Shown one piece after another: positions 1-64,000 of a stretch of DNA of 64,000 bases. Where the stretch lies: the NCBI GenBank assembly GCA_947504205.1, contig CANNGL010000001.1:186001-250000 (forward strand), in the 5' to 3' direction. Position 1 is the stretch's first letter, and every line of letters starts with the position of its first letter. Both the position numbers and the translations under genes were made by a program. This DNA is from an uncultured Litoreibacter sp. (GTDB lineage: Bacteria > Pseudomonadota > Alphaproteobacteria > Rhodobacterales > Rhodobacteraceae). The notes below the pieces were generated by a model. It did not search any database and was not told the origin of the DNA. It saw nothing but the letters and a program-made list of their open reading frames with translations.

Positions 1-106
1 CTCTTTGCGACACGATCTGGCCGGGCTGAATGTCGCGTGCCAGCAGTTTTTCGGTGAAATTCGAATAGGCATGGTCGCGAAGGCGCAATGTTGTCAATTC
101 GGTCAT
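1..106 (-). CDS. GntR-family transcriptional regulator, N-terminal fragment
   Basis: The gene starts at an ATG on the minus strand and runs off the left edge, so only about 35 residues are visible. They read like the beginning of an FadR-type GntR regulator: a short leader, then a first helix of the type LRDHAYSNFTEKLLARDI followed by QPGQIVSQR, which is the usual lead-in to the winged helix. The start overlaps the stop of the upstream DapA-like gene by ATGA, so the two are probably co-transcribed and translationally coupled. It may control the neighbouring DapA/PhyH block. The effector-binding domain is outside the window. Confidence 0.7.
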   Translation of the reverse strand, partial: MTELTTLRLRDHAYSNFTEKLLARDIQPGQIVSQR

Positions 107-972
107 GCCACGGTCTCTGTCTGTGCAAATCTTGTCGCGATAGCGGTGCGGGCCTCGGAGCCCAGGGGACGGAGCGGTGCACGCACATGGCCCCAGTCTG
201 GGTTCCCCGTCATTGCGACCATCGCTTGTTTCAAAGCTGGAATAACGGGGTAGGATACGATCAGATCAACATCTGCTGACAAGGCTGCATCATGTCTGTG
301 GGTTTCAAACAGCGTGGTCAGGCGGGCAGGATGAAGGTTTGCCATGCCGCAGATGGAGCCGGCACCGCCCATCGCCGCGGCTTTGTGCAACAGCCGTTCA
401 TCCCCGACCAGAACAGGAATGTTGCGCTGCTCCAGCACCGCGCGGGTCTCGGACCACTGTCCCGCGCTGTCTTTCAGAGCCACGACGCGATCAGGAAATG
501 CTGCACGAAGGCGCGTGATCAGTTCAAGCGACAAGGGCACTTGGGTGATTTGCGGGATGTGGTAGAGGATGAACTCTGCAGACGGGTCAGCAGCGTCGAG
601 CAATCTTGTATGCCAATCAAATAGCCCGTCGTCATCGAGACCTTTGAAATAGAATGGCGGCAATAGCAGAAATCTGTTTATGCCGAGATCAACGCCCTGT
701 TGAACTTGCCGCGCTACATCCGAGATGGCCGTCGCGCAAAGGCCAAGTGTGAAGCAGTCCGCAGGCAGCCCGCTGTCCAGCAGCGCGCGAATTGCGCTCT
801 GCCTTTCGTTCATCCCAATCGAGGCCCCTTCGCCTGTGGTACCAAAAAGCGTGATCCCTTTGAGCCCATGGTCGAGCAACTGGTTGGCGTGCTGGCTCAT
901 CAGCGGGAGGTTAAGCCGACCATCCCCATGAAAGGGCGTGAGCAATGCAACAGAAATGCCAAAATGCGCGAT
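103..972 (-). CDS. DapA-family (dihydrodipicolinate synthase/N-acetylneuraminate lyase) aldolase
   Basis: A class I aldolase of the DHDPS/NAL superfamily, which condenses or cleaves a 2-oxo acid through a lysine Schiff base. With the start chosen here the protein is 289 residues, the normal family length. It has the substrate-carboxylate loop GTTGEG near residues 44-49, the tyrosine of a YHIP motif at about 137 and the Schiff-base lysine of VALKDSAG at about 167. Start choice: a strong AGGGAGG lies 5 bases before an in-frame ATC that precedes the first conserved strand (FGISVALLTPF). Upstream in-frame ATGs, for example the one at 1068, lack a ribosome site and would add unconserved residues. 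It couples to the GntR gene by ATGA. The true substrate is unknown. Confidence 0.8.
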   Translation of the reverse strand: MAHFGISVALLTPFHGDGRLNLPLMSQHANQLLDHGLKGITLFGTTGEGASIGMNERQSAIRALLDSGLPADCFTLGLCATAISDVARQVQQGVDLGINRFLLLPPFYFKGLDDDGLFDWHTRLLDAADPSAEFILYHIPQITQVPLSLELITRLRAAFPDRVVALKDSAGQWSETRAVLEQRNIPVLVGDERLLHKAAAMGGAGSICGMANLHPARLTTLFETHRHDAALSADVDLIVSYPVIPALKQAMVAMTGNPDWGHVRAPLRPLGSEARTAIATRFAQTETVA

Positions 973-1048
973 AGTCGCCTCCCTGACAATCGGCGGGTGG
1001 TTTGCGAGTCGAGGGTTCAGCGTACTGGCTACAAGTTGATTGTCAACG

Positions 1049-1058
1049 TAACATGTTA
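1049..1058. promoter_or_regulatory. Palindrome TAACATGTTA between divergent genes
   Basis: A perfect 10-base palindrome in the 124-base space between the DapA-like gene (leftward) and the PhyH gene (rightward). This is the position expected for an operator serving both directions. The nearby GntR-type regulator is the obvious candidate to bind it. The binding assignment is inference from position only. Confidence 0.4.
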
Positions 1059-1096
1059 GAGCTACCATTAGGCAGCCAAACGAAAGATCAGGTGGG

Positions 1097-2014
1097 ATGA
1101 CGCCAGAGCAAACACATTCACTGTCCTTGAATGGTGCGGCCGTACCCCCGGAAATGGTTGGGGGTCTTGTACCGGCCAATCCAAAAGGTGACCTGGCTCA
1201 ACAGCTGGAGCAACGTGGCTATCTTTTCTTGCGCGGCGTTCATAACGCCAACGAGGTCGAGGCTGCTCGGCTGGAAGTGCTGCGCCGTTTGGCCGACGTT
1301 GGCGAAATCAAAGCCCCGGCAGAAGATGGCATTGCGTCGGGCACCTCCAGTCGCCGGGAGGCGTACCCGACGAAGCAGAAATTGGGCGAATTTTGGCGAT
1401 CAGTCAGTGACGGCCCAGCGGTGAGGGCTGTCATTAACGGCCCGCGTATCACTCGGACGATGAGTCAGCTTTTTCGAGAGCCAGCCCGACATTTTACCTT
1501 CGCTTGGTTGCGCGCGATGGCTACTGGTCGCGCAAGCCCACTGCACATCGACCATCCTTACATGAACCGTGGGTCTGACCGCCTGGTCACGTGCTGGACG
1601 CCTCTGTGTGATATCGATTTGTACAATGGTCCGCTCTACATCCTCGAAGGGTCGCATGAATGGTCCGACATCCGACAGGCCTTTGAGGGACATGACGTCG
1701 ATCGTGACCCGTCACGTCCGGGGCATATCGAAGAAGCGCCGATTTCTTTGGCCAAGCGTAAGAGCAGCCGACTGCTGACCGCAGACTTTGTGCGAGGTGA
1801 TTGCCTGATCTTTGGTATGTTCACGGTACACGGATCGTTCGACAACAACGCCACAAATGGGGCCGTCCGGCTGTCTTGTGACACGCGGTTTCAACCCGAA
1901 GCTGACCCGATGGACGAGCGGTTCTCCGGGCCGGACCCGCGCGCTCATAATGATCTTGGTTATGCTTGCCTCTCCGCATCACTTCCGATGACTGAAACAG
2001 GGGCCTTGCGCTGA
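1097..2014 (+). CDS. Phytanoyl-CoA dioxygenase (PhyH) family Fe(II)/2-oxoglutarate hydroxylase
   Basis: A cytoplasmic non-haem iron oxygenase of 305 residues, expected to hydroxylate an unactivated C-H bond while decarboxylating 2-oxoglutarate. The iron triad is visible as H150-x-D152 (PLHIDHPY) and H245 (FTVHGSF), with R258 (VRLSCDTR) in the position that holds the 2-oxoglutarate carboxylate. The double-stranded beta-helix core spans roughly residues 40-270. It is followed 13 bases later by a second DapA-family gene and then a PAL-like propeller, so a hydroxylation followed by C-N or C-C cleavage is plausible. The substrate is unknown; closeness to PhyH proteins that act on amino acids or CoA esters cannot be judged by eye. 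Confidence 0.85.
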   Translation: MTPEQTHSLSLNGAAVPPEMVGGLVPANPKGDLAQQLEQRGYLFLRGVHNANEVEAARLEVLRRLADVGEIKAPAEDGIASGTSSRREAYPTKQKLGEFWRSVSDGPAVRAVINGPRITRTMSQLFREPARHFTFAWLRAMATGRASPLHIDHPYMNRGSDRLVTCWTPLCDIDLYNGPLYILEGSHEWSDIRQAFEGHDVDRDPSRPGHIEEAPISLAKRKSSRLLTADFVRGDCLIFGMFTVHGSFDNNATNGAVRLSCDTRFQPEADPMDERFSGPDPRAHNDLGYACLSASLPMTETGALR

Positions 2015-2027
2015 AAGAGGGGTGGCC

Positions 2028-2921
2028 GTGAAAGGCATCGTACCCAGCCTGAATACACCCTTTGATGCAGATGGTAACTTGGATCACACATCGCTAAGAC
2101 GGCTCATCAATCACACGGTCGATGCAGGTTGCGGTGGAATGCTCGGGCTGGCGGTCGCAGGCGAACATATGACGCTCTCGATTTCCGAAAAATTGGCATT
2201 CATCGACACTGTGGCTGAGGCAAATGCGGGACGAATTCCGTTTATCGTCAGCGTTACTGCACCGGATGCCACCACCAGCGTCGAACTAACCAAAGCTGCG
2301 TCCTACTCCGGAGCGTCAGGCATCTGTGTTCAACTGCCAGACAACATGGACCGTCTTGGTAGACTGGAATTTCTGCAAGAGCTGGCGGCGCACGCGCCGG
2401 AAGTGCTGATGGTTCAGGACCTTGATTGGACAGGTGGTGGCTTGACGTTGGAGGATATCGTCTTCCTGTTTGGCGAGGTGGAGAAGTTTTCGTGGCTCAA
2501 GATTGAAACACACGATGCAGGGCCAAAATACTCGACGGTTCTGAAGGCAACCGATGGCGCGCTAAGTGTCTGTGGGGGATGGGCGGTGACACAGCTTCTC
2601 GATGCTATGAACCGCGGTGTGAACGCCTTTATCCCTACAGGCATGGAACGCGTCTATGTTGCGATTTACAGGGCCTTTGAGAATGGTGACCACGCGAAGG
2701 CGAGAGAACTATTTGAAAAAGTGTTGCCGGTTCTGAACTTCTCGAACCAGAGCATTGAGACAAGTATTCGGTTCTTCAAGGAGTTGCGCAAAGCAGAGGG
2801 CTTGTTCGAGACGAATATTTGTCGAACGACCGCTGACGGTTATGACATGATTGAGCGAGCTGAAGGTTTACAGGCGCGAAAGACCGCGTTGGAACTTATC
2901 AAAGCGGTTTCGCCTTATTGA
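2028..2921 (+). CDS. DapA-family aldolase-like protein with altered catalytic triad
   Basis: A 297-residue TIM-barrel protein of the DHDPS/NAL superfamily. The family start (VPSLNTPFDADG) and a GxxGE-like loop (AVAGEHM) are present. The putative Schiff-base lysine lies in SWLKIET near residue 158. The usual tyrosine motif YNxP is missing: at the end of that strand the sequence reads VQDLDWTGGG, so proton relay must differ from DHDPS. A GTG six bases upstream is also in frame, but the second GTG has the better spacing (7 bases) from AAAGAGG and is preferred. It lies between the PhyH hydroxylase and the NHL lyase in one apparent operon and may act on their product. It could also be a non-aldolase member. 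Confidence 0.75.
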   Translation: MKGIVPSLNTPFDADGNLDHTSLRRLINHTVDAGCGGMLGLAVAGEHMTLSISEKLAFIDTVAEANAGRIPFIVSVTAPDATTSVELTKAASYSGASGICVQLPDNMDRLGRLEFLQELAAHAPEVLMVQDLDWTGGGLTLEDIVFLFGEVEKFSWLKIETHDAGPKYSTVLKATDGALSVCGGWAVTQLLDAMNRGVNAFIPTGMERVYVAIYRAFENGDHAKARELFEKVLPVLNFSNQSIETSIRFFKELRKAEGLFETNICRTTADGYDMIERAEGLQARKTALELIKAVSPY

Positions 2922-2964
2922 TAGCCGCAAACGCCGGGATTTCCCACAAAGAGGAGTGGTAAGC

Positions 2965-3939
2965 ATGGCAGAACGATTGGGGTCGGGCGCCCATACATAT
3001 GAACCAGTGTCGGATTGGGCGAACCTGCCAGACGATCTGGTTCTGGGAGATGTTGCTGGCATCGCTGTGGACGACAAAGACCGTGTCTACCTGTTTAACC
3101 GCGGGGAAACGCCCGTCGTCGTTCTAAACCAAAGTGGTGATGTCCTGGATGCTTGGGGGCGTGGCATCTTTCAAAATCCGCATGGTGCATCGATAGGTCC
3201 GGACCAATGTCTTTATCTGACAGATAATTTTGACCATACGGTTCGCAAATTCACCCTGGACGGCAGGCTGCTATTGGAGATCGGCACGGCAGGCGTCAGT
3301 TCAGGGTTCATGAGCGGAAAGCCGTTTTGCAAATGCACCCATTCGGCCATCTCACCCTCTGGCGATATTTACGTGTCAGACGGATATCAAAACGCCTGCA
3401 TCCACAAATTCGATCCGTCCGGGAAGCTGCTGAAAAGTTGGGGCTCACCCGGGACGGGACCCGGTGAGTTTAATCTCCCGCACAACATTTGTTGTGATGC
3501 TGACGGTTGGGTCTACGTCGCCGACCGCGAAAACTCTCGTGTGCAGATCTTTGATGATGATGGCCGTTTCGAGACGCAGATCAACAACATGCACCGGCCC
3601 AGCGGGCTGGCCATAATGCCCGGCTCTTGTCCCGACTGCATCGTCGGTGAGTTGGCTTCCTATTTGAAAGTTAACCGTGATTTTCCTAATCTTGGTCCGT
3701 TTGTCAGCATAATGGATCAAAACAGCAAAATGGTCTCTCGCCTCGACGCAGGGCAGGGAGCCGGGCTCGGGCCGGGTCAGTTCCTTTCACCACATAGCAT
3801 CGCCTATGATAGCAAGGGCGATCTTTATGTAGGCGACGTGGTCGATGCCGACTGGGTGTCGGTTATGCAAGACCGCGCGAAGCCTGACGCTCCACGCAGG
3901 TTTCAAAAACTGAAGCGGGTCAATTCGGCCAGAAGGTAG
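2965..3939 (+). CDS. NHL-repeat six-bladed propeller with PAL-type (peptidyl-alpha-hydroxyglycine lyase) active site
   Basis: A 324-residue beta-propeller of NHL repeats without signal peptide, started at an ATG preceded by GAGGAG. The residues that form the active site of the lyase domain of mammalian PAM all have counterparts here: Arg in FNRGE (46), zinc histidines in NPHG (73), LPHN (173) and SPHS (277), Tyr in SDGYQN (141) and Arg in ADRENSR (188). PAL splits N-substituted alpha-hydroxyglycines into an amide and glyoxylate. The upstream PhyH oxygenase could supply such a hydroxylated substrate. The motif match is seen directly; the reaction in this organism is inference. A merely structural NHL protein is the alternative. 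Confidence 0.75.
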   Translation: MAERLGSGAHTYEPVSDWANLPDDLVLGDVAGIAVDDKDRVYLFNRGETPVVVLNQSGDVLDAWGRGIFQNPHGASIGPDQCLYLTDNFDHTVRKFTLDGRLLLEIGTAGVSSGFMSGKPFCKCTHSAISPSGDIYVSDGYQNACIHKFDPSGKLLKSWGSPGTGPGEFNLPHNICCDADGWVYVADRENSRVQIFDDDGRFETQINNMHRPSGLAIMPGSCPDCIVGELASYLKVNRDFPNLGPFVSIMDQNSKMVSRLDAGQGAGLGPGQFLSPHSIAYDSKGDLYVGDVVDADWVSVMQDRAKPDAPRRFQKLKRVNSARR

Positions 3940-3947
3940 GCGCTTAC

Positions 3948-5165
3948 TTAGATCGCTATTTGGATGACAGCGCTGTCCGACGTACGCGCCTTTCGCAAAG
4001 CCAGGGGTGTTGTGCCCACATGTGCTTTGAATGCCTTGTAGAACGAGGATTTCGAGTTGAATCCGACGTCATAGGCGATTGCCAGAATTGTTTCGTCGGT
4101 GTCCCTTACACGCTTGACCGCATCGTCGATGCGCCAGCGATTTACATAATCGAAAAAGTTGCTTCCTATCGTTTCGTTGAGTGTTTGCGACAGGTAGTTC
4201 GACGTCACGCCGATATGTTTCGACAGATCCCAAAGCGACAGGTTCGGATCGCGATACAATAGATCATTTTGCATCGCCGATTTGATTTTCCGGGCCAGTC
4301 GCTGGGCCTGTTCCTCGGATAGGGCCGAACGCTCGTATTTTTGCGCCGGGCTGGCGACCTGTCGCTCATCCCGGTTGTCCCTCACAGTATCGCGCAGGAG
4401 GCCGGGTTTCTGACGTAGGCCCCACAGTGCAAGGACCCAGATAATGGCCGCGCTGATAGACAGATCGATAAACGGCTGTTCCAGCACGCTCTTTGGTAAA
4501 AGTTGTAGCCCGAACAAGATCATTACGACATTGGCGATATTGAAGATCAAGAAACATGCCGAGACGAGCATGATCCACCAAATCCAGTAGAGTTCCCGGT
4601 TCTCGGTGCTGGCAAACATGTCCTTGAGGCGCGTGTTGTAGGCGATGAGCAGACGGACTGTCAGAAACAGGTAGAAGGCCACCTGAGCATAAAACATGAT
4701 TGTCAGCGTCCATATCCCTGCGATCAAGATCGGCACCAAAGCATAGTCAACCGCGTCGCCCTGCTCGAGCGAGTGGTGAATGTCGGCGGGTAGGACGAGA
4801 AATAGGACCATCACACAAGCGCCAAACAGCGCAGGAACCGCGTGCAAGACCTTGTACCGCAGGTCCGCATAGCTGCCCTCCGTTGTTAGTCCGCGGACGT
4901 AGAGCCAGAACAAGGGAGCAAGCATCATTGAAAATGGCAGATTGAGCGGCGTCAACACCCTGAGCAGGTCGTCAGCGTCATATACCTTGGCGATCGCATC
5001 AAAGAGCAGCGGCGCTGAAGACGCGGCTTCTGCGAGAAAGAACAACGCCAGCGGCAAATGAATATGTCGATGTCGTTGCCTCAGGATCAAAAGGTTTGCG
5101 CAAAACAAGGACAACCCAATCAGGAAACTGCCAACGCCAAAATATAGCAACTCTTCGCTTGTCAT
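3948..5165 (-). CDS. Membrane-anchored AraC-family transcriptional regulator
   Basis: A 405-residue protein with about seven hydrophobic spans in residues 5-255, followed by a charged linker and a C-terminal AraC-type double helix-turn-helix (about 295-395) containing SLWDLSKHIGVTSNYLSQ and the typical second motif IAYDVGFNSKSSFYKAFK. This 7TM-AraC layout suggests direct sensing of a membrane or periplasmic signal. It ends 8 bases from the convergent PAL-like gene and is divergent, across 290 bases, from a small membrane protein that may be its target. Signal and regulon are unknown. Confidence 0.88.
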   Translation of the reverse strand: MTSEELLYFGVGSFLIGLSLFCANLLILRQRHRHIHLPLALFFLAEAASSAPLLFDAIAKVYDADDLLRVLTPLNLPFSMMLAPLFWLYVRGLTTEGSYADLRYKVLHAVPALFGACVMVLFLVLPADIHHSLEQGDAVDYALVPILIAGIWTLTIMFYAQVAFYLFLTVRLLIAYNTRLKDMFASTENRELYWIWWIMLVSACFLIFNIANVVMILFGLQLLPKSVLEQPFIDLSISAAIIWVLALWGLRQKPGLLRDTVRDNRDERQVASPAQKYERSALSEEQAQRLARKIKSAMQNDLLYRDPNLSLWDLSKHIGVTSNYLSQTLNETIGSNFFDYVNRWRIDDAVKRVRDTDETILAIAYDVGFNSKSSFYKAFKAHVGTTPLALRKARTSDSAVIQIAI

Positions 5166-5404
5166 AATTGGCTCCTGAAATTGGCATCTGGTTCTTAACG
5201 ATCTGCGTCGAAAGTCTCACCCCAGAAAGCGTCTTCGCATATAGGCGAGAACTCTGGTTTTCTGGGCATTTCGCGTGTTTTGCATACGGCGAACAGAGGG
5301 TCGAGCGCATTACCTAGGGTCTCTACTTGCAGGCGAGAACATTTGGTATGGTGTTTTCCTTTAGAGACGGACGAACGGCGCTCCTCCGCTTGTCAAACTA
5401 TATC

Positions 5405-5424
5405 CAATTCGGTTGCGCGAATTG
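5405..5424. promoter_or_regulatory. Inverted repeat CAATTCG-N6-CGAATTG upstream of a membrane protein gene
   Basis: Perfect 7-base arms separated by six bases, 31 bases before the start of the downstream membrane protein and within the space shared with the divergent AraC-type regulator. A candidate operator. AraC proteins more often bind direct repeats, so a different regulator is possible. Confidence 0.3.
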
Positions 5425-5455
5425 AAATGATATAAAGACAAACGGAGCAGTAATA

Positions 5456-6112
5456 ATGACCATACTCACAGAACAGACATTGCGCCTTCCGCGGTCGTCC
5501 CGATCGGATACCGCTCATCAACTCCTCGCTATACTGAGTGAGTTTCTGACGCTTGTCGCGTTACTGATCGCTGTTGTCGCGGTTATTTTAGTCGACATAA
5601 GAATTTTGGAAAATCGTCTGGGCGAGTTGTCTCTGACGGAACTGCTGCAAAGTGCACTGGTTCTGGGGATGGTTCTGACTTTCGTGACTTGCGCATATCT
5701 CAACGCTCGATCGCGGGGGTGCCTGATCGCACTCTCCACTCTTTTTGCCTGTATGCTCATCAGGGAAAACGATGCTTTTTTTGACCTGATACGTCACGGC
5801 TTCTGGGTGATCCCCGCCGGGATCATCGCTGTCGTTGGCGCCACCTGTTGCTATCTCAATAGGGACAGTCTGGCGGAGCCGTTTGTTCGCTATTTCAGAA
5901 CCCGGCACGCGACGCTCATCCATCTGGGATTTTTGCTGTTGATGGTGTTCAGTCGTTTGTTTGGAACAGGTTCGCTTTGGCAGTTTGTTATGGGCGCTGA
6001 CTACAATGCCGTCATCAAAACTGTCGTGCAGGAAGGTTTGGAACTTCTGGGATATGCCCTGATGGCCTACGGCCTGTTCATGTCCTCAACCCGCCGTCCA
6101 GCGACCATCTAA
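5456..6112 (+). CDS. Hypothetical multi-pass membrane protein
   Basis: A 218-residue protein with about six hydrophobic segments (roughly 25-48, 60-82, 88-102, 112-132, 150-168 and 185-208) and a basic N-terminus. I do not recognise a catalytic motif. A short acidic stretch, RENDAFFD, sits between predicted helices. It is transcribed away from the membrane-anchored AraC regulator and could be regulated by it. Its last four bases overlap the end of the convergent hydrolase gene. Function unknown. Confidence 0.65.
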   Translation: MTILTEQTLRLPRSSRSDTAHQLLAILSEFLTLVALLIAVVAVILVDIRILENRLGELSLTELLQSALVLGMVLTFVTCAYLNARSRGCLIALSTLFACMLIRENDAFFDLIRHGFWVIPAGIIAVVGATCCYLNRDSLAEPFVRYFRTRHATLIHLGFLLLMVFSRLFGTGSLWQFVMGADYNAVIKTVVQEGLELLGYALMAYGLFMSSTRRPATI

Positions 6113-6891
6113 AAGCTGGCGTCTTTGAGCAGCACTTCTGTTGGCAGTCTTTGACCAGACAGCCAACAGCGGATCGTCCGCACGAACAGAGCCTCATCCT
6201 CAGCGCACCACGCATGGCCTAATCCGGCAACTATACCGGCTTCGCAGTTGGGCATGTGCGCCTCAAATATCTCCAGAGAGTTCAGGATCGTCGCGTGTTC
6301 TTTCTCTCCTGCCAACACGAGTGTGGGGATGCGGATGTCTGGAAGAGTGGCGCGTATGTCGAAGTCAACGACGAGACGGGCGATGGTGCGCAATGTGGCA
6401 GGGCTGACATTCGGCCTTCCATCAGGGTCTAAGCATATACTTGTATCCTTCAGACCCATCGACTTGCCCGATTTTTCGTAAAACCATGCGAAGCGCGTCA
6501 ACGGCGACATAAGATAAAGCATCAACTTCATAAGTCGGGGATTTGGCATGTCGCCGGCGTGACACCCGCTTAGACAGGCACGGTCAACCAGATGCGGATG
6601 GCGGATCATGAATGTCAGCCCGACATAAGCTCCAAAGGATAACCCAACCAGATCGACCGGCTCGCCGCCCAGTTCCCGCTCGACCAATTCCGCCAAATCA
6701 TCTGCGGCTTGCTCAAGGGTGCTAAGCATGCGGTGGATGCTGCCTCCGTGACCGGGCAAGTCGGGAAAAATAGCATTGATTTCGGGAAGTTGATCAACTG
6801 CGCTAAACCACATTCGACTGGTGAAACTGCCGGCGTGGAGAAACAGCACCGGCAGATTGTCAGATCTGCCACGCGTTACAAAATGCAGCAT
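6109..6891 (-). CDS. Alpha/beta-fold hydrolase
   Basis: A 260-residue cytoplasmic alpha/beta hydrolase. The oxyanion region HAGSF follows the first strand, the nucleophile elbow is GLSFGA (serine near residue 84), and the C-terminal histidine is in GLGHAW; an acid after the strand TLVLAGEKE would complete the triad. The sequence resembles the esterase/lactonase group (PcaD or MhpC-like), with PDLPGHGGS after strand four. Its end overlaps the convergent membrane protein gene. No pathway partner is evident, so the substrate is open. Confidence 0.82.
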   Translation of the reverse strand: MLHFVTRGRSDNLPVLFLHAGSFTSRMWFSAVDQLPEINAIFPDLPGHGGSIHRMLSTLEQAADDLAELVERELGGEPVDLVGLSFGAYVGLTFMIRHPHLVDRACLSGCHAGDMPNPRLMKLMLYLMSPLTRFAWFYEKSGKSMGLKDTSICLDPDGRPNVSPATLRTIARLVVDFDIRATLPDIRIPTLVLAGEKEHATILNSLEIFEAHMPNCEAGIVAGLGHAWCAEDEALFVRTIRCWLSGQRLPTEVLLKDASF

Positions 6892-6923
6892 GTCATGTCC
6901 TTTAAGGATTTGGATTTGCGGAA

Positions 6924-6958
6924 TGGTCTGCCCAGTGTTTTCACATCAGGGCAGACCA
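6924..6958 (-). terminator. Ten-base-stem hairpin between the mipA-like and hydrolase genes
   Basis: Perfect inverted repeat TGGTCTGCCC / GGGCAGACCA with a 15-base loop, about 20 bases past the stop of the MipA-like gene and before the hydrolase start. No long T-run follows on the minus strand, so it may be a weak or factor-dependent terminator or an mRNA end-protecting hairpin. Confidence 0.45.
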
Positions 6959-6978
6959 AGGACGGCTCTGACGGAGGG

Positions 6979-7716
6979 TCAGAATTGGTACACGAGGGCG
7001 ATAGCGGCGGCTGCTACGCCGCCGTTTTCAACCAGCGGACTATCTGAATATGACCCGCCGAAATGTTCGTAGGCGAGTGTGCCGATCAAAGCTGAATTCG
7101 CTGTCACCGGGATGGTTGCCGATAGCTGAATGTTCGGGCTTATCGTTGAGCCCGGTGAATAGGCACCTCTCAGAGAGTTTGCCTCTGCGGCGGACACACC
7201 GACAAGATGCGCATTCAGATCGCCATCGCGATACCGGAGACCTAGTGATGCGTCAATTCTGGCCGATTGGGCGAAGAAGGCTTTTGTGAGCTGTACTTGT
7301 GCCTCATAGCCATCATGCGTTGAGGAGACGTCGTGAAGAAATGACGCCTCAGCGCTGATATCGTTGCCAAAGTCACGTCGAACAAAGAAACCAGCTTCGA
7401 TTGCCGTGTCACGATCCAGACCGGCAAAAAGCGCCGAATCCGGGAAGTCAGGGTCGAAACGCGGAGCAACTCGCAGGGTGAACTCATAAGTGTCGCTGCT
7501 CACTGCTTTGTATGACAACCCACCGAAGCCAATCGTCAACCTTTCCGTCTCGTACTCAAGGTTTACGCCTATGCCGAGATTAGTATCATCTCCTTGGTAG
7601 ACTTCGCTCTCTACACCGGCCCCAAGACCGATGCTCCAACGTCCTTCGGCTTGAGCGCTGACTGCACAACACACCGAAACGCAAGCCAGGACGGCTTGAG
7701 TATTTCTGCTACTCAT
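6979..7716 (-). CDS. MipA/OmpV-family outer-membrane protein
   Basis: A 245-residue beta-barrel protein with a signal peptide (basic start, then ACVSVCCAVSAQA, cleavage probably before EGRW). The mature part shows alternating amphipathic strands, the family start WSIGLGAGVESEVYQGDD, and a C-terminal strand ending in YQF, the terminal phenylalanine recognised by the BAM machinery. The start chosen has GGAAAG just upstream; the open frame extends further but without a signal peptide. OmpV/MipA members are barrels with roles from murein enzyme scaffolding to porin-like function. It follows a class D beta-lactamase by 49 bases, so a shared transcript is likely and a cell-wall or antibiotic link is possible. 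Confidence 0.8.
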   Translation of the reverse strand: MSSRNTQAVLACVSVCCAVSAQAEGRWSIGLGAGVESEVYQGDDTNLGIGVNLEYETERLTIGFGGLSYKAVSSDTYEFTLRVAPRFDPDFPDSALFAGLDRDTAIEAGFFVRRDFGNDISAEASFLHDVSSTHDGYEAQVQLTKAFFAQSARIDASLGLRYRDGDLNAHLVGVSAAEANSLRGAYSPGSTISPNIQLSATIPVTANSALIGTLAYEHFGGSYSDSPLVENGGVAAAAIALVYQF

Positions 7717-7765
7717 CTGCTTTCCATTTCTTATCTGAAGGGATTTCCCAAAGCGCTGGTCAGCG

Positions 7766-8590
7766 CTATTGTGATGCACTTTGTGGCAATGCGCCAACCT
7801 CAACGAGGACACGCCGGGCTGCGGCTTCGCGTTTTCGACCATCCGAACGGCGTCGAATGTCGAGATTGAAGGCAAAGACGTAAATCTCGACAGAGGGTGC
7901 TTGTTGCTCGACCCATCCGACATACCAGCCGATATCCGGATCATCGCCGCGCAAGCCCCAGCCCGTTTTGGCATATAGAGTCCAACCCGCGCCCGTGTCT
8001 GCCTGCATTATGTCTTTGCCCTGCGCCAGTGTTTCGGACGACAAGGGGAGCTGGTTCAAAGCCAGCCGTTCAAGGAAATCGATTTGCTCCATTGCGGATA
8101 TTTTTAATGGGCCTTTCAGCCAGTATGTCGTCAGGTTCGCTGCATTCCCGATGTCTTTGTTCCCATAATCAAGCTTGCCAATCCAACTGGCCATTTGAGA
8201 ATGACCGGCATGCATTGCGATGTCTTGGAACACCCAGACCGCTGACTTTTGAAACGCACTCTTAAGCGTGTGATCCGCATTCCACGCTGCCATCGAGCGG
8301 GTCTTCCCATCCCATGCAAAAACCGTCTCTGGGGAAGCGATATCGGTTTCCAATGCGATGAACGTATGGGGAATTTTTGATGTTGAAGCGGGAATAAACG
8401 GTTTTTCCGCGCGATCTGGATTGCTGATCCAAACCTGCCCATCGCTCATGCGCTTTACAGCGATAGTCGATGCGCTGAGATCGACGCCGGAGTCCCAAAT
8501 CGCAGCCGATACATCAATGGGCGCAGCCAACGTGTTTGCTGGCACCGCCAGCGCCAAGCATATTGCCGTAACTTTCAGATTTGCCTGCAT
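7766..8590 (-). CDS. Class D (OXA-type) serine beta-lactamase
   Basis: A 274-residue periplasmic protein with a signal peptide (cleavage near NTLA-AP). All class D signature boxes are present: S69-x-x-K72 in PASTSK (nucleophile and carbamylated lysine), S116-A-V118, Y142-G-N144, W157 in YWLKGPLKIS (the tryptophan that stabilises the carbamate) and K208-T-G210. The start is fixed by AGGA six bases upstream and the signal peptide; a longer open frame to 9007 runs into another gene. It hydrolyses beta-lactams by acyl-enzyme formation. It may be an intrinsic chromosomal enzyme, since no transposon or integron sign flanks it. A gene for the MipA-like barrel follows. Confidence 0.92.
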   Translation of the reverse strand: MQANLKVTAICLALAVPANTLAAPIDVSAAIWDSGVDLSASTIAVKRMSDGQVWISNPDRAEKPFIPASTSKIPHTFIALETDIASPETVFAWDGKTRSMAAWNADHTLKSAFQKSAVWVFQDIAMHAGHSQMASWIGKLDYGNKDIGNAANLTTYWLKGPLKISAMEQIDFLERLALNQLPLSSETLAQGKDIMQADTGAGWTLYAKTGWGLRGDDPDIGWYVGWVEQQAPSVEIYVFAFNLDIRRRSDGRKREAAARRVLVEVGALPQSASQ

Positions 8591-8759
8591 TTTAAGTCCT
8601 TTGAATTTCGTATTTGCCAAGCCGAGGTTGCCCGATGTCTCGCGGCAACTCGTCTGCCCTCGGAGTAATCTGAAACGCCGGTCCGGTCTTCCGATCCGTT
8701 CGGCGCGGACTCGAAAAGTCCCGACATATTGGCGCGGACAAATTCTAAAGACCTTAACC

Positions 8760-8794
8760 ATAAAAAATAACAAATTGGAGCAACATGTGCTCCA
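8760..8794 (-). terminator. Rho-independent terminator of the flavoprotein gene
   Basis: On the minus strand, about 40 bases after the TcuA-like stop, a 7-base stem TGGAGCA / TGCTCCA with a 5-base loop is followed by AATTTGTTATTTTTT. The T-rich tail fits intrinsic termination and separates this gene from the beta-lactamase promoter region (8591-8759), in which I see no clear consensus promoter. Confidence 0.6.
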
Positions 8795-8834
8795 TCTACA
8801 ATGCTCAACGCCACCATTCTTGGGGCAACCGGAC

Positions 8835-10310
8835 TTACCGATGGCTTCGTGCAGCTCCGTTGCCTGCCAACCGACCAAATACTGCGCCGGATGTGAGACC
8901 TGATCCGCCAGGATAGCCGTTGAAAAACACACCTCCCACCAGTTCACCGCAGGCATAAAGTCCGGGTATCGCTGCGTTCTCGTTATTCTGAACCGCGCCA
9001 GTGTCATCTACCTTCAGGCCACCATAGGTGAATGTGATCCCGCCGGTCACCGGATAAGCACGGAAGGGACCTTGGTCTAATCTCTGCGCCCAGTTCGTTT
9101 TGTTCAACGGTAGTCCTTGCGTTCCCTTGCCATCCAGAACTGTCGGATCGAATGTCGAGGACGTGTCAACAGCGGCATTAAAGGCCAAAAGTGTCTTTTC
9201 TGCTGCCGCATGGTCAACGCCATCAAGCATTGGGATCAGCGCCTGAAGTGTGTCTGCTTCGACGTAATGGGCGTCGTGGAAATGGTATTCGCCATAAAGT
9301 AACTCAAGCACTTTTGCGTCGAATATTTGCCACGCAAAATGCCCAGGCTGTTCCATGATCGCGGCCCCGAACTGAGCATAGGTGTAGTTGCGGAAATTTA
9401 TGCCTTCGTCGACGAAGCGCTCGCCGTTCGCGTTCAACATGACGCCCAAGAAATAGCAGATTTTTCGGTAGTTCTTTCGTTCAGCCGGCCCCAGATCGAG
9501 ATTGCCATAGTCGGCCATGTGGAGATCCATCGGTGTCGCATGACACCCCGCATAAAAACCGTAGTTTTGAGCGCCAAGGGCTGAGGCCATCACCAACCCG
9601 TCGCCAGTATTGTGCGGCGTGCCACGCACCTTGGCTTTGTCCCACTCCGAGCCGATATGCTGTTTGCGCAGTTCCGAATTGGCCTCAAACCCACCACAGG
9701 CCAGAATGACGGCGTCCGCACGAATGCTTTCCCCAGTGCTGGTGACAACTCCCGTGACCTCACCAGCCTCTGTAATTAGTTCGGTCACTGCGCACTTGTA
9801 ACGGATTTCGCCGCCCAAGCGTTTGAAGGCGGCAAGTTCCTGGTCAAAGAGCCCAACGCCTTCATGCTCCGCGGCCAATGTAAGGCCGCCCCAAAACACG
9901 TGACGGCCATTCTTCTCAAAGCTTTGACGGGAATAGATCGGTTCAAATTTGACCTCGTGGGACGATAGCCACTTCAAGGTCTCATAGCTTTTGGAGATCA
10001 GCGTTTCCTGCTCAACACTCAAGGGGCGCCCGCCGTTAAAACCCAGCAGATCTGCGGTGAATTTTTCCACCGTGTAGCTTCCGAATTCCGTGTTGGACAA
10101 CCGTGGATCGTTGGCGTTGCGCATCAAAGGCAATAGATCTTCACCAGATGTATATGCAAATCGCATGGCACCTGCCGTATACTTCGTGTTGCCGCCCGCG
10201 AGATCTTTGCCCGCTTTTTCCAGCATCAATACATCGGCGCCGTTTTCCAACGCGGCGATCCCGGCACAAAGTGCAGCGTTTCCAGATCCTGCGATTATCA
10301 CTTTTGTCAT
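8835..10310 (-). CDS. FAD-dependent dehydrogenase, TcuA (tricarballylate dehydrogenase)/flavocytochrome-c fumarate reductase family
   Basis: A 491-residue soluble flavoprotein. An N-terminal FAD-binding Rossmann motif (GSGNAALCAGIAAL, then E of LMLEKA) is followed by the GGNTKYTAGAMRFAY loop typical of TcuA. A substrate-binding domain and the C-terminal FAD loop YACGELVGGVFFNGYPGGSG come later. These enzymes oxidise or reduce dicarboxylic or tricarboxylic acids next to a carboxylate. The ATG was preferred to an in-frame TTG 12 bases upstream because it directly precedes the first strand. No TcuB electron-transfer partner or TcuC transporter is adjacent, so the electron acceptor and exact substrate are uncertain. 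Confidence 0.8.
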   Translation of the reverse strand: MTKVIIAGSGNAALCAGIAALENGADVLMLEKAGKDLAGGNTKYTAGAMRFAYTSGEDLLPLMRNANDPRLSNTEFGSYTVEKFTADLLGFNGGRPLSVEQETLISKSYETLKWLSSHEVKFEPIYSRQSFEKNGRHVFWGGLTLAAEHEGVGLFDQELAAFKRLGGEIRYKCAVTELITEAGEVTGVVTSTGESIRADAVILACGGFEANSELRKQHIGSEWDKAKVRGTPHNTGDGLVMASALGAQNYGFYAGCHATPMDLHMADYGNLDLGPAERKNYRKICYFLGVMLNANGERFVDEGINFRNYTYAQFGAAIMEQPGHFAWQIFDAKVLELLYGEYHFHDAHYVEADTLQALIPMLDGVDHAAAEKTLLAFNAAVDTSSTFDPTVLDGKGTQGLPLNKTNWAQRLDQGPFRAYPVTGGITFTYGGLKVDDTGAVQNNENAAIPGLYACGELVGGVFFNGYPGGSGLTSGAVFGRLAGNGAARSHR

Positions 10311-10653
10311 GGGGTGATCCAAACATTTGCATTGGTTGTCGGTAGCTACCTAGGGTGTGAGGGCCGTCCATTTCCAAACGACACCGCAGCGAATTCTAAT
10401 GTATACTGTTGTATGCAATTCCGTTTGACCGTCAACAGTGATCGCTTCCAGACAACAGTGGAAGGGACGATACATTTCGGGAGGCTATGAGAAAGAGCGC
10501 GGAAAAATCGGATGTGCCGGCTCTCCGCAGAGAAACACTTTCGGAGGTATACCCCTATCGACAGTTTCAGATTTCGTTTGCCAGCGTCGCTCTCCGTTCA
10601 TAGGTTCTCTTTTACAAAACTGTTACAAAGCAGAGTTTCTGGGAGGAATAAGT
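10311..10653. other. Long intergenic control region, no convincing gene
   Basis: 343 bases between the divergent TcuA-like gene and the phosphonate-type binding protein gene. It holds the spaced TGTATRC repeats described separately. A 38-codon open frame at 10487-10603 follows a GGGAGG only two bases upstream, with no recognisable product. The strong GGGAGGA of the binding-protein gene lies at the right end. The rest probably contains promoters for both directions; I could not assign -35/-10 boxes with confidence. Confidence 0.6.
10400..10416. promoter_or_regulatory. Tandem TGTATAC / TGTATGC repeats 10 bases apart
   Basis: TGTATAC at 10400-10406 and TGTATGC at 10410-10416 lie on the same face of the helix, one turn apart, about 240 bases upstream of the transporter operon and 90 bases upstream of the divergent flavoprotein gene. 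TGTATAC is close to the core of operators bound by FadR/VanR-type GntR regulators, but no such regulator gene is adjacent here. A candidate operator only. Confidence 0.3.
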
Positions 10654-11679
10654 ATGATGAATTTGAAATCGTTGTTGGGGGTGTCGGCTTTCGCGCTGAT
10701 GACTGCGACAGGTGCGGCGCAGGCTGACAAGCTGACGTTCTATTGTTCGGCGCAAGAGGATTGGTGTCAGTTGATGGCCAATTCATTCCAGGATGCGACA
10801 GGCATTGATGTCGCGATGACGCGGAAATCATCTGGCGAGACCTTTGCGCAAATCAAAGCCGAAAGCTCCAATCCGAAAGGGGATGTCTGGTGGGGTGGAA
10901 CGGGTGATCCGCACTTGCAGGCCGCCGAGGAAGGTCTAACGGCCGAATATATTTCCCCGATGCGCGATCAGCTGCATCCGTGGGCTATCGCGCAAGCTGA
11001 AAGTGCTGGCAACAAAACCATCGGAATCTACTCAGGTGCGCTTGGATACGGCTACAACACTGATCTGCTTGCGGCTAACAATCTGCCCGAGCCGACATCG
11101 TGGGAGGATCTGACCAAGCCCGAATATAAGGGCCATGTGCAGATGGCGAACCCGAACTCGTCCGGGACAGCCTACACCACACTGGCGACGATGATGCAGC
11201 TTTTTGGTGAAGACGACGGCTTTGAGTTCATGAAGAAGCTGCACAAGAACATCAACCAATACACCAAGTCCGGTTCAGCCCCGATCAAGGCTGCGGGTCG
11301 TGGTGAAAACACCATTGGTATCGTCTTTATGCACGACGCGGTGAAACAAGCCGTGTCTGGCTTCCCAGTGAAAGTTGTCGCGCCTGCGGAAGGCACAGGC
11401 TACGAGATCGGATCGATGTCGATTATCAACGGTGCGCGCAACATGGACAGCGCAAAGAAGTTCTACGATTGGGCGCTGAGCGCTGAGGCGCAAAACCTCG
11501 CGCTGCAAGTGAATGCGTTCCAAGTTCCCTCGAATACGGGTGCAGAAACTTCACCATCGGCTCCGGACATGTCGTCGATCAAACTCATTGACTACGACTT
11601 CAAGAAATACGGCTCATCCGATGAGCGGAAACGCCTCTTGAAGAAATGGGATGACGAGGTCTCAACGCTGCCACAGTAA
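10654..11679 (+). CDS. ABC transporter periplasmic binding protein (family 1, iron/thiamine/aminophosphonate type)
   Basis: A 341-residue secreted protein with a signal peptide (ATGAAQA cleavage before DKLTFYC) and the layout of the SBP_bac family that includes Fe(III), thiamine and 2-aminoethylphosphonate receptors. WWGGTGDPHL near the middle of the first lobe and GIYSGALGYGYN are typical. GGGAGGA lies six bases before the ATG, and a second ATG follows at once. It heads an operon with a fused permease, an ATPase and TmpA/TmpB-like enzymes. The ligand is therefore inferred to be an aminophosphonate such as trimethylammonio-ethylphosphonate, as in AepX-type receptors, rather than iron. Confidence 0.85.
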   Translation: MMNLKSLLGVSAFALMTATGAAQADKLTFYCSAQEDWCQLMANSFQDATGIDVAMTRKSSGETFAQIKAESSNPKGDVWWGGTGDPHLQAAEEGLTAEYISPMRDQLHPWAIAQAESAGNKTIGIYSGALGYGYNTDLLAANNLPEPTSWEDLTKPEYKGHVQMANPNSSGTAYTTLATMMQLFGEDDGFEFMKKLHKNINQYTKSGSAPIKAAGRGENTIGIVFMHDAVKQAVSGFPVKVVAPAEGTGYEIGSMSIINGARNMDSAKKFYDWALSAEAQNLALQVNAFQVPSNTGAETSPSAPDMSSIKLIDYDFKKYGSSDERKRLLKKWDDEVSTLPQ

Positions 11680-11682
11680 GAC

Positions 11683-13896
11683 GTGCGCACACTGACATCT
11701 GAACGTACGACCCATCCGGTTCTGATCTTCTGGATCATCGCCGGGTGGGTCGGATTTTTCATACTGCCGTGGTATGGAATCGAAGAGTTTTTCTCTTTCG
11801 AGTGGCTTGTTGACGGCTATCCGTTCGACGAGGATTATGCCCCAGCAGGTTTCTTGATCGCACAAGGCGAAAAGCTTTGGTTGGCTCCGATGATATTGGC
11901 GTTGGTGGCGCCTTTGGCGGCTCTCGGTCGTCTGAAAACAGACCCGCTTTATGCCAAAATTCTGATCGGAGCAGGCGCGCTTGGCTTTGGCTGGATGATC
12001 TTGCAAGGGTTTGCGATCGGCATTCGCGGTTGGAACTTTGAATGGGCCGCTGCGCTTTATGGTGATCTTGGCGACCGACAATTTGGGATGGGCTATGGTG
12101 CCCTGATTTGTGCATCGGCATTCCTGTTCATCTTCACTCAAGGCATCGCAGCGCGGGGCGCGATCAACGGAGACGTCTTCGTCGTCAGCTCCATTGGAGG
12201 TGTGATCGTTATCGTCTCTGCCTTCGTGTTCTTCCCAATTGCCAAGATGCTGACCGCTGCATTTATCACCGAGGACGGTGGCTATTCGCTTGGCGTTTTT
12301 GCGTCGAAATTTTTTGATGACAGGTTGTGGGGATTGGGCTGCTTGTCTGGCGGGCGGTGTGGTGTTGCGCTGAATTCTCTATTCCTCGCAATTCTGGTCG
12401 GGTTCATCACGACCGCGCTCGGTCTTGTCTTTGCGCTTGTCGTGACGCGCTCTGGCTTCCGGTACAAAAAGCTTCTGCGCGCTCTGACCGTCCTGCCGAT
12501 AATCACGCCCCCATTTGTGATTGGTCTGGCGCTTATTCTGTTGTTCGGACTGTCGGGGTCGGTCACGGTCTTTTTTGCCGATGCTTTCGGCATTCAGCCC
12601 ACCCGCTGGCTTTACGGGCTTCCCGGCATCCTGATCGCACAGACACTGGCCTTCACCCCGATTGCTTTCCTCGTTTTGATTGGTGTGGTCGAAGGTGTTT
12701 CCCCCTCGATGGAGGAGGCGGCGCAGACGTTGCGTGCCTCGAAATGGCAGGTCTTTAAGACCGTCTCGCTTCCGCTTATGCGTCCCGGTCTGGCGAATGC
12801 GTTTCTGCTTGGGTTCATCGAGAGCATGGCCGATTTTGGTAATCCGTTGGTCCTGGGCGGTAATTTCGACGTTTTGTCGACCGAGATTTTCTTTGCCATT
12901 GTTGGGGCGCAGTACGACCAAGGTAAGGCGGCGGTGCTGGCCATGGTTCTGCTTTGCTTCACATTGGCGGCCTTTTATGCGCAGCGCTTCTGGTTGGGCA
13001 AAAAGAGCTATACGACCGTCTCGGGCAAGGGTGACAGCGGCGTGCATCCCCACATGCCCCGCGCCTTGTCGATCCCGGTTCTGGCCCTTGCAATGCTCTG
13101 GGCCGCGTTCACTGGCATTGTCTACCTCATGATTTTCTACGGTTCGGTGGTCGAGCTTTGGGGCGTGAACAACACGCTGACCTTCAAACATTATGTCACC
13201 GCATTCTCCTTCCGGCTTGAGGAGGGCGGTATCCGCTGGTCGGGTGCGGCTTGGGACAGCTTCTGGACCACTTTGAAAATCGCCGCGATCGCCGCGCCGT
13301 TGACGGCGGTGGTGGGCCTCATCACGGCATATTTGCTGACCCGTCAGACATTTGCGGGCAAGAACGCGTTTGAATTTGGCACTATGCTTAGCTTTGCCAT
13401 TCCGGGCACTGTCATCGGCGTGAGCTATATCCTTGCCTTCAACGTGCCGCCCATCGAGATCACCGGCACGGGGATTATCCTCGTGGTTAGCTTTATCTTC
13501 CGCAACATGCCTGTCGGCGTGCGCGCAGGGATCGCCAGCATGTCTCAGTTGGACAAATCGCTCGACGAATCTTCGCTCACCCTCGGGGCAAACTCCTGGC
13601 AAACCTTCCGCCGCATCATCTTGCCGCTTCTGCGTCCCGCCATTCTCGCGGCGTTGGTCTACAGTTTCGTGCGGGCCATGACAGCGATTTCTGCGGTGAT
13701 CTTCCTTGTCAGTGCCGAATACGACATGGCCACGAGCTACATCATCGGTCGTGTCGAGAATAACGACTATGGCCTGGCAATTGCCTACTCGACCACACTG
13801 ATCTTTGTGATGCTCAGTGTCGTTCTAACGATGCAGCTTATCATCGGACGAACGAAGATAGGGCGGCGTATGTCGCAATCGCGGACCAATGTGTAA
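11683..13896 (+). CDS. ABC transporter fused double permease (FbpB/AepW type)
   Basis: A 737-residue inner-membrane protein with two MetI-like permease halves, the arrangement seen in Fbp-type iron and AepXVW phosphonate importers. Each half carries an EAA coupling loop: EEAAQTLRASKWQVFK in the first (near residue 346) and DESSLTLGANSWQTFR in the second (near 628). An N-terminal extension of about 180 residues adds several more spans. Translation starts at GTG three bases after the binding-protein stop, with a weak ribosome site, which suggests coupling. It forms the channel for the binding protein and the ATPase encoded next. Confidence 0.88.
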   Translation: MRTLTSERTTHPVLIFWIIAGWVGFFILPWYGIEEFFSFEWLVDGYPFDEDYAPAGFLIAQGEKLWLAPMILALVAPLAALGRLKTDPLYAKILIGAGALGFGWMILQGFAIGIRGWNFEWAAALYGDLGDRQFGMGYGALICASAFLFIFTQGIAARGAINGDVFVVSSIGGVIVIVSAFVFFPIAKMLTAAFITEDGGYSLGVFASKFFDDRLWGLGCLSGGRCGVALNSLFLAILVGFITTALGLVFALVVTRSGFRYKKLLRALTVLPIITPPFVIGLALILLFGLSGSVTVFFADAFGIQPTRWLYGLPGILIAQTLAFTPIAFLVLIGVVEGVSPSMEEAAQTLRASKWQVFKTVSLPLMRPGLANAFLLGFIESMADFGNPLVLGGNFDVLSTEIFFAIVGAQYDQGKAAVLAMVLLCFTLAAFYAQRFWLGKKSYTTVSGKGDSGVHPHMPRALSIPVLALAMLWAAFTGIVYLMIFYGSVVELWGVNNTLTFKHYVTAFSFRLEEGGIRWSGAAWDSFWTTLKIAAIAAPLTAVVGLITAYLLTRQTFAGKNAFEFGTMLSFAIPGTVIGVSYILAFNVPPIEITGTGIILVVSFIFRNMPVGVRAGIASMSQLDKSLDESSLTLGANSWQTFRRIILPLLRPAILAALVYSFVRAMTAISAVIFLVSAEYDMATSYIIGRVENNDYGLAIAYSTTLIFVMLSVVLTMQLIIGRTKIGRRMSQSRTNV

Positions 13897-13905
13897 GGAC
13901 AATAA

Positions 13906-14970
13906 ATGAGCATCAGTTCAAAAGCCGCCCCGGTCAGCTTCAGAAATGTGACCAAGATATATGGCAAGGATGTTGTCGCGGTGGACGGTATCAACCTGGA
14001 AATCGAAGCAGGCAAACTTGTTACATTGCTCGGACCCTCGGGGTGCGGAAAGACGACAACTTTGCGCATGATCGCAGGGCTAGAGATGGCGACCGAAGGC
14101 GCGATCCTTATTGGCGACCGGGACGTGACACTTTTGCCAGCCACGGATCGCGACGTGTCGATGGTCTTTCAAAGTTACGCGCTCTTCCCGCACATGACGG
14201 TGATGGAAAATGTGTCCTACGGCCTTGGGTTTTCCGGCTTTGATAAGTCCGAGACAAAAGATCGCGCAGCACAAGGTCTCGATCTGGTGGGTCTCAAAGG
14301 CTACGGGGACCGCCTGCCGTCAGAGTTGTCGGGTGGCCAGCAGCAAAGGGTTGCGGTGGCCCGTGCGTTGGTGCTTGAACCGCAAGTGCTTCTCTTTGAC
14401 GAGCCGCTTTCCAACCTTGATGCCAAGCTGCGTCGTCAGGTCCGTGAAGACATACGCGACATTCAGCAAAACCTTGGGCTGACAGTTGTCTACGTCACAC
14501 ATGATCAGGAAGAGGCGCTCGCCGTCTCCGATGAGATTGTTGTCATGCGCAATGCGGGAATTGCGCAGATTGGCACGCCGCGCGCGCTTTATGATGAGCC
14601 GGCAGATCACTTTGTGGCGGATTTCATCGGCGAGGCGAATATCATTCCCTGCGAGATCAAATCGGTATCCAAAGGTCAGGCGACGATTGATATCAGCGGG
14701 TTTTCACACAAGCTGCCTGCGCGCGATATGGAGCTTGGTCCAGCTTCGCTGGCCGTGCGCCCAACCCGGCTGGTGCTCGGCGTCAAGACCGGCATGGCCA
14801 TGGTGGTGAAGAAGGCAACGTATGTTGGCAGCCGTATGGAATACACGCTTGATGCCGGGTTTGGAGAGGTATTTGCCACCAGCGAAAACGTCGATACGCC
14901 GCATAATGTCGATACAAAAGTTACCGTTGGACTCGACAACATTGGTCCTGTTCTGCTGCCCGCTGTTTGA
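13906..14970 (+). CDS. ABC transporter ATPase (PotA/FbpC type) with TOBE domain
   Basis: A 354-residue ATP-binding subunit. It has Walker A GPSGCGKTTT, Q-loop region VFQSYALFPH, signature LSGGQQQRVAVARAL, Walker B VLLFDEPLSNLD and the switch histidine in YVTHDQ. A C-terminal TOBE domain (about 260-350) is expected to sense substrate or regulate transport. AAGGA precedes the ATG closely, and the gene lies 9 bases after the permease. It energises uptake by the two preceding gene products. A 182-base gap separates it from the TmpA-like gene, so the oxygenases may have an additional promoter. Confidence 0.92.
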   Translation: MSISSKAAPVSFRNVTKIYGKDVVAVDGINLEIEAGKLVTLLGPSGCGKTTTLRMIAGLEMATEGAILIGDRDVTLLPATDRDVSMVFQSYALFPHMTVMENVSYGLGFSGFDKSETKDRAAQGLDLVGLKGYGDRLPSELSGGQQQRVAVARALVLEPQVLLFDEPLSNLDAKLRRQVREDIRDIQQNLGLTVVYVTHDQEEALAVSDEIVVMRNAGIAQIGTPRALYDEPADHFVADFIGEANIIPCEIKSVSKGQATIDISGFSHKLPARDMELGPASLAVRPTRLVLGVKTGMAMVVKKATYVGSRMEYTLDAGFGEVFATSENVDTPHNVDTKVTVGLDNIGPVLLPAV

Positions 14971-15083
14971 GCTGCACAATCATACATTTGAGTGAACGCC
15001 CTGACCTCGGGGCCGGCCTGATCGTGATGAACGAGCGTGGTTCGCGTTTGCTGCGAGCGTGGCGCAGTCCATCTTACGATTGA

Positions 15084-16885
<1,802 letters not shown>

Positions 16886-16903
16886 TCCGTTTATGCCTTC
16901 GGG

Positions 16904-17851
16904 TTACGACACATCTAGCCGGTTGATTACTTCATCATGCGCCGCTCTCAAGCATGACATGAACTCCAGTGTCTTGCGGTCCGGCTCCGGCTTTTTGCGT
17001 GTAATGGCGGCGAATGTCGTGCTGTATCCAGTATGGTTGGGGGCGATGGGCCGCACGGTGCCTTTGCGAAGAAAAGTTTCGGCCACGTGGTCCGCCAAAA
17101 ACCCCAGATACCGCCCGGATTGGATGAGAAGGGACAAGGCCTCTTCCTCTTGAACTTGGGCCGCGCGTTTGATGCCCAACTGTCTGCCAGCTTTCATGTT
17201 GGGCGAATTGAAGGCGTATCCTGCGTATTTTTGCGTACCAAGTTTCAAATCGGCGATCGACAGCTCCTCTGGTGCATCGAACAATGCATGTCCTTCACCA
17301 CAATAAAGCGTCATATGCTCCAAATAGAGTGGCGTATAGCTAAGCAGACTGGACTGTCGATGAATGGGCACGACTGCCACGTCCATCGTGCCGTCTGTGA
17401 CGCGGGCTTCCAGAGTACTTGGTGGCGCAAGGGCAATGTCCAGCGCCACATCAGGCGCCACCATATCGAAGTGGCGGATCGCATCGTGAATGCGGGCGTC
17501 GGGATTGGTCGAGGACTGATCAAATAGGCCAATCCGCAATGTCCCGGTCAGCTTTGAGTGAATGTCGTCGATCTCCGATTGAAACCCATCGATGGATGAC
17601 ATCAGCTTGTGCGCGGCCTCGAGAACTTTTTCACCCTCTGCGGTCAGAGCAAAGCCAGATGGCCCGCGATTGCACAGCTTGAGGCCGATCCGCAGCTCCA
17701 AGTCGGAAACATGCTTTGAGATTGTCGAGCGACCGATATCGAGCTCGAGCTCAGAGGCCGCAAACCCACCGCATTCCGTCACAGTCATGAATATTCGCAA
17801 CAAGCGAATATCGACATTACTGAGGCTTTGAATGAGTGCCCGTTTGGCCAT
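16904..17851 (-). CDS. LysR-family transcriptional regulator of the tmp/BCCT locus
   Basis: A 315-residue LysR protein: winged helix-turn-helix in residues 10-70 (RLLRIFMTVTECGGF, then GRSTISKHVSDLE), and a periplasmic-binding-protein-like effector domain from about 95 to 300. It converges on tmpB and diverges from the BCCT carrier gene across 122 bases that hold a direct repeat. A plausible activator of both the tmp genes and the carrier in response to a phosphonate or betaine. LysR genes commonly accompany aminophosphonate-degradation genes; that general pattern is the basis for the role. Confidence 0.85.
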   Translation of the reverse strand: MAKRALIQSLSNVDIRLLRIFMTVTECGGFAASELELDIGRSTISKHVSDLELRIGLKLCNRGPSGFALTAEGEKVLEAAHKLMSSIDGFQSEIDDIHSKLTGTLRIGLFDQSSTNPDARIHDAIRHFDMVAPDVALDIALAPPSTLEARVTDGTMDVAVVPIHRQSSLLSYTPLYLEHMTLYCGEGHALFDAPEELSIADLKLGTQKYAGYAFNSPNMKAGRQLGIKRAAQVQEEEALSLLIQSGRYLGFLADHVAETFLRKGTVRPIAPNHTGYSTTFAAITRKKPEPDRKTLEFMSCLRAAHDEVINRLDVS

Positions 17852-17852
17852 C

Positions 17853-17892
17853 TAAAGTTTCCTTTTTCTGCAACTATAGAGTGTAAAGTTTC
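17853..17892. promoter_or_regulatory. Direct repeat TAAAGTTTC x2, 31 bases apart, in LysR/BCCT promoter region
   Basis: Identical 9-mers at 17853-17861 and 17884-17892, start-to-start spacing 31 bases (three helical turns), in the space between the divergent LysR and BCCT genes. The first copy abuts the LysR start codon. LysR tetramers contact two sites about three turns apart, so these are candidate recognition and activation sites. Confidence 0.4.
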
Positions 17893-17973
17893 AGGTTAAC
17901 AAACAAGATATACGCCTTATTGTGGGCTCCATAATGATCGCGCGAGACGCGCGGCGAAAACAGGGAGAACATA

Positions 17974-19653
17974 ATGTCATTGAAACCACCCTTATCGGAT
18001 TTGCCGATACCAACTGCCGATAGCGGCTTTTACCGCGGCTTCAGTGTGAACGTGACAGTCGTCAGTAAGATCATCATCAGTCTATTGGTGGTGTGGTGTA
18101 TTGTTTGGCCCACACAGGCTGGCACGGTTCTTGGCAATTGGAACACGGCCATCCTGGCGCAGTTCGCCGCGTGGTACATTTGGGTTGTGACGGCGTTTGT
18201 CCTCGTCTGCATAGGATTGGCGATCTGGCCTACGGCGGGTCGGCTTAATCTCGGGGCAGATGGCGAGAAGCCAGAATTCTCGAACTTTTCATGGTTCTCG
18301 ATGATGTTTGGCGCCGGGATCGGCGTTGGTATGCTGACCTGGGCCGTGGCTGAGCCGGTGGCACACTTCAAAAACAATCCCTCGGTTATTCAGGGCGTCA
18401 CAACAGCGCTCGATGCGGACAACGTGCGCACCGCCTATGTCTGGTCCTATCTGCATTGGGGTTTGGGCGCGTGGGCCTGCTATGCGATTGCGGGTCTTGC
18501 GTTGGCGTTCTTCAGCTATCGCCGCGGATTGCCGCTTACCATTCGGTCATCACTGACACCTTTGTTCGGCAAGGCTCTGTCTGGAACGCTGGGACATATC
18601 ATCGATATCGTTGCAGTTGTGGCGACCATTCTCGGTGTGGCTCAGACGCTTGGTTTCGGGGTTGAGCAATTCGTTGCAGGCCTGACGCGGATCGGCATCG
18701 GAGGCCTCGCACTGGAAGACGGTTCGGCCACCACGTTGGGCATTGTTGTGGCGCTGCTTGTTATCATGGGCGCATCGACATTGTCGGCCCTGTCGGGTGT
18801 GGGCAAAGGCATCAAGTGGCTTTCCAACATCAACATGGTTCTATCCATCGTTCTGCTGGGCTTCTTCATCATCTTCGGAGCGACTTGGTTTGGTGCCTCG
18901 GCATTCTTTATCGGCATCTGGGACTATCTCATCGCCCTGCCGTGGTTGAGCTTCAACGTCTATAGTTCGGACGGTGTCGAAGGATCCGAAGCCTTCCTGC
19001 TGACGCAATGGCAGGGGTGGTGGCCTGTGTTCTACTGGGCTTGGTGGATTGCCTTCGCGCCCTTCGTGGGGCTGTTCCTGGCGCGTATTTCACGGGGCCG
19101 CAGTATCCGTGAGTTCGTCCTTGGGGCTATGATTGTGCCATCACTGATGTGCTTTGTCTGGTTCGCTTGGGCTGGTGGCACCGCGATTGATCTTGAGCTG
19201 AATGGCAACGCCAATGGTGTGATCCTTGACGCGGCCAATGGCGACAAGATCTTTGCGATGACCGAGTTCATGCTGGCACCAATTGCGCAGGCTCTGGCTT
19301 GGGGAATGGCGGTATTGATCGTGGTCCTTTTGATGACGTTCCTCGTGACCTCAGCCGACTCCGCGGTTCTGATCGTGAACACGATCAACGCCGCAGGTGA
19401 TGAAGGTCCAAAGGCACGTCCACACATCCTGTTTTGGGGTGCTGCTTTGGCGCTGGTGGTTGGCGGTCTGCTGATCTCTGGCGGCACGGGTGCCATTCAG
19501 ACCGCGATGGTCATCGGGGCGCTGCCATTCTCGATCGTGATGGCACTGATGTGCATCGCGCTGATCAAGGCGATCTTCAATGACGGCCGTCGCGAAGCGG
19601 CCGGGGTGGCAACCACGATTGATCCCGAAACATCGGTTATGCCCGCCGAATAA
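17974..19653 (+). CDS. BCCT-family betaine/choline/carnitine-type transporter
   Basis: A 559-residue inner-membrane carrier with about 12 helices. The glycine-rich stretch FGAGIGVGMLTW in the substrate pathway helix and the family signature WWIAFAPFVGLFLARISRGR are clear. BCCT carriers take up trimethylammonium compounds, driven by Na+ or H+. Its place beside TmpAB suggests import of glycine betaine, choline or the trimethylammonio-phosphonate itself. The C-terminal tail is short, unlike osmosensing BetP, so a nutritional role is more likely than osmoregulation. A strong terminator follows. Confidence 0.9.
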   Translation: MSLKPPLSDLPIPTADSGFYRGFSVNVTVVSKIIISLLVVWCIVWPTQAGTVLGNWNTAILAQFAAWYIWVVTAFVLVCIGLAIWPTAGRLNLGADGEKPEFSNFSWFSMMFGAGIGVGMLTWAVAEPVAHFKNNPSVIQGVTTALDADNVRTAYVWSYLHWGLGAWACYAIAGLALAFFSYRRGLPLTIRSSLTPLFGKALSGTLGHIIDIVAVVATILGVAQTLGFGVEQFVAGLTRIGIGGLALEDGSATTLGIVVALLVIMGASTLSALSGVGKGIKWLSNINMVLSIVLLGFFIIFGATWFGASAFFIGIWDYLIALPWLSFNVYSSDGVEGSEAFLLTQWQGWWPVFYWAWWIAFAPFVGLFLARISRGRSIREFVLGAMIVPSLMCFVWFAWAGGTAIDLELNGNANGVILDAANGDKIFAMTEFMLAPIAQALAWGMAVLIVVLLMTFLVTSADSAVLIVNTINAAGDEGPKARPHILFWGAALALVVGGLLISGGTGAIQTAMVIGALPFSIVMALMCIALIKAIFNDGRREAAGVATTIDPETSVMPAE

Positions 19654-19674
19654 TATAACTTACAACAACGATCA

Positions 19675-19701
19675 GGCCCCGGTGTGTCACCGGGGCCTTT
19701 T
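19675..19701 (+). terminator. Strong rho-independent terminator after the BCCT gene
   Basis: A perfect 10-base stem GGCCCCGGTG / CACCGGGGCC closed by a TGT loop and followed by TTTT. It lies 21 bases after the BCCT stop and 30 bases beyond the end of the convergent EutB-like gene, which it may also terminate as a bidirectional element. Confidence 0.9.
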
Positions 19702-19730
19702 GCTTGTCGGCAGGCCGAGGAACGGCGCGT

Positions 19731-20693
19731 CTAAAGAACTGACTTGATCCGCGCGGAATCATAATTTGCGCCACATAGCAATACTACGTTGACCTGCCCG
19801 GCATAGCGCTCGGGCGCGGCTAGAAGCGGCGCCAAGGCAAGCGCAGCAGCACCTTCGACGATCATGTTTTCGGTCCAGGCCAGAGCTCTCAATGCCGCGA
19901 TAATCTGATCCTCACCAATATGGACGACCTCGTCGATCACTTCACTTGCCAAGGGCAGGGTGACTGACCCAGGGTCGACGCCGCCCGCAACACCGTCCGC
20001 CAATGTGTCAAGATGCTCTGTCTCGACGATCTCACCGGCGGTGATGCTGGCCGCCAGCGCGGCCGTATTGACGGCACTTGCGCCGATCACGCGCGTGGTT
20101 GGTGAGAAAGCCTTCATCACGGCGCCAATCCCACTGATCAAGCCGCCGCCTCCCATTGCAATGAACAGGTTGTCGATCTGAGGCAGTTGATCGAGCATCT
20201 CCAAGCCACACGTGCCTTGCCCGGCAATCACCTCCAGATCGTTATACGGAGAGACATAGATTTGACCTTGCTCTTTTGCCAGTTGGCGGGCGTGGGCCTC
20301 CGCGATGGCCCCATCGGTTCCGTGCAGAATAATTTGTGTCCCGTAAGCTTCGATGGTGGTGCGTTTCTGCGCGACGACAGTTTCAGGCAGGGCGACCGTC
20401 AACTGGTGCCCCGTCTGCTGGGCAGCGTGCGAACTGGCGATGCCGTGGTTTCCGGTCGAGGCGGTGATAACAGCCTGATCCAAGGGGAGGGCGGTCAGCT
20501 TGGCCGTCGCTCCGCGTAGCTTGAACGACCCGGTATGTTGGAAATTTTCACATTTGTAATGCAGCTTGGTTTCTGCAGGCAGGCTTAGGCGTGAGGTCAG
20601 CATTGGCGTCAAACTGATCAACGGTGTAATCCGCCGTCGAACTGCAACCGAGCGTGCCGCACTTTGCAGGATCAGATCAGATGGTGTGCTCAT
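19731..20693 (-). CDS. eutB: PLP-dependent threonine-dehydratase-like enzyme, EutB-type
   Basis: A 320-residue fold-type II PLP enzyme. The Schiff-base lysine is K58 in QHTGSFKLRG, and the phosphate-binding glycine loop is AMGGGGLISG near residue 180. The sequence and its ATGA coupling to an ornithine-cyclodeaminase-like gene match the EutB/EutC pair of ectoine and hydroxyectoine utilisation, where EutB acts on a hydroxylated diaminobutyrate derivative. The EutD hydrolase and EutE deacylase genes expected for ectoine breakdown are not nearby. A general threonine/serine or hydroxyaspartate dehydratase role therefore stays possible. Confidence 0.72.
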   Translation of the reverse strand: MSTPSDLILQSAARSVAVRRRITPLISLTPMLTSRLSLPAETKLHYKCENFQHTGSFKLRGATAKLTALPLDQAVITASTGNHGIASSHAAQQTGHQLTVALPETVVAQKRTTIEAYGTQIILHGTDGAIAEAHARQLAKEQGQIYVSPYNDLEVIAGQGTCGLEMLDQLPQIDNLFIAMGGGGLISGIGAVMKAFSPTTRVIGASAVNTAALAASITAGEIVETEHLDTLADGVAGGVDPGSVTLPLASEVIDEVVHIGEDQIIAALRALAWTENMIVEGAAALALAPLLAAPERYAGQVNVVLLCGANYDSARIKSVL

Positions 20694-21670
20694 GTTTTGT
20701 CCTCTTCCGAGCTGTTGGCGGCAAGCACAGCGCGTATCACACTTAGTGATATAGCTGCGTCCTGCGCTGCGATGCCCGTCAGATCAGCAATGGTGATGTC
20801 GTTATCTGACGACCTGCCATGATGCACACCGGCCAAGACATCGCCCAAGACCACGACATCTGCGGCATTGATCTGACCTGCTGCGTGAGCACTTTGAAAC
20901 TCACCGTGATCCAATGATTGCTTTGCCAGATCACAGACCAGCAGGTCAGCGTTTGCGACGAGCGTTAGGTCAAGCTCTTGCTTGCCCTCCGTATCTGCTC
21001 CAATTGCTGTGATATGGGTGCCTGGGGATACCCAGTCCGCCCGGACCAACGCCGATCTGGACGGAGTTGTTGTCAGGATCACATCGGCGTCGCTCGTTGC
21101 AGCGCGCAAGTCCTCTACAGCGCGCGCGGCTATCTTTTCCGCTTGCAAGGTATCGACTGCACCTTGGGCCTTAGCACTATCCCGGGCCCAGATTGCGATA
21201 TCCAGATCAGTACCCGCCATCAAATGGACCAATGCGCGCGCCTGAAACAAGCATTGTAGTCCTGCACCGACGATCAAGACCTTAGAGAACCCCGGTCGGG
21301 CCAAGGCTTTTGTCGCCAATGCGCCACCTATCCCTGTGCGTATGTCGGTTAGCCACCCCTCATCTTTCAGCAATGCCAAGGTTTCGCCTGTTTCGGCGCT
21401 GAACACGACGTTCATGCCGTTCGAGCTTGGTAGCCCTTTGGCAGGGTTATCATAGAACCCGGTGGCGATCTTGATCACAAACCCCTCGGACCCTTCGATA
21501 TGGCCGCTTTTGACATGGCAATCGCCATTGGATGTTGGGAAACCCAGGTAGGTCACGTCCGGTGCCTGAACGCGGCTTTGCGCCTGAGCGATATAAGCGT
21601 CTCGGATCGCGTCTGTCGCGGCGGCCATGTTGAAGGCGGATTGAATGTCATCTCGGTTCAGGCTGAGCAT
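20690..21670 (-). CDS. eutC: Ornithine cyclodeaminase/mu-crystallin family protein, EutC-type
   Basis: A 326-residue NAD(P)-dependent enzyme of the OCD/mu-crystallin family. The N-terminal substrate domain contains HVKSGHIEGSEGFVIK, with lysines that bind the substrate carboxylate. The Rossmann domain opens with LIVGAGLQCLFQAR near residue 136. EutC partners EutB in (hydroxy)ectoine utilisation; other family members are ketimine or imine reductases, or DauB of the D-arginine route. The DauR-like regulator encoded across the divergent promoter makes the last comparison worth keeping. It is coupled to the EutB-like gene by ATGA. Confidence 0.72.
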   Translation of the reverse strand: MLSLNRDDIQSAFNMAAATDAIRDAYIAQAQSRVQAPDVTYLGFPTSNGDCHVKSGHIEGSEGFVIKIATGFYDNPAKGLPSSNGMNVVFSAETGETLALLKDEGWLTDIRTGIGGALATKALARPGFSKVLIVGAGLQCLFQARALVHLMAGTDLDIAIWARDSAKAQGAVDTLQAEKIAARAVEDLRAATSDADVILTTTPSRSALVRADWVSPGTHITAIGADTEGKQELDLTLVANADLLVCDLAKQSLDHGEFQSAHAAGQINAADVVVLGDVLAGVHHGRSSDNDITIADLTGIAAQDAAISLSVIRAVLAANSSEEDKT

Positions 21671-21769
21671 AGGCCCCTCACTTCTGCATTGACCGGTTGA
21701 TTGGACGCGATTATCTAAATTGGATATTCATGTCAAATTTCTGCTGATCCGCAAGCACGAGGACCCACC

Positions 21770-22915
21770 ATGCCCACATCGCCCTTTCACAGCTTTCAGG
21801 TCGAACAATTCTTGTCGGATATGGAGCATGGCGTTGTCTACAACTTCTCCGAAAGCGGCGTGCATCCCATGTCGCTGGGTGGTCTGGTCGAGTTGACCGA
21901 GATTGACATGCAAACGCTGATGGCAACCATGATCGACTACCCGCAGGTGAATGGCAAAGAGAGCCTGCGTCGCACAATTGCAGGGTTTTATCCGGGTGCT
22001 GACCCTGATGGGGTGATGATTACAGTGGGGGCCACCGAAGCAAATACCTTGGTGGTGAACACGCTGCTGGAGCCAGGCGATAATCTGATTTGCTTCCGTC
22101 CGATCTACGAACAGTTTTCGGGCAACGCTCTGAACCACGGACATGATGTGCGCTGGGTAGGTCTGATGGAGGATGAGGATTGGGCCGTGGATGCTGAGGC
22201 GTTGATGGCAGCCATTGATAGCAAAACCCGCCTCATTCATGTGGTTAACCCAAACAACCCCACGGGGCGTGTCCTGTCGCAGGCTGATCGCGCGTGCGTT
22301 GTGGCCGCTGCCCAGAAGGTTGGCGCTTGGATTGTCGCGGATGAGGTTTACGCGGGAACAGAGCGGGAAGGGGATACCGATACCGCATCCTTCTGGGGAG
22401 ACTATGATCGCGTACTGATCATCAACTCCATGAGCAAGGCCTACGGCTTGCCGGGACTGCGACTCGGCTGGCTGGTTGGACCGGTCGAGGTCATCAATGC
22501 CTGCTGGCGGCGCCACGAATATGCAGCAATTGCGGCGTCAACCTTGTCGATGGAGCTTGCAGATAAAGCTCTGGTTGAGCCTGCGCGCTCCAAGCTTAAA
22601 GAACGCGCCCGCCGTCTGATCCGTACCGGGTTCGATGTACTGACAGAAAAACTCAGCGTGCACCCGGGCGTGTTCGATGTCGTGCCCCCACAAGCGTCTG
22701 CAATGTCATTCGTACGGTTCAACCTGCCTATCGGCTCAGAGGAGTTCGCTCAGCGGTTGCTTCACGAAAAGGACGTTCTGGTCATTCCGGGCTTTCGTTT
22801 TGGCGTCGAGAACCATTTCCGCTTCAGTTCAGGTCTGCCGGAAGACCACCTGCGCGATGGGCTTGATCGCTTGAACGATTTGACGGCGGATATCTTGCAA
22901 GAGGCCGCGAAATGA
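21770..22915 (+). CDS. Class I/II aminotransferase
   Basis: A 381-residue fold-type I PLP enzyme. Visible landmarks are PNNPTG (161-166), the PLP-contacting D191-E-V-Y194, the Schiff-base lysine K223 in NSMSKAYGLPG and the arginine of LRLGW at 231. It starts 99 bases from the divergent EutC-like gene and its stop overlaps the DauR-like regulator start by ATGA. It probably transfers the amino group from an amino acid generated by, or feeding, the EutBC-like enzymes. Substrate unknown. Confidence 0.85.
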   Translation: MPTSPFHSFQVEQFLSDMEHGVVYNFSESGVHPMSLGGLVELTEIDMQTLMATMIDYPQVNGKESLRRTIAGFYPGADPDGVMITVGATEANTLVVNTLLEPGDNLICFRPIYEQFSGNALNHGHDVRWVGLMEDEDWAVDAEALMAAIDSKTRLIHVVNPNNPTGRVLSQADRACVVAAAQKVGAWIVADEVYAGTEREGDTDTASFWGDYDRVLIINSMSKAYGLPGLRLGWLVGPVEVINACWRRHEYAAIAASTLSMELADKALVEPARSKLKERARRLIRTGFDVLTEKLSVHPGVFDVVPPQASAMSFVRFNLPIGSEEFAQRLLHEKDVLVIPGFRFGVENHFRFSSGLPEDHLRDGLDRLNDLTADILQEAAK

Positions 22916-23547
22916 AGGGCCAGGGCGCACTTCTGAGCAACGCGAAGGCGACGGCCGATGCAACGGCTGCGCTGTTTGGGAGCCGCGTTGAAGTGGTGGT
23001 CCACGATCTGAAGTCCGAGACAATAGCCCATATCTCTCAGCCATATTCCAACAGGAAACCCGGCGATCCATCGAACATGCAGGAAATCGACCTCGGGCCC
23101 CACGACACCGTTATCGGCCCTTACGAGAAGGTGAATTGGGATGGAAGTTTGATCCGCTCCATCTCGGTTGTGATCCGAGATGAATCCGGGGAGGCGCGGT
23201 TCGTGCTTTGTGTGAACCATGACCAGAGTGACATTCAGCAATTGCAGATGTTAGCGCGCGCATTCGCGGCGGCGTCCCCCGCGACCGGGCAACCCGAGAT
23301 GTTGTTTCGACAAGATTGGCACGAGAAGCTCAACCTCTTTGTCAGCGAATGGTGTGCTGCCCGCGCTCAGCGTGCAGATGCGCTGGACCGCGAGACACGT
23401 CGAGCATTGATCATGGCGCTTGATATGTCTGGTGCGCTGGCCGAACGCAATGCGGCCTCATATATCGCACGTATGCTTAGGGTCAGCCGTGCGACAATCT
23501 ACAATGACCTGAAGGCAGGGGTCGCGACTGCAGATCTTCTGAAATAG
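22912..23547 (+). CDS. YheO/DauR-type transcriptional regulator (PAS-like domain plus HTH)
   Basis: A 211-residue protein with an N-terminal YheO-like PAS domain (about 10-115: VVVHDLKSETIAHIS, then NWDGSLIRSISVVIRD) and a C-terminal helix-turn-helix (about 165-205: ALAERNAASYIARML, then SRATIYNDLK). This is the architecture of DauR, which represses D-arginine catabolism. Here it sits between an aminotransferase and hydantoinase genes and probably senses an amino-acid-like ligand for the surrounding operon. Confidence 0.78.
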   Translation: MKGQGALLSNAKATADATAALFGSRVEVVVHDLKSETIAHISQPYSNRKPGDPSNMQEIDLGPHDTVIGPYEKVNWDGSLIRSISVVIRDESGEARFVLCVNHDQSDIQQLQMLARAFAAASPATGQPEMLFRQDWHEKLNLFVSEWCAARAQRADALDRETRRALIMALDMSGALAERNAASYIARMLRVSRATIYNDLKAGVATADLLK

Positions 23548-23675
23548 AGGAAGACCCTGACTGAATAGGCTGGCGATCAAAAATAGTTTGGCTTGAGCGC
23601 TTAATCAGTTTGATCTTTTTGCCGCGCTCCGGCTCATTAGCACTGGAAGTAGAAGCAAGCGGACCGGAGTCGCTC

Positions 23676-25757
23676 ATGAAAACCGCCTCAACCCGGCTGG
23701 GCGTTGATATTGGTGGCACGTTCACCGACGTTGTTTTGGAACGCAAAGGGGATCTCTTTTCAACCAAAGTTCTTACGACCTACGCCGCGCCGGAAGATGC
23801 GATCATTGACGGGATGCATCAGGTCTGTGCGAAAGCTGGGATCACACCTGACCAAATCGAGCAGATTATTCATGGCACGACCCTTGCCACAAATGCGCTG
23901 ATTGAACGGCGCGGCGCCAAGACCGCTTTGATCACGACCGAGGGCTTTCGCGATGTGATCGAGATGCGCACCGAGTCGCGGTTTGAGCAATATGACCTGA
24001 ACTTGAATTTACCCGAGCCTTTATTGCCTCGGCAAATGCGTTTCACGGTGCCGGGGCGCGTTAACGCCAAGGGCGAGGTGCTGATAGACCTGGAACGCGC
24101 AGATGTTGAGCGCGTCGTGGACAAGATCGCTGCCGGTGGCTTCACTTCTGTGGCTGTTGGATTGATCCATTCTTATCTGAACCCCGCTCATGAAAATCTG
24201 GTGCGTGATGTCCTGATGGAACGCTTGCCAGATGTTTCGGTCTCTATTTCTTCCGAAGTTTCACCGCAGATGCGCGAATATGAACGGTTCAATACCGTTG
24301 TCGCCAACGCCTATATCAAGCCTCTGATGGCGTCCTATCTGGGCCGATTGGAGAACCGCCTGAAGGATGAGGGCGTGACCTGCCGTATTTTCCTGATGCA
24401 TTCCGGTGGCGGTATCATCTCAATTCAGAACGCGGCGGACTTCCCTGTGCGTCTGGTCGAATCCGGCCCTGCCGGGGGCGCTGTGTTCGCCGCACATATC
24501 GCGTCGCGATACGGGCTGGATAAAGTCCTTAGCTTCGATATGGGTGGCACAACTGCAAAGATCTGCTTGATCAAGAACCAGACGCCGAAGACCAGCCGCG
24601 TCTTCGAAGTTGCGCGGACCTATCGGTTCAAAAAAGGTTCTGGCATGCCTATCTCTATCCCGGTGATAGATATGGTGGAGATCGGCGCGGGGGGCGGCTC
24701 ACTCGCCCATGTTGACGCGATGCGCCAGATCCGTGTCGGTCCCGAAAGCGCCGGATCAGAACCCGGTCCGGCATGTTACGGGCGCGGTGGAACCCGCCCG
24801 GCGGTGACCGATGCTGATCTGATCCTCGGCAAACTCGATCCTGATAATTTTGCCGGTGGCTCCATTGCGCTGCATCCTGATGCCTCTAATTCCGCGCTGG
24901 ATGCGCATATCGGTCAGACGCTGGATATGGACGCAGTCGAATCCGCATTTGGACTGGCCGAAGTCGTGGATGAAAATATGGCCAATGCTGCCCGCGTTCA
25001 TGCGGTCGAGAATGGTGAGGATCTGAGCGAATACACGATGATTGCATTTGGTGGTGCTGCACCACTTCATGCAGGCCGGCTTTGCGAAAAGCTCGGTGTT
25101 GATCGCTTGCTGGTGCCACCCGGGGCAGGAGTGGGCTCTGCCATTGGTTTCTTGCGCGCGCCTTTCAGCTTCGAGGCAAATCGGTCCGTTTACATGAAGC
25201 TTAGTGATTTTGATCCCGAGAAGATCAGGACATTGCTTGGTGAGTTGCAGGCAGAAGCAACCGGCTTTGTACGGACCTGTGACGCTGAAAGTCCGATCCT
25301 CTCCGAATTCAAGGTCTATATGCGGTATACGGGCCAAGGCTGGGAAATCCCGATCCCGTTGACTGAGGCACAGGCTATGGCCCCGGATGCCGCAACCTTT
25401 CAGGCCCGATTTGAAGAAGAGTATGCCAAGCTTTTCGCGCGCACTGTTGCTGGGATGGATGTGGAAATCACTGTCTGGTCTGTAAACGCAACGACACCGC
25501 CGGAGCAGGTCGAACCTATCGCGCCGGCCTCTGCCGGAACAGCCGCAAAGAATCTTGGTGCCCGCCAACTCTTTGATGCCGCGCAGGGAGGCTATCTGGA
25601 TGCTGAGGTCATAGACCGCGAAGCGATGAAGACGGGCCAAATCGTGCAGGGCTCTGCCGCGATCACAGAGGCCGAAACCACCATTATTCTGCCTGCCAGT
25701 CGGCAGGCCATACGTCAGCCGGATGGCTGTATTGATGTCACCTTGAGGAAGAACTGA
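23676..25757 (+). CDS. hyuA: Hydantoinase/oxoprolinase family subunit A (HyuA)
   Basis: A 693-residue ATP-dependent amidohydrolase subunit. The actin-like ATPase start GVDIGGTFTDVV, the motif HGTTLATNALIER and the later FDMGGTTAKICL are characteristic of HyuA and of 5-oxoprolinase. The enzyme opens a cyclic amide (N-methylhydantoin, hydantoin or 5-oxoproline) using ATP. The ATG chosen is preceded by GGAG six bases upstream and begins exactly at the conserved N-terminus. Subunit B follows two bases later. It is 128 bases behind the DauR-like gene, so it may be regulated by it. Confidence 0.88.
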   Translation: MKTASTRLGVDIGGTFTDVVLERKGDLFSTKVLTTYAAPEDAIIDGMHQVCAKAGITPDQIEQIIHGTTLATNALIERRGAKTALITTEGFRDVIEMRTESRFEQYDLNLNLPEPLLPRQMRFTVPGRVNAKGEVLIDLERADVERVVDKIAAGGFTSVAVGLIHSYLNPAHENLVRDVLMERLPDVSVSISSEVSPQMREYERFNTVVANAYIKPLMASYLGRLENRLKDEGVTCRIFLMHSGGGIISIQNAADFPVRLVESGPAGGAVFAAHIASRYGLDKVLSFDMGGTTAKICLIKNQTPKTSRVFEVARTYRFKKGSGMPISIPVIDMVEIGAGGGSLAHVDAMRQIRVGPESAGSEPGPACYGRGGTRPAVTDADLILGKLDPDNFAGGSIALHPDASNSALDAHIGQTLDMDAVESAFGLAEVVDENMANAARVHAVENGEDLSEYTMIAFGGAAPLHAGRLCEKLGVDRLLVPPGAGVGSAIGFLRAPFSFEANRSVYMKLSDFDPEKIRTLLGELQAEATGFVRTCDAESPILSEFKVYMRYTGQGWEIPIPLTEAQAMAPDAATFQARFEEEYAKLFARTVAGMDVEITVWSVNATTPPEQVEPIAPASAGTAAKNLGARQLFDAAQGGYLDAEVIDREAMKTGQIVQGSAAITEAETTIILPASRQAIRQPDGCIDVTLRKN

Positions 25758-25759
25758 GC

Positions 25760-27469
25760 ATGGCACAGGATCATTCCAACGTCGCTTATCAGGTTATGTG
25801 GAACCGGCTGATCTCTGTGGTTGAAGAACAGGCGCAGGCTCTGGTGCGCACGGCCTTCTCCACCTCGGTTCGCGAAGCCGGAGATCTCTCCGCGGGCGTC
25901 TATGACACCAAAGGCCAAATGCTCGCGCAGGCCGTGACAGGCACACCCGGTCACGTCAACGCAATGGCCGACGCCGTTACCCATTTCATCCGTCGCATCG
26001 GGCGTCAGAACATTCTTGACGGTGATATTTACATTACGAATGACCCGTGGGAGGGGACGGGCCATCTGCATGACATCACTATGGTCACGCCGTCGTTTCA
26101 CAAGGGTCTTCTGGTGGGCTTTTTTGCCTGCACTGCACATATCGTAGATATTGGCGGTCGTGGGTTTGGGGCGGACGCGGCGAGCATCTATGAAGAAGGC
26201 CTCTACATCCCGATCATGAAGTTTGCGCAAGCGGGCGAAGTGGACGAGACCTTGACCCGCATTATCCGCGGTAACGTACGTGAGCCGGACCAATTGATTG
26301 GCGACATCAATGCCTTGGCTACGTGTAACGAGATTGGCCATCGCCGCCTGATCGACATGATGCAGGAATTCAACCTTGATCATCTTGATGGCATTGCCGG
26401 CTTCATCCTCGACAATTCCCGCCGTGCCACGTTGGAACGGATCGTAGCGTTGCCGCAGACCTCTGCGATAGGCGAGATGACGATGGACGGCTTTGAGCAG
26501 CCAATCACACTTAAGGTGGAAGTCAGCGTGAAGGGCGACCGGATTGTCACTGATTTCACTGGCACTTCCGGCGTTGACAAGAAGGGCATCAATTGCCCGA
26601 TGGTCTACACCAAAGCTTATGCCTGTTATGCTCTCAAGGTCGCAATCGCTCCGGAAATTCCCAACAACGCAGCGTCGCTCGCGCCTTTTGAGGTGACTGC
26701 GCCCGAGAACACCATCGTCAACGCTTCACATCCTGCGCCTGTTGCGTTGCGACATATCGTTGGACATTTCGTGCCTGACGCGGTTTTCGATGCGTTTGAC
26801 AAAATCGTGCCGGGTCTCGTGCCTGCTGAAGGGGCAGGGTGCTTGTGCAATTTTCAGGTATCTCTGCGCCCGCGCACAGATGCGCCCGCGCCAGAGGATG
26901 CGCGCCGCTCCGAAGTCCTTACGTTCAACTCGGGCGGGTCCGGTGCCCGGCCTGAGCATGATGGTCTCAACGCTACTGCCTTCCCCTCTGGCGTGATGAC
27001 CATGCCTATCGAAGCGACCGAACACGCAGGTCCGGTAATCATCTGGCGCAAGGAGTTGCGGCCCGACTCAGGCGGTGCTGGCAAAACCCGCGGAGGCCTC
27101 GGCCAATACATGGAAGTGGGTGCGCAGGAAGGTCATGAGTTCGATATTCAGGCCATGTTCGATCGGGGACAGCATCCCGCGCGCGGGCGACGAGGCGGTC
27201 AGAATGGCGCGCCAACAACGATTGCACAGGATGATGGCACGGAGATGCACGTCAAAGGCAAACAATTCGTTGCCCATGGGCGCAAGGTTGTTATGGCCTT
27301 TCCTGGTGGTGCTGGATACGGTGCTGCATCTGAACGCCCGAAGGAACTGGTTATTCGTGATCTCGCGCGCGGGTATATTACGGCCGAAACCGCGCAGAGG
27401 GACTACGGACTGAGTGTTGACGACGTCGTCGCAGTCGAAGCTGCCGTCGCCAAGGGCGAAGCTCTCTAA
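25760..27469 (+). CDS. hyuB: Hydantoinase/oxoprolinase family subunit B (HyuB)
   Basis: A 569-residue partner of the preceding HyuA-like subunit. Family landmarks include SVREAGDLSAGVYD near residue 36, DIYITNDPWEGTGHLHDIT (metal-binding region) and the C-terminal GGAGYG. Hydantoinase B subunits contribute to ring opening together with A. GAGGAAG is placed for translation right after the hyuA stop. The ring substrate is not predictable by eye; aminotransferase and EutBC-like neighbours suggest a cyclic amino-acid amide. Confidence 0.88.
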   Translation: MAQDHSNVAYQVMWNRLISVVEEQAQALVRTAFSTSVREAGDLSAGVYDTKGQMLAQAVTGTPGHVNAMADAVTHFIRRIGRQNILDGDIYITNDPWEGTGHLHDITMVTPSFHKGLLVGFFACTAHIVDIGGRGFGADAASIYEEGLYIPIMKFAQAGEVDETLTRIIRGNVREPDQLIGDINALATCNEIGHRRLIDMMQEFNLDHLDGIAGFILDNSRRATLERIVALPQTSAIGEMTMDGFEQPITLKVEVSVKGDRIVTDFTGTSGVDKKGINCPMVYTKAYACYALKVAIAPEIPNNAASLAPFEVTAPENTIVNASHPAPVALRHIVGHFVPDAVFDAFDKIVPGLVPAEGAGCLCNFQVSLRPRTDAPAPEDARRSEVLTFNSGGSGARPEHDGLNATAFPSGVMTMPIEATEHAGPVIIWRKELRPDSGGAGKTRGGLGQYMEVGAQEGHEFDIQAMFDRGQHPARGRRGGQNGAPTTIAQDDGTEMHVKGKQFVAHGRKVVMAFPGGAGYGAASERPKELVIRDLARGYITAETAQRDYGLSVDDVVAVEAAVAKGEAL

Positions 27470-27511
27470 AAAGTGTAAAGGTCAATTCAGATTAGGGGTT
27501 GCGATCATTGT

Positions 27512-27525
27512 CTACCTATAGGTAG
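27512..27525. promoter_or_regulatory. Perfect palindrome CTACCTATAGGTAG, probable TetR operator
   Basis: A 14-base perfect palindrome, extended on the right by a further GTAG, 47 bases before the cupin gene. TetR-family operators commonly look like this. The TetR gene ending this three-gene operon (29333) is the natural candidate, so autoregulation is inferred. A small GTGGT-N6-ACCAC hairpin follows at 27536-27551. Confidence 0.55.
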
Positions 27526-27572
27526 GTAGAATGCGGTGGTTCGATCACCACACTCATGCCGGAGGGATAGAA

Positions 27573-28241
27573 ATGGAACTCAATGCGGACTTTCAGGCAC
27601 GCGTTGTCGTACATTCAGATCAGCTTGAGTGGACCCCGTCGCCCATGCCGGGTGTGGATCGACGGATGCTGGACCGCATTGGTGCAGAAGTGGCCCGTGC
27701 CACCACAATCGTGCGCTACGCGCCAAACAGCAAATTCTCGGCCCATACGCATACGGGCGGCGAGGAATTCGTCGTGCTGGATGGCGTTTTTCAGGATGAG
27801 CACGGCGATTATCCGACAGGCACGTATGTGCGGAACCCGCCAACCTCGGCCCATACGCCAGGATCGGAGCCTGGTTGCACGATCTTTGTGAAGCTTTGGC
27901 AGTTCGACCCTGACGACCGGACCCAATTCCGCAAAACCATGGCGGAGGAGTTGGCATCGCCTGTGAATGGCGTCGCGACAGCTAAGTTGCATAGCGACGC
28001 CCGTGAAACAGTAACCTACAGCCGCCTCGATCCGGGGGCCGGTCTCTCCAACTCCGACGCGGGCGGGATTGAAATGCTGGTTCTGGATGGTGCGCTCATC
28101 GAAGCGGGAGAGAGGCTAGGCAAGGGGGCGTGGCTGCGCCTGCCAGGGGGGATGCCTTTGGATGCGACGGCAACCGAGGAAGGCGCGAGTGTCTGGATCA
28201 AGACGGGCCACCTGCCTTTCGCCAAAGCGCCCTCCGTCTGA
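27573..28241 (+). CDS. Bicupin, ChrR cupin-like protein
   Basis: A 222-residue protein with two cupin-like halves. The first has a recognisable metal motif ([16 protein letters not shown] near residue 65, followed by a later H in SAHTPG), as in the cupin domain of the anti-sigma factor ChrR. The second half (about 125-215) has lost most metal ligands ([22 protein letters not shown]). GGAGGG lies six bases before the ATG. It heads an operon with a flavin amine oxidase-like gene and TetR. Possible roles are sensing or detoxifying a reactive oxygen or aldehyde product; no zinc anti-sigma domain is attached. Confidence 0.78.
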
Positions 28242-28275
28242 TGGATGTCACAGTACACATAGGCTGGCGCATTCA

Positions 28276-29343
28276 ATGACAACCCTGATTGTTGGCGGTG
28301 GTCTTTCAGGCCTTGCGCTTGCGGAGATGCTGCAATCTGCTGACCAAGACTTTCTGTTGCTCGAAGCGCGCAATCGTTTTGGTGGACGGATCAAGACTGA
28401 GCAATTTGGCGCGGCGAGTTTCGATATGGGACCCGCTTGGTTTTGGCCCGGACAACCCCGAATTGCGGCCCTGATTGATCGCTTGGATCTGGAGAAATTC
28501 GACCAGTTTTCCCAAGGTCTCCTGTCCTATGAGGACGAAAAGGGCAACGTGCAGCGTGGGAGAGGGTTCGCCTCCATGCGAGGTTCGTGGCGCTTGCAGG
28601 GTGGGCTTGCAGCCCTCACGCAGGCATTGGCGGACCGCCTACCTGAAAATCGCAAACGCCTGAATGCGCGGGTAGAAGCACTGGCGAAGACTGACGAGAG
28701 TGTAACGGCTACACTCGCTAATGGTGAAGTATTGACCGCTGACCGGGTCGTTTTGGCGCTGCCCCCACGTCTCGCGGCCAATCTCACATATACACCGAGT
28801 TTGCCTGACCAAACCGTCATGGCGATGCATAACGTGGCCACATGGATGGCCGGACAAGCCAAGGCAGTTGCTGTCTATCGCACACCGTTCTGGCGTGATG
28901 CGGGGTTGTCCGGTGATGCAAGCAGTCGAGTGGGGCCGATGGTCGAGATCCATGACGCCTCGCCCCAAACGGGCGGGTCGTACGCCCTGTTTGGCTTTAT
29001 CGGCGTGTCGCCGCAGGCTCGAGCCGATGAATTGAAATTGCGCCAGCACATCGTGGCGCAATTGGTGCGACTGTTCGGGAAAGAAGCAACCACACCGGAA
29101 CATCTCTACCTAAAGGACTGGGCCGCTGATCCCAACACATCTACTCAAGCTGACCTTGAACCTCTTTATGCGCACCCAAACTACGGTCTTCCATCCAGTA
29201 TGGAACGCCTTTGGGATGATAAGTTGTGCTTCGCCGGAACCGAAGTCGCGCCCCAGTTCGGCGGCTATCTTGAAGGGGCCTTGGAAGCAGCTGAAATTGT
29301 TTTGGGCGCGCTTCAAGCGAAGGAAACTTCCTATGGTTACTGA
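28276..29343 (+). CDS. Flavin-containing amine oxidase-like FAD oxidoreductase
   Basis: A 355-residue flavoprotein of the monoamine oxidase/protoporphyrinogen oxidase superfamily. It has the N-terminal dinucleotide fold LIVGGGLSGLALAEML followed by LLEARNRFGGRI, and the C-terminal FAD segment LCFAGTEVAPQFGGYLEGAL. It is shorter than eukaryotic MAO and lacks a membrane anchor. It probably oxidises an amine or another small reduced substrate. Its last 11 bases overlap the TetR gene, and it follows the cupin gene by 34 bases with a weak ribosome site. Confidence 0.82.
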   Translation: MTTLIVGGGLSGLALAEMLQSADQDFLLLEARNRFGGRIKTEQFGAASFDMGPAWFWPGQPRIAALIDRLDLEKFDQFSQGLLSYEDEKGNVQRGRGFASMRGSWRLQGGLAALTQALADRLPENRKRLNARVEALAKTDESVTATLANGEVLTADRVVLALPPRLAANLTYTPSLPDQTVMAMHNVATWMAGQAKAVAVYRTPFWRDAGLSGDASSRVGPMVEIHDASPQTGGSYALFGFIGVSPQARADELKLRQHIVAQLVRLFGKEATTPEHLYLKDWAADPNTSTQADLEPLYAHPNYGLPSSMERLWDDKLCFAGTEVAPQFGGYLEGALEAAEIVLGALQAKETSYGY

Positions 29344-29899
29344 TACAAAAGCAGCACTTCTCGACTCTGCGGAACGTGCAGCGCGTCGTCGCGGATTTGA
29401 CGGGTTCAGCTATGCCGATCTTGCTCAGGATGTTGGCATTCGCAAAGCCAGCATCCATCACCACTTCCCGACCAAAGCCATTTTGGCCGTCATGCTAATG
29501 AAGCGATATCATGACACGCTACAATCAATCTGCGATCAGATTGACCAGACAGAGCCCACCGGCGGCGCCCGCCTGAGCGCAATGATCGAGCGTTACCGCA
29601 GCGCACTGGACGGCGGCAAAAGCCTCTGTCTGTGCGTCGCACTCTCCGCGAGCCGAGACAGTCTGCCTTCAGAGGTCGCAACCGAGATGAGTAGCTTTCG
29701 CGCTATGATGATGTCATGGCTGCGTGACGTGTTCACGGCCGGTCAGACGGATGGCAGCATAGCACATGTCAGCCACCCAGATGCCGAGGCTGCGGCGATG
29801 CTGTCCTTGCTCGAAGGAGCGCAACTGGCCGCGCGAGTGGAGGAAGCGCCCGAGTTGTTTCAGAACGCCATGCACCTGATACAAAAGCGCCTGGCTTAA
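29333..29899 (+). CDS. TetR-family transcriptional regulator
   Basis: A 188-residue repressor: N-terminal helix-turn-helix (about 5-50: LLDSAERAARRRGFDGFSYADLA, then GIRKASIHHHFPTK, given here in parts) and an all-helical ligand domain resembling the AcuR/NemR-like group with a cysteine-containing CLCVALSAS segment. The start overlaps the end of the flavoprotein gene and has AAGGA upstream. The palindrome ahead of the operon is the probable target. The cysteines suggest a reactive-electrophile sensor, but this is speculative. Confidence 0.82.
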   Translation: MVTDTKAALLDSAERAARRRGFDGFSYADLAQDVGIRKASIHHHFPTKAILAVMLMKRYHDTLQSICDQIDQTEPTGGARLSAMIERYRSALDGGKSLCLCVALSASRDSLPSEVATEMSSFRAMMMSWLRDVFTAGQTDGSIAHVSHPDAEAAAMLSLLEGAQLAARVEEAPELFQNAMHLIQKRLA

Positions 29900-29984
29900 A
29901 CCGGTTTCTCGATGGTAGTAGTTTGACCGTGACATAAATAATGCTAATGGCTGCCGCTGATTGACGATTGCTCATGTTTTACGG

Positions 29985-30185
29985 TCAAAAAATTTGAGAG
30001 CCTATGGGCATGCGCCGTTCAGACCATCTGCCACTATCAAGATCAGTGTTTAATAGGCCGATATCGTTTTTCATGTGATCAGACCAATGGAATATGTCTT
30101 CTCCCATCAAATACTTTTTTACTTGTTTTGAATGCTTTTCAGGCGGTTGTTTATGCTTTTGGAAAAGTCGGATTGCAGCAAGCAT
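29985..30185 (-). CDS. Small DUF1127-like protein
   Basis: A 66-residue basic protein in the 402-base space between TetR and LysR genes. TGGAG stands seven bases before the ATG. The C-terminal part HWSDHMKNDIGLLNTDLDSG resembles the DUF1127 core pattern (LSDHxLxDIGLxRxDI), a family of small proteins often controlled by sRNAs and linked to RNA binding or phosphate and carbon metabolism. The flanking intergenic sequence (29900-29984, 30186-30301) looks more AT-rich than its neighbours and shows no other feature. The family call rests on one motif. Confidence 0.5.
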   Translation of the reverse strand: MLAAIRLFQKHKQPPEKHSKQVKKYLMGEDIFHWSDHMKNDIGLLNTDLDSGRWSERRMPIGSQIF

Positions 30186-30301
30186 GGGGTTTCTCCAGTG
30201 AGACCTCCTCAGAAGTCGGGCTGTGACGTTGACTGCGATACTGCGCCTGTGCGAGCCTATATACCAATCAAATAGAATGACCCTGCAACAAAGGCAGCTT
30301 A

Positions 30302-31207
30302 TTGGTGGCCCGCCCAGATATTCCTCCCCTAAGTGCGATGCGTGTAGCCGAAGCGGCTGCGCGCCATCGCAATTTCACAGCGGCTGCTGATGAATTGGGG
30401 ATGACGCAGGCTGCGGTGAGCTATCAAATTAAGATCCTAGAAGAGAGAGTAGGGACTGCCCTTTTTGAACGTCACGCGCGTGGGGTCAGCCTGACATCCG
30501 TGGGTCATGTGCTCACCTCTCGGGCGAGCGAGGCACTCGACATACTGGCGGACGCATATGCGGATGCGCGTGGGACAAGCGATGCGACGTTGGTGATGAG
30601 TATTATCCCGACATTTGCGACGAATTTTCTTGCCGAACGGATCGGGACATTTCAGTTGAGCGAACCTGATATCGCCGTTCGGATCGAAATTGGCGAGGCG
30701 CTTGTTGATCTTAGCGCAGGTGACTTTGATTTGGCGATCCGGGGTGGTCTGGGGAAATGGGAGGGTATGAAGGCCCACCTATTGTTGCCGACCTTGTTTT
30801 CGCCAATGTTGAGCCCGGCGCTGGCGAAGTCAGGCGAATTGTCAAAGCCCGCCGATTTACTAAACCTGCCGATCCTCTCAGAAGATGATCCGTGGTGGCG
30901 ACAATGGTTCGACGAAGCCGGTGTGGACCACTCTTGTCACAGCGAAAACACTCGGCAGCCCTTTGGATCTCAGATCATCGAAGCCAGTGCCGCGATTGCG
31001 GGGCAAGGTGTGGCGATGCTGAGCCCTGCGTTCTTTCAAAAGCAAGTGCAGCGGAGAGAACTGGTGCAGCCATTCGAGCTGACCTGCCACGACGGCAGCG
31101 GATACTGGGTCGTCTACCCTGAAAGCCGGCGCAATTCTGGCAAGATCCGCAAGTTTGTCAGATGGATCTTGAATGAGACGGAGATGTTTCAAAGTAACAC
31201 GTCGTGA
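30302..31207 (+). CDS. LysR-family (GcvA-like) transcriptional regulator
   Basis: A 301-residue LysR protein with an N-terminal helix-turn-helix (about 10-65: AMRVAEAAARHRNFTAAADELG, given in parts, then TQAAVSYQIKILEE). The effector domain contains FDLAIRGGLGKW, typical of the GcvA/AmpR-like branch. The start is TTG, seven bases after AAGG; a GTG follows in frame. No divergent partner is adjacent. It is about 600 bases upstream of the Liv-type transporter, which is a possible target. Effector unknown. Confidence 0.82.
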   Translation: MVARPDIPPLSAMRVAEAAARHRNFTAAADELGMTQAAVSYQIKILEERVGTALFERHARGVSLTSVGHVLTSRASEALDILADAYADARGTSDATLVMSIIPTFATNFLAERIGTFQLSEPDIAVRIEIGEALVDLSAGDFDLAIRGGLGKWEGMKAHLLLPTLFSPMLSPALAKSGELSKPADLLNLPILSEDDPWWRQWFDEAGVDHSCHSENTRQPFGSQIIEASAAIAGQGVAMLSPAFFQKQVQRRELVQPFELTCHDGSGYWVVYPESRRNSGKIRKFVRWILNETEMFQSNTS

Positions 31208-31240
31208 TCAACACTCATTCCGTAACTTTCTGACAGCTTA

Positions 31241-31609
31241 TCAGCGATTTCGGTCATGTTGTTCAAAACCCTGGAATGGCGGCAGCCATCCCTCACGGCG
31301 GATGGTCCAGCCTTCATAGGTGGGCGTCAGTTGATCGATCTCATCTAAAGCACCCAAGTGGACCTCGATTTCATCGCCGCTGCGCGCAAACACGGATGAA
31401 CCGCAGTTCGGGCAAAAATGCCGCCCTTCGTAGTCATGGGTTTTGCCCTCAACGCGAACTGCCCCCTCTGCGAATATCGCGGCAGCATAAAACAAGGCTC
31501 CATGGTGTTTTCGGCAATTCAAGCAGTGACACAGACCGACGCGATCAGGTGGACCTGATGCCACAAATCGAACATTGCCACAGAGGCAACCTCCCCTAAA
31601 CGTATCCAT
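31241..31609 (-). CDS. GFA-family (glutathione-dependent formaldehyde-activating/CENP-V) protein
   Basis: A 122-residue zinc protein. The structural and catalytic zinc cysteines are present: C8-x-C10 in GGCLCG, C27-x-C29-x-x-C32 in LCHCLNC and C66-x-x-C69 in FCPNCGS. Gfa of Paracoccus was proposed to speed glutathione-formaldehyde adduct formation; most homologues are uncharacterised. It is a single gene convergent with the LysR gene and has no obvious pathway partner. Confidence 0.85.
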   Translation of the reverse strand: MDTFRGGCLCGNVRFVASGPPDRVGLCHCLNCRKHHGALFYAAAIFAEGAVRVEGKTHDYEGRHFCPNCGSSVFARSGDEIEVHLGALDEIDQLTPTYEGWTIRREGWLPPFQGFEQHDRNR

Positions 31610-31832
31610 ATCGGGCCTTCCTCAAAACGGAGTGTCACGCATGTTTACAATGAAGGGTGTTGGGATTGCCATTGTCCCGGCGGCGCTGATCCAACTACCT
31701 TGATGGCAAGGACTGGGATTGTCTTTTTTCGCAGGATACCCAAAACATCGTTGAAGAAAAATCTAAAGTGCCGGGCTGGGGGCTTGGACAAAGAGCCGAA
31801 ACAACAGATAAGAACCAAAAGGGAGACAGACT

Positions 31833-32963
31833 ATGAAGAAACTTATACTTGCGACCACAGCGCTTGCGCTTGGCGCATCGCTGGCATCTGCCGAGGTTAA
31901 AGTTGGCATGATCACCACGCTTTCCGGTGGTGGTGCAGGGCTAGGGATTGATGTTCGCGATGGCTTCATGCTGGCGATCGGGCAGTCTGGTCGCGACGAT
32001 ATTGAGGTCGTAATCGAAGACGATCAGCGCAAACCCGACATTGCGGTGCAACTTGCGGACAAAATGATCCAGTCCGAGCGCGTCGACGTTCTGACCGGTA
32101 TCATCTGGTCGAACCTGGCCATGGCGGTTGTGCCAAGCGCGACGGCACAAGGAAAGTTCTATCTCTCACCCAATGCAGGTCCGTCCGCACTTGCGGGCAA
32201 AGGATGCCATCAGAATTACTTCAATGTCGCTTGGCAAAACGACAATTTGCATGAGGCCGCAGGTGCTTATGCAAATAGTGCAGGCTACAAGAACAGCTTC
32301 ATTCTCGCGCCGAACTACCCGGCAGGTCAGGATGCTCTGACAGGCTATAAGCGCCAGTTCGGGGGTGCGTTTGCGGGCGAGGTTTTCACCAAGCTGGGGC
32401 AAACCGACTATGCGGCTGAGATTGCACAGATCAGAGCGTCAGGTGCAGACAGTGTCTTCTTCTTCCTTCCGGGCGGCATGGGCATCTCATTTCTGAAACA
32501 ATACGCAGATAGCGGTGTGGATATTCCCGTGGTTGGTCCGGCCTTCAGCTTTGACCAAGGTATCTTGCAAGCTGTCGGGGACGCGGCCCTTGGTGTTGTG
32601 AACACCTCTCAGTGGAACAAGGATATCGAAAATCCGACCAACGCCGCATTTGTCGAGAGCTTTCAGGCTGAGTACGGACGTCTCCCATCGCTTTACGCAA
32701 GCCAAGGCTTTGACACAGCAAACCTTCTGATCTCGGCAATTGAGAAAGCCGACGTTTCGGACGCAGATGCATTTCGAGCAGCATTGAAGGCTGCAGAATT
32801 TGACAGTACGCGAGGCGATTTTTCCTTTGGGTCGAACCACCATCCGGTTCAAACGATCTATGCACGCGAAGTCGTTCAGGAAGCTGGCGTTTTCACCAAC
32901 AAAATCATCGGTGTGGCGCTGGAAAATCACTCAGACGTCTACGCGGCTGACTGCAAGATGTAA
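31833..32963 (+). CDS. Branched-chain-amino-acid-type ABC transporter binding protein
   Basis: A 376-residue secreted receptor of the Peripla_BP_6 (LivJ) fold with signal peptide (cleavage ASA before EVKVGMIT) and the first-strand motif VGMITTLSGGGAGLG. AGGGAGA precedes the ATG. It heads a full five-gene Liv operon. This receptor branch often binds compounds other than leucine (amides, aromatic acids, urea), and the residues seen do not fix the ligand. A hairpin between this gene and the permease gene would allow higher receptor expression. Confidence 0.88.
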   Translation: MKKLILATTALALGASLASAEVKVGMITTLSGGGAGLGIDVRDGFMLAIGQSGRDDIEVVIEDDQRKPDIAVQLADKMIQSERVDVLTGIIWSNLAMAVVPSATAQGKFYLSPNAGPSALAGKGCHQNYFNVAWQNDNLHEAAGAYANSAGYKNSFILAPNYPAGQDALTGYKRQFGGAFAGEVFTKLGQTDYAAEIAQIRASGADSVFFFLPGGMGISFLKQYADSGVDIPVVGPAFSFDQGILQAVGDAALGVVNTSQWNKDIENPTNAAFVESFQAEYGRLPSLYASQGFDTANLLISAIEKADVSDADAFRAALKAAEFDSTRGDFSFGSNHHPVQTIYAREVVQEAGVFTNKIIGVALENHSDVYAADCKM

Positions 32964-32970
32964 GCCGATC

Positions 32971-32996
32971 TGGCCCGTCTTGCGAAAGGCGGGCCA
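32971..32996 (+). promoter_or_regulatory. mRNA hairpin between receptor and permease genes
   Basis: Seven-base arms TGGCCCG / CGGGCCA with an inner CTT/AAG pairing, just after the receptor stop, without a T-run. Such hairpins protect the upstream receptor message after processing and give more receptor than membrane subunits. Confidence 0.5.
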
Positions 32997-33012
32997 ACCG
33001 AAAGGCGCGTAG

Positions 33013-33933
33013 ATGTCAGCCATTCTCATTCTTGAGCAGGTGCTTAACGGCATTCAGTTCGGTGTCATGCTGTTTCTAATGGCGGCCGGGCTGACGCTGA
33101 TTTTTGGCGTCATGGGATTGATCAACCTTGCGCATGGATCGCTTTATATGGTGGGTGCTTTTGCGGCCGCTGCGGTGGCTGGCGCAACTGGCTCGTTCCT
33201 GCTGGCCTTGATCGCAGCACTTGCCGCAGCCGCGCTTGCGGGCGCTGTTATTGAAATGGTCGTGATCCGAAGGCTCTATGCCAGTGCGCATCTGGATCAG
33301 GTTCTGGCGACCTTTGCTTTGATCTTGGTATTCTCCGAGGGAACGAGGTGGGTCTTTGGGTCTTTCCCACTATTCCTCGATATTCCAGACGTGCTGGCGG
33401 GTCCGGTCACGTTGCCTGGTGGCATCGAATACCCACTCTATAGGTTAACGCTGATCGCAATAGGTCTTGCGATTGCAGCGGGCCTCTGGTGGCTGATCGA
33501 GCGCACGCGCATTGGTATTCAAATCCGTGCGGGAGAGAATGACCGTGAGATGATTGCGGCCCTAGGCGTCGATATTTCACGGCTCTACACCTTGATCTTC
33601 GCCTTGGGTGCAGCGCTCGCCGGTTTGGCGGGCGCTCTGGTCGGGGCCATTCAATCGGTACAAGTCGGCATGGGAGAGCCCGTTTTGATCCTTGCCTTCG
33701 TCGTAATCGTCATCGGCGGGATCGGCTCGATCAAGGGCGCCTTTATTGGTGCGATTTTGGTCGGTTTGACTGATACACTTGGCGGAGTATTTTTGCCGCC
33801 ACTGTTCAAGCTTTTCATGGAGCCGAGTGCAGCAACGCAGACGGGCTCGGCACTGTCTTCCATGCTTATCTACCTGTTGATGAGCCTTGTATTGATCTGG
33901 CGTCCTACTGGTCTTTTTGGTGCGCGTGCATGA
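33013..33933 (+). CDS. livH: Liv-type ABC transporter permease, LivH family
   Basis: A 306-residue inner-membrane permease with about eight helices. It opens with the family pattern ILEQVLNGIQFGVMLFLMAAGLTLIFGVMG, given here only as the recognisable NGIQFG and LTLIFGVMGLINLAHGS stretches. A GG-rich late helix follows (VIGGIGSIKGAFIGA). It forms one half of the channel with the LivM-like protein, with which it overlaps by ATGA. Expected to work with the upstream receptor. Confidence 0.9.
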   Translation: MSAILILEQVLNGIQFGVMLFLMAAGLTLIFGVMGLINLAHGSLYMVGAFAAAAVAGATGSFLLALIAALAAAALAGAVIEMVVIRRLYASAHLDQVLATFALILVFSEGTRWVFGSFPLFLDIPDVLAGPVTLPGGIEYPLYRLTLIAIGLAIAAGLWWLIERTRIGIQIRAGENDREMIAALGVDISRLYTLIFALGAALAGLAGALVGAIQSVQVGMGEPVLILAFVVIVIGGIGSIKGAFIGAILVGLTDTLGGVFLPPLFKLFMEPSAATQTGSALSSMLIYLLMSLVLIWRPTGLFGARA

Positions 33934-34913
33934 TCTCTGAGCGTTACCTCAATGCGTTGGTTTTGCTGGCGTTTCTGGCTATTCCGGTTTGGGCAATTCT
34001 GGCTGACGAGCCATTCACCATCACCTTGGCAACGCGCGCTGCCATTCTAGCTCTCGCCGCAGTTGGTTTGAACATCGCGCTCGGCATCGGTGGGCTGGTC
34101 AGCCTTGGCCATGCCGTCTTTTTCGGGATTGGTGGCTATGCGATGGGCATCCTTGCCTTTCACGCGCAAACCTACACGCCTCTGGAATTAGGCGGTTTAA
34201 GTCTTGCGGGAACCAAGTCCATGCCGGTGGTCTGGGTTGTCGCAATGATCACCTCGGCGCTAGCCGCTTTGGGGATCGGCGTTTTGTCACTTCGCACCAC
34301 GGGCGTCTACTTCATCATGATCACGCTCGCATTTGGTCAGATGTTTTTCTACTTCGCGATATCTTGGAGCGCTTACGGTGGGGAAGACGGCTTATCCATC
34401 TACGTTCGCAATGAGTTTCCCGGCATTAACACCTTGGTGCCGATACAGTTCTTCGGCGTGTGCTTTGTCATCCTCTGCATAGCACTCTACTTAAACGCCC
34501 GCCTTGCCGCGTCTCCCTTCGGACTCGCTTTGAATGCGTCACGGCAGGTGCCCGCGCGGGTCGAAGCGGTGGGCTTGAACCCAACTCGGATCAAGCTGCT
34601 GGCATTTGTGATCTCTGGGGCACTCACTGGCTTGGCTGGCGCATTATTTGCGGACCTGAATCGCTTCGTTTCCCCGACGATGTTCAGCTGGCAGCTCTCG
34701 GGTGAACTGATCGTCTTGGTGATCCTGGGGGGTGTTGGGCGGTTGATGGGACCGGTGGTGGGCGCGGCGCTCTTCGTCGTTCTCGAACATTGGCTCGGTG
34801 GTCTGACGGAGTTTTGGCATATCTTCCTCGGCGCCATCTTGTTGGTCATTGTTTTGTTTGCGCGGGGTGGCGTAGTGGGGCTTTTGACCGGAAAGGAAGG
34901 CGCTCATGTCTGA
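33930..34913 (+). CDS. livM: Liv-type ABC transporter permease, LivM family
   Basis: A 327-residue permease with about ten helices. It contains LNIALGIGGLVSLGHAVFFG and the late stretch VILGGVGRLMGPVVGA that mark LivM proteins. It overlaps the LivH-like gene (ATGA) upstream and the LivG-like ATPase gene by eight bases downstream, so all four are translationally coupled. It pairs with the LivH-like subunit. Confidence 0.9.
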   Translation: MISERYLNALVLLAFLAIPVWAILADEPFTITLATRAAILALAAVGLNIALGIGGLVSLGHAVFFGIGGYAMGILAFHAQTYTPLELGGLSLAGTKSMPVVWVVAMITSALAALGIGVLSLRTTGVYFIMITLAFGQMFFYFAISWSAYGGEDGLSIYVRNEFPGINTLVPIQFFGVCFVILCIALYLNARLAASPFGLALNASRQVPARVEAVGLNPTRIKLLAFVISGALTGLAGALFADLNRFVSPTMFSWQLSGELIVLVILGGVGRLMGPVVGAALFVVLEHWLGGLTEFWHIFLGAILLVIVLFARGGVVGLLTGKEGAHV

Positions 34914-35655
34914 TCCGGTCCTTCAGACATTTGGTCTGAGCAAGAGCTTTGCTGCACTTGTCGCCACCGATGATGTTTCGATCGATCTGCGACCGTCTGA
35001 AATCCATGCGATCATTGGCCCGAATGGGGCGGGCAAATCCACGCTGATCAAGCAGATCACCGGGGAGCTGCGATCAGACAGCGGGCACGTGGAATTGCTG
35101 GGGCAGGGCGTGGACAGGCTGTCGGTGCCTGAGCGCGCGCGCCTGGGTCTGGGGCGCACATTTCAGATTTCGCAACTGGCTATGGAAGATACAGTAATTG
35201 AAAATGCGATGTTGGGCGCGATCGGGGCGTCCGGTCGTGTTTGGCGACTTTGGCAACCGGTTCTGTCGGCAGACGAAATCCGCGAGCGTGCGCTGGAGGC
35301 CCTGACACGCGTCGGGCTGGGCGATCATGTGCATACGACTTGCGCTGCGTTGAGCCATGGTCAGCGCAGGCAGCTTGAGGTCGCGGTGGCTCTGACATTG
35401 GCCCCAAAGGCATTCATTATGGATGAGCCTATGGCTGGCCTCGGCCTTGAGGGCTCGAAGCAACTGGTCACGTTGCTCGACGGATTGCGCACAGAAGCCC
35501 CGATCCTGTTGGTTGAGCATGATATGGATGCCGTTTTCGCCTTGGCTGACCGGATCAGCGTTCTCGTCTACGGGAGAATTCTGGCCACCGGCACTGTCGC
35601 GGAGATCAGAGCCAACCCCGACGTCAGGAAAGCCTATTTGGGAGAGGTAGCGTGA
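34906..35655 (+). CDS. livG: Liv-type ABC transporter ATPase, LivG family
   Basis: A 249-residue ATPase with Walker A GPNGAGKSTL, Q-loop LGRTFQISQL, signature LSHGQRRQLEVA and Walker B AFIMDEPMAGLG. The switch histidine lies in LVEHDMD. The signature has H in place of the second residue of LSGGQ, a variation common in LivG. It overlaps the LivM-like and LivF-like genes and energises the importer as a heterodimer with the latter. Confidence 0.92.
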   Translation: MSDPVLQTFGLSKSFAALVATDDVSIDLRPSEIHAIIGPNGAGKSTLIKQITGELRSDSGHVELLGQGVDRLSVPERARLGLGRTFQISQLAMEDTVIENAMLGAIGASGRVWRLWQPVLSADEIRERALEALTRVGLGDHVHTTCAALSHGQRRQLEVAVALTLAPKAFIMDEPMAGLGLEGSKQLVTLLDGLRTEAPILLVEHDMDAVFALADRISVLVYGRILATGTVAEIRANPDVRKAYLGEVA

Positions 35656-36338
35656 CGCTGCTGCGGGTTGCCCATCTCAAGGCCAGCTATGGCGCCAGTC
35701 AGGCATTGTTTGACGTGTCGCTGGATCTCAGCGCTGGCGAGGTTGTGGCCCTGATGGGCCGCAACGGCATGGGCAAGAGCACCACCATAAAGTGCATTTG
35801 CCGTATGATGCCGTCAGAGGGTCAGCTTGTGTTCTCCGGTCACGATCTGCACCAGTTACCCAGCCATCGTGTCGCCCGTCTCGGCATCGGCCTTGTTCCA
35901 GAAGGCCGCCGCTGTTTCACCAATCTCAGCGTAGCTGAAAACCTTTTGGCCGCGGCAAGACCCGGAGATTGGACGCAGCGCAATATCGAGGACTTGTTCC
36001 CACGTCTAGGCGAGCGTTTTGATCAACAGGCGGCGTCACTCTCGGGCGGAGAGCAGCAGATGCTCGCGATTGGTCGTGCATTGATGACCAATCCGCGCTT
36101 GCTGATACTGGATGAAGCCACAGAAGGGCTTGCTCCGCTGATACGTTCCGAGATTTGGGAAGCGATCAGGCGGCTGAAAGAGCAGTCCGATATGGCGATC
36201 CTGCTGATTGACAAGTCACTGTACGAGTTGTCCCAAATCGCTGACCGCGCCGTGATCCTGGAGCGTGGAGCGACGGTTTGGTCGGACCAGATATCATCTT
36301 TGACACCAGAGATCTCGGAAAGGTTTTTGGGGGTCTAG
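35652..36338 (+). CDS. livF: Liv-type ABC transporter ATPase, LivF family
   Basis: A 228-residue ATPase: Walker A GRNGMGKSTT, the motif GLVPEGRRCF typical of LivF, signature LSGGEQQMLAIGRAL and Walker B LLILDEATEGLAP. The usual switch histidine region reads LLIDKSLYEL, with no histidine after the final strand (other LivF proteins have LVEQ there). It starts by ATGA-like overlap (GTGA) with the LivG-like gene and ends the operon, 15 bases from the convergent BKACE gene. Confidence 0.9.
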   Translation: MTLLRVAHLKASYGASQALFDVSLDLSAGEVVALMGRNGMGKSTTIKCICRMMPSEGQLVFSGHDLHQLPSHRVARLGIGLVPEGRRCFTNLSVAENLLAAARPGDWTQRNIEDLFPRLGERFDQQAASLSGGEQQMLAIGRALMTNPRLLILDEATEGLAPLIRSEIWEAIRRLKEQSDMAILLIDKSLYELSQIADRAVILERGATVWSDQISSLTPEISERFLGV

Positions 36339-36353
36339 GTTTTTAGTCACCAC

Positions 36354-37280
36354 TTAATCGGGCCGCGTCGCGGGTCGTAGGCCGAGGATGTTGCGGGCCT
36401 CGTCCGGCGTCGCGGCGCGGCAGCCGAGACTTTGAATCAATGCAATCGCCGCGCGTACTTGATCTGCGTTAGAGGTCGCAAGTTCACCGGGTGCGGCCCA
36501 CAACGAGTCCTCAAGTCCGACGCGCACATGCCCACCTGCTGCCGTCACTGTTGCAGCGACGCGCATCTGGTTTGCGCCAGCCCCAAGCGCGGACCAGACC
36601 AGATCGTCTCCGAACAACCGAAGCGCTGTACGTCTCATATGCGCGATATCGTCTGGATGTGCGCCTATGCCGCCCAGCAAACCGAAAACCGTCTGAACGA
36701 AGAATGGCGGTTCAACCGCGCCCTGATCCGCGAAATGCGCCAGATTGTACAAATGCGCGGTGTCGTAGCACTCGAATTCGAACCGAGTACCCCCCGCGCG
36801 GCAGGTCTCCAGCACATAGGTGATGTCTTTGTAGCTGTTGCGAAAGACCAGATCACGCGAGCCTTCCAGATGATCATTTTCCCATGGAGGCAATTGCGGG
36901 TGGCGTTTGAGCATGGGGAAGAGCCCCATATTCATTGAACCCATATTGAGCGATGCAAGTTGCGGCGCAAAATGGGCGGCGGGTCGCACGCGTTCTTCAA
37001 CGGTCATGTAAGGACTGCCACCGGTGGTCAGGTTGAGAACGGCGTTGGTTTGCTCTGAAATGGCAGGAACGATGCGCTCGAAGCCCTCAACGCTTTGATC
37101 CGGCTGGCCGGTTTCATCATTGCGCGCATGCAGATGCAGGATCGCTGCACCGGCCTCTGCGGCGTCGATGGCAGAGGCCACAATAGCCTCCGAATTTGCA
37201 GGCAGATGTGGTGACATGGACGGTGTGTGGATGGCGCCCGTGACAGCGCAGGTAATGATGACGGGTCGGCGTTGAGCCAT
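36354..37280 (-). CDS. Beta-keto acid cleavage enzyme (BKACE, DUF849) family
   Basis: A 308-residue TIM-barrel zinc enzyme. The metal motif is H49-x-H51 in ILHLHAR, with E257 (VGLEDSLW) as the third ligand. The N-terminal CAVTGAIHTPSMSPHLP loop is typical. BKACE enzymes exchange acetyl-CoA with a beta-keto acid to give acetoacetate and a new acyl-CoA; members act on 3-keto-5-aminohexanoate, dehydrocarnitine and many others. It sits 48 bases after the RpiR gene in one leftward operon and is divergent from the TRAP/gamma-glutamyl block. It may therefore cleave a beta-keto acid from that pathway. Confidence 0.85.
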   Translation of the reverse strand: MAQRRPVIITCAVTGAIHTPSMSPHLPANSEAIVASAIDAAEAGAAILHLHARNDETGQPDQSVEGFERIVPAISEQTNAVLNLTTGGSPYMTVEERVRPAAHFAPQLASLNMGSMNMGLFPMLKRHPQLPPWENDHLEGSRDLVFRNSYKDITYVLETCRAGGTRFEFECYDTAHLYNLAHFADQGAVEPPFFVQTVFGLLGGIGAHPDDIAHMRRTALRLFGDDLVWSALGAGANQMRVAATVTAAGGHVRVGLEDSLWAAPGELATSNADQVRAAIALIQSLGCRAATPDEARNILGLRPATRPD

Positions 37281-37328
37281 AACTTAATCCTAACTGGCCG
37301 GTCTGTATTCGGGTTTGTGAAATCTGCC

Positions 37329-38201
37329 TCAGGTGAACTTTCGAAACAACTTTGTTTGATCGAACATATCTTCCAGAGCTTCCATTCGATCTTTCGTATC
37401 GCCCCATGTCAGTCCCTGAACAGTGGAAATCATTGTCTCCAACAATAACAGTGGGCTGACCGCAGAATCCCAAGCCGATGGAACTACGATACGGCTGCTG
37501 AAACTGATTTCTGCAAGATGATGCACGGGTGAGCGCCATTGATCGGTGAACAGGATCAGCCGCGCGCCTTTGGCATGCGCCATCTCTGCAAGCTTCAGAG
37601 TATTGTTCTCGTAGCGGCGCATATCAAAAATAACGAATACATCGCCATCCTCGACGTCGAGAAGATAGTGCGGCCATGCGTTGGAGGTCGACTGAACATG
37701 CGTAATTTTCGGGCGAATAAGCTGCATGTGTAAGAACAGATACTCGGCCAATGTGTGGGTAATGCGTCCGCCAACGATATAGAGATGGTGGTTTGTATCG
37801 GCGCAGGTTCTGCAAGCCGCATCAAAGTCGTTGGGGTCGATCTGACCCAGAGTATGACGAATGTTTTCAATCACTTCATCCGTAAAGCGGTTCAACAGGT
37901 GTTCAGACGGAGCGCCCTCGGCCCATGTGTCATGCTTCGCAATCGGGTTTTTGACCTTGGCCTTCAACTCCTCTCGTAGTTCCGCCTGAAACTCAGGGTA
38001 GCCCTTGAAACCCAACTTCTGAACCATGCGGGCGACGGTCGGTCCGGACACATTGGCGTCCTTGGCCAAAGCGCTCAACGGTCCAAGGCCAGAGGCCGGG
38101 TAATTCTCCAGAATTGAGTGCGCCAATTGGCGTTCGGCCCGGGTCAGATCATCCAAACCCTTCTGGATTCGATCCGAAATTGTCAGTGTCTCGCCAGACA
38201 T
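37329..38201 (-). CDS. RpiR-family transcriptional regulator (HTH plus SIS domain)
   Basis: A 290-residue regulator: HTH_6 domain in residues 1-80 (RAERQLAHSILENYP, then NVSGPTVARMVQKLGFKGYPEF) and a SIS sugar-phosphate-binding-like domain (about 125-265; LYIVGGRITHTLAEYL, then VFVIFDMRRYENNTLKLAE). GGAGG lies a few bases before the ATG, which fixes the start. SIS regulators usually sense a phosphorylated ligand, though several non-sugar cases are known. It is divergent from the amidohydrolase/TRAP operon and probably controls both directions through the repeats between them. Confidence 0.88.
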   Translation of the reverse strand: MSGETLTISDRIQKGLDDLTRAERQLAHSILENYPASGLGPLSALAKDANVSGPTVARMVQKLGFKGYPEFQAELREELKAKVKNPIAKHDTWAEGAPSEHLLNRFTDEVIENIRHTLGQIDPNDFDAACRTCADTNHHLYIVGGRITHTLAEYLFLHMQLIRPKITHVQSTSNAWPHYLLDVEDGDVFVIFDMRRYENNTLKLAEMAHAKGARLILFTDQWRSPVHHLAEISFSSRIVVPSAWDSAVSPLLLLETMISTVQGLTWGDTKDRMEALEDMFDQTKLFRKFT

Positions 38202-38217
38202 TAACCGCCTCCATTTT

Positions 38218-38241
38218 GATCGATAATATAACAAATCGATC
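38218..38241. promoter_or_regulatory. Inverted repeat GATCGAT-N10-ATCGATC upstream of the RpiR gene
   Basis: Perfect 7-base arms with a 10-base A/T-rich spacer, 17 bases upstream of the RpiR start and in the space shared with the divergent operon. Size and spacing suit a dimeric HTH_6 regulator, so autoregulation is inferred. Confidence 0.45.
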
Positions 38242-38260
38242 TTCTTTGTAATAAATCTTT

Positions 38261-38280
38261 CAGAATTCTGTTGACAGAAT
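38261..38280. promoter_or_regulatory. CAGAATTCTG palindrome and repeated CAGAAT near the amidohydrolase promoter
   Basis: A 10-base palindrome at 38261-38270 is followed by a second CAGAAT at 38275-38280 and overlaps a TTGACA (38271-38276) that could be the -35 box of the rightward operon. A clean -10 box at normal spacing is not visible. Possible second operator for the RpiR protein. Confidence 0.3.
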
Positions 38281-38319
38281 CTCCGAGAGCTAATCATTTT
38301 ACTCTGAACTGGGGGTCCG

Positions 38320-39099
38320 ATGACACAAAGCAAAATCGACGCGGTGGAAGGGGTGGTCCAGCTTGATAATGCTGATGGGTCGTCATCCATTGTTCTGGTT
38401 TGCGAACATGCCTCCGCTCACATACCTGCCGAGTTTGACCATTTGGGATTGCCCGAGAACGTGCGTCAGAGCCACGCCGTTTGGGATCCGGGCGCTATGG
38501 GAGTTGCTCAACATCTCGCGCGACGGCTGGACGCCGCGCTGGTGGCCGGAGCTGTCTCTCGACTGATCTATGATTGCAATCGCCCGCCAGAGGCAGAGGA
38601 TGCCATGCCCGCGCGCAGCGAGGTAATTGATGTGCCCGGAAACATGGCTCTCAGCCCCGAGCAGCGCAGAGAACGCATCAAGAGGTATTACGAACCTTTC
38701 AAACGAACCTTGCATGAACAGATCGCGAAGACCCAGGCCCCTGTTGTTGTCACAATCCATAGCTTCACGCCGGTGTTCCACGGGGCGTTCAGGTCGGTGG
38801 AAATCGGGATCCTGCATGATGTCGACGCGCGCTTGGCAGACGCTTTGATTGATACGGCGCCGAAATACACATCCGCCAGTGTGCAACGCAATCAACCTTA
38901 TGGGCCCGAAAACGGTGTGACCCATACGCTAAAGGAACATGCGATTCCGGGTGAGCATCTGAACGTGATGCTGGAAATCAGAAACGACCTGATCAAAACC
39001 GAAGCAGATCAACGCGAAATCGCGGACATGATCGCGGTTTGGCTGAGCGATGCTTTTGCGCAGACCAAGACAGAGGGGCGCGTCAAATGCGTGGCGTGA
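38320..39099 (+). CDS. N-formylglutamate amidohydrolase (FGase) family protein
   Basis: A 259-residue metal-dependent amidohydrolase. Family landmarks are VCEHASAHIP, the conserved CNRPPEAEDAMP and TIHSFTPVFHG. HutG-type enzymes remove formate from N-formylglutamate in histidine breakdown, but no hut gene is present. Instead it heads an operon with a TRAP transporter, a glutamine-synthetase-like ligase and two oxidoreductases. A role in releasing glutamate from a gamma-glutamyl intermediate is a reasonable inference, as these relatives attack amide bonds next to glutamate-like groups. Its end overlaps the TRAP small-permease gene. Confidence 0.82.
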   Translation: MTQSKIDAVEGVVQLDNADGSSSIVLVCEHASAHIPAEFDHLGLPENVRQSHAVWDPGAMGVAQHLARRLDAALVAGAVSRLIYDCNRPPEAEDAMPARSEVIDVPGNMALSPEQRRERIKRYYEPFKRTLHEQIAKTQAPVVVTIHSFTPVFHGAFRSVEIGILHDVDARLADALIDTAPKYTSASVQRNQPYGPENGVTHTLKEHAIPGEHLNVMLEIRNDLIKTEADQREIADMIAVWLSDAFAQTKTEGRVKCVA

Positions 39100-39656
39100 T
39101 GCGCGGCTATATCAGGGCTGTCGATGCCGTGAACCACCGCATCGGTCGCATCGTGATGTACGGCATATTCGTATTGATGGGGATTTTGCTGTGGTCTTCG
39201 ATCAGCAAAACCTTCTTTCTGCCATCGCTCTGGACGTTGGAAATGGCCCAGTTCGTGATGGTCGCCTACTATATCCTCGGCGGTCCATATTCGATCCAGC
39301 TCGGCTCGAATGTCCGGATGGATTTGCTTTACGGCGGATGGTCCGTGCGCAAAAAGGCGCAATTCGACCTGCTGACTGTATTGTTCCTGATCTTCTATCT
39401 TTGCGTGCTGCTTTATGGCGCGATCAGTTCGACCGCGTATTCTCTGGGCTATTGGGGATCAGAGCCGTTTTCCTTCTTCGCGGGCCTGATTACAGGCACG
39501 GAAGAAATCGGCCGGATGGAACAATCGTCCACGGCATGGCGACCATACCTCTGGCCAGTGAAGGCTGTGATGGTACTCGGCATGTTGTTGATGCTGCTGC
39601 AATGCATCTCTGAGTTGTTGAAAGATGTTCTCAGATTGCAGGGCGAGGCGGTCTGA
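39087..39656 (+). CDS. TRAP transporter small permease (DctQ family)
   Basis: A 189-residue inner-membrane protein with four predicted helices (about 18-40, 52-72, 90-112 and 152-175) and the family pattern SNVRMDLLYGGW between helices two and three. GAGGGG is nine bases before the chosen ATG; a second ATG 12 bases on overlaps the amidohydrolase stop (TGATG) and is an equally possible start. A longer than usual loop lies before the last helix. It pairs with the DctM-like subunit that follows by a one-base overlap. Confidence 0.85.
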   Translation: MRGVMRGYIRAVDAVNHRIGRIVMYGIFVLMGILLWSSISKTFFLPSLWTLEMAQFVMVAYYILGGPYSIQLGSNVRMDLLYGGWSVRKKAQFDLLTVLFLIFYLCVLLYGAISSTAYSLGYWGSEPFSFFAGLITGTEEIGRMEQSSTAWRPYLWPVKAVMVLGMLLMLLQCISELLKDVLRLQGEAV

Positions 39657-40984
39657 TGTCGTATGAGTTGATCGCCACGCTGATGTTCTCCAGCATGATG
39701 CTGATGTTGTTGACCGGGCAACGCGTGTTCGGTGCCATTGGATTTATTGCCGTTGTGGCTGCGCTCTTGTTGTGGGGCGATAGGGGCGGGTTCGACATCG
39801 GCTTTGCCGCCGCGATGAAGTTGATGAAATGGTATCCGTTGCTGACGCTGCCAATGTTCATCTTCATGGGGTATGTGCTTTCGGAAAGCAAAATCGCCGA
39901 TGACCTTTATCGAATGTTCCACGTCTGGATGGGCGGGCTTCGCGGAGGGCTTGCGATCGGAACCATAGGCCTGATGGTGCTGATCTCGGCCATGAACGGT
40001 TTGAGTGTGGCTGGCATGGCAATCGGGTCCACGATAGCGCTGCCGGAATTGCTCAAACGCGGATATGACAAGCGCATGGTGACGGGTGTCATTCAGGCGG
40101 GCTCGTCACTTGGCATTCTCGTACCACCCTCAGTCGTGCTGGTTCTCTATGCGATGATCGCACGGCAGCCCGTCGGGCAGCTCTGGTTGGCCGGGGTTGT
40201 TCCAGGGCTGATGATGGCAGGTCTGTTCATTGCCTATATCGTGATCCGTTGCCGGGTGAATCCTGTGCTTGGTCCGGTTCTTCCAGCTGAAGATCGCGAT
40301 ATTCCAAGGGCCGAGAAATTGCGCCTTCTGCGCGCAGGCCTACTGCCGATCATCATCTTTGCCACGATGATGGTGCCGTTTGTGAATGGTTGGACGTCTC
40401 TTGTCGAAAGCTCCGCAATCGGGGCTCTGGCGGCGTTCACGGCTGCCGTTCTGAAAGGGCGTATGACCAAGGAGGTGTTCGAGAATTCGGTTCGGAACAC
40501 CTTGGGCATTACCTGCATGTTCATGTGGATTATTCTGGCGGCCTTGGCGTTCGGTGCTGTGTTTGACGGGTTGGGCGCGGTGAAGGCAATCGAAAGCCTC
40601 TTCACCGAGAAGTTGAACCTGAACCCGTGGATGATCCTGATCCTGATGCAACTCAGCTTCATCCTGATGGGAACTTTTCTGGATGACACGGCGATGCTCG
40701 TGATCGTCGCGCCGCTTTACGTGCCTTTGGTGGGCGAGTTGGGGTTCGATCTGATCTGGTATGGCATCCTTTACACCATCACCACCCAGATTGCGTATAT
40801 GACGCCACCCTTCGGCTACAATCTGTTTCTGATGCGGGCGATGGCGCCGCCGGAAATCTCGCTGCGTGACATCTACGCGTCCATCACACCGTTCGTGCTC
40901 GTGATGGTCCTTGCCCTTGTCCTCGTGATGATCTTCCCCGGCATCGCCACGTGGCTACCCGACTACATTTACAACAAACCTTAA
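39656..40984 (+). CDS. TRAP transporter large permease (DctM family)
   Basis: A 442-residue Na+-coupled membrane transporter subunit with about 12 helices. Typical segments are PLLTLPMFIFMGYVLSES, the GSSLGILVPPS loop and LDDTAMLVIVAPLYVP near the end. Translation is coupled to the small permease (TGATG). Together with the periplasmic receptor encoded next it should import a small organic acid, or here possibly an amine-containing acid or amino alcohol. Confidence 0.92.
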   Translation: MSYELIATLMFSSMMLMLLTGQRVFGAIGFIAVVAALLLWGDRGGFDIGFAAAMKLMKWYPLLTLPMFIFMGYVLSESKIADDLYRMFHVWMGGLRGGLAIGTIGLMVLISAMNGLSVAGMAIGSTIALPELLKRGYDKRMVTGVIQAGSSLGILVPPSVVLVLYAMIARQPVGQLWLAGVVPGLMMAGLFIAYIVIRCRVNPVLGPVLPAEDRDIPRAEKLRLLRAGLLPIIIFATMMVPFVNGWTSLVESSAIGALAAFTAAVLKGRMTKEVFENSVRNTLGITCMFMWIILAALAFGAVFDGLGAVKAIESLFTEKLNLNPWMILILMQLSFILMGTFLDDTAMLVIVAPLYVPLVGELGFDLIWYGILYTITTQIAYMTPPFGYNLFLMRAMAPPEISLRDIYASITPFVLVMVLALVLVMIFPGIATWLPDYIYNKP

Positions 40985-41031
40985 GAAGAGCCGTCCCGAA
41001 GCGGTCGTATATTCAACAAAGGAGAGAAGAC

Positions 41032-42063
41032 ATGACGACAAGACGTAAGTTTATACAGGGAGCCTCCATCGCTCCTGCGGCGGCTTTGGCCACGCCCGCC
41101 TTGGCGCAAAACACGATCAGATGGCGCATGCAGACCTATGCAGGCGCGGCTCTCGCAGCAGAGGTGATCGTCCCGGCAGTCGAAATGTTCAACAAGATCG
41201 CGGGTGACCGGATGCAGATCGAGCTGTTTTTTGCGGATCAGCTTGTTCCGACAGGTGAGCTGTTTCAGGCCATGCAGCGTGGCACGATCGATGCGGTGCA
41301 GTCCGATGACGACTCCATGGCCTCGCCCACCGAAGTAACAGTGTTCGGCGGTTACTTCCCGTTTGGATCTCGCTATTCCCTCGACGTGCCAGTGCTGTTC
41401 AACCAGTACGGCCTAAACGAGATTTGGGACGAGGAATACTCCAAGGTTGGCGTGAAGCATATCTCCGCTGGCGCGTGGGACCCGTGCCATTTTGCGACGA
41501 AAGATCCGATCCGCTCCCTCGAAGACCTAAAAGGCAAGCGCGTCTTCACCTTCCCGACCGCCGGGCGTTTCCTGAGCCAATTCGGTGTTGTGCCGGTGAA
41601 CCTCCCTTGGGAAGACATCGAAGTGGCCGTGCAAACGGGTGAGTTGGACGGCATCGCGTGGTCGGGCATCACGGAAGACTACACCGTCGGTTGGGCAGAT
41701 GTGACAAACTACTTCCTGACCAACAACATTTCCGGCGCTTGGGCTGGTTCGTTCTTTGCCAATATGGAGCGCTGGAACGAACTGCCGGAAGATCTGCAAA
41801 CGCTTTTCCGCGTGTGTTGTGATCAGTCTCATTATTACCGCCAGTGGTGGTACTGGGGTGGTGAAGCCAATTTGCGTGTCAACGGCACCAAGATGGAACT
41901 GACTTCGATCCCTGACGAAGAATGGGCAACTGTCGAAGCCGCTGCGCGCGAGTTCTGGGAAGAAATCGCTGCAGAGTCCGAGACCAAACGCAAAGTCGTG
42001 GATATCTTCAAGAAGTATAACGAAGATATGGAAAAAGCGGGTAGACCGTACCGCTACACCTGA
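41032..42063 (+). CDS. TRAP transporter periplasmic receptor (DctP family) with Tat signal
   Basis: A 343-residue receptor beginning MTTRRKFIQGASIAPAAA, a twin-arginine signal with cleavage near ALA-QNTIRW. This is normal for TRAP receptors of the TAXI-independent DctP/TtgR-like group that bind 2-oxo acids. The motif LKGKRVFTFPTAGRFL precedes the substrate-arginine region. The ATG is set by GGAGAGAAG. A 9-base-stem hairpin after the stop separates it from the ligase gene. The ligand cannot be read from the sequence alone. Confidence 0.88.
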   Translation: MTTRRKFIQGASIAPAAALATPALAQNTIRWRMQTYAGAALAAEVIVPAVEMFNKIAGDRMQIELFFADQLVPTGELFQAMQRGTIDAVQSDDDSMASPTEVTVFGGYFPFGSRYSLDVPVLFNQYGLNEIWDEEYSKVGVKHISAGAWDPCHFATKDPIRSLEDLKGKRVFTFPTAGRFLSQFGVVPVNLPWEDIEVAVQTGELDGIAWSGITEDYTVGWADVTNYFLTNNISGAWAGSFFANMERWNELPEDLQTLFRVCCDQSHYYRQWWYWGGEANLRVNGTKMELTSIPDEEWATVEAAAREFWEEIAAESETKRKVVDIFKKYNEDMEKAGRPYRYT

Positions 42064-42069
42064 ACCAAT

Positions 42070-42096
42070 TCGGGGGCGGCTCGCTGTCGCCCCCGA
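42070..42096 (+). promoter_or_regulatory. Stable hairpin between TRAP receptor and ligase genes
   Basis: Perfect 9-base arms TCGGGGGCG / CGCCCCCGA around a 9-base loop, seven bases after the receptor stop and 25 bases before the ligase start, without a following T-run. Probably an mRNA-stabilising or attenuating hairpin that sets receptor above enzyme levels; partial termination is possible. Confidence 0.6.
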
Positions 42097-42120
42097 TATC
42101 TGTAGAGAATTGGACATTTA

Positions 42121-43485
42121 ATGCCGGGCAATTTGAGCTTCGACGATCTGAAATCCCACGTTTCCGATGGCAGCATCGATACGGTTCTGGTGTGTCTGGT
42201 AGACATGCAAGGCCGCCTGATGGGCAAGCGCTTTCACGCGGTTAACTTCGTAGAGACATCGTATAACGAAACCCATTGCTGCAATTACCTGCTGGCCACC
42301 GACTTGGAGATGGCCACGCCAGATGGTTATGCCTCCACCAGTTGGCAATCGGGGTACGGCGATTACGTGATGAAGCCCGATTTGGACACGATCCGCGTTG
42401 CGCCTTGGCTTGAGGGTACCGCAATTGTGCTTTGCGATGTCCTCGATCATCACACCCATGAGCCGGTTTCCCATTCGCCCCGCGCCGTGTTGAAAAAACA
42501 GATTGCCCGCCTCGATGCGCTGGGCTTCACGGCGATGATGGCAACAGAGTTGGAATTCTTTCTGTTCGAGAAAAGCTTTGATGAAATCCGCAAAGATGGC
42601 TTTGCCAATCTGGAACCGATCAGCGGCTACAATGAAGACTACCACATTCTTCAGACCACCAAGGAAGAGGCGGTCATGCGACCGCTTCGAAATCATCTCT
42701 TTGCTGCGGGTATCCCGGTCGAAAACACAAAGGGTGAGGCGGAGACCGGTCAGGAAGAGCTGAACATTCGCTATTCTGCCGCATTGGACTGCGCTGATCA
42801 CCACACGATCGCCAAACATGCGGTGAAAGAAATCGCATGGCAGCAGGGGCACGCCGCGACCTTCCTGCCGAAATGGCATCACGACAAGGTCGGCAGTTCG
42901 TCCCATGTGCATCAATCACTTTGGAAAGACGGTGCACCGGCTTTCTTTGATAAATCCGATAAGCTGGGCATGTCCGACCTGATGCGGCACTACATGGCCG
43001 GTCTGATCGCCTATGCACCAGATTATACCTATTTTCTTGCGCCATACGTCAACAGCTACAAACGCTTTTCTAAGGGAACGTTCGCCCCGACAAAGACTGT
43101 CTGGTCGGTGGACAACCGCACTGCCGGTTTCAGGCTTTGCGGCGATGGCACCAAGGGCGTGCGGGTTGAATGTCGCATCGGAGGATCGGATCTGAACCCA
43201 TATCTCGCACAGGCTGCCATGCTGGCGGCGGGGATCAAGGGGATCGAAGACAAGATGGAACTGGCTCCGGCCACCACTGGCGACGTGTATGAGGATGCCA
43301 AAGCTGCGGATATCCCACAAACCTTGCGCGCCGCCACCAAAACGCTGCGCAATTCCAAGTTCCTGCGCGACGTGATGGGCGACGATGTCATCGACCACTA
43401 TACGCGCGCTGCCGAATGGGAGCAGGAGGAGTTCGATCGTGTTGTCACCGATTGGGAAATCGCGCGGGGTTTTGAACGAGCATGA
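42121..43485 (+). CDS. Glutamine-synthetase-family gamma-glutamyl-amine ligase
   Basis: A 454-residue enzyme of the GlnA superfamily, closer to PuuA/GlnT/IpuC-type gamma-glutamyl ligases than to assimilatory GS, judging by context and by lack of an adenylylation-type tail. Metal and nucleotide landmarks are ATELEFFLFE, NTKGEAETGQEE and GSSSHVHQSLW, with the late NRTAGFRLCG and RVECRIGGSDLNPYL. Such ligases use ATP to join glutamate to an amine. In this operon the product would be processed by the alcohol and aldehyde dehydrogenases encoded downstream and released by the FGase-like hydrolase. Confidence 0.82.
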   Translation: MPGNLSFDDLKSHVSDGSIDTVLVCLVDMQGRLMGKRFHAVNFVETSYNETHCCNYLLATDLEMATPDGYASTSWQSGYGDYVMKPDLDTIRVAPWLEGTAIVLCDVLDHHTHEPVSHSPRAVLKKQIARLDALGFTAMMATELEFFLFEKSFDEIRKDGFANLEPISGYNEDYHILQTTKEEAVMRPLRNHLFAAGIPVENTKGEAETGQEELNIRYSAALDCADHHTIAKHAVKEIAWQQGHAATFLPKWHHDKVGSSSHVHQSLWKDGAPAFFDKSDKLGMSDLMRHYMAGLIAYAPDYTYFLAPYVNSYKRFSKGTFAPTKTVWSVDNRTAGFRLCGDGTKGVRVECRIGGSDLNPYLAQAAMLAAGIKGIEDKMELAPATTGDVYEDAKAADIPQTLRAATKTLRNSKFLRDVMGDDVIDHYTRAAEWEQEEFDRVVTDWEIARGFERA

Positions 43486-43621
43486 CGACTGGCAACCTAA
43501 CTTCACTGATCGACGCAGGCGAATTCGACGATATTTGCGCTGTCAATCAACCTTTTAATCGACGGGGGTTCGCCCCTTCCGAAGCCATATCTTTCTCTCT
43601 CGGACATGGAATTGATCTCAA

Positions 43622-44992
43622 ATGATCCAGTGCATTTCTCCTATCGATGGCTCTGTCTATGCAGAGCGCCAAACCCTCACTTTGGAGCAAGCCACCGCCG
43701 CCTGCGCCGATGCGAAGTCCGCTCAGACCGAATGGGCGATGCGACCGCTCGACGACCGGATCGCGCTGGTTATGGCCGGTGTCGCCAAAATTGGCGAGAT
43801 GAATGATGAGATCGTACCGGAACTGGCATGGCAAATGGGCAGGCCCGTTCGCTACGGCGGTGAGTTCGGCGGCTTTAACGAGCGCGCGTCCTATATGGCC
43901 GAGATCGCGCAAGAGGCACTGGCACCCATCGAGATTGAAAACAGCGACGCCTTTCGCCGCGTTATCAAGCGCGTACCGCATGGTTTGGTGCTGGTTGTTG
44001 CTCCTTGGAACTACCCCTACATGACTGCGATCAATACGGTCGCACCTGCCTTGATTGCGGGCAATGCGGTGATGTTGAAACACGCGTCCCAAACCCCGCT
44101 GGTGGGTGAGCGGTTGGCGCAGGCCTTTCATGCAGCTGGTGTGCCCGAGGATGTATTCCAGAACGTGTTTCTGGACCATCAGACAACGTCTGAGCTTATT
44201 GCTTCGAAGGCATTTGGATTTGTCAATTTCACTGGGTCTGTTGGCGGGGGTAGGGCGATGGAAGATGCCGCTGCCGGGACCTTTACCGGTATGGGGCTGG
44301 AACTGGGCGGCAAGGACCCGGGCTATGTAATGGATGACGCAGATCTGGATGCGGCAGTCGACACGCTGATTGATGGCGCGATGTTTAACTCGGGGCAATG
44401 CTGCTGCGGAATCGAACGCATCTATGTGCACGAAGATCTCTTCGACAGTTTCGTCGCGAAAGCCGTCAAGATCGTCGAAGGCTACACGTTGGGCAATCCC
44501 TTGGAGGAGGAGACAACACTGGGCCCGATGGCGCATGTGCGTTTCGCTAACGAAGTGCGTGCACAAACCGATGAGGCCGTTGCAGCCGGTGCAAAGGCTT
44601 TGATCGATCCTGCCTTGTTTCCAAAGGATGAGGGCGCTTATCTAATGCCGCAAATCCTTGTCGATGTTGATCATTCGATGCGGGTCATGCGCGAAGAAAG
44701 TTTCGGCCCGGTTGTGGGCATCATGCCTGTGAAAGACGATGCCGAGGCGATCAGGTTGATGAATGACAGTGACTTTGGCCTGACCGCATCGCTTTGGACA
44801 AAAAATACGGCGCGGGCCGAAGCCGTCGCTGACCAACTGGAGACGGGTACGGCCTTTATGAACCGTGCAGACTATCTTGACCCCGGGCTCTGCTGGACCG
44901 GTTGCAAAGATACCGGGCGGGGCGGTGGCCTCTCGTTGATTGGTTACCATAACCTGACCCGACCCAAATCCTACCACTTTAAGAAGGCCTGA
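43622..44992 (+). CDS. NAD(P)-dependent aldehyde dehydrogenase
   Basis: A 456-residue ALDH. Catalytic residues are N129 (PWNYP), E227 (GLELGGKDPG) and C261 in NSGQCCCG, where three cysteines occur in a row. The Rossmann glycine motif is FTGSVGGGRAM. It oxidises an aldehyde to the acid. It follows the ligase gene by 136 bases, a gap with only a small GGGG-loop-CCCC hairpin and no gene, and its ribosome site is weak. The alcohol dehydrogenase follows by four bases, giving a likely alcohol-to-acid pair. Confidence 0.9.
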   Translation: MIQCISPIDGSVYAERQTLTLEQATAACADAKSAQTEWAMRPLDDRIALVMAGVAKIGEMNDEIVPELAWQMGRPVRYGGEFGGFNERASYMAEIAQEALAPIEIENSDAFRRVIKRVPHGLVLVVAPWNYPYMTAINTVAPALIAGNAVMLKHASQTPLVGERLAQAFHAAGVPEDVFQNVFLDHQTTSELIASKAFGFVNFTGSVGGGRAMEDAAAGTFTGMGLELGGKDPGYVMDDADLDAAVDTLIDGAMFNSGQCCCGIERIYVHEDLFDSFVAKAVKIVEGYTLGNPLEEETTLGPMAHVRFANEVRAQTDEAVAAGAKALIDPALFPKDEGAYLMPQILVDVDHSMRVMREESFGPVVGIMPVKDDAEAIRLMNDSDFGLTASLWTKNTARAEAVADQLETGTAFMNRADYLDPGLCWTGCKDTGRGGGLSLIGYHNLTRPKSYHFKKA

Positions 44993-44996
44993 GCTT

Positions 44997-46142
44997 ATGT
45001 CCCTCGTTGCAAACTGGTCCTATCCAACATCCATTCGCTTTGGTGCAGGCCGCATCTCCGAGATTGCGGATGCCTGCGCTGCGGCAGGCATTTCCAAACC
45101 GTTGCTCGTCACGGACAAAGGGCTTGCCGACCTTCCGATCACTCAAATCACGCTTGATCTACTCGACAAGGCTGGTCTGGGACGCGCCCTATTTGCCGAT
45201 GTTGATCCCAACCCGACCGAGGTGAATGCGGAGGCTGGTATCAAAGTCTTCAAGGAGGGCGGGCATGACGGCGTCGTTGCCTTCGGGGGTGGCTCCGGGC
45301 TCGATCTCGGCAAGCTTGTTGCCTTCATGGCAGGTCAGACCCGCCCGATCTGGGATTTTGAGGATATCGGTGATTGGTGGACCCGTGCAGATGCGGACGC
45401 AATTGCACCCATCGTGGCCGTACCAACGACGGCCGGCACTGGGTCAGAAGTCGGACGTGCCTCTGTGATCACGAACAGCCGAACCCATGAGAAAAAGATC
45501 ATTTTTCACCCGAAATTTCTTCCGAGCGTCGTGATCTGTGATCCGGAGCTGACGGTTGGTATGCCGCCTGCGATTACTGCGGGCACCGGGATGGATGCTT
45601 TTGCACATTGTCTGGAAGCCTATTGTTCACCGCATTATCACCCCATGAGCCAGGGTATGGCTTTGGAAGGGATGCGGCTTGTCAAAGAAAATCTGCCGAA
45701 AGCCTATAATAATGGAAGCGATCTCGAGGCCCGCGCTCACATGATGTCTGCGGCTGCGATGGGGGCCACAGCTTTTCAGAAGGGGTTGGGCGCAATCCAT
45801 GCATTGTCGCACCCGATTGGGGCGATCTATCACACCCACCACGGCACAACCAATGCGGTCTGCATGCCGGCCGTTCTTCAATTCAACAGACCAGCAATCG
45901 AAGAGGTGATCGGGCAGGCCGCGAAATATCTTGGCATTGCCGGCGGGTTTGATGGATTCTGCGGTTTCGTGGACGAGTTGAACGAAAGTTTGGGTATTCC
46001 CAAGTCGCTTTCAGATTTGGGCATCAAAGACCCCGATATCGATCTGATTATCGAAGGTGCTTTGAAAGACCCAAGCACAGGCGGGAACCCGATCGAGATG
46101 ACGGCAGATAATACAAGGCAGCTTTTGCTGGCTATTATATAG
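44997..46142 (+). CDS. Iron-containing (group III) alcohol dehydrogenase
   Basis: A 381-residue dehydroquinate-synthase-like alcohol dehydrogenase. Cofactor loop FGGGSGLDLGK and PTTAGTGSEVGR lie in the N-terminal domain. The metal ligands are in GMDAFAHCLEAY and in HALSHPIGAIYHTHHG of the helical C-terminal domain. It is expected to convert an alcohol to the aldehyde used by the preceding ALDH. It ends the operon; the TetR gene beyond is convergent. Confidence 0.9.
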   Translation: MSLVANWSYPTSIRFGAGRISEIADACAAAGISKPLLVTDKGLADLPITQITLDLLDKAGLGRALFADVDPNPTEVNAEAGIKVFKEGGHDGVVAFGGGSGLDLGKLVAFMAGQTRPIWDFEDIGDWWTRADADAIAPIVAVPTTAGTGSEVGRASVITNSRTHEKKIIFHPKFLPSVVICDPELTVGMPPAITAGTGMDAFAHCLEAYCSPHYHPMSQGMALEGMRLVKENLPKAYNNGSDLEARAHMMSAAAMGATAFQKGLGAIHALSHPIGAIYHTHHGTTNAVCMPAVLQFNRPAIEEVIGQAAKYLGIAGGFDGFCGFVDELNESLGIPKSLSDLGIKDPDIDLIIEGALKDPSTGGNPIEMTADNTRQLLLAII

Positions 46143-46176
46143 GCCAGCTGTGGATCTCCAGGGGGCAGCTGTGTGA

Positions 46177-46836
46177 TCAGTCAGACAACACGCGTCTGGC
46201 CATATCGCCCAGCAAGAAATCCAGATTGATCTCGCCGCCCATCTCCTTCAGCCGTTCATCATCCATGATAAACGATAGCCCATGCACGAAGCTCCAGAGC
46301 ATGAAGCCGCGGCGACGCACTTCTGGTGTGATTTCGGTTTCACCAATACACTGGGCAACCTCGTTCAACACGATGCCGAAGGTTCTTTCTCCCGCGGCCT
46401 GAAGTGCAGGATCATCCAGCCCATCGGTGAAGCCACCGAATTTGAGACGGAACACGCCCGGCTCTCGTAGTGCAAATGCGACATACTCCTTGCCGAGCGC
46501 CTGAAGCCGCAGTGGTGAGCCGGGGGGGATGCCGTCAAGGGAGGCCACCATGTCGGCACGGTGCCGCTCCATGCCCTCCATGACCATTGCCAACACCATC
46601 TCGGATTTGTCCTTGAAGTGCTTGTAAGGAGCTGCGGTCGAGACGCCAGCAAGCCGGCATGCATCGGTGACGGAAAACCCGTCTGGGCCTTTCTCCTCAA
46701 CCAGTCTGCGCGTTGCCTCGATCAGGCCGGCGCGAAGATCACCGTGGTGATAGCCGCTTTTTCGCAGCGGTTTGTCGCTCGCCCTATCTTGTTCCGGCGT
46801 AAGTATTTTTTCGTCTTTTGTCATGATCCAAACCAT
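46177..46836 (-). CDS. TetR-family repressor of the RND efflux genes
   Basis: A 219-residue TetR protein with an N-terminal helix-turn-helix (about 33-77: FSVTDACRLAGVSTAAPYKHFKDK, seen in parts) and a helical C-terminal domain of the WHG/TetR_C_13-like type. It is divergent from the RND genes with 76 bases between, containing a 16-base palindrome. By analogy with AcrR-type pairs it should repress the pump until an inducer binds. The first 30 residues are charged and not conserved-looking. Confidence 0.88.
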   Translation of the reverse strand: MVWIMTKDEKILTPEQDRASDKPLRKSGYHHGDLRAGLIEATRRLVEEKGPDGFSVTDACRLAGVSTAAPYKHFKDKSEMVLAMVMEGMERHRADMVASLDGIPPGSPLRLQALGKEYVAFALREPGVFRLKFGGFTDGLDDPALQAAGERTFGIVLNEVAQCIGETEITPEVRRRGFMLWSFVHGLSFIMDDERLKEMGGEINLDFLLGDMARRVLSD

Positions 46837-46853
46837 CGCAAATCACGTAACAC

Positions 46854-46886
46854 TTGTCAAAGTAAGCATCTCTAACATATGTTAGA
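46854..46886 (+). promoter_or_regulatory. RND promoter with overlapping TetR operator TCTAACATATGTTAGA
   Basis: A perfect 16-base palindrome (46871-46886) lies in the TetR/RND intergenic space. A TTGTCA at 46854-46859 and a TATGTT 18 bases later, inside the palindrome, form a plausible sigma-70 promoter for the pump genes, so repressor binding would cover the -10 box. Confidence 0.65.
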
Positions 46887-46912
46887 AGCATTAACTTGTC
46901 GAGGATTCGAAG

Positions 46913-48082
46913 ATGGCACAGCATCAGAAGACCAACCATGAGACGACAAAGCCAAGCCCTCTCAAATGGGGCGCAAGACTGGCGGGGCGGGTGTTCCTGA
47001 CCCTGCTCATAATTGGTGGTGCCGGCCTCGCTGTGCAGATTGGTGCCTCCGAGCTAACACGTCGTGCAGAGGCTGCGCCGACACCGGCGCCATCCTCCAC
47101 GCTGCCGGTCTCGGCCTCGCCACTAAAATACGAGGAGGGTTACACCCTGACCCGCACCTTCGTGGGTCAGGTGGAGCCGCAAAAAACCGTCTCATTGTCC
47201 TTTGAGTTGCCGGGACGGCTGCAGGAAATCAACGTCGACGAAGGCGATCTTGTTTCCCAAGGTCAGGTGCTGGCGACGCAAAACACGGCGCTGTTGGAAG
47301 CAGACCGTGCCCGGCTTCTTGCGTCCAAGGCCGCCATCGAAGCGCAACTCCGCTTTGCCATTCAAACCGTTAGCCGCAGCGAAGCACTGACAGAGCGAGG
47401 CTTCACTAGCGAGGCGGGGCTGGATGAAGCGGTGTCACGGCGCGATGAACTAAGGGCTCGCATTGCCGAAACAGATGCAGCGCTGAACACAGTCGAAATA
47501 CGTATCGAGAAATCTCAGATATCTGCACCCTTTGACGGCCGGATCACGCAGCGGCAGGTGGATGGTGGTGAAACTCTAGCGGCAGGGCAGGGCATTTTGG
47601 GCCTCGTCCAGTTAAAAGCGCCGCAAGTGCGCATCGGTTTGCCACTGAATGTCGAGCAATCACAACTTGCCCAAGTTGAAATCGACATCGACGGTGTGTC
47701 GTCGCCTGCCAGCCTCGTGACATTACGCCCAGACATCGACCCAGTAACACGCACCCGCACCGCTATATTTGAGGTGAAGACGGATAGGGACGCCGCTTTC
47801 GGCCAAACTGCACGTCTTCACATAATCGATACCATCCCGCTCGAAGGGGTTTGGCTACCGACAACCAGCCTTAAGGAAGGCGTGCGGGGACAATGGACCA
47901 TTCTGATGGTCGATCCAGACCAAAAGGTCAGAGCGGCTGCCGTTGAAATTCTCCACACAGACGGCGATCAGGTTTATGTGCGTGGCGCATTCCCAGACGG
48001 GACGCTGTTGATCGACGAAGGCCCGCAGCGGGTTACAGTTGGCCAGAAGGTTGCTCCGCAATCCAGCTCGAAAGAGGGCTGA
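46913..48082 (+). CDS. RND efflux periplasmic adaptor (HlyD/AcrA family)
   Basis: A 389-residue membrane-fusion protein with one N-terminal membrane span (about 22-43, followed by a proline-rich linker rather than a lipobox). The lipoyl halves flank a short hairpin (GRLQEINVDEGDLVSQGQVLA and SAPFDGRITQRQVDGGE, seen in parts), followed by a beta-barrel domain. It links the RND pump to an outer-membrane factor, which is not encoded here. It ends three bases before the pump gene. Confidence 0.9.
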   Translation: MAQHQKTNHETTKPSPLKWGARLAGRVFLTLLIIGGAGLAVQIGASELTRRAEAAPTPAPSSTLPVSASPLKYEEGYTLTRTFVGQVEPQKTVSLSFELPGRLQEINVDEGDLVSQGQVLATQNTALLEADRARLLASKAAIEAQLRFAIQTVSRSEALTERGFTSEAGLDEAVSRRDELRARIAETDAALNTVEIRIEKSQISAPFDGRITQRQVDGGETLAAGQGILGLVQLKAPQVRIGLPLNVEQSQLAQVEIDIDGVSSPASLVTLRPDIDPVTRTRTAIFEVKTDRDAAFGQTARLHIIDTIPLEGVWLPTTSLKEGVRGQWTILMVDPDQKVRAAAVEILHTDGDQVYVRGAFPDGTLLIDEGPQRVTVGQKVAPQSSSKEG

Positions 48083-48085
48083 TCC

Positions 48086-51000
48086 ATGGAAACGCTCACC
48101 TTCCGCCAACCCCGTCTTGTCGCTCTGATCATCCTTGTACTGGTCTCGGCAGGTTTGTCATCCTTCCTGTCCCTTGGCCGACAGGAAGATCCGACAATCA
48201 CCAACCTTTTTGCCACCGTTACAACGCAGTTCCCAGGCGCGGACCCTGAGCGTGTCGAGGCACTGGTGACTGCTGAGATTGAGGAAGAACTGCGCACTAT
48301 CGCGGAGATTGACACGGTATCATCAGTGTCCCGATCAGGGGTGTCTGTTGTCTCGGTCGAGCTGCTCGAAACTCTCGATGAGGCTACGATTGAACAGGTT
48401 TGGTCCGAGGCCCGCGACGCAGTGGAAGATGCCCGAAGCCGGTTCCCGGCGGGCGTGCTGGCGCCAGATTTCAATGCTGAAGGGATTTCAGCCTATTCAG
48501 CCGTTGTCGCGGTAACCGCAAATGTCGAAGGCTTGCCGGTTACCACGCTGTCGCGCCACGCTGAGGCATTGGGCGACCGGCTCCGCGCTATCCCGGCCAC
48601 ACGCGCTGTGGATTTCTTCGGTGTGCCGGAGGAGGAGGTTCTGATCAGCATCGATCCGGCGAAAGCCGCCGCTCTTGGATTGAGCGCGACCGAAATATCG
48701 AGCCGGATATTTGAGGCAGACGGGAAGGTGCAATCGGGCAGATTGCAAGGCGACGTCGATCTGACCATCGCGATCACGGGCGAGATCGAAACACTGGACC
48801 GATTGCGCCAGGTTGTTCTGCGCGAAAACGCTTTTGGACACACCACGACGCTCGGTGACGTGGCGACGATTGACCGTGGCGCGCGCACGCCTGCGACCGA
48901 GCTGGCCATCGCGAACGGACAACCTGCAATCCTTGTCGGTGTTCTCGCGCAGGACAATGTTCAGATCGACCGCTGGATGGGTTTCGTCCATGAAGAATTG
49001 AAAGCAGGCGCCGACCAGATCCCGCTCGGAATTGAGGAAACGCTGCTGTTCGACCAAAGTACCTATACACTGGATCGGCTTGCCAGCGTTGGCATCAACA
49101 TGGCCATTGGTGTGGGGCTGGTCGTGATCGTACTGTTCTTCACGCTGGGTTTGCGTGCTGCTGCGCTGGTCGCGCTGGTTCTTCCGGTCGTTTCACTGGC
49201 TACCCTTGCAACAATGAACATCATCGGCCTTCCGATCCATCAGATGTCGGTTACCGGTTTGATCGTGGCACTCGGGTTGCTGGTCGATGCTGCCATCGTG
49301 ATGACCGATGAGGTGCGCCGCCGACTGCAAGACGGCATGGCGCGCGTCGATGCCGTCGGAGATTCGGTCAAGCGCCTTGCCGCGCCACTTCTGGCGTCCA
49401 CTGTCACAACAGCCTTGGCTTTCACGCCAATGATCCTTTTGCCCGGACCCGCAGGAGATTTCGTCGGCGCGATTGCGATTGCGGTGGTGTTGATGTTGGT
49501 ATGGTCGCTGTTCATCGCGCTAACCGTCACGCCCGCCTTGGCAGGGTGGATATTGCCAGAAGCGCGATCCGGCTCATTCCTGAGCGCCGGGATCAGCATC
49601 GCCCCTCTTGGTCGTTTGTTTGAGGCGTCAATCAGACTAGCGGTGCACAACCCACTTCGTGCTATCGCTGTTTCGTTGATCTTGCCCGTGCTGGGGTTTG
49701 CGGCTTTTCCGACATTGACGGCGCAGTTTTTTCCGGGTGTGGAGCGGGACCAATTCTATGTCGAGATTGATATGCCTCCCGGCACGTCCATCTCCGAGAC
49801 CTCCCAAACCGTGGCCGCGATGGATGATATCATTCGGGCCGATACGGGTCTTGAGAGCATCTATTGGACAATAGGTCAGTCCGGTCCGGCTTTTTACTAC
49901 AATATCGTCGGAAACCGATCTCAGGAACCTGGGTTCGCACAGGCAATGATCACCACCAAGACCGATGCAGACGCGATCCGGCTGGTCGAAGCGTTGCAAG
50001 AGCGCTTTGACGCAGAATTCCCGCAAGCGCAGGTGATCGTGCAGGGCTTGGTGCAGGGGCCTCCGGTCGACGCGCCGGTCGAGATCTCGATCAAGGGCCA
50101 GGAGATCGAAACACTTCGCGACCTGGGAGATCAGGTGCGTGCAATCATGGCTGACCTGGATATGGTGACGCAGGCACGCGCGGGAGTGAATGGCGGAGCC
50201 CCGCAAATTCGCTTTCAGATTGATGAGGTCAAGGCCCGCCTGCTGGGGCTTGATGTAACCGATGTAGCAACTCAGCTTAACACTGCGCTGGTTGGCCTGA
50301 CTGGCGGATCGTTGGTCGAAGGAACCGAGCAATTGCCGGTTCGCGTGCGGATGGGCAACGGATTGCGCGGCGATATTCAGGCGATTGCGGATATGCCAAT
50401 CCTACTGCCAGACGCAGTGGCGGTGTCCGCAACCGGTGCCTTCCCTGCGGTCCCACTGTCCGAATTGGCCACACCAATTATCGAGCCCGCCGAAAGTGTC
50501 ATCACGCGGACTGATGGTATTCGCGAGAACACGATCCAAGCCTTCATCGTCCCGGGTGTGCTTCCGGAGGAAGCGCTGCAGGATGTCTTGGCCGCACTTG
50601 AGGACAGCGGCTTCGAGATGCCAGCGGGCTACACCATGGAGTTGGGCGGAGACAGTGATGCACGCTCCAACACAGTGGGCAACCTGATGGCATCAGTTGG
50701 CCTGATCGTCACGCTCACCATCGCGACCATCGCTTTGACGTTCAACTCGTTTCGGTTGACGGCGGTCGCCTTGGTCGTCTGTTTGTTATCAGCAGGCCTT
50801 TCGATGCTGTCACTCGCCGTCATGCAGTATCCGTTCGGTATTCAGGCAATTATCGGCGTGATCGGCTCCATCGGAGTGTCGATCAACGCGGCGATTATCA
50901 TCCTGACAGCCTTGCAGCAGGACCCCGCAGCCAATGCGGGGGATCGCGAGGCAATGGCGCGCGTCGTTACGGGATCAAGCCGTCATATCATCTCGACAAC

Positions 51001-51229
51001 GATCACGACTTTTGGGGGCTTCTTACCGCTCATTCTTGATGGCGGCGCCTTCTGGCCACCATTCGCGGTCGCGATAGCTGGCGGCGTGCTGCTCTCCACG
51101 GTCGTGTCCTTCTACTTCACGCCACCGCTGTTCGCCTTGATCCATCGGCGCCAAAAGGCTGTAAATGTCGAGACATTGCCGACAGGTGCGAAGGCCTCCC
51201 AGCCCTGTCTTGCGATGGCTGCGGAGTAG
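48086..51229 (+). CDS. RND efflux transporter permease with altered proton-relay residues
   Basis: A 1047-residue inner-membrane pump of the AcrB/MexB-type HAE superfamily: two repeats of six helices with large periplasmic loops after helices 1 and 7. The TM4 region reads LGLLVDAAIVMTDEV (D401-A402), where AcrB has Asp-Asp, and the TM10 region reads GVSINAAIIIL (N934), where AcrB has the lysine of the relay. The arginine and threonine of the TM11 segment (SSRHIISTTITTF) are kept. It probably exports a hydrophobic compound, under control of the divergent TetR protein. The changed relay suggests altered ion coupling; this is a comparison from memory with AcrB. Confidence 0.9.
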   Translation: METLTFRQPRLVALIILVLVSAGLSSFLSLGRQEDPTITNLFATVTTQFPGADPERVEALVTAEIEEELRTIAEIDTVSSVSRSGVSVVSVELLETLDEATIEQVWSEARDAVEDARSRFPAGVLAPDFNAEGISAYSAVVAVTANVEGLPVTTLSRHAEALGDRLRAIPATRAVDFFGVPEEEVLISIDPAKAAALGLSATEISSRIFEADGKVQSGRLQGDVDLTIAITGEIETLDRLRQVVLRENAFGHTTTLGDVATIDRGARTPATELAIANGQPAILVGVLAQDNVQIDRWMGFVHEELKAGADQIPLGIEETLLFDQSTYTLDRLASVGINMAIGVGLVVIVLFFTLGLRAAALVALVLPVVSLATLATMNIIGLPIHQMSVTGLIVALGLLVDAAIVMTDEVRRRLQDGMARVDAVGDSVKRLAAPLLASTVTTALAFTPMILLPGPAGDFVGAIAIAVVLMLVWSLFIALTVTPALAGWILPEARSGSFLSAGISIAPLGRLFEASIRLAVHNPLRAIAVSLILPVLGFAAFPTLTAQFFPGVERDQFYVEIDMPPGTSISETSQTVAAMDDIIRADTGLESIYWTIGQSGPAFYYNIVGNRSQEPGFAQAMITTKTDADAIRLVEALQERFDAEFPQAQVIVQGLVQGPPVDAPVEISIKGQEIETLRDLGDQVRAIMADLDMVTQARAGVNGGAPQIRFQIDEVKARLLGLDVTDVATQLNTALVGLTGGSLVEGTEQLPVRVRMGNGLRGDIQAIADMPILLPDAVAVSATGAFPAVPLSELATPIIEPAESVITRTDGIRENTIQAFIVPGVLPEEALQDVLAALEDSGFEMPAGYTMELGGDSDARSNTVGNLMASVGLIVTLTIATIALTFNSFRLTAVALVVCLLSAGLSMLSLAVMQYPFGIQAIIGVIGSIGVSINAAIIILTALQQDPAANAGDREAMARVVTGSSRHIISTTITTFGGFLPLILDGGAFWPPFAVAIAGGVLLSTVVSFYFTPPLFALIHRRQKAVNVETLPTGAKASQPCLAMAAE

Positions 51230-51234
51230 CGAAA

Positions 51235-51846
51235 TCAGAACCCACCTGCGGCTTGCAGGTGTTTGATGATATCGTCGATACCGCCAGCGGTTTTAAGTGA
51301 CGCAAAGACGAAAGGCCGCTCTGCGCGCATCCTCTGCGCGTCGCGGTCCATGATCTCTAGCGATGCGCCTACATGGGGTGCGAGATCTGTCTTGTTGATC
51401 ACCAGCAGGTCAGAGCGGGTGATCGCGGGGCCTCCCTTGCGTGGGATTTCTTCACCCGCTGCGACGTCAATCACATAAACGGTGATATCGGCCAACTCGG
51501 GGCTGAAGGTCGCTGACAGGTTATCTCCGCCGCTTTCGATCAGGACGATATCAAGCGCCTCATGCCGGTTTTGCAATTCAGCGACCGCGGCAAGGTTGAT
51601 CGACGCATCCTCCCGGATTGCCGTATGCGGACAGCCCCCTGTCTCGACGCCGATCACCCGGCTTTCGGGCAGGATTTGCATCCGCATCAGCGCCTCAGCG
51701 TCTTCCTGTGTGTAGATGTCATTCGTTATCACGCCGATGGAATATTCATCCTTCAGACGTTCAGCCAACCGGGCAGTCAGAGTGGTTTTACCCGCCCCAA
51801 CAGGGCCTCCGATCCCGATGCGAAGCGGTCCATTCATCTTACTCAT
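51235..51846 (-). CDS. ureG: Urease accessory GTPase UreG
   Basis: A 203-residue SIMIBI-class GTPase that powers nickel delivery to urease with UreF and UreD (UreH). It has P-loop [11 protein letters not shown], the metal-binding CPH in [11 protein letters not shown], and base-recognition NKTDLAP. It is the last gene of the operon; its ATG overlaps the ureF stop. It ends only five bases from the convergent RND gene, so the two transcripts must meet here. Confidence 0.97.
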
Positions 51847-52490
51847 GTTTGAAACAGCCTTGGTTGTTGGGTTTCATGCTGCATCGACGCGATGTCCGAA
51901 AGGAATGCGATGCTGCTGATGTCGTTCAGCCCGGCGTCGCGTGTTTTCTCCGAGACGATGAGGCAGGTCGTGTTCAGTTCTGCGACGATGCGCTGACCTT
52001 CGGTTTGGCCTATCGGTAGCAACCTCTGCGCTGCCGCGATCAAATTGGCCACAAAGGCTTGAAGGTACGCAGGGCCAACAAGCGCAGGATCAAGTTGCTG
52101 CTGTCGCGCGGCATAACCAACCCCGAGGGGCAGCAAAACAGCGGGCAGATCGATCTTCCAGACCTCCGTGGTCGTACGCGCAAAAGCCGCACCCAATTGC
52201 GCTGCTTCGCGTATGCGTTCGACCGAGGCTGCAAAAGCGCGCGCTTCCGCATCAAGGGTCATTAACTCTTCTAAATCAGAAGCTTGATAGCCCAACATCA
52301 ACCAAATCGCATCGGTTCGACCGCTGCCCGAGCTCAGCAAATCCAGCAACCAGGCCTTCAGGCTTTGACCGTCATGGACCCAGCCAGCCGCAACAGCGCG
52401 CTCAAGGCCGTGAGAATAGGCAAAGCTGCCCAATGGATAGCTAGGCGACAGCCATTGCATCAACGTAAGAAAGCGCGTGTCAGTGTGCAT
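51843..52490 (-). CDS. ureF: Urease accessory protein UreF
   Basis: A 215-residue all-helical chaperone that regulates UreG in the UreD-UreF-UreG complex. Conserved features are [21 protein letters not shown] near the N-terminus and a C-terminal tail after [10 protein letters not shown]. The ATG giving MHTDTRFL matches the usual UreF start and overlaps the ureE stop by 11 bases. Several in-frame ATGs and a GTG upstream (to 52544, with GGTGGGG before the ATG at 52535) are alternatives and would read through the histidine-rich end of ureE. Confidence 0.93.
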
Positions 52491-52968
52491 GAGCGGTTGC
52501 ACCATGTTCATGAGCATGGGTGCGCCCGTGGCCATAAGCCCCACCTTCAGGGGTGAAGCGAGATCGTGCCTCCTCGACTTGCGCGCCGAGATGCACCAGC
52601 ATCTGCCGGATCACCTGATCTCTCTGGATGACCAGATAGTCGGCAAGCACCTGACAGGGCGTGTGACGATTGCCGATATGCCATGCCAACCTCGCCAGAT
52701 TTTCACCCCGGACAAGCAACACGTCTTCGATCGCCGCACGAATTTCGACACGGGTGCCGTCGGTCAACTCCAACATGTCCCCGTCATCCAGCGAGATCGT
52801 CTGAGGCAGGTCCACCACAAAAGCACGCCCTGCCGAGGTTTCGAGCCGTTTGCGCCGCAAGAAACGGTCCTCGTAGTTCAGCAGGCATGGCTCGGAGGGT
52901 CCGGACCACGTACCGACGCGGTGCAAGACTTGTGCGAGCGGGTGTTTGGTCATCCGGACCTCTCTCAA
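52480..52968 (-). CDS. ureE: Urease nickel metallochaperone UreE
   Basis: A 162-residue UreE with an N-terminal peptide-binding domain and a nickel-binding C-terminal domain ([10 protein letters not shown] carries the conserved histidine). The tail is histidine-rich ([17 protein letters not shown]), which should bind additional Ni(II). Its ATG overlaps the ureC stop. Histidine-rich tails are known in Klebsiella UreE, whereas some species lack them. Confidence 0.95.
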
Positions 52969-54692
52969 TACAGGAAGTAGCGTTGTGCCATCGGCAGGAC
53001 GTCGGCAGGCTCGCAGGTCAACAGCTCTCCATCTGCGCGCACTTCATAGGTTTCGGGGTGCACCTCAACATGCGGCGTTGCGGTGTTCAGTTTCAGATCT
53101 GCCTTGCCGATATCGCGTGTTCCGCTCACAGCCACGGTTGACTTGGCCAAGCCGATTGATGCACCGATCCCATCCGCTTGCGCGGCCTCTGACACAAATG
53201 TCACCGCCGATTGCTCGACACTACGGCCGTAGGCGCCGAACATTGGACGCGAGTAGACCGGCTGCGGTGTAGGGATCGAGGCATTGGGATCGCCCATCTG
53301 CGCCATCGCGATTGTGCCGCCCAGTAAGACCATTTCTGGCTTTACGCCGAAAAAGGCCGGGTCCCAGAGCACAAGATCAGCGCGTTTGCCTTCTTCGATA
53401 CTGCCGATTTCATGCGCTATGCCGTGGGCAATCGCCGGGTTGATCGTGTATTTCGCAATGTACCTGCGTACGCGGAAATTGTCGTTCTCGCCTGTTTCAT
53501 CGGCCAGCCGCCCCCGCTGTTTTTTCATCTTGTCGGCAGTCTGCCAAGTGCGGATCAAAACCTCGCCAACGCGCCCCATCGCCTGACTGTCCGAGGCGAT
53601 GATCGAGAACGCGCCCATATCATGGAGAATATCCTCCGCAGCTATGGTTTCCTGCCGGATACGACTCTCGGCAAAAGCAATATCTTCCGGGATCGACTTG
53701 TCGAGGTGGTGACACACCATCAGCATGTCGAGATGTTCTTCGATGGTGTTGACCGTGAATGGTCGTGTCGGGTTGGTGGAGGAGGGCAATACGTAGTCTT
53801 CGCCACATATCTTGATGATGTCCGGTGCGTGTCCACCGCCGGCGCCCTCAGTGTGGAAAGCGTGGATGGTGCGGCCTTTCATTGCAGCTATCGTGTGCTC
53901 GACAAAGCCGCTTTCGTTCAACGTGTCTGTGTGGATCATTACCTGAACGTCCATCGCGTCCGCGACCCCGAGACAGCAATCGATTGCAGCGGGCGTGGTG
54001 CCCCAGTCTTCATGCAGCTTTAGCGCGCAAGCGCCTGCTTTGATTTGCTCTTCCAGTGCTGCAGGTCGTGACGCATTGCCCTTGCCTGCAAACGCCAGGT
54101 TCATCGGGAAAGCGTCGGCGGCCTGTAACATGCGCGCGATATGCCAGGCACCGGGCGTACAGGTGGTGGCCAAAGTACCGTGCGCGGGCCCGGTGCCACC
54201 GCCCAACATCGTGGTCAGCCCGGAATGCAGCGCGTCTTCAATCTGCTGGGGGCAAATGAAATGGATATGGCTGTCAAATCCACCCGCAGTAAGAATGCGC
54301 CCTTCGCCTGCAATCGCCTCAGTGCCCGGTCCGATGACAATGTCTACGCCCGGTTGCGTGTCCGGATTTCCAGCCTTGCCGATCTTGGCGATGCGCCCAT
54401 CCTTCAACCCGACATCTGCTTTGAAGATGCCGCTGTGGTCCACGATCAAGGCGTTGGTGATAACAGTATCCACTGCGCCACCCGCACGGGTCACCTGCGA
54501 TTGCCCCATGCCATCACGGATCACCTTGCCGCCACCGAACTTGACCTCTTCGCCATAAATGCCACCGGCAGCTTCGCTGGTCAGATCACGCTCGACTTCA
54601 ATGATCAGGTCAGTGTCAGCCAGTCGCAACTTGTCACCCGTCGTGGGGCCGAACATCGCCGCATAATCCGACCGCTTGATCGTGCTTGGCAT
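52965..54692 (-). CDS. ureC: Urease alpha (catalytic) subunit UreC
   Basis: A 575-residue catalytic subunit, normal length. The nickel centre is complete: H142 and H144 (SHIHF), carbamylated K225 (CALKLHEDW), H254, H280 and D368. The flexible-flap histidine is H328 in VCHHLDK. It hydrolyses urea to ammonia and carbamate in the cytoplasm. One base separates it from ureB; it overlaps ureE by ATGA. Confidence 0.98.
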
Positions 54693-54693
54693 C

Positions 54694-54999
54694 TCAAAGG
54701 TCCCCCATGATCTTTTGATTGAACCCGAAGACCCGGCGCGCCCCGGAAATGGGGATCAACTGCACCTCGCGACGCTGCCCGGGTTCGAAGCGCACTGCTG
54801 TACCTGCCGCGATATCCAAACGACAGCCGCGCGCCACGTCGCGGTCGAAGTTCAGCGCGGGATTGCATTCGGCAAAGTGATAGTGAGAGCCTACCTGAAT
54901 AGGCCGATCACCTGTATTGGCGACCATGAGCGTGACGGCCTTGCGATCTGAATTCAGGATCAACGTGCCATCGGCTGCAAAAACTTCTCCCGGGATCAT
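54694..54999 (-). CDS. ureB: Urease beta subunit UreB
   Basis: A 101-residue structural subunit. Its central part [24 protein letters not shown] is the conserved core of UreB, and the end [11 protein letters not shown] is also typical. Separate ureA, ureB and ureC genes (not fused as in Helicobacter) indicate the common three-subunit bacterial urease. It is nine bases after ureA. Confidence 0.97.
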
Positions 55000-55008
55000 G
55001 GTAGTACC

Positions 55009-55311
55009 TCAACGAATTGGGTTGTGGACGGTGACAAGCTTGGTGCCGTCCGGAAAAGTGGCTTCGACCTGCACCTCGTGGATCATCTCTGATACGCCTT
55101 CCATACATTGCTCTCGCGTGATCACTTCGGCCCCGGCTTGCATCATCTCGGAAACCGTCCGCCCGTCGCGGGCACCTTCGACGACCGCGTCGCTGATCAG
55201 GGCAATCGCTTCCGGGTGGTTCAGTTTGACACCTCTGGCCAGACGCTTGCGGGCCACCTCCGCCGCCATAGCGATCAACAATTTGTCGCGCTCCCTTGGG
55301 GTCAGGTTCAT
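55009..55311 (-). CDS. ureA: Urease gamma subunit UreA
   Basis: A 100-residue structural subunit beginning [20 protein letters not shown] and containing [21 protein letters not shown], given in parts, and the terminal VTVHNPIR, all hallmarks of UreA. It follows ureD immediately, so the operon order is ureDABCEFG. Confidence 0.98.
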
Positions 55312-55312
55312 T

Positions 55313-56224
55313 TCACAATCTCCAGGACGTGGGTAAAGTGTCGGCGCTCAGCCGCTCGATGATGGGGAGAAGAAAGCGGCGCAGCTCAAAGCCATCAGTT
55401 GCCAGCAGTCGCAGCGCCAACACATCGGCCTGCAACAGCGTAGCGCCCCCGGCTTCTGGCAACATTGTGCGCAGGGAGGGCAGGTTGGTTTCTGCATCCG
55501 CTCCCACATATAAAAGATTTGCCATTGCACCGGCATTTTGCGCCGTGGCCAGACCAGCCAATTGCCGGATCAGGTCACCGGAAATGCGAATAGCGTCGCG
55601 ATATAACGGTGCTCCGTCCCGTCGCACCTCCACGTGATCGGCAAATTGAATGTCATGCAAACGTTCGCCCATCGCGGCGCGCCCAAAAATGACGGGCTCG
55701 ACCAAGAGAAGTTTCGCTGTTGGGGCAAGATTGACGCTCAGATGACGGGTCAGGGCCGCACCTTCGAATAAGATCAATTCCTGTGGTAACCAGTAAAGGG
55801 TCGCACCTGCCTCGAGACGCAAATCCGACCGAATATGCGCACAGCGATTTTGTGAGAGATAGGCCCGTTCCGCTGCCTGTGTGGTCATGCAGAGAGAGGC
55901 GCTCGCTCCAACAGTTGCTTTCAGCGAAAGCGCATCTCCGCCAGTCAAACCTCCGGCGGTGTTCAACATGATAGCCTTGAGTTGCGTCTCAGCGACAGGA
56001 AATAGAAGCTTCATGCATCCTGACGTGCGCAACCGCTCAACAACCGTTTTGTTGCCGCGCGCCTTGACAGAAAGCTCAGCCGCGCCTCTGGCTCGAGGAA
56101 CCGGACTTGTGTGTGAAACCGAGTCTTTTGCTATGCGCTTGAGGATGCGACCGTCTCCGAGGCTTCTTGACCCGGCCTGTTTCATCACCAGTGCTGACGG
56201 CAGGCCATTGGAACAGGCAGTCAC
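55313..56224 (-). CDS. ureD: Urease accessory protein UreD (UreH)
   Basis: A 303-residue scaffold that binds apo-urease and UreF/UreG for nickel insertion. The conserved [11 protein letters not shown] near residue 44, [14 protein letters not shown] and [15 protein letters not shown] identify it. The GTG start has GGAGGA nine bases upstream; an ATG at 56185 lacks a ribosome site. It is the first gene of the urease operon. The 200 bases upstream (56225-56424), shared with the divergent SMP-30 gene, should contain its promoter; I see no clear NtrC or other operator there. Confidence 0.95.
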
Positions 56225-56424
56225 ACCCGTGAATCCTCCGGCTTCGATGTTGGAAACGGCACTTCTTGAGCAATTTGCTCATTTGTTGGGCGCTTTGGGA
56301 TTTCGGCTTTTGTTCGTCTGGCAGAGGCGGAACACACTCATTCCGACTTGAACATTGCCTATTTTGTCTGCTCAGTGATATTTGAATTTTCAACGTAAGC
56401 GCAGTTTCAGGCAGGATAAAATTC

Positions 56425-57315
56425 ATGAGCCAGTATGACATCGTAGATCCCGCCTTTGGCGAGTATGTCCTTTTCAACTCTCATCTCAAGCAGCTTGCGA
56501 CAGGGTTCGATTGGGTTGAGGGGCCCGTCTGGTTTGGCGACGCCAACTGTCTTCTGTTCTCGGATATTCCAAACAATCGCATCATGCGCTGGTCGCCGGA
56601 TACCGGCATCAGTACCTATCGAGAGCCGTCCAACTTCTCGAATGGTCATACACGCGATCGCCAAGGCCGATTGGTGTCCTGTGAACATGGGGGACGGCGC
56701 GTCACGCGCACCGAGTATGATGGAACGATCACTGTTATTGCTGACGGATTTGACGGCAAACCTCTCAACTCGCCCAATGATGTGGTGGTCAAATCCGATG
56801 GAAGCGTTTGGTTCACCGATCCTCACTATGGTATCAAGACGAATTACGAGGGCCATAAGTCCGAACAGGAATTGCCTTGCAACCTGTATCGCGTGGATCC
56901 CGAAACAGGTGATATGCGCGTGATGGTGGATGACGCGAATTGTCCGAATGGCCTCGCGTTCTCTCCTGATGAAAGCCGCCTATATGTTGCCGATACCGGC
57001 CGTATGTTCAGCGATGACAAAAAGCACATGCGGGTCTTCGATGTGGCCGACGATGGGTCGCTGTCTGGCGGTGATGTTTTTCATGTTGTGTCACCGGGTG
57101 CGTCAGATGGGTTCCGTCTTGATACTGACGGTAATGTCTGGACCTCTGCCGGTGATGGCGTCCACTGCATTTCGCCAGATGGTGATCTTTTGGGGAAGGT
57201 TCTCGTGCCTGAGCTCGTTTCGAACGTTTGTTTTGGCGGACGGGCGAAGCAACAGTTATTTATCACCGCGACCACAAGCGTCTACGTGATCAGCCTCAAC
57301 CGTCAGGGCGTTTAG
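56425..57315 (+). CDS. SMP-30/gluconolactonase-family lactonase
   Basis: A 296-residue six-bladed propeller without signal peptide. The divalent-metal ligands match the SMP-30 pattern: E32 (VEGPVWF), N118 (NSPNDVVV), N175 (CPNGLAFSPDE) and D228 (GASDGF). These enzymes hydrolyse sugar or other lactones. It is a single gene between the urease operon (divergent) and a convergent LysR gene; no sugar dehydrogenase is adjacent, so the lactone is unknown. Confidence 0.88.
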   Translation: MSQYDIVDPAFGEYVLFNSHLKQLATGFDWVEGPVWFGDANCLLFSDIPNNRIMRWSPDTGISTYREPSNFSNGHTRDRQGRLVSCEHGGRRVTRTEYDGTITVIADGFDGKPLNSPNDVVVKSDGSVWFTDPHYGIKTNYEGHKSEQELPCNLYRVDPETGDMRVMVDDANCPNGLAFSPDESRLYVADTGRMFSDDKKHMRVFDVADDGSLSGGDVFHVVSPGASDGFRLDTDGNVWTSAGDGVHCISPDGDLLGKVLVPELVSNVCFGGRAKQQLFITATTSVYVISLNRQGV

Positions 57316-57331
57316 GCCCACACGGCATATA

Positions 57332-58243
57332 TCAGCCTTTGTCTGAGAATGGATCGGCGGGCGTGTTCAGTCGCAGGTGTCGCATGAATGCGCGTGCCGC
57401 CCTCGGAACAGGTCTGATGTCGGAGACAATGAACCTGCTTTGGTACTGAATGGGTGAAACGAAGGGGATGAACGCCAAATCGTCTGATCGATAGTGATAA
57501 AGCGGGAATGGATTGATAACCGTAAGGCCCAATCCCTCTTTCGCCAAATCCGCTGCGGCGAACGAGGTAGATACCTCCGCTATGATCTGAGGATCGCTAC
57601 GGGTCTGATGCATAAGGCGTTCCAACTGACCCCTCCGCGCATGACGATGGGTTAGCGCAATCATTCGTTCGCCGTCCAGATCTTCCGGACGCACCTCGTG
57701 CCGATCAGAAAGCGGGTGGTTCTGCGCCATGACGCAAACGGCTTGCGACTTTCGGTAGGGCAGCATCTTGATGCCGACACGGCTTTGCTCGACCCCGGTA
57801 ATGCCCAAATCAAACCGATCATCGAGGATGCCGCGAACCACCTCGTCCGAGGTGTTCACCTCGAAGCTCACAAAGAAATTAGGGTTCATTGTCAGAAAGC
57901 TGTTGATCTGATGCACAAGAAACCTGTGCGCATAGGTCGGGGGTGCAATCAGGCGCAAAGTTTCCTGAACTGGCTCTGCGGGGCCATCGATCCGATCAAG
58001 TGCGTCGAAGAGTGGGTCCAGTCTACGATTTAAGCGCACGGCTTCTTGCGTGGGGCGCAATCGTCCGGCTTCACGTTCAAACAGGGCTGAGCCCATGCGA
58101 TCTTCTAGATTGCCAATAGACCGGCTGATTGCGGATTGTGAGACGCCCAATTGTCGTGCGGCCCCCGTGGTGGTGCCGGATTGCATGAGCGCTCGCAACG
58201 CTTGGTACTCTGGTATCGAATGCCAATTCTTTGGTTTAACCAC
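57332..58243 (-). CDS. LysR-family regulator of the dipeptidase/peptide transporter locus
   Basis: A 303-residue LysR protein with a helix-turn-helix in about residues 10-65 (ALRALMQSGTTTGAARQLG, then SQSAISRSIGNLEDRMG) and a LysR substrate-binding domain (about 90-290). It starts with GTG. It is divergent from the M19 dipeptidase gene across about 118 bases carrying a T-N11-A box, which makes control of that operon likely. Confidence 0.87.
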   Translation of the reverse strand: MVKPKNWHSIPEYQALRALMQSGTTTGAARQLGVSQSAISRSIGNLEDRMGSALFEREAGRLRPTQEAVRLNRRLDPLFDALDRIDGPAEPVQETLRLIAPPTYAHRFLVHQINSFLTMNPNFFVSFEVNTSDEVVRGILDDRFDLGITGVEQSRVGIKMLPYRKSQAVCVMAQNHPLSDRHEVRPEDLDGERMIALTHRHARRGQLERLMHQTRSDPQIIAEVSTSFAAADLAKEGLGLTVINPFPLYHYRSDDLAFIPFVSPIQYQSRFIVSDIRPVPRAARAFMRHLRLNTPADPFSDKG

Positions 58244-58274
58244 CTGATGCCAATCCCGTTTATCAACTAGAGCA

Positions 58275-58289
58275 ATGAGTAAAACTCAT
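58275..58289. promoter_or_regulatory. LysR-type box ATGAGT-AAA-ACTCAT
   Basis: A perfect inverted repeat with a three-base centre that contains a T-N11-A LysR motif (T58276 to A58288). It is 32 bases from the LysR start and 73 bases from the dipeptidase TTG start. Probably the recognition site of the divergent LysR protein. Confidence 0.5.
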
Positions 58290-58361
58290 AGCATTTAACC
58301 TAACCAATGAAAAAGACTTTTGGTTAACTCGGATAAGAAGACGATTCCTGGGGGATGGTAT

Positions 58362-59420
58362 TTGTCCGAGACCACACCACTCATATTCGATGGCCATAAC
58401 GATGTTTTGCTCAAGCTCTATCGTGCCGGTGGTATGTCGCAGGTTGAGACCTTTATCAGCGGTCGCCAGGGTGCAGTTGACTTGCCCAAGGCGAAACAGG
58501 GTGGTTTCGGCGGTGGGTTCTTCGCAGTTTACGTCCCATCGCCTACAGATCTGGAGTTTAAATTCCAGGAAATGACCAAGGACAGCTACGACCTGCCACT
58601 TCCCGATGCGATTGATTGGGAAGACGCGGTGTCTGTGGCGACGACACAGATTGCAATCCTGTTTGAGCTGGAACGCCGCGACGCGTTGCGCGTGGTTCGG
58701 ACAGCAGCAGACCTTAAGCACAGCCTTGATGCCGGCAAGCTCGCGGCCATCTTCCATATCGAGGGGGCCGAGGCGATCGATCCTGACCTGCATGTGCTCG
58801 ATGTCCTCTATCAAGCAGGTCTGCGATCTCTGGGGCCGGTCTGGAGCCGCCCCACGGCATTTGGTCACGGTGTTCCGTTCCGATATCCGGCATCTCCCGA
58901 CATTGGGGCAGGGTTGACCGACCACGGAATCCAACTCGTTAAGCGCTGCAGCGAGCTTGGCATCATGGTTGACCTTTCGCATCTGAATGAGGCAGGGTTC
59001 TGGGATGTTGCCCGATATTCAGACAAACCTTTGGTCGCGACCCACTCCAACGCGCATTCCATCTGTCCTCATTCCAGAAATCTGACCGACGATCAGCTTC
59101 GTGCGATTGCGCAGAGCGATGGAATGGTTGGAATAAATTTCGCAGTCGCTTTCTTACGGGAAGACGGCAAGATGCTGGCAGATGTGCCTTTGACCCAAAT
59201 GATGAAACATCTTGATCATCTGATGGGTGTCCTTGGAGAGGATCGGGTCGGTCTGGGGTCCGACTATGACGGAGCAGTGGTTCCGGAAGATCTGACGACG
59301 CTCGCAGATTTGCCGAAACTGAGACAAGCAATGGCAGAGCACGGATATGATGAGCCCCTCATCAGAAAACTGTGCCACGAAAACTGGTTGCGTGTGCTGG
59401 AAAAGACCTGGGGGTCCTGA
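58362..59420 (+). CDS. Membrane-dipeptidase-type (M19) dipeptidase
   Basis: A 352-residue dizinc peptidase of the renal dipeptidase family. Landmarks are DGHNDVLL (H-x-D zinc ligands), HIEGAEAI with the bridging glutamate, THSNAHSICPHSRNLTD and GLGSDYDGAV. No signal peptide, so it should act in the cytoplasm on imported dipeptides, including those with a D-residue. The start is TTG, six bases after GGGGGA; a second TTG 42 bases upstream is a weaker option. The peptide ABC transporter genes follow, consistent with an import-and-cleave unit. Confidence 0.88.
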   Translation: MSETTPLIFDGHNDVLLKLYRAGGMSQVETFISGRQGAVDLPKAKQGGFGGGFFAVYVPSPTDLEFKFQEMTKDSYDLPLPDAIDWEDAVSVATTQIAILFELERRDALRVVRTAADLKHSLDAGKLAAIFHIEGAEAIDPDLHVLDVLYQAGLRSLGPVWSRPTAFGHGVPFRYPASPDIGAGLTDHGIQLVKRCSELGIMVDLSHLNEAGFWDVARYSDKPLVATHSNAHSICPHSRNLTDDQLRAIAQSDGMVGINFAVAFLREDGKMLADVPLTQMMKHLDHLMGVLGEDRVGLGSDYDGAVVPEDLTTLADLPKLRQAMAEHGYDEPLIRKLCHENWLRVLEKTWGS

Positions 59421-59466
59421 TCAGCCCGGCGACTGACAATGACTACCAATAGGAGAGGTATAACAA

Positions 59467-61068
59467 ATGAATGCTATGAACAGACTTTTGACAAGCGCGG
59501 CGCTCGGGCTTGCGATTGGTGTGACCGGGGTCGCAGCGAGCTTCGCGGAAACACCGGCCAATATGCTGGTTATCGCGAACCGTATCGATGACGTCACCAC
59601 GCTGGACCCTGCAGAAAGTTTCGAATTTGCGGGCTCCGATATCAGTCGCAACATCTATCAGAAACTGGTCAATTTTGACCCCAGCGATCTCGATGCCGGG
59701 TATCAGCCTGAAATTGCAGAAAGCTGGGAAGTTTCCAACGATGGCCAGACCATTACCTTTACGATCCGTGACGGGCTGACGTTTCATTCTGGCAACCCTG
59801 TGACAGCAGCGGATGTCGAGTTCTCCCTGCGCCGGGCCGTGGTGCTCAACAAAACGCCATCCTTCATCCTGACGCAGTTCGGCTTCACCGCAGATAATGT
59901 GGGTGAAACCATCGTTGCTGACGGCAACACTGTGACGATCACAACAGACAAGCCATACGCGACGTCCTTTGTTTTGAACTGCCTGACCTCCACCATCGGT
60001 GGTGTCGTTGACATGCAGACCGTTATGGCCAACGAAGTTGACGGCGACATGGGCAATGAGTGGTTGAAGACCAATTCAGCCGGGTCGGGCGCTTACAAAC
60101 TGGTAAGCTGGAAGCCGAATGAAAGCGTAACGCTTCAATCCAATCCCGACTTCTATCTTGGTGCACCGGCGATGGAGCGCGTCATCGTGCGTCACGTCAC
60201 CGAAAGTGCCTCGCAACGGCTGTTGCTGGAACGCGGCGATATCGATATCGCGCGCGATCTCAACCCCGAAGATATCGCGGGTGCCCGTGACGCGGATGGT
60301 GTGACGATCCATGATGAGCTGCGTGGGCGGTTGATGTATCTCGCGTTCAACCAGAAGCATCCTGAACTGTCGAAGCCCGAAGTGCGTCAGGCCATGAAGT
60401 ACCTGGTCGATTATGAAGGCATGCAAAACAGCTTCCTGAACGGTCAATACACCATTCATCAGAACTTCCTGCCACGTACCTTCCTAGGCGCGGTTGATGA
60501 AAACCCGTTCAGCCTGAATGTCGAGAAGGCGAAAGAGTTGCTGGCGGCAGCGGGTGTGCCTGAAGGGCTCGAGATCGAAGCGGGCGTGCGCGAAGCACAG
60601 GAACGCATCGAGATTGCACAGACCTATCAGAACGCCCTGGCGCAGGTCGGTATCAAGCTCAACATCACGGTTGGTACGGCCAAACAGATCCTTGCGCGCT
60701 ACCGCGCCCGGGAACTGGATGTCTATATCGGCGCTTGGGGGCCTGACTATCCTGACCCACATACAAATGCCGGTACATTTGCTTTCAATCCGGACAATTC
60801 GGACGAAGCGAATGCGACGGGTCTGCTGGCCTGGCGCAACAGCTGGGACACCGGTGGTCTGACCGAAAAGGTCTCTGCGGCCGTGGTGGAGAACGACCGA
60901 GATATCCGTCAGCAAATGTACTCGGACATTCAGGCGACGTTCCGCGATACCTCTCCTTTCGCGGTGATGTTCCAGAAGATCGAGCAGGCGGCTATGCGTG
61001 ACAATGTTGCGAACGTCAATCTCGGTGGTGCAACCACCGCTGTGTCTTACTGGCCAATCACCAAGTAA
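59467..61068 (+). CDS. Peptide-type ABC transporter binding protein (family 5, DppA-like)
   Basis: A 533-residue periplasmic receptor with signal peptide (cleavage SFA before ETPAN). Its SBP_bac_5 features include RIDDVTTLDPAESFEF at the mature N-terminus, DGLTFHSGNPVTAADVEFS and the C-terminal lobe with YIGAWGPDYPDPHT. AGGAGAGG precedes the ATG. Members bind di- and oligopeptides or other compounds such as haem and opines. The adjacent dipeptidase favours dipeptides. Confidence 0.9.
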   Translation: MNAMNRLLTSAALGLAIGVTGVAASFAETPANMLVIANRIDDVTTLDPAESFEFAGSDISRNIYQKLVNFDPSDLDAGYQPEIAESWEVSNDGQTITFTIRDGLTFHSGNPVTAADVEFSLRRAVVLNKTPSFILTQFGFTADNVGETIVADGNTVTITTDKPYATSFVLNCLTSTIGGVVDMQTVMANEVDGDMGNEWLKTNSAGSGAYKLVSWKPNESVTLQSNPDFYLGAPAMERVIVRHVTESASQRLLLERGDIDIARDLNPEDIAGARDADGVTIHDELRGRLMYLAFNQKHPELSKPEVRQAMKYLVDYEGMQNSFLNGQYTIHQNFLPRTFLGAVDENPFSLNVEKAKELLAAAGVPEGLEIEAGVREAQERIEIAQTYQNALAQVGIKLNITVGTAKQILARYRARELDVYIGAWGPDYPDPHTNAGTFAFNPDNSDEANATGLLAWRNSWDTGGLTEKVSAAVVENDRDIRQQMYSDIQATFRDTSPFAVMFQKIEQAAMRDNVANVNLGGATTAVSYWPITK

Positions 61069-62126
61069 TGGCACTGACCGATGGGACTGAGCAGAGGCGC
61101 CCCCGTGCGCCTCTCGCTCCTTGGTTGAAAGGCTCGCTTCTGACGCTCGGCTCGATTGCCGTGACGATGCTGGGCCTTTTATTTGTAACCTTCATTATTG
61201 GGCGCGTCATGCCGATTGACCCTGTGCTTGCCATTGTGGGCGAGCGCGCGTCGCAATCGACCTATGATGCGGTTTACGAACAACTGGGCCTCGATAAGCC
61301 CTTGCTCGTGCAATTTTTCTATTACCTGACGGATGTCATGCGGGGCGATTTTGGTATGTCCTTGCTCAACGCGCGTCCTGTCTCCGAAGACATCGCGCGG
61401 GTCTTCCCGGCGACCTTGGAGCTGGCCACGATGGGCGTTTTCATGGGCATTGTTCTGGGTGTGCCCTTGGGCGTAATTGCGGCCGTGCGCCGTGGCTCAT
61501 GGATCGACCAAGTGGCGCGGGTTGTGGCGCTGGTCGGATACTCCATGCCTATATTCTGGCTCGGCCTGATGGGACTTTTGATATTCTACGGAATTCTGGG
61601 CTGGGTCGGAGGACCCGGACGCCTCGATATCTTCTATGAAGATATTGTTCCCGCGCGCACCGGCATGATCCTTGTCGACAGCGCGTTGGCCGGGGACTGG
61701 AGCGTTTTCAAGAATGCGTTTTCGCATATTATTCTCCCAGCCTCGCTGCTTGGATATTATTCGCTGGCCTATATCAGCCGGATGACCCGCAGCTTCATGT
61801 TGGAGCAACTCAGTGCAGAATACGTCACCACCGCGCGCGTCAAAGGCATGTCGGAGCGGGCGGTGATCTGGCGACACGCATTCAAGAACATCCGCGTGCA
61901 GCTCATCACCGTGATCGCGCTGAGTTACGCCAACCTTCTCGAAGGCTCTGTGCTGACCGAAATCATTTTTAGCTGGCCGGGCATCGGCAGCTACATCACG
62001 ACAGCACTGCTAAGTGCGGACATGAATGCGGTTCTTGGCGGCACTGTCGTCGTGGGACTGATCTTCATATGTCTCAATATCTTTTCCGACCTGCTCTACC
62101 GGGTCTTCGATCCGAGGTCGAAATGA
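61068..62126 (+). CDS. Peptide-type ABC transporter permease (DppB-like)
   Basis: A 352-residue permease with an N-terminal span, the family segment RVMPIDPVLAIVGERAS, and an EAA-type loop RVKGMSERAVIWRHAFKN. It overlaps the receptor stop by one base (TAATG). An insertion between helices (about residues 180-215, GGPGRLDIFYEDIVPARTG) is common in this subfamily. It pairs with the DppC-like subunit. Confidence 0.9.
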   Translation: MALTDGTEQRRPRAPLAPWLKGSLLTLGSIAVTMLGLLFVTFIIGRVMPIDPVLAIVGERASQSTYDAVYEQLGLDKPLLVQFFYYLTDVMRGDFGMSLLNARPVSEDIARVFPATLELATMGVFMGIVLGVPLGVIAAVRRGSWIDQVARVVALVGYSMPIFWLGLMGLLIFYGILGWVGGPGRLDIFYEDIVPARTGMILVDSALAGDWSVFKNAFSHIILPASLLGYYSLAYISRMTRSFMLEQLSAEYVTTARVKGMSERAVIWRHAFKNIRVQLITVIALSYANLLEGSVLTEIIFSWPGIGSYITTALLSADMNAVLGGTVVVGLIFICLNIFSDLLYRVFDPRSK

Positions 62127-63034
62127 GCGAAGTTACTCTCAGACAATGGCTGCTCAGCGATGCTCCGACATCGCGCAGGCATGCACGGCTGGCAAGCCTC
62201 TATAAAGGGTGGCTGTCCTTCCGTTCAAACACTATGGCGATGTTTGGTCTTGGCATTCTCGTCTTCCTTCTGCTCGTGGCCGCGTTTGCCCCGTTGCTGG
62301 CACCATATGATCCCTTCGCCCAAAGCCTGAGCAACAGGCTGCAACCAATCGGGGTTGAGGGGCATCTTCTGGGAACTGACAGCTTGGGCCGCGATATCCT
62401 GAGCCGGTTGATCTACGGCTCACGCATCACGCTTTATATCGTGGCACTTGTGGCGCTGATTGCGCCCGTGGCGGGCCTTCTGGTTGGGACGGTCGCGGGC
62501 TATGTCGGTGGCTGGACCGACACGATCCTGATGCGGATCACCGACATCTTTCTGGCCTTTCCACGCTTGGTTCTCGCGCTGGCCTTTGTCGCGGCGCTGG
62601 GTGCGGGGATAGAGAACGCAGTCTTGGCGATTTCTCTGACCGCCTGGCCGCCCTATGCACGGATTGCACGTGCAGAGACGCTGACTATTCGGTCGTCTGA
62701 TTATATCAGTGCCATTCGCCTTCAAGGGGCCGGTGCGCTTCGGATCATCACCAAACATATCTGGCCGCTCTGCGTGTCTTCACTGATCGTGCGGGTCACG
62801 CTGGATATGGCGGGTATCATTCTGGCCGCAGCCGGTCTTGGGTTTTTGGGTCTCGGGGCGCAACCTCCCAGCCCGGAATGGGGTGCGATGATTTCAGAAG
62901 GTCGCCGCTTCATCCTCGATCACTGGTGGGTCGCGACAGTGCCTGGACTTGCCATCTTCACCGTCTCGCTCGCATTTAATTTGTTGGGGGATGGCTTGCG
63001 AGATGTCCTCGACCCAAAGGATAGCGGCCAATGA
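62123..63034 (+). CDS. Peptide-type ABC transporter permease (DppC-like)
   Basis: A 303-residue permease. The DppC N-terminal OppC_N region (FRSNTMAMFGLGILVFL) is followed by FAPLLAPYDPF, HLLGTDSLGRDILSRLIYG and the EAA loop AIRLQGAGALRIITKHIWP. The start overlaps the DppB-like stop by ATGA, and its own stop overlaps the ATPase start the same way. Forms the channel with the DppB-like subunit. Confidence 0.92.
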   Translation: MSEVTLRQWLLSDAPTSRRHARLASLYKGWLSFRSNTMAMFGLGILVFLLLVAAFAPLLAPYDPFAQSLSNRLQPIGVEGHLLGTDSLGRDILSRLIYGSRITLYIVALVALIAPVAGLLVGTVAGYVGGWTDTILMRITDIFLAFPRLVLALAFVAALGAGIENAVLAISLTAWPPYARIARAETLTIRSSDYISAIRLQGAGALRIITKHIWPLCVSSLIVRVTLDMAGIILAAAGLGFLGLGAQPPSPEWGAMISEGRRFILDHWWVATVPGLAIFTVSLAFNLLGDGLRDVLDPKDSGQ

Positions 63035-63885
63035 ACATGTTAGAGGTCGAAAATCTCTGGGTTAAATTCCCGACACGGCAAGGCATCTTTGATGCGGTCC
63101 GGGGTGTTTCCTTCACCCTTGGCAAGGAGCGTCTGGGTATCGTTGGCGAAAGTGGGTCTGGCAAATCCATGACCGGCAGGGCGATCCTTCAACTGATCCG
63201 GCCGCCGGGTATTGTCGAGGCGGATTACATCAAACTGGAGGGGCAAAACCTGCTGGACTTTAGCGAGCCGCAAATGCGGGAGGTGCGCGGTCAAAGGATC
63301 TCCATGGTGATGCAGGACCCGAAGTTTTCGCTAAACCCAGTCATGACCGTTGGCGAGCAAATCATGGAAGCCTATCTGCTTCACAACAACACATCGAAAG
63401 CGCAGGCACGTGCCAAGTCCATCGCGATGCTGGAGGCCGTGTCCATCCGCGATCCAGAGCGTGTCATGCGCGCCTATCCACACGAGGTTTCAGGTGGCAT
63501 GGGACAGCGCATCATGATTGCGATGATGCTGATCCCGGACCCGCAAATCCTGATCGCGGATGAGCCAACATCCGCGCTGGATGTCTCCGTCCAGCGTCAG
63601 GTGCTCGATATAATGGATGCTCTAGTGAAGGAGCGGGGGATGGGTCTGATTTTTATCAGCCACGATCTCAATCTTGTCTCGGAGTTCTGTGACCGCGTCC
63701 TGATCATGTATGCTGGACGCGTGGTTGAGGTCTGCGACGCCGACAAACTGCATGAAGCCTCACATCCTTATACGCGGGGCCTGCTGAATTCATTGCCGCG
63801 ACTGGATCAGCCCCGCAAACACCTTGAGGTGCTGCAACGCGATCCCAAGTGGTCAGAAGCGCCCAGCGTCGGAGGCCACTCATGA
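63031..63885 (+). CDS. Peptide-type ABC transporter ATPase (DppD-like)
   Basis: A 284-residue ATPase: Walker A GESGSGKSMTG, Q-loop MVMQDPKFSL, signature VSGGMGQRIMIAMM, Walker B ILIADEPTSALD and the switch histidine in FISHDLN. It is shorter than classical DppD (about 325) and, from the visible C-terminal part, lacks the cysteine-rich iron-sulphur tail of that family. ATGA overlaps join it to both neighbours. Confidence 0.9.
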   Translation: MNMLEVENLWVKFPTRQGIFDAVRGVSFTLGKERLGIVGESGSGKSMTGRAILQLIRPPGIVEADYIKLEGQNLLDFSEPQMREVRGQRISMVMQDPKFSLNPVMTVGEQIMEAYLLHNNTSKAQARAKSIAMLEAVSIRDPERVMRAYPHEVSGGMGQRIMIAMMLIPDPQILIADEPTSALDVSVQRQVLDIMDALVKERGMGLIFISHDLNLVSEFCDRVLIMYAGRVVEVCDADKLHEASHPYTRGLLNSLPRLDQPRKHLEVLQRDPKWSEAPSVGGHS

Positions 63886-64000
63886 GCATGATTGAGATTG
63901 GAAATCTGGACGTCTGGTTCGGCGATGGTCATGACCGGGTCGATGCGGTCAGGCAGGCCTCCTTTTCGGTAGCTGAAGGCGAAAGTTTCGGCTTGGTCGG
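63882..64000 (+). CDS. Peptide-type ABC transporter ATPase (DppF-like), N-terminal fragment
   Basis: Only the first 39 residues are inside the window. They read as an ABC ATPase start: MIEIGNLDVWFG, then VDAVRQASFSVAEGESFGLVG, which leads directly into a Walker A loop. It overlaps the DppD-like stop by ATGA; an ATG two codons later is an alternative start. It would complete the DppABCDF set. Confidence 0.88.
   Translation, partial: MSMIEIGNLDVWFGDGHDRVDAVRQASFSVAEGESFGLV

Follow-up and report, generated by a model that had tools for sequence, protein, structure and literature searches.

A TmpA-TmpB phosphonate gene pair juxtaposed with a putative AfuABC-type importer and a LysR-BCCT pair in an uncultured Litoreibacter sp.

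The window analyzed in this study is a stretch of 64,000 nucleotides (positions 186,001 to 250,000 of contig CANNGL010000001.1) and forms part of the 3.79-Mb genome of an uncultured Litoreibacter sp. Seven open reading frames had been named in a preliminary description of this DNA, and all of them were found at the same positions and on the same strands. The features are as follows.

10654..11679, + strand: periplasmic receptor of an ABC importer, AfuABC-type (phosphorylated-compound) by sequence; AfuA 4r72, 327 bits
11683..13896, + strand: fused two-unit permease of the same importer; TIGR03262, 272 bits (cut-off 593)
13906..14970, + strand: ATPase of the same importer; TIGR03265, 350 bits (cut-off 458); NF008513, 355 bits (cut-off 496)
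14971..15152, no strand: gap of 182 nt between the importer and tmpA; + strand without a terminator-like site
15153..16295, + strand: tmpA, predicted 2-trimethylaminoethylphosphonate hydroxylase, Fe(II)/2-oxoglutarate; NF049936, 576 bits; TmpA 6npb, 500 bits
16292..16885, + strand: tmpB, predicted HD-domain di-iron oxygenase for C-P bond cleavage; NF049941, 354 bits; TmpB 6npa, 346 bits
16904..17851, - strand: LysR regulator, divergent from the BCCT gene; PF00126 and PF03466
17974..19653, + strand: BCCT carrier; PF02028, 489 bits; NF047988, 400 bits (cut-off 650)

The receptor, permease and ATPase genes are consecutive, with gaps of 3 and 9 nt, and are co-directional with tmpAB. The ATG of tmpA lies at 15153, whereas the listing of open reading frames begins this gene at TTG 15084. 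The stop of tmpA overlaps the start of tmpB in the ATGA at 16292-16295, in agreement with the coupling noted before. The LysR and BCCT genes diverge across a 122-nt spacer.

The identification of the two enzymes was borne out. Window TmpA passed the curated model NF049936 (cut-off 400 bits) and scored 404 bits on the BBOX model, below its cut-off of 414.75. Window TmpB passed the curated model NF049941 (cut-off 300 bits). Two other models stayed below their cut-offs, namely the Phn-HD model (197 bits, cut-off 215) and the hydroxymethylphosphonate PhnZ model (140 bits, cut-off 300). The top matches among solved structures were TmpA 6npb and TmpB 6npa, respectively. All eight residues of the PhnZ/TmpB ligand set proposed for the HD protein (Y30, E33, H40, H64, D65, H86, H109 and D166) are present, and the protein displays the H...HD...H...H...D ligands together with the YxxE loop (Y30, E33) that mark TmpB membership; this loop and the HD-domain ligand motif are described in a review (PMC8177086).

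TmpA and TmpB of Leisingera caerulea (6npb-6npd and 6npa) fall under the same curated models and provide the best structure matches, and they share with the window genes the overlapping two-gene arrangement, the di-iron ligands and the YxxE loop. In that bacterium, hydroxylation to the (R)-1-hydroxy compound is followed by cleavage to glycine betaine and phosphate (PMC10574752), and TmpAB is given as the sole degradation pathway described for trimethylammonioethylphosphonate in PMC10590968. From orthology we infer the same reaction in the window genome, in which TmpA would hydroxylate 2-(trimethylammonio)ethylphosphonate and TmpB would split the C-P bond to release glycine betaine and phosphate. 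Judged by models and residues, the TmpA-TmpB pair of this region is genuine. The preliminary description is right about the two enzymes, whose role was already known, and the window TmpAB adds a further example of an established phosphonate pathway. TmpB proteins over the cut-off were found in 51 of 394 genomes of the same family; in a sample of the class that also covered this family, the count was 15 of 385 genomes.

The importer had been described as a dedicated Fbp/AepXVW-like system. Its membership in AepXVW was rejected, because the three subunits reached 239, 272 and 350 bits on the models TIGR03261, TIGR03262 and TIGR03265 and fell below all three cut-offs (393, 593 and 458). The best solved relative of the receptor is AfuA 4r72 with 49.5% identity, and residues S60, T172, H227, D228 and E251 of the receptor correspond to S37, T150, H205, D206 and E229 of AfuA, with all five kept. 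According to Sit and colleagues, AfuA binds glucose-6-phosphate, S37 and T150 contact the phosphate and H205, D206 and E229 the sugar, and the latter three served as a motif for AfuA homologues (PMC4546632). The five residues are kept in all 80 receptor orthologues (the best 80 of 457 relatives), whereas three receptors from the genus that are of the AepX type and pass TIGR03261 carry T, T, F, R and D at these positions and are 33% identical to the window receptor.

The AfuABC hexose/heptose-phosphate importer of Actinobacillus pleuropneumoniae (4r72-4r75) shares the five ligand residues with the window importer, and both have the genes of receptor, permease and ATPase together; half of the receptor sequence differs, and only the window importer adjoins tmpAB. 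The 2-aminoethylphosphonate importer AepXVW shares the fused permease and the wide receptor family PF13343, which the window receptor matches and which is also the Pfam domain given for AepX (PMC8316502), but it differs in the ligand-site residues and in all three subunit models. The third-best chain for the window receptor is P5PA 6wce, at 271 bits (AfuA, 327 bits). Although P5PA and AfuA are 54% identical, P5PA binds pyridoxal phosphate, and receptors were assigned to it at a threshold of at least 65% identity (PMC8427247). Therefore, kept ligand residues in a receptor of 50% identity do not prove the ligand. A receptor tree placed the window receptor in a clade of 16 rows with 100/99 support, and was used only for this clade since its branches to AfuA and AepX are very long and its root is a midpoint root.

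By sequence, then, the importer is AfuABC-type and not AepXVW, which is a useful correction, and a phosphorylated compound is a more probable ligand than iron or thiamine. FbpA-like proteins are often annotated as iron or thiamine importers, and the window ATPase scores best on the ferric ABC model (355 bits, cut-off 496) while the receptor weakly hits the thiamine subfamily (40 bits, cut-off 93). Both matches are below cut-off, however, and where ligands are reported for close receptors, these are glucose-6-phosphate and pyridoxal phosphate. As many relatives are also encoded near phosphatase, Na/Pi and PhnD-type genes, an importer for iron or thiamine seems extremely improbable.

The surroundings of the importer in relatives were analyzed from one scan of named genomes, which yielded the 457 receptor relatives; the best 80 were kept and flanks of up to 10 kb were fetched for each locus. 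The receptor is accompanied by the permease in 79 of these 80 loci (the exception is L133) and by the ATPase in 78 (exceptions L133 and L152). Some of the loci, such as L045, L054, L072, L133 and L153, lie on short contigs, so that missing neighbours there are weak evidence. Clustering of neighbours, with one representative of each cluster identified by models, revealed an inositol-monophosphatase-like gene in 47 of the 80 stretches, a PhnD-type receptor in 22, a DeoR-type regulator in 22, a histidine phosphatase in 19 and a Na/Pi-cotransporter-like gene in 14. The presence of such neighbours points to phosphorylated metabolites and phosphorus supply. At the thresholds applied, complete tmpAB, the window LysR and the window BCCT were found in none of the 80 loci within these flanks. 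For the closest importer (G412, 95% identity), a 20-kb stretch (L245) reaching about 10 kb to either side likewise lacks tmpAB. At one locus of genome G223 (L158) the fetched stretch ends inside tmpA, and a wider stretch of this genome (L247) holds an importer of the window type (85%) about 10 kb from tmpAB, along with PhnD-type, DeoR and phosphatase genes.

Some importer genes may be preceded, at a distance of about 36-46 bp, by a Pho-box-like element. Across 80 upstream regions, the window included, sites with at least 10 of 14 matches numbered five in the slice from -70 to -24 and seven in the overlapping slice from -47 to -1, against none or one in each of ten other slices. The window's own site is weak, with 9 of 14 matches, a value reached by 141 of 200 shuffles.

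A total of 80 other tmpB loci were fetched: 53 from the family, 5 from the genus, 18 from other families of the class and 4 from plasmid records, the last taken from 29 plasmid records with a TmpB-like match (seven at 60-80% identity). TmpB was over the cut-off in 50 of the family loci and below it in 3, and in the other families over it in 11 and below it in 7. The gene tmpA lies directly upstream of tmpB in 76 of the 80 loci. A divergent LysR gene is located no more than 600 bp upstream of tmpA in 34 of them, whereas in the window the ABC importer occupies this place. Neither the window importer nor the window BCCT was present within the fetched stretches of any of the 80 loci; importer-like matches were of low identity (permease, 29% in L077 and 32% in L051; receptor 33% and permease 30% in L273).

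The last of these loci, in genome G750, is an island that encodes AepXVW, TmpAB, PhnW, PhnA and phosphonoacetaldehyde dehydrogenase, all over their cut-offs. It resembles the window in having tmpA and tmpB with an importer of the wide family. In contrast to the window, its importer passes all AepXVW models (525, 779 and 520 bits), and besides PhnW, PhnA and phosphonoacetaldehyde dehydrogenase the island encodes a GcvT/SoxA-like protein. In genome G160 (L058), tmpA is preceded on its strand by TRAP genes, which end 164 nt before it. In a count of membrane-spanning proteins encoded near tmpAB at the family loci, the neighbours appeared unrelated; an MFS-like protein recurs upstream of tmpAB in several of these loci. 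Among the loci compared, tmpAB is thus not tied to any one transporter.

Published work presents TmpAB as enzymes and tmpB-like genes as a marker of abundance (PMC10574752, PMC8316502, PMC8177086 and PMC10590968 among the sources). The covered parts of the literature searched on TmpAB name no transporter for trimethylammonioethylphosphonate; the original 2019 paper may describe neighbours. The question of how the phosphonate enters the cell is thereby made concrete, with G750 (AepXVW) and G160 (TRAP) as the best candidates.

The LysR (PF00126, PF03466) and BCCT (PF02028) genes have the identities given earlier. Of the proposed betaine-type carrier, the superfamily stands, while the glycine betaine model NF047988 was failed at 400 bits against a cut-off of 650; the best PDB matches are a BCCT carrier of unnamed substrate, a trimethylamine transporter and a choline transporter. 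Strong BCCT matches (E up to 1e-150) occur in 53 of the 394 family genomes, and 18 such loci were fetched, none of which contains tmpAB. Four of the 18 (L227, L228, L229 and L241) have the divergent LysR-BCCT pair without tmpAB, with LysR identities of 63-76%, and such a LysR is absent from the other 14. The window LysR was also compared to one representative LysR of other tmpAB loci, and was rejected as the usual LysR of tmpAB on 29% identity over 120 aa. It probably belongs to the BCCT gene and not to tmpAB, which argues against the earlier assignment of both genes to the phosphonate system.

We further counted co-occurrence across genomes. Among 21 genomes of the genus, some of them incomplete, the importer (at least 85% identity) was found in 11, TmpB over the cut-off in 6 and both in 3, against 3.1 expected (Fisher p 1.0). 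Besides the window genome, both are found in G410, at a distance of about 340 kb, and in G408, on different contigs. Among the 394 family genomes, an importer orthologue, defined by an analyst-chosen threshold of at least 74% identity, was found in 38, TmpB in 51 and both in 12, against 4.9 expected. This is 2.4-fold above expectation (odds ratio 3.75, p 0.0013, with kinship and habitat ignored), and with the window genome left out 11 genomes have both against 4.7 expected (p 0.003, kinship ignored). Of the 12 genomes, leaving aside that of the window and G223, nine have importer and TmpB on different contigs, and in G055 a distance of 2.5 Mb separates them. The family-wide association speaks for some link or a shared habitat. 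BCCT and TmpB occur together in 10 family genomes against 6.9 expected (p 0.19), and BCCT and the importer in 7 against 5.1 (p 0.32).

Taken together, it is likely, on the gene content compared here, that the window holds three juxtaposed modules, with the TmpAB pair located between an AfuABC-type importer on its upstream side and a separate LysR-BCCT pair on its downstream side. Most likely, this importer would take up a phosphorylated metabolite (a hexose phosphate, a related sugar phosphate or some other phosphomonoester) and would have a general role in scavenging phosphorus or carbon; its relatives examined here have no adjoining tmpAB. LysR-BCCT would be the third, independent module, and the neighbourhood a juxtaposition seen only in the window among the loci examined. 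The family-wide association of importer and TmpB and the distance of about 10 kb in G223 count against this explanation. No terminator-like site was found on the + strand of the 182-nt gap between the ATPase gene and tmpA in a scan of the window, which makes read-through from the importer into tmpA possible, and tmpAB may be co-transcribed with the importer; the scan is of little weight, since none of 78 relatives gave a site downstream of the ATPase gene either.

The preliminary description had proposed instead a complete locus with a dedicated importer; in this view the ABC importer would take in the phosphonate, TmpAB would cleave it, LysR would control the genes and BCCT would handle the betaine. 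The order and direction of importer, tmpA and tmpB, with no terminator-like site found in the gap, the above-chance association in the family, the two systems within about 10 kb in G223 and the PF13343 domain also given for AepX (PMC8316502) conform to such a locus. However, the importer and tmpAB were kept together in none of the fetched stretches of the 80 tmpB loci and of the best 80 of 457 importer loci, with G223 as the one genome having them about 10 kb apart. Moreover, the importer fails the AepXVW models, the AfuA ligand residues are kept, LysR-BCCT occurs alone, co-occurrence in the genus equals chance and that of BCCT with TmpB is not above it. A dedicated locus is thus very unlikely. 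The importer and the BCCT-type carrier look like separate modules that are also found without tmpAB, and the system half of the preliminary description appears to be mostly juxtaposition.

Alternatively, tmpAB may have landed behind a broad-range organophosphate importer that also accepts the phosphonate, with co-transcription selected though the importer was not built for it. The adjacency and the family-wide association agree with this, as does the location of tmpAB beside other transporters (TRAP in G160, AepXVW in G750), as if local importers were recruited. On the other hand, the window receptor is identical to its relatives at the five AfuA ligand positions and AfuA is reported to be selective (PMC4546632), and we regard such co-option as unlikely. 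A more specific possibility, which we consider distinctly unlikely, is that an AfuABC-type importer was recruited for the quaternary phosphonate, with the 16-row receptor clade (100/99) recognising a phosph(on)ate head and a choline-like tail and tmpAB captured behind it. If true, this would be the first uptake system tied to trimethylammonioethylphosphonate in the literature covered, and tmpAB would plug into whichever local importer is at hand, AfuABC in the window, TRAP in G160 and AepXVW in G750.

The remaining genome was found to encode the C-P lyase PhnJ (473 bits) as well as a 78% homologue of a protein named, from reading of its sequence, as dimethylglycine-dehydrogenase-like. Since both are encoded, other phosphonate use and some betaine demethylation by this genome are plausible.

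Genome G750 offers the best candidate for a TmpAB-linked importer: its AepXVW system is encoded within a phosphonate island together with phosphonoacetaldehyde dehydrogenase, PhnA, PhnW, TmpB and TmpA, as well as one GcvT/SoxA-like and one kinase-like protein. TRAP transporter genes are found beside tmpA in genome G160, on the same strand and on its upstream side, with 164 nt between the end of the TRAP genes and tmpA.

L273 (G750), 121-14762, minus strand except one ORF: phosphonate island
L273 (G750), 8680-9624, not on the minus strand, unlike the rest of the island: LysR-like ORF, read by eye
L058 (G160), 1001-5886, minus strand: TRAP transporter genes DctP, DctQ and DctM

The end of tmpB on a Labrenzia plasmid is overlapped by a PF01663 phosphodiesterase-type gene, and an ORF directly after tmpB in G666 (L269) resembles it on reading by eye; this gene is possibly a third member of the pathway.

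L182 (Labrenzia plasmid), 9585-10430: PF01663 phosphodiesterase-type gene

A second TmpA-like oxygenase, 33-34% identical to TmpA of the window, adjoins tmpAB in G604 (L274) and G696 (L275). The genes around it appeared by eye to resemble those of carnitine degradation.

The surroundings of the tmpAB locus in the window include:

Window, 7766-8593, minus strand: class D beta-lactamase homologue, from sub-cut-off scores of profile models
Window, 8835-10322, minus strand: FAD-dependent dehydrogenase, from the tricarballylate dehydrogenase TcuA model
Window, 19731-27469: amino-compound gene cluster, with EutB/EutC-like and aminotransferase genes and, after them, two hydantoinase/caprolactamase-like genes as a pair

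In profile searches the dehydrogenase exceeded the TcuA cut-off (546 versus 369 bits), and the beta-lactamase homologue scored below the cut-offs of both the OXA-1090 family model (296 versus 400 bits) and the class D beta-lactamase model (241 versus 250 bits). Downstream of the BCCT gene, the first part of the 19731-27469 cluster holds threonine-dehydratase/EutB-like, ornithine-cyclodeaminase/EutC-like and aminotransferase genes. No gene of this cluster scored above any equivalog cut-off of the profile models; it is an unassigned candidate for amino-compound degradation.

At 10579-10653, before the receptor gene, a pattern of TTGCCA, a spacer, a CTAACCT-like and then a TGTCATAAAACTGTTAC-like element was read by eye, and by the same reading it is loosely common to several receptor-gene upstream regions in the window's clade.
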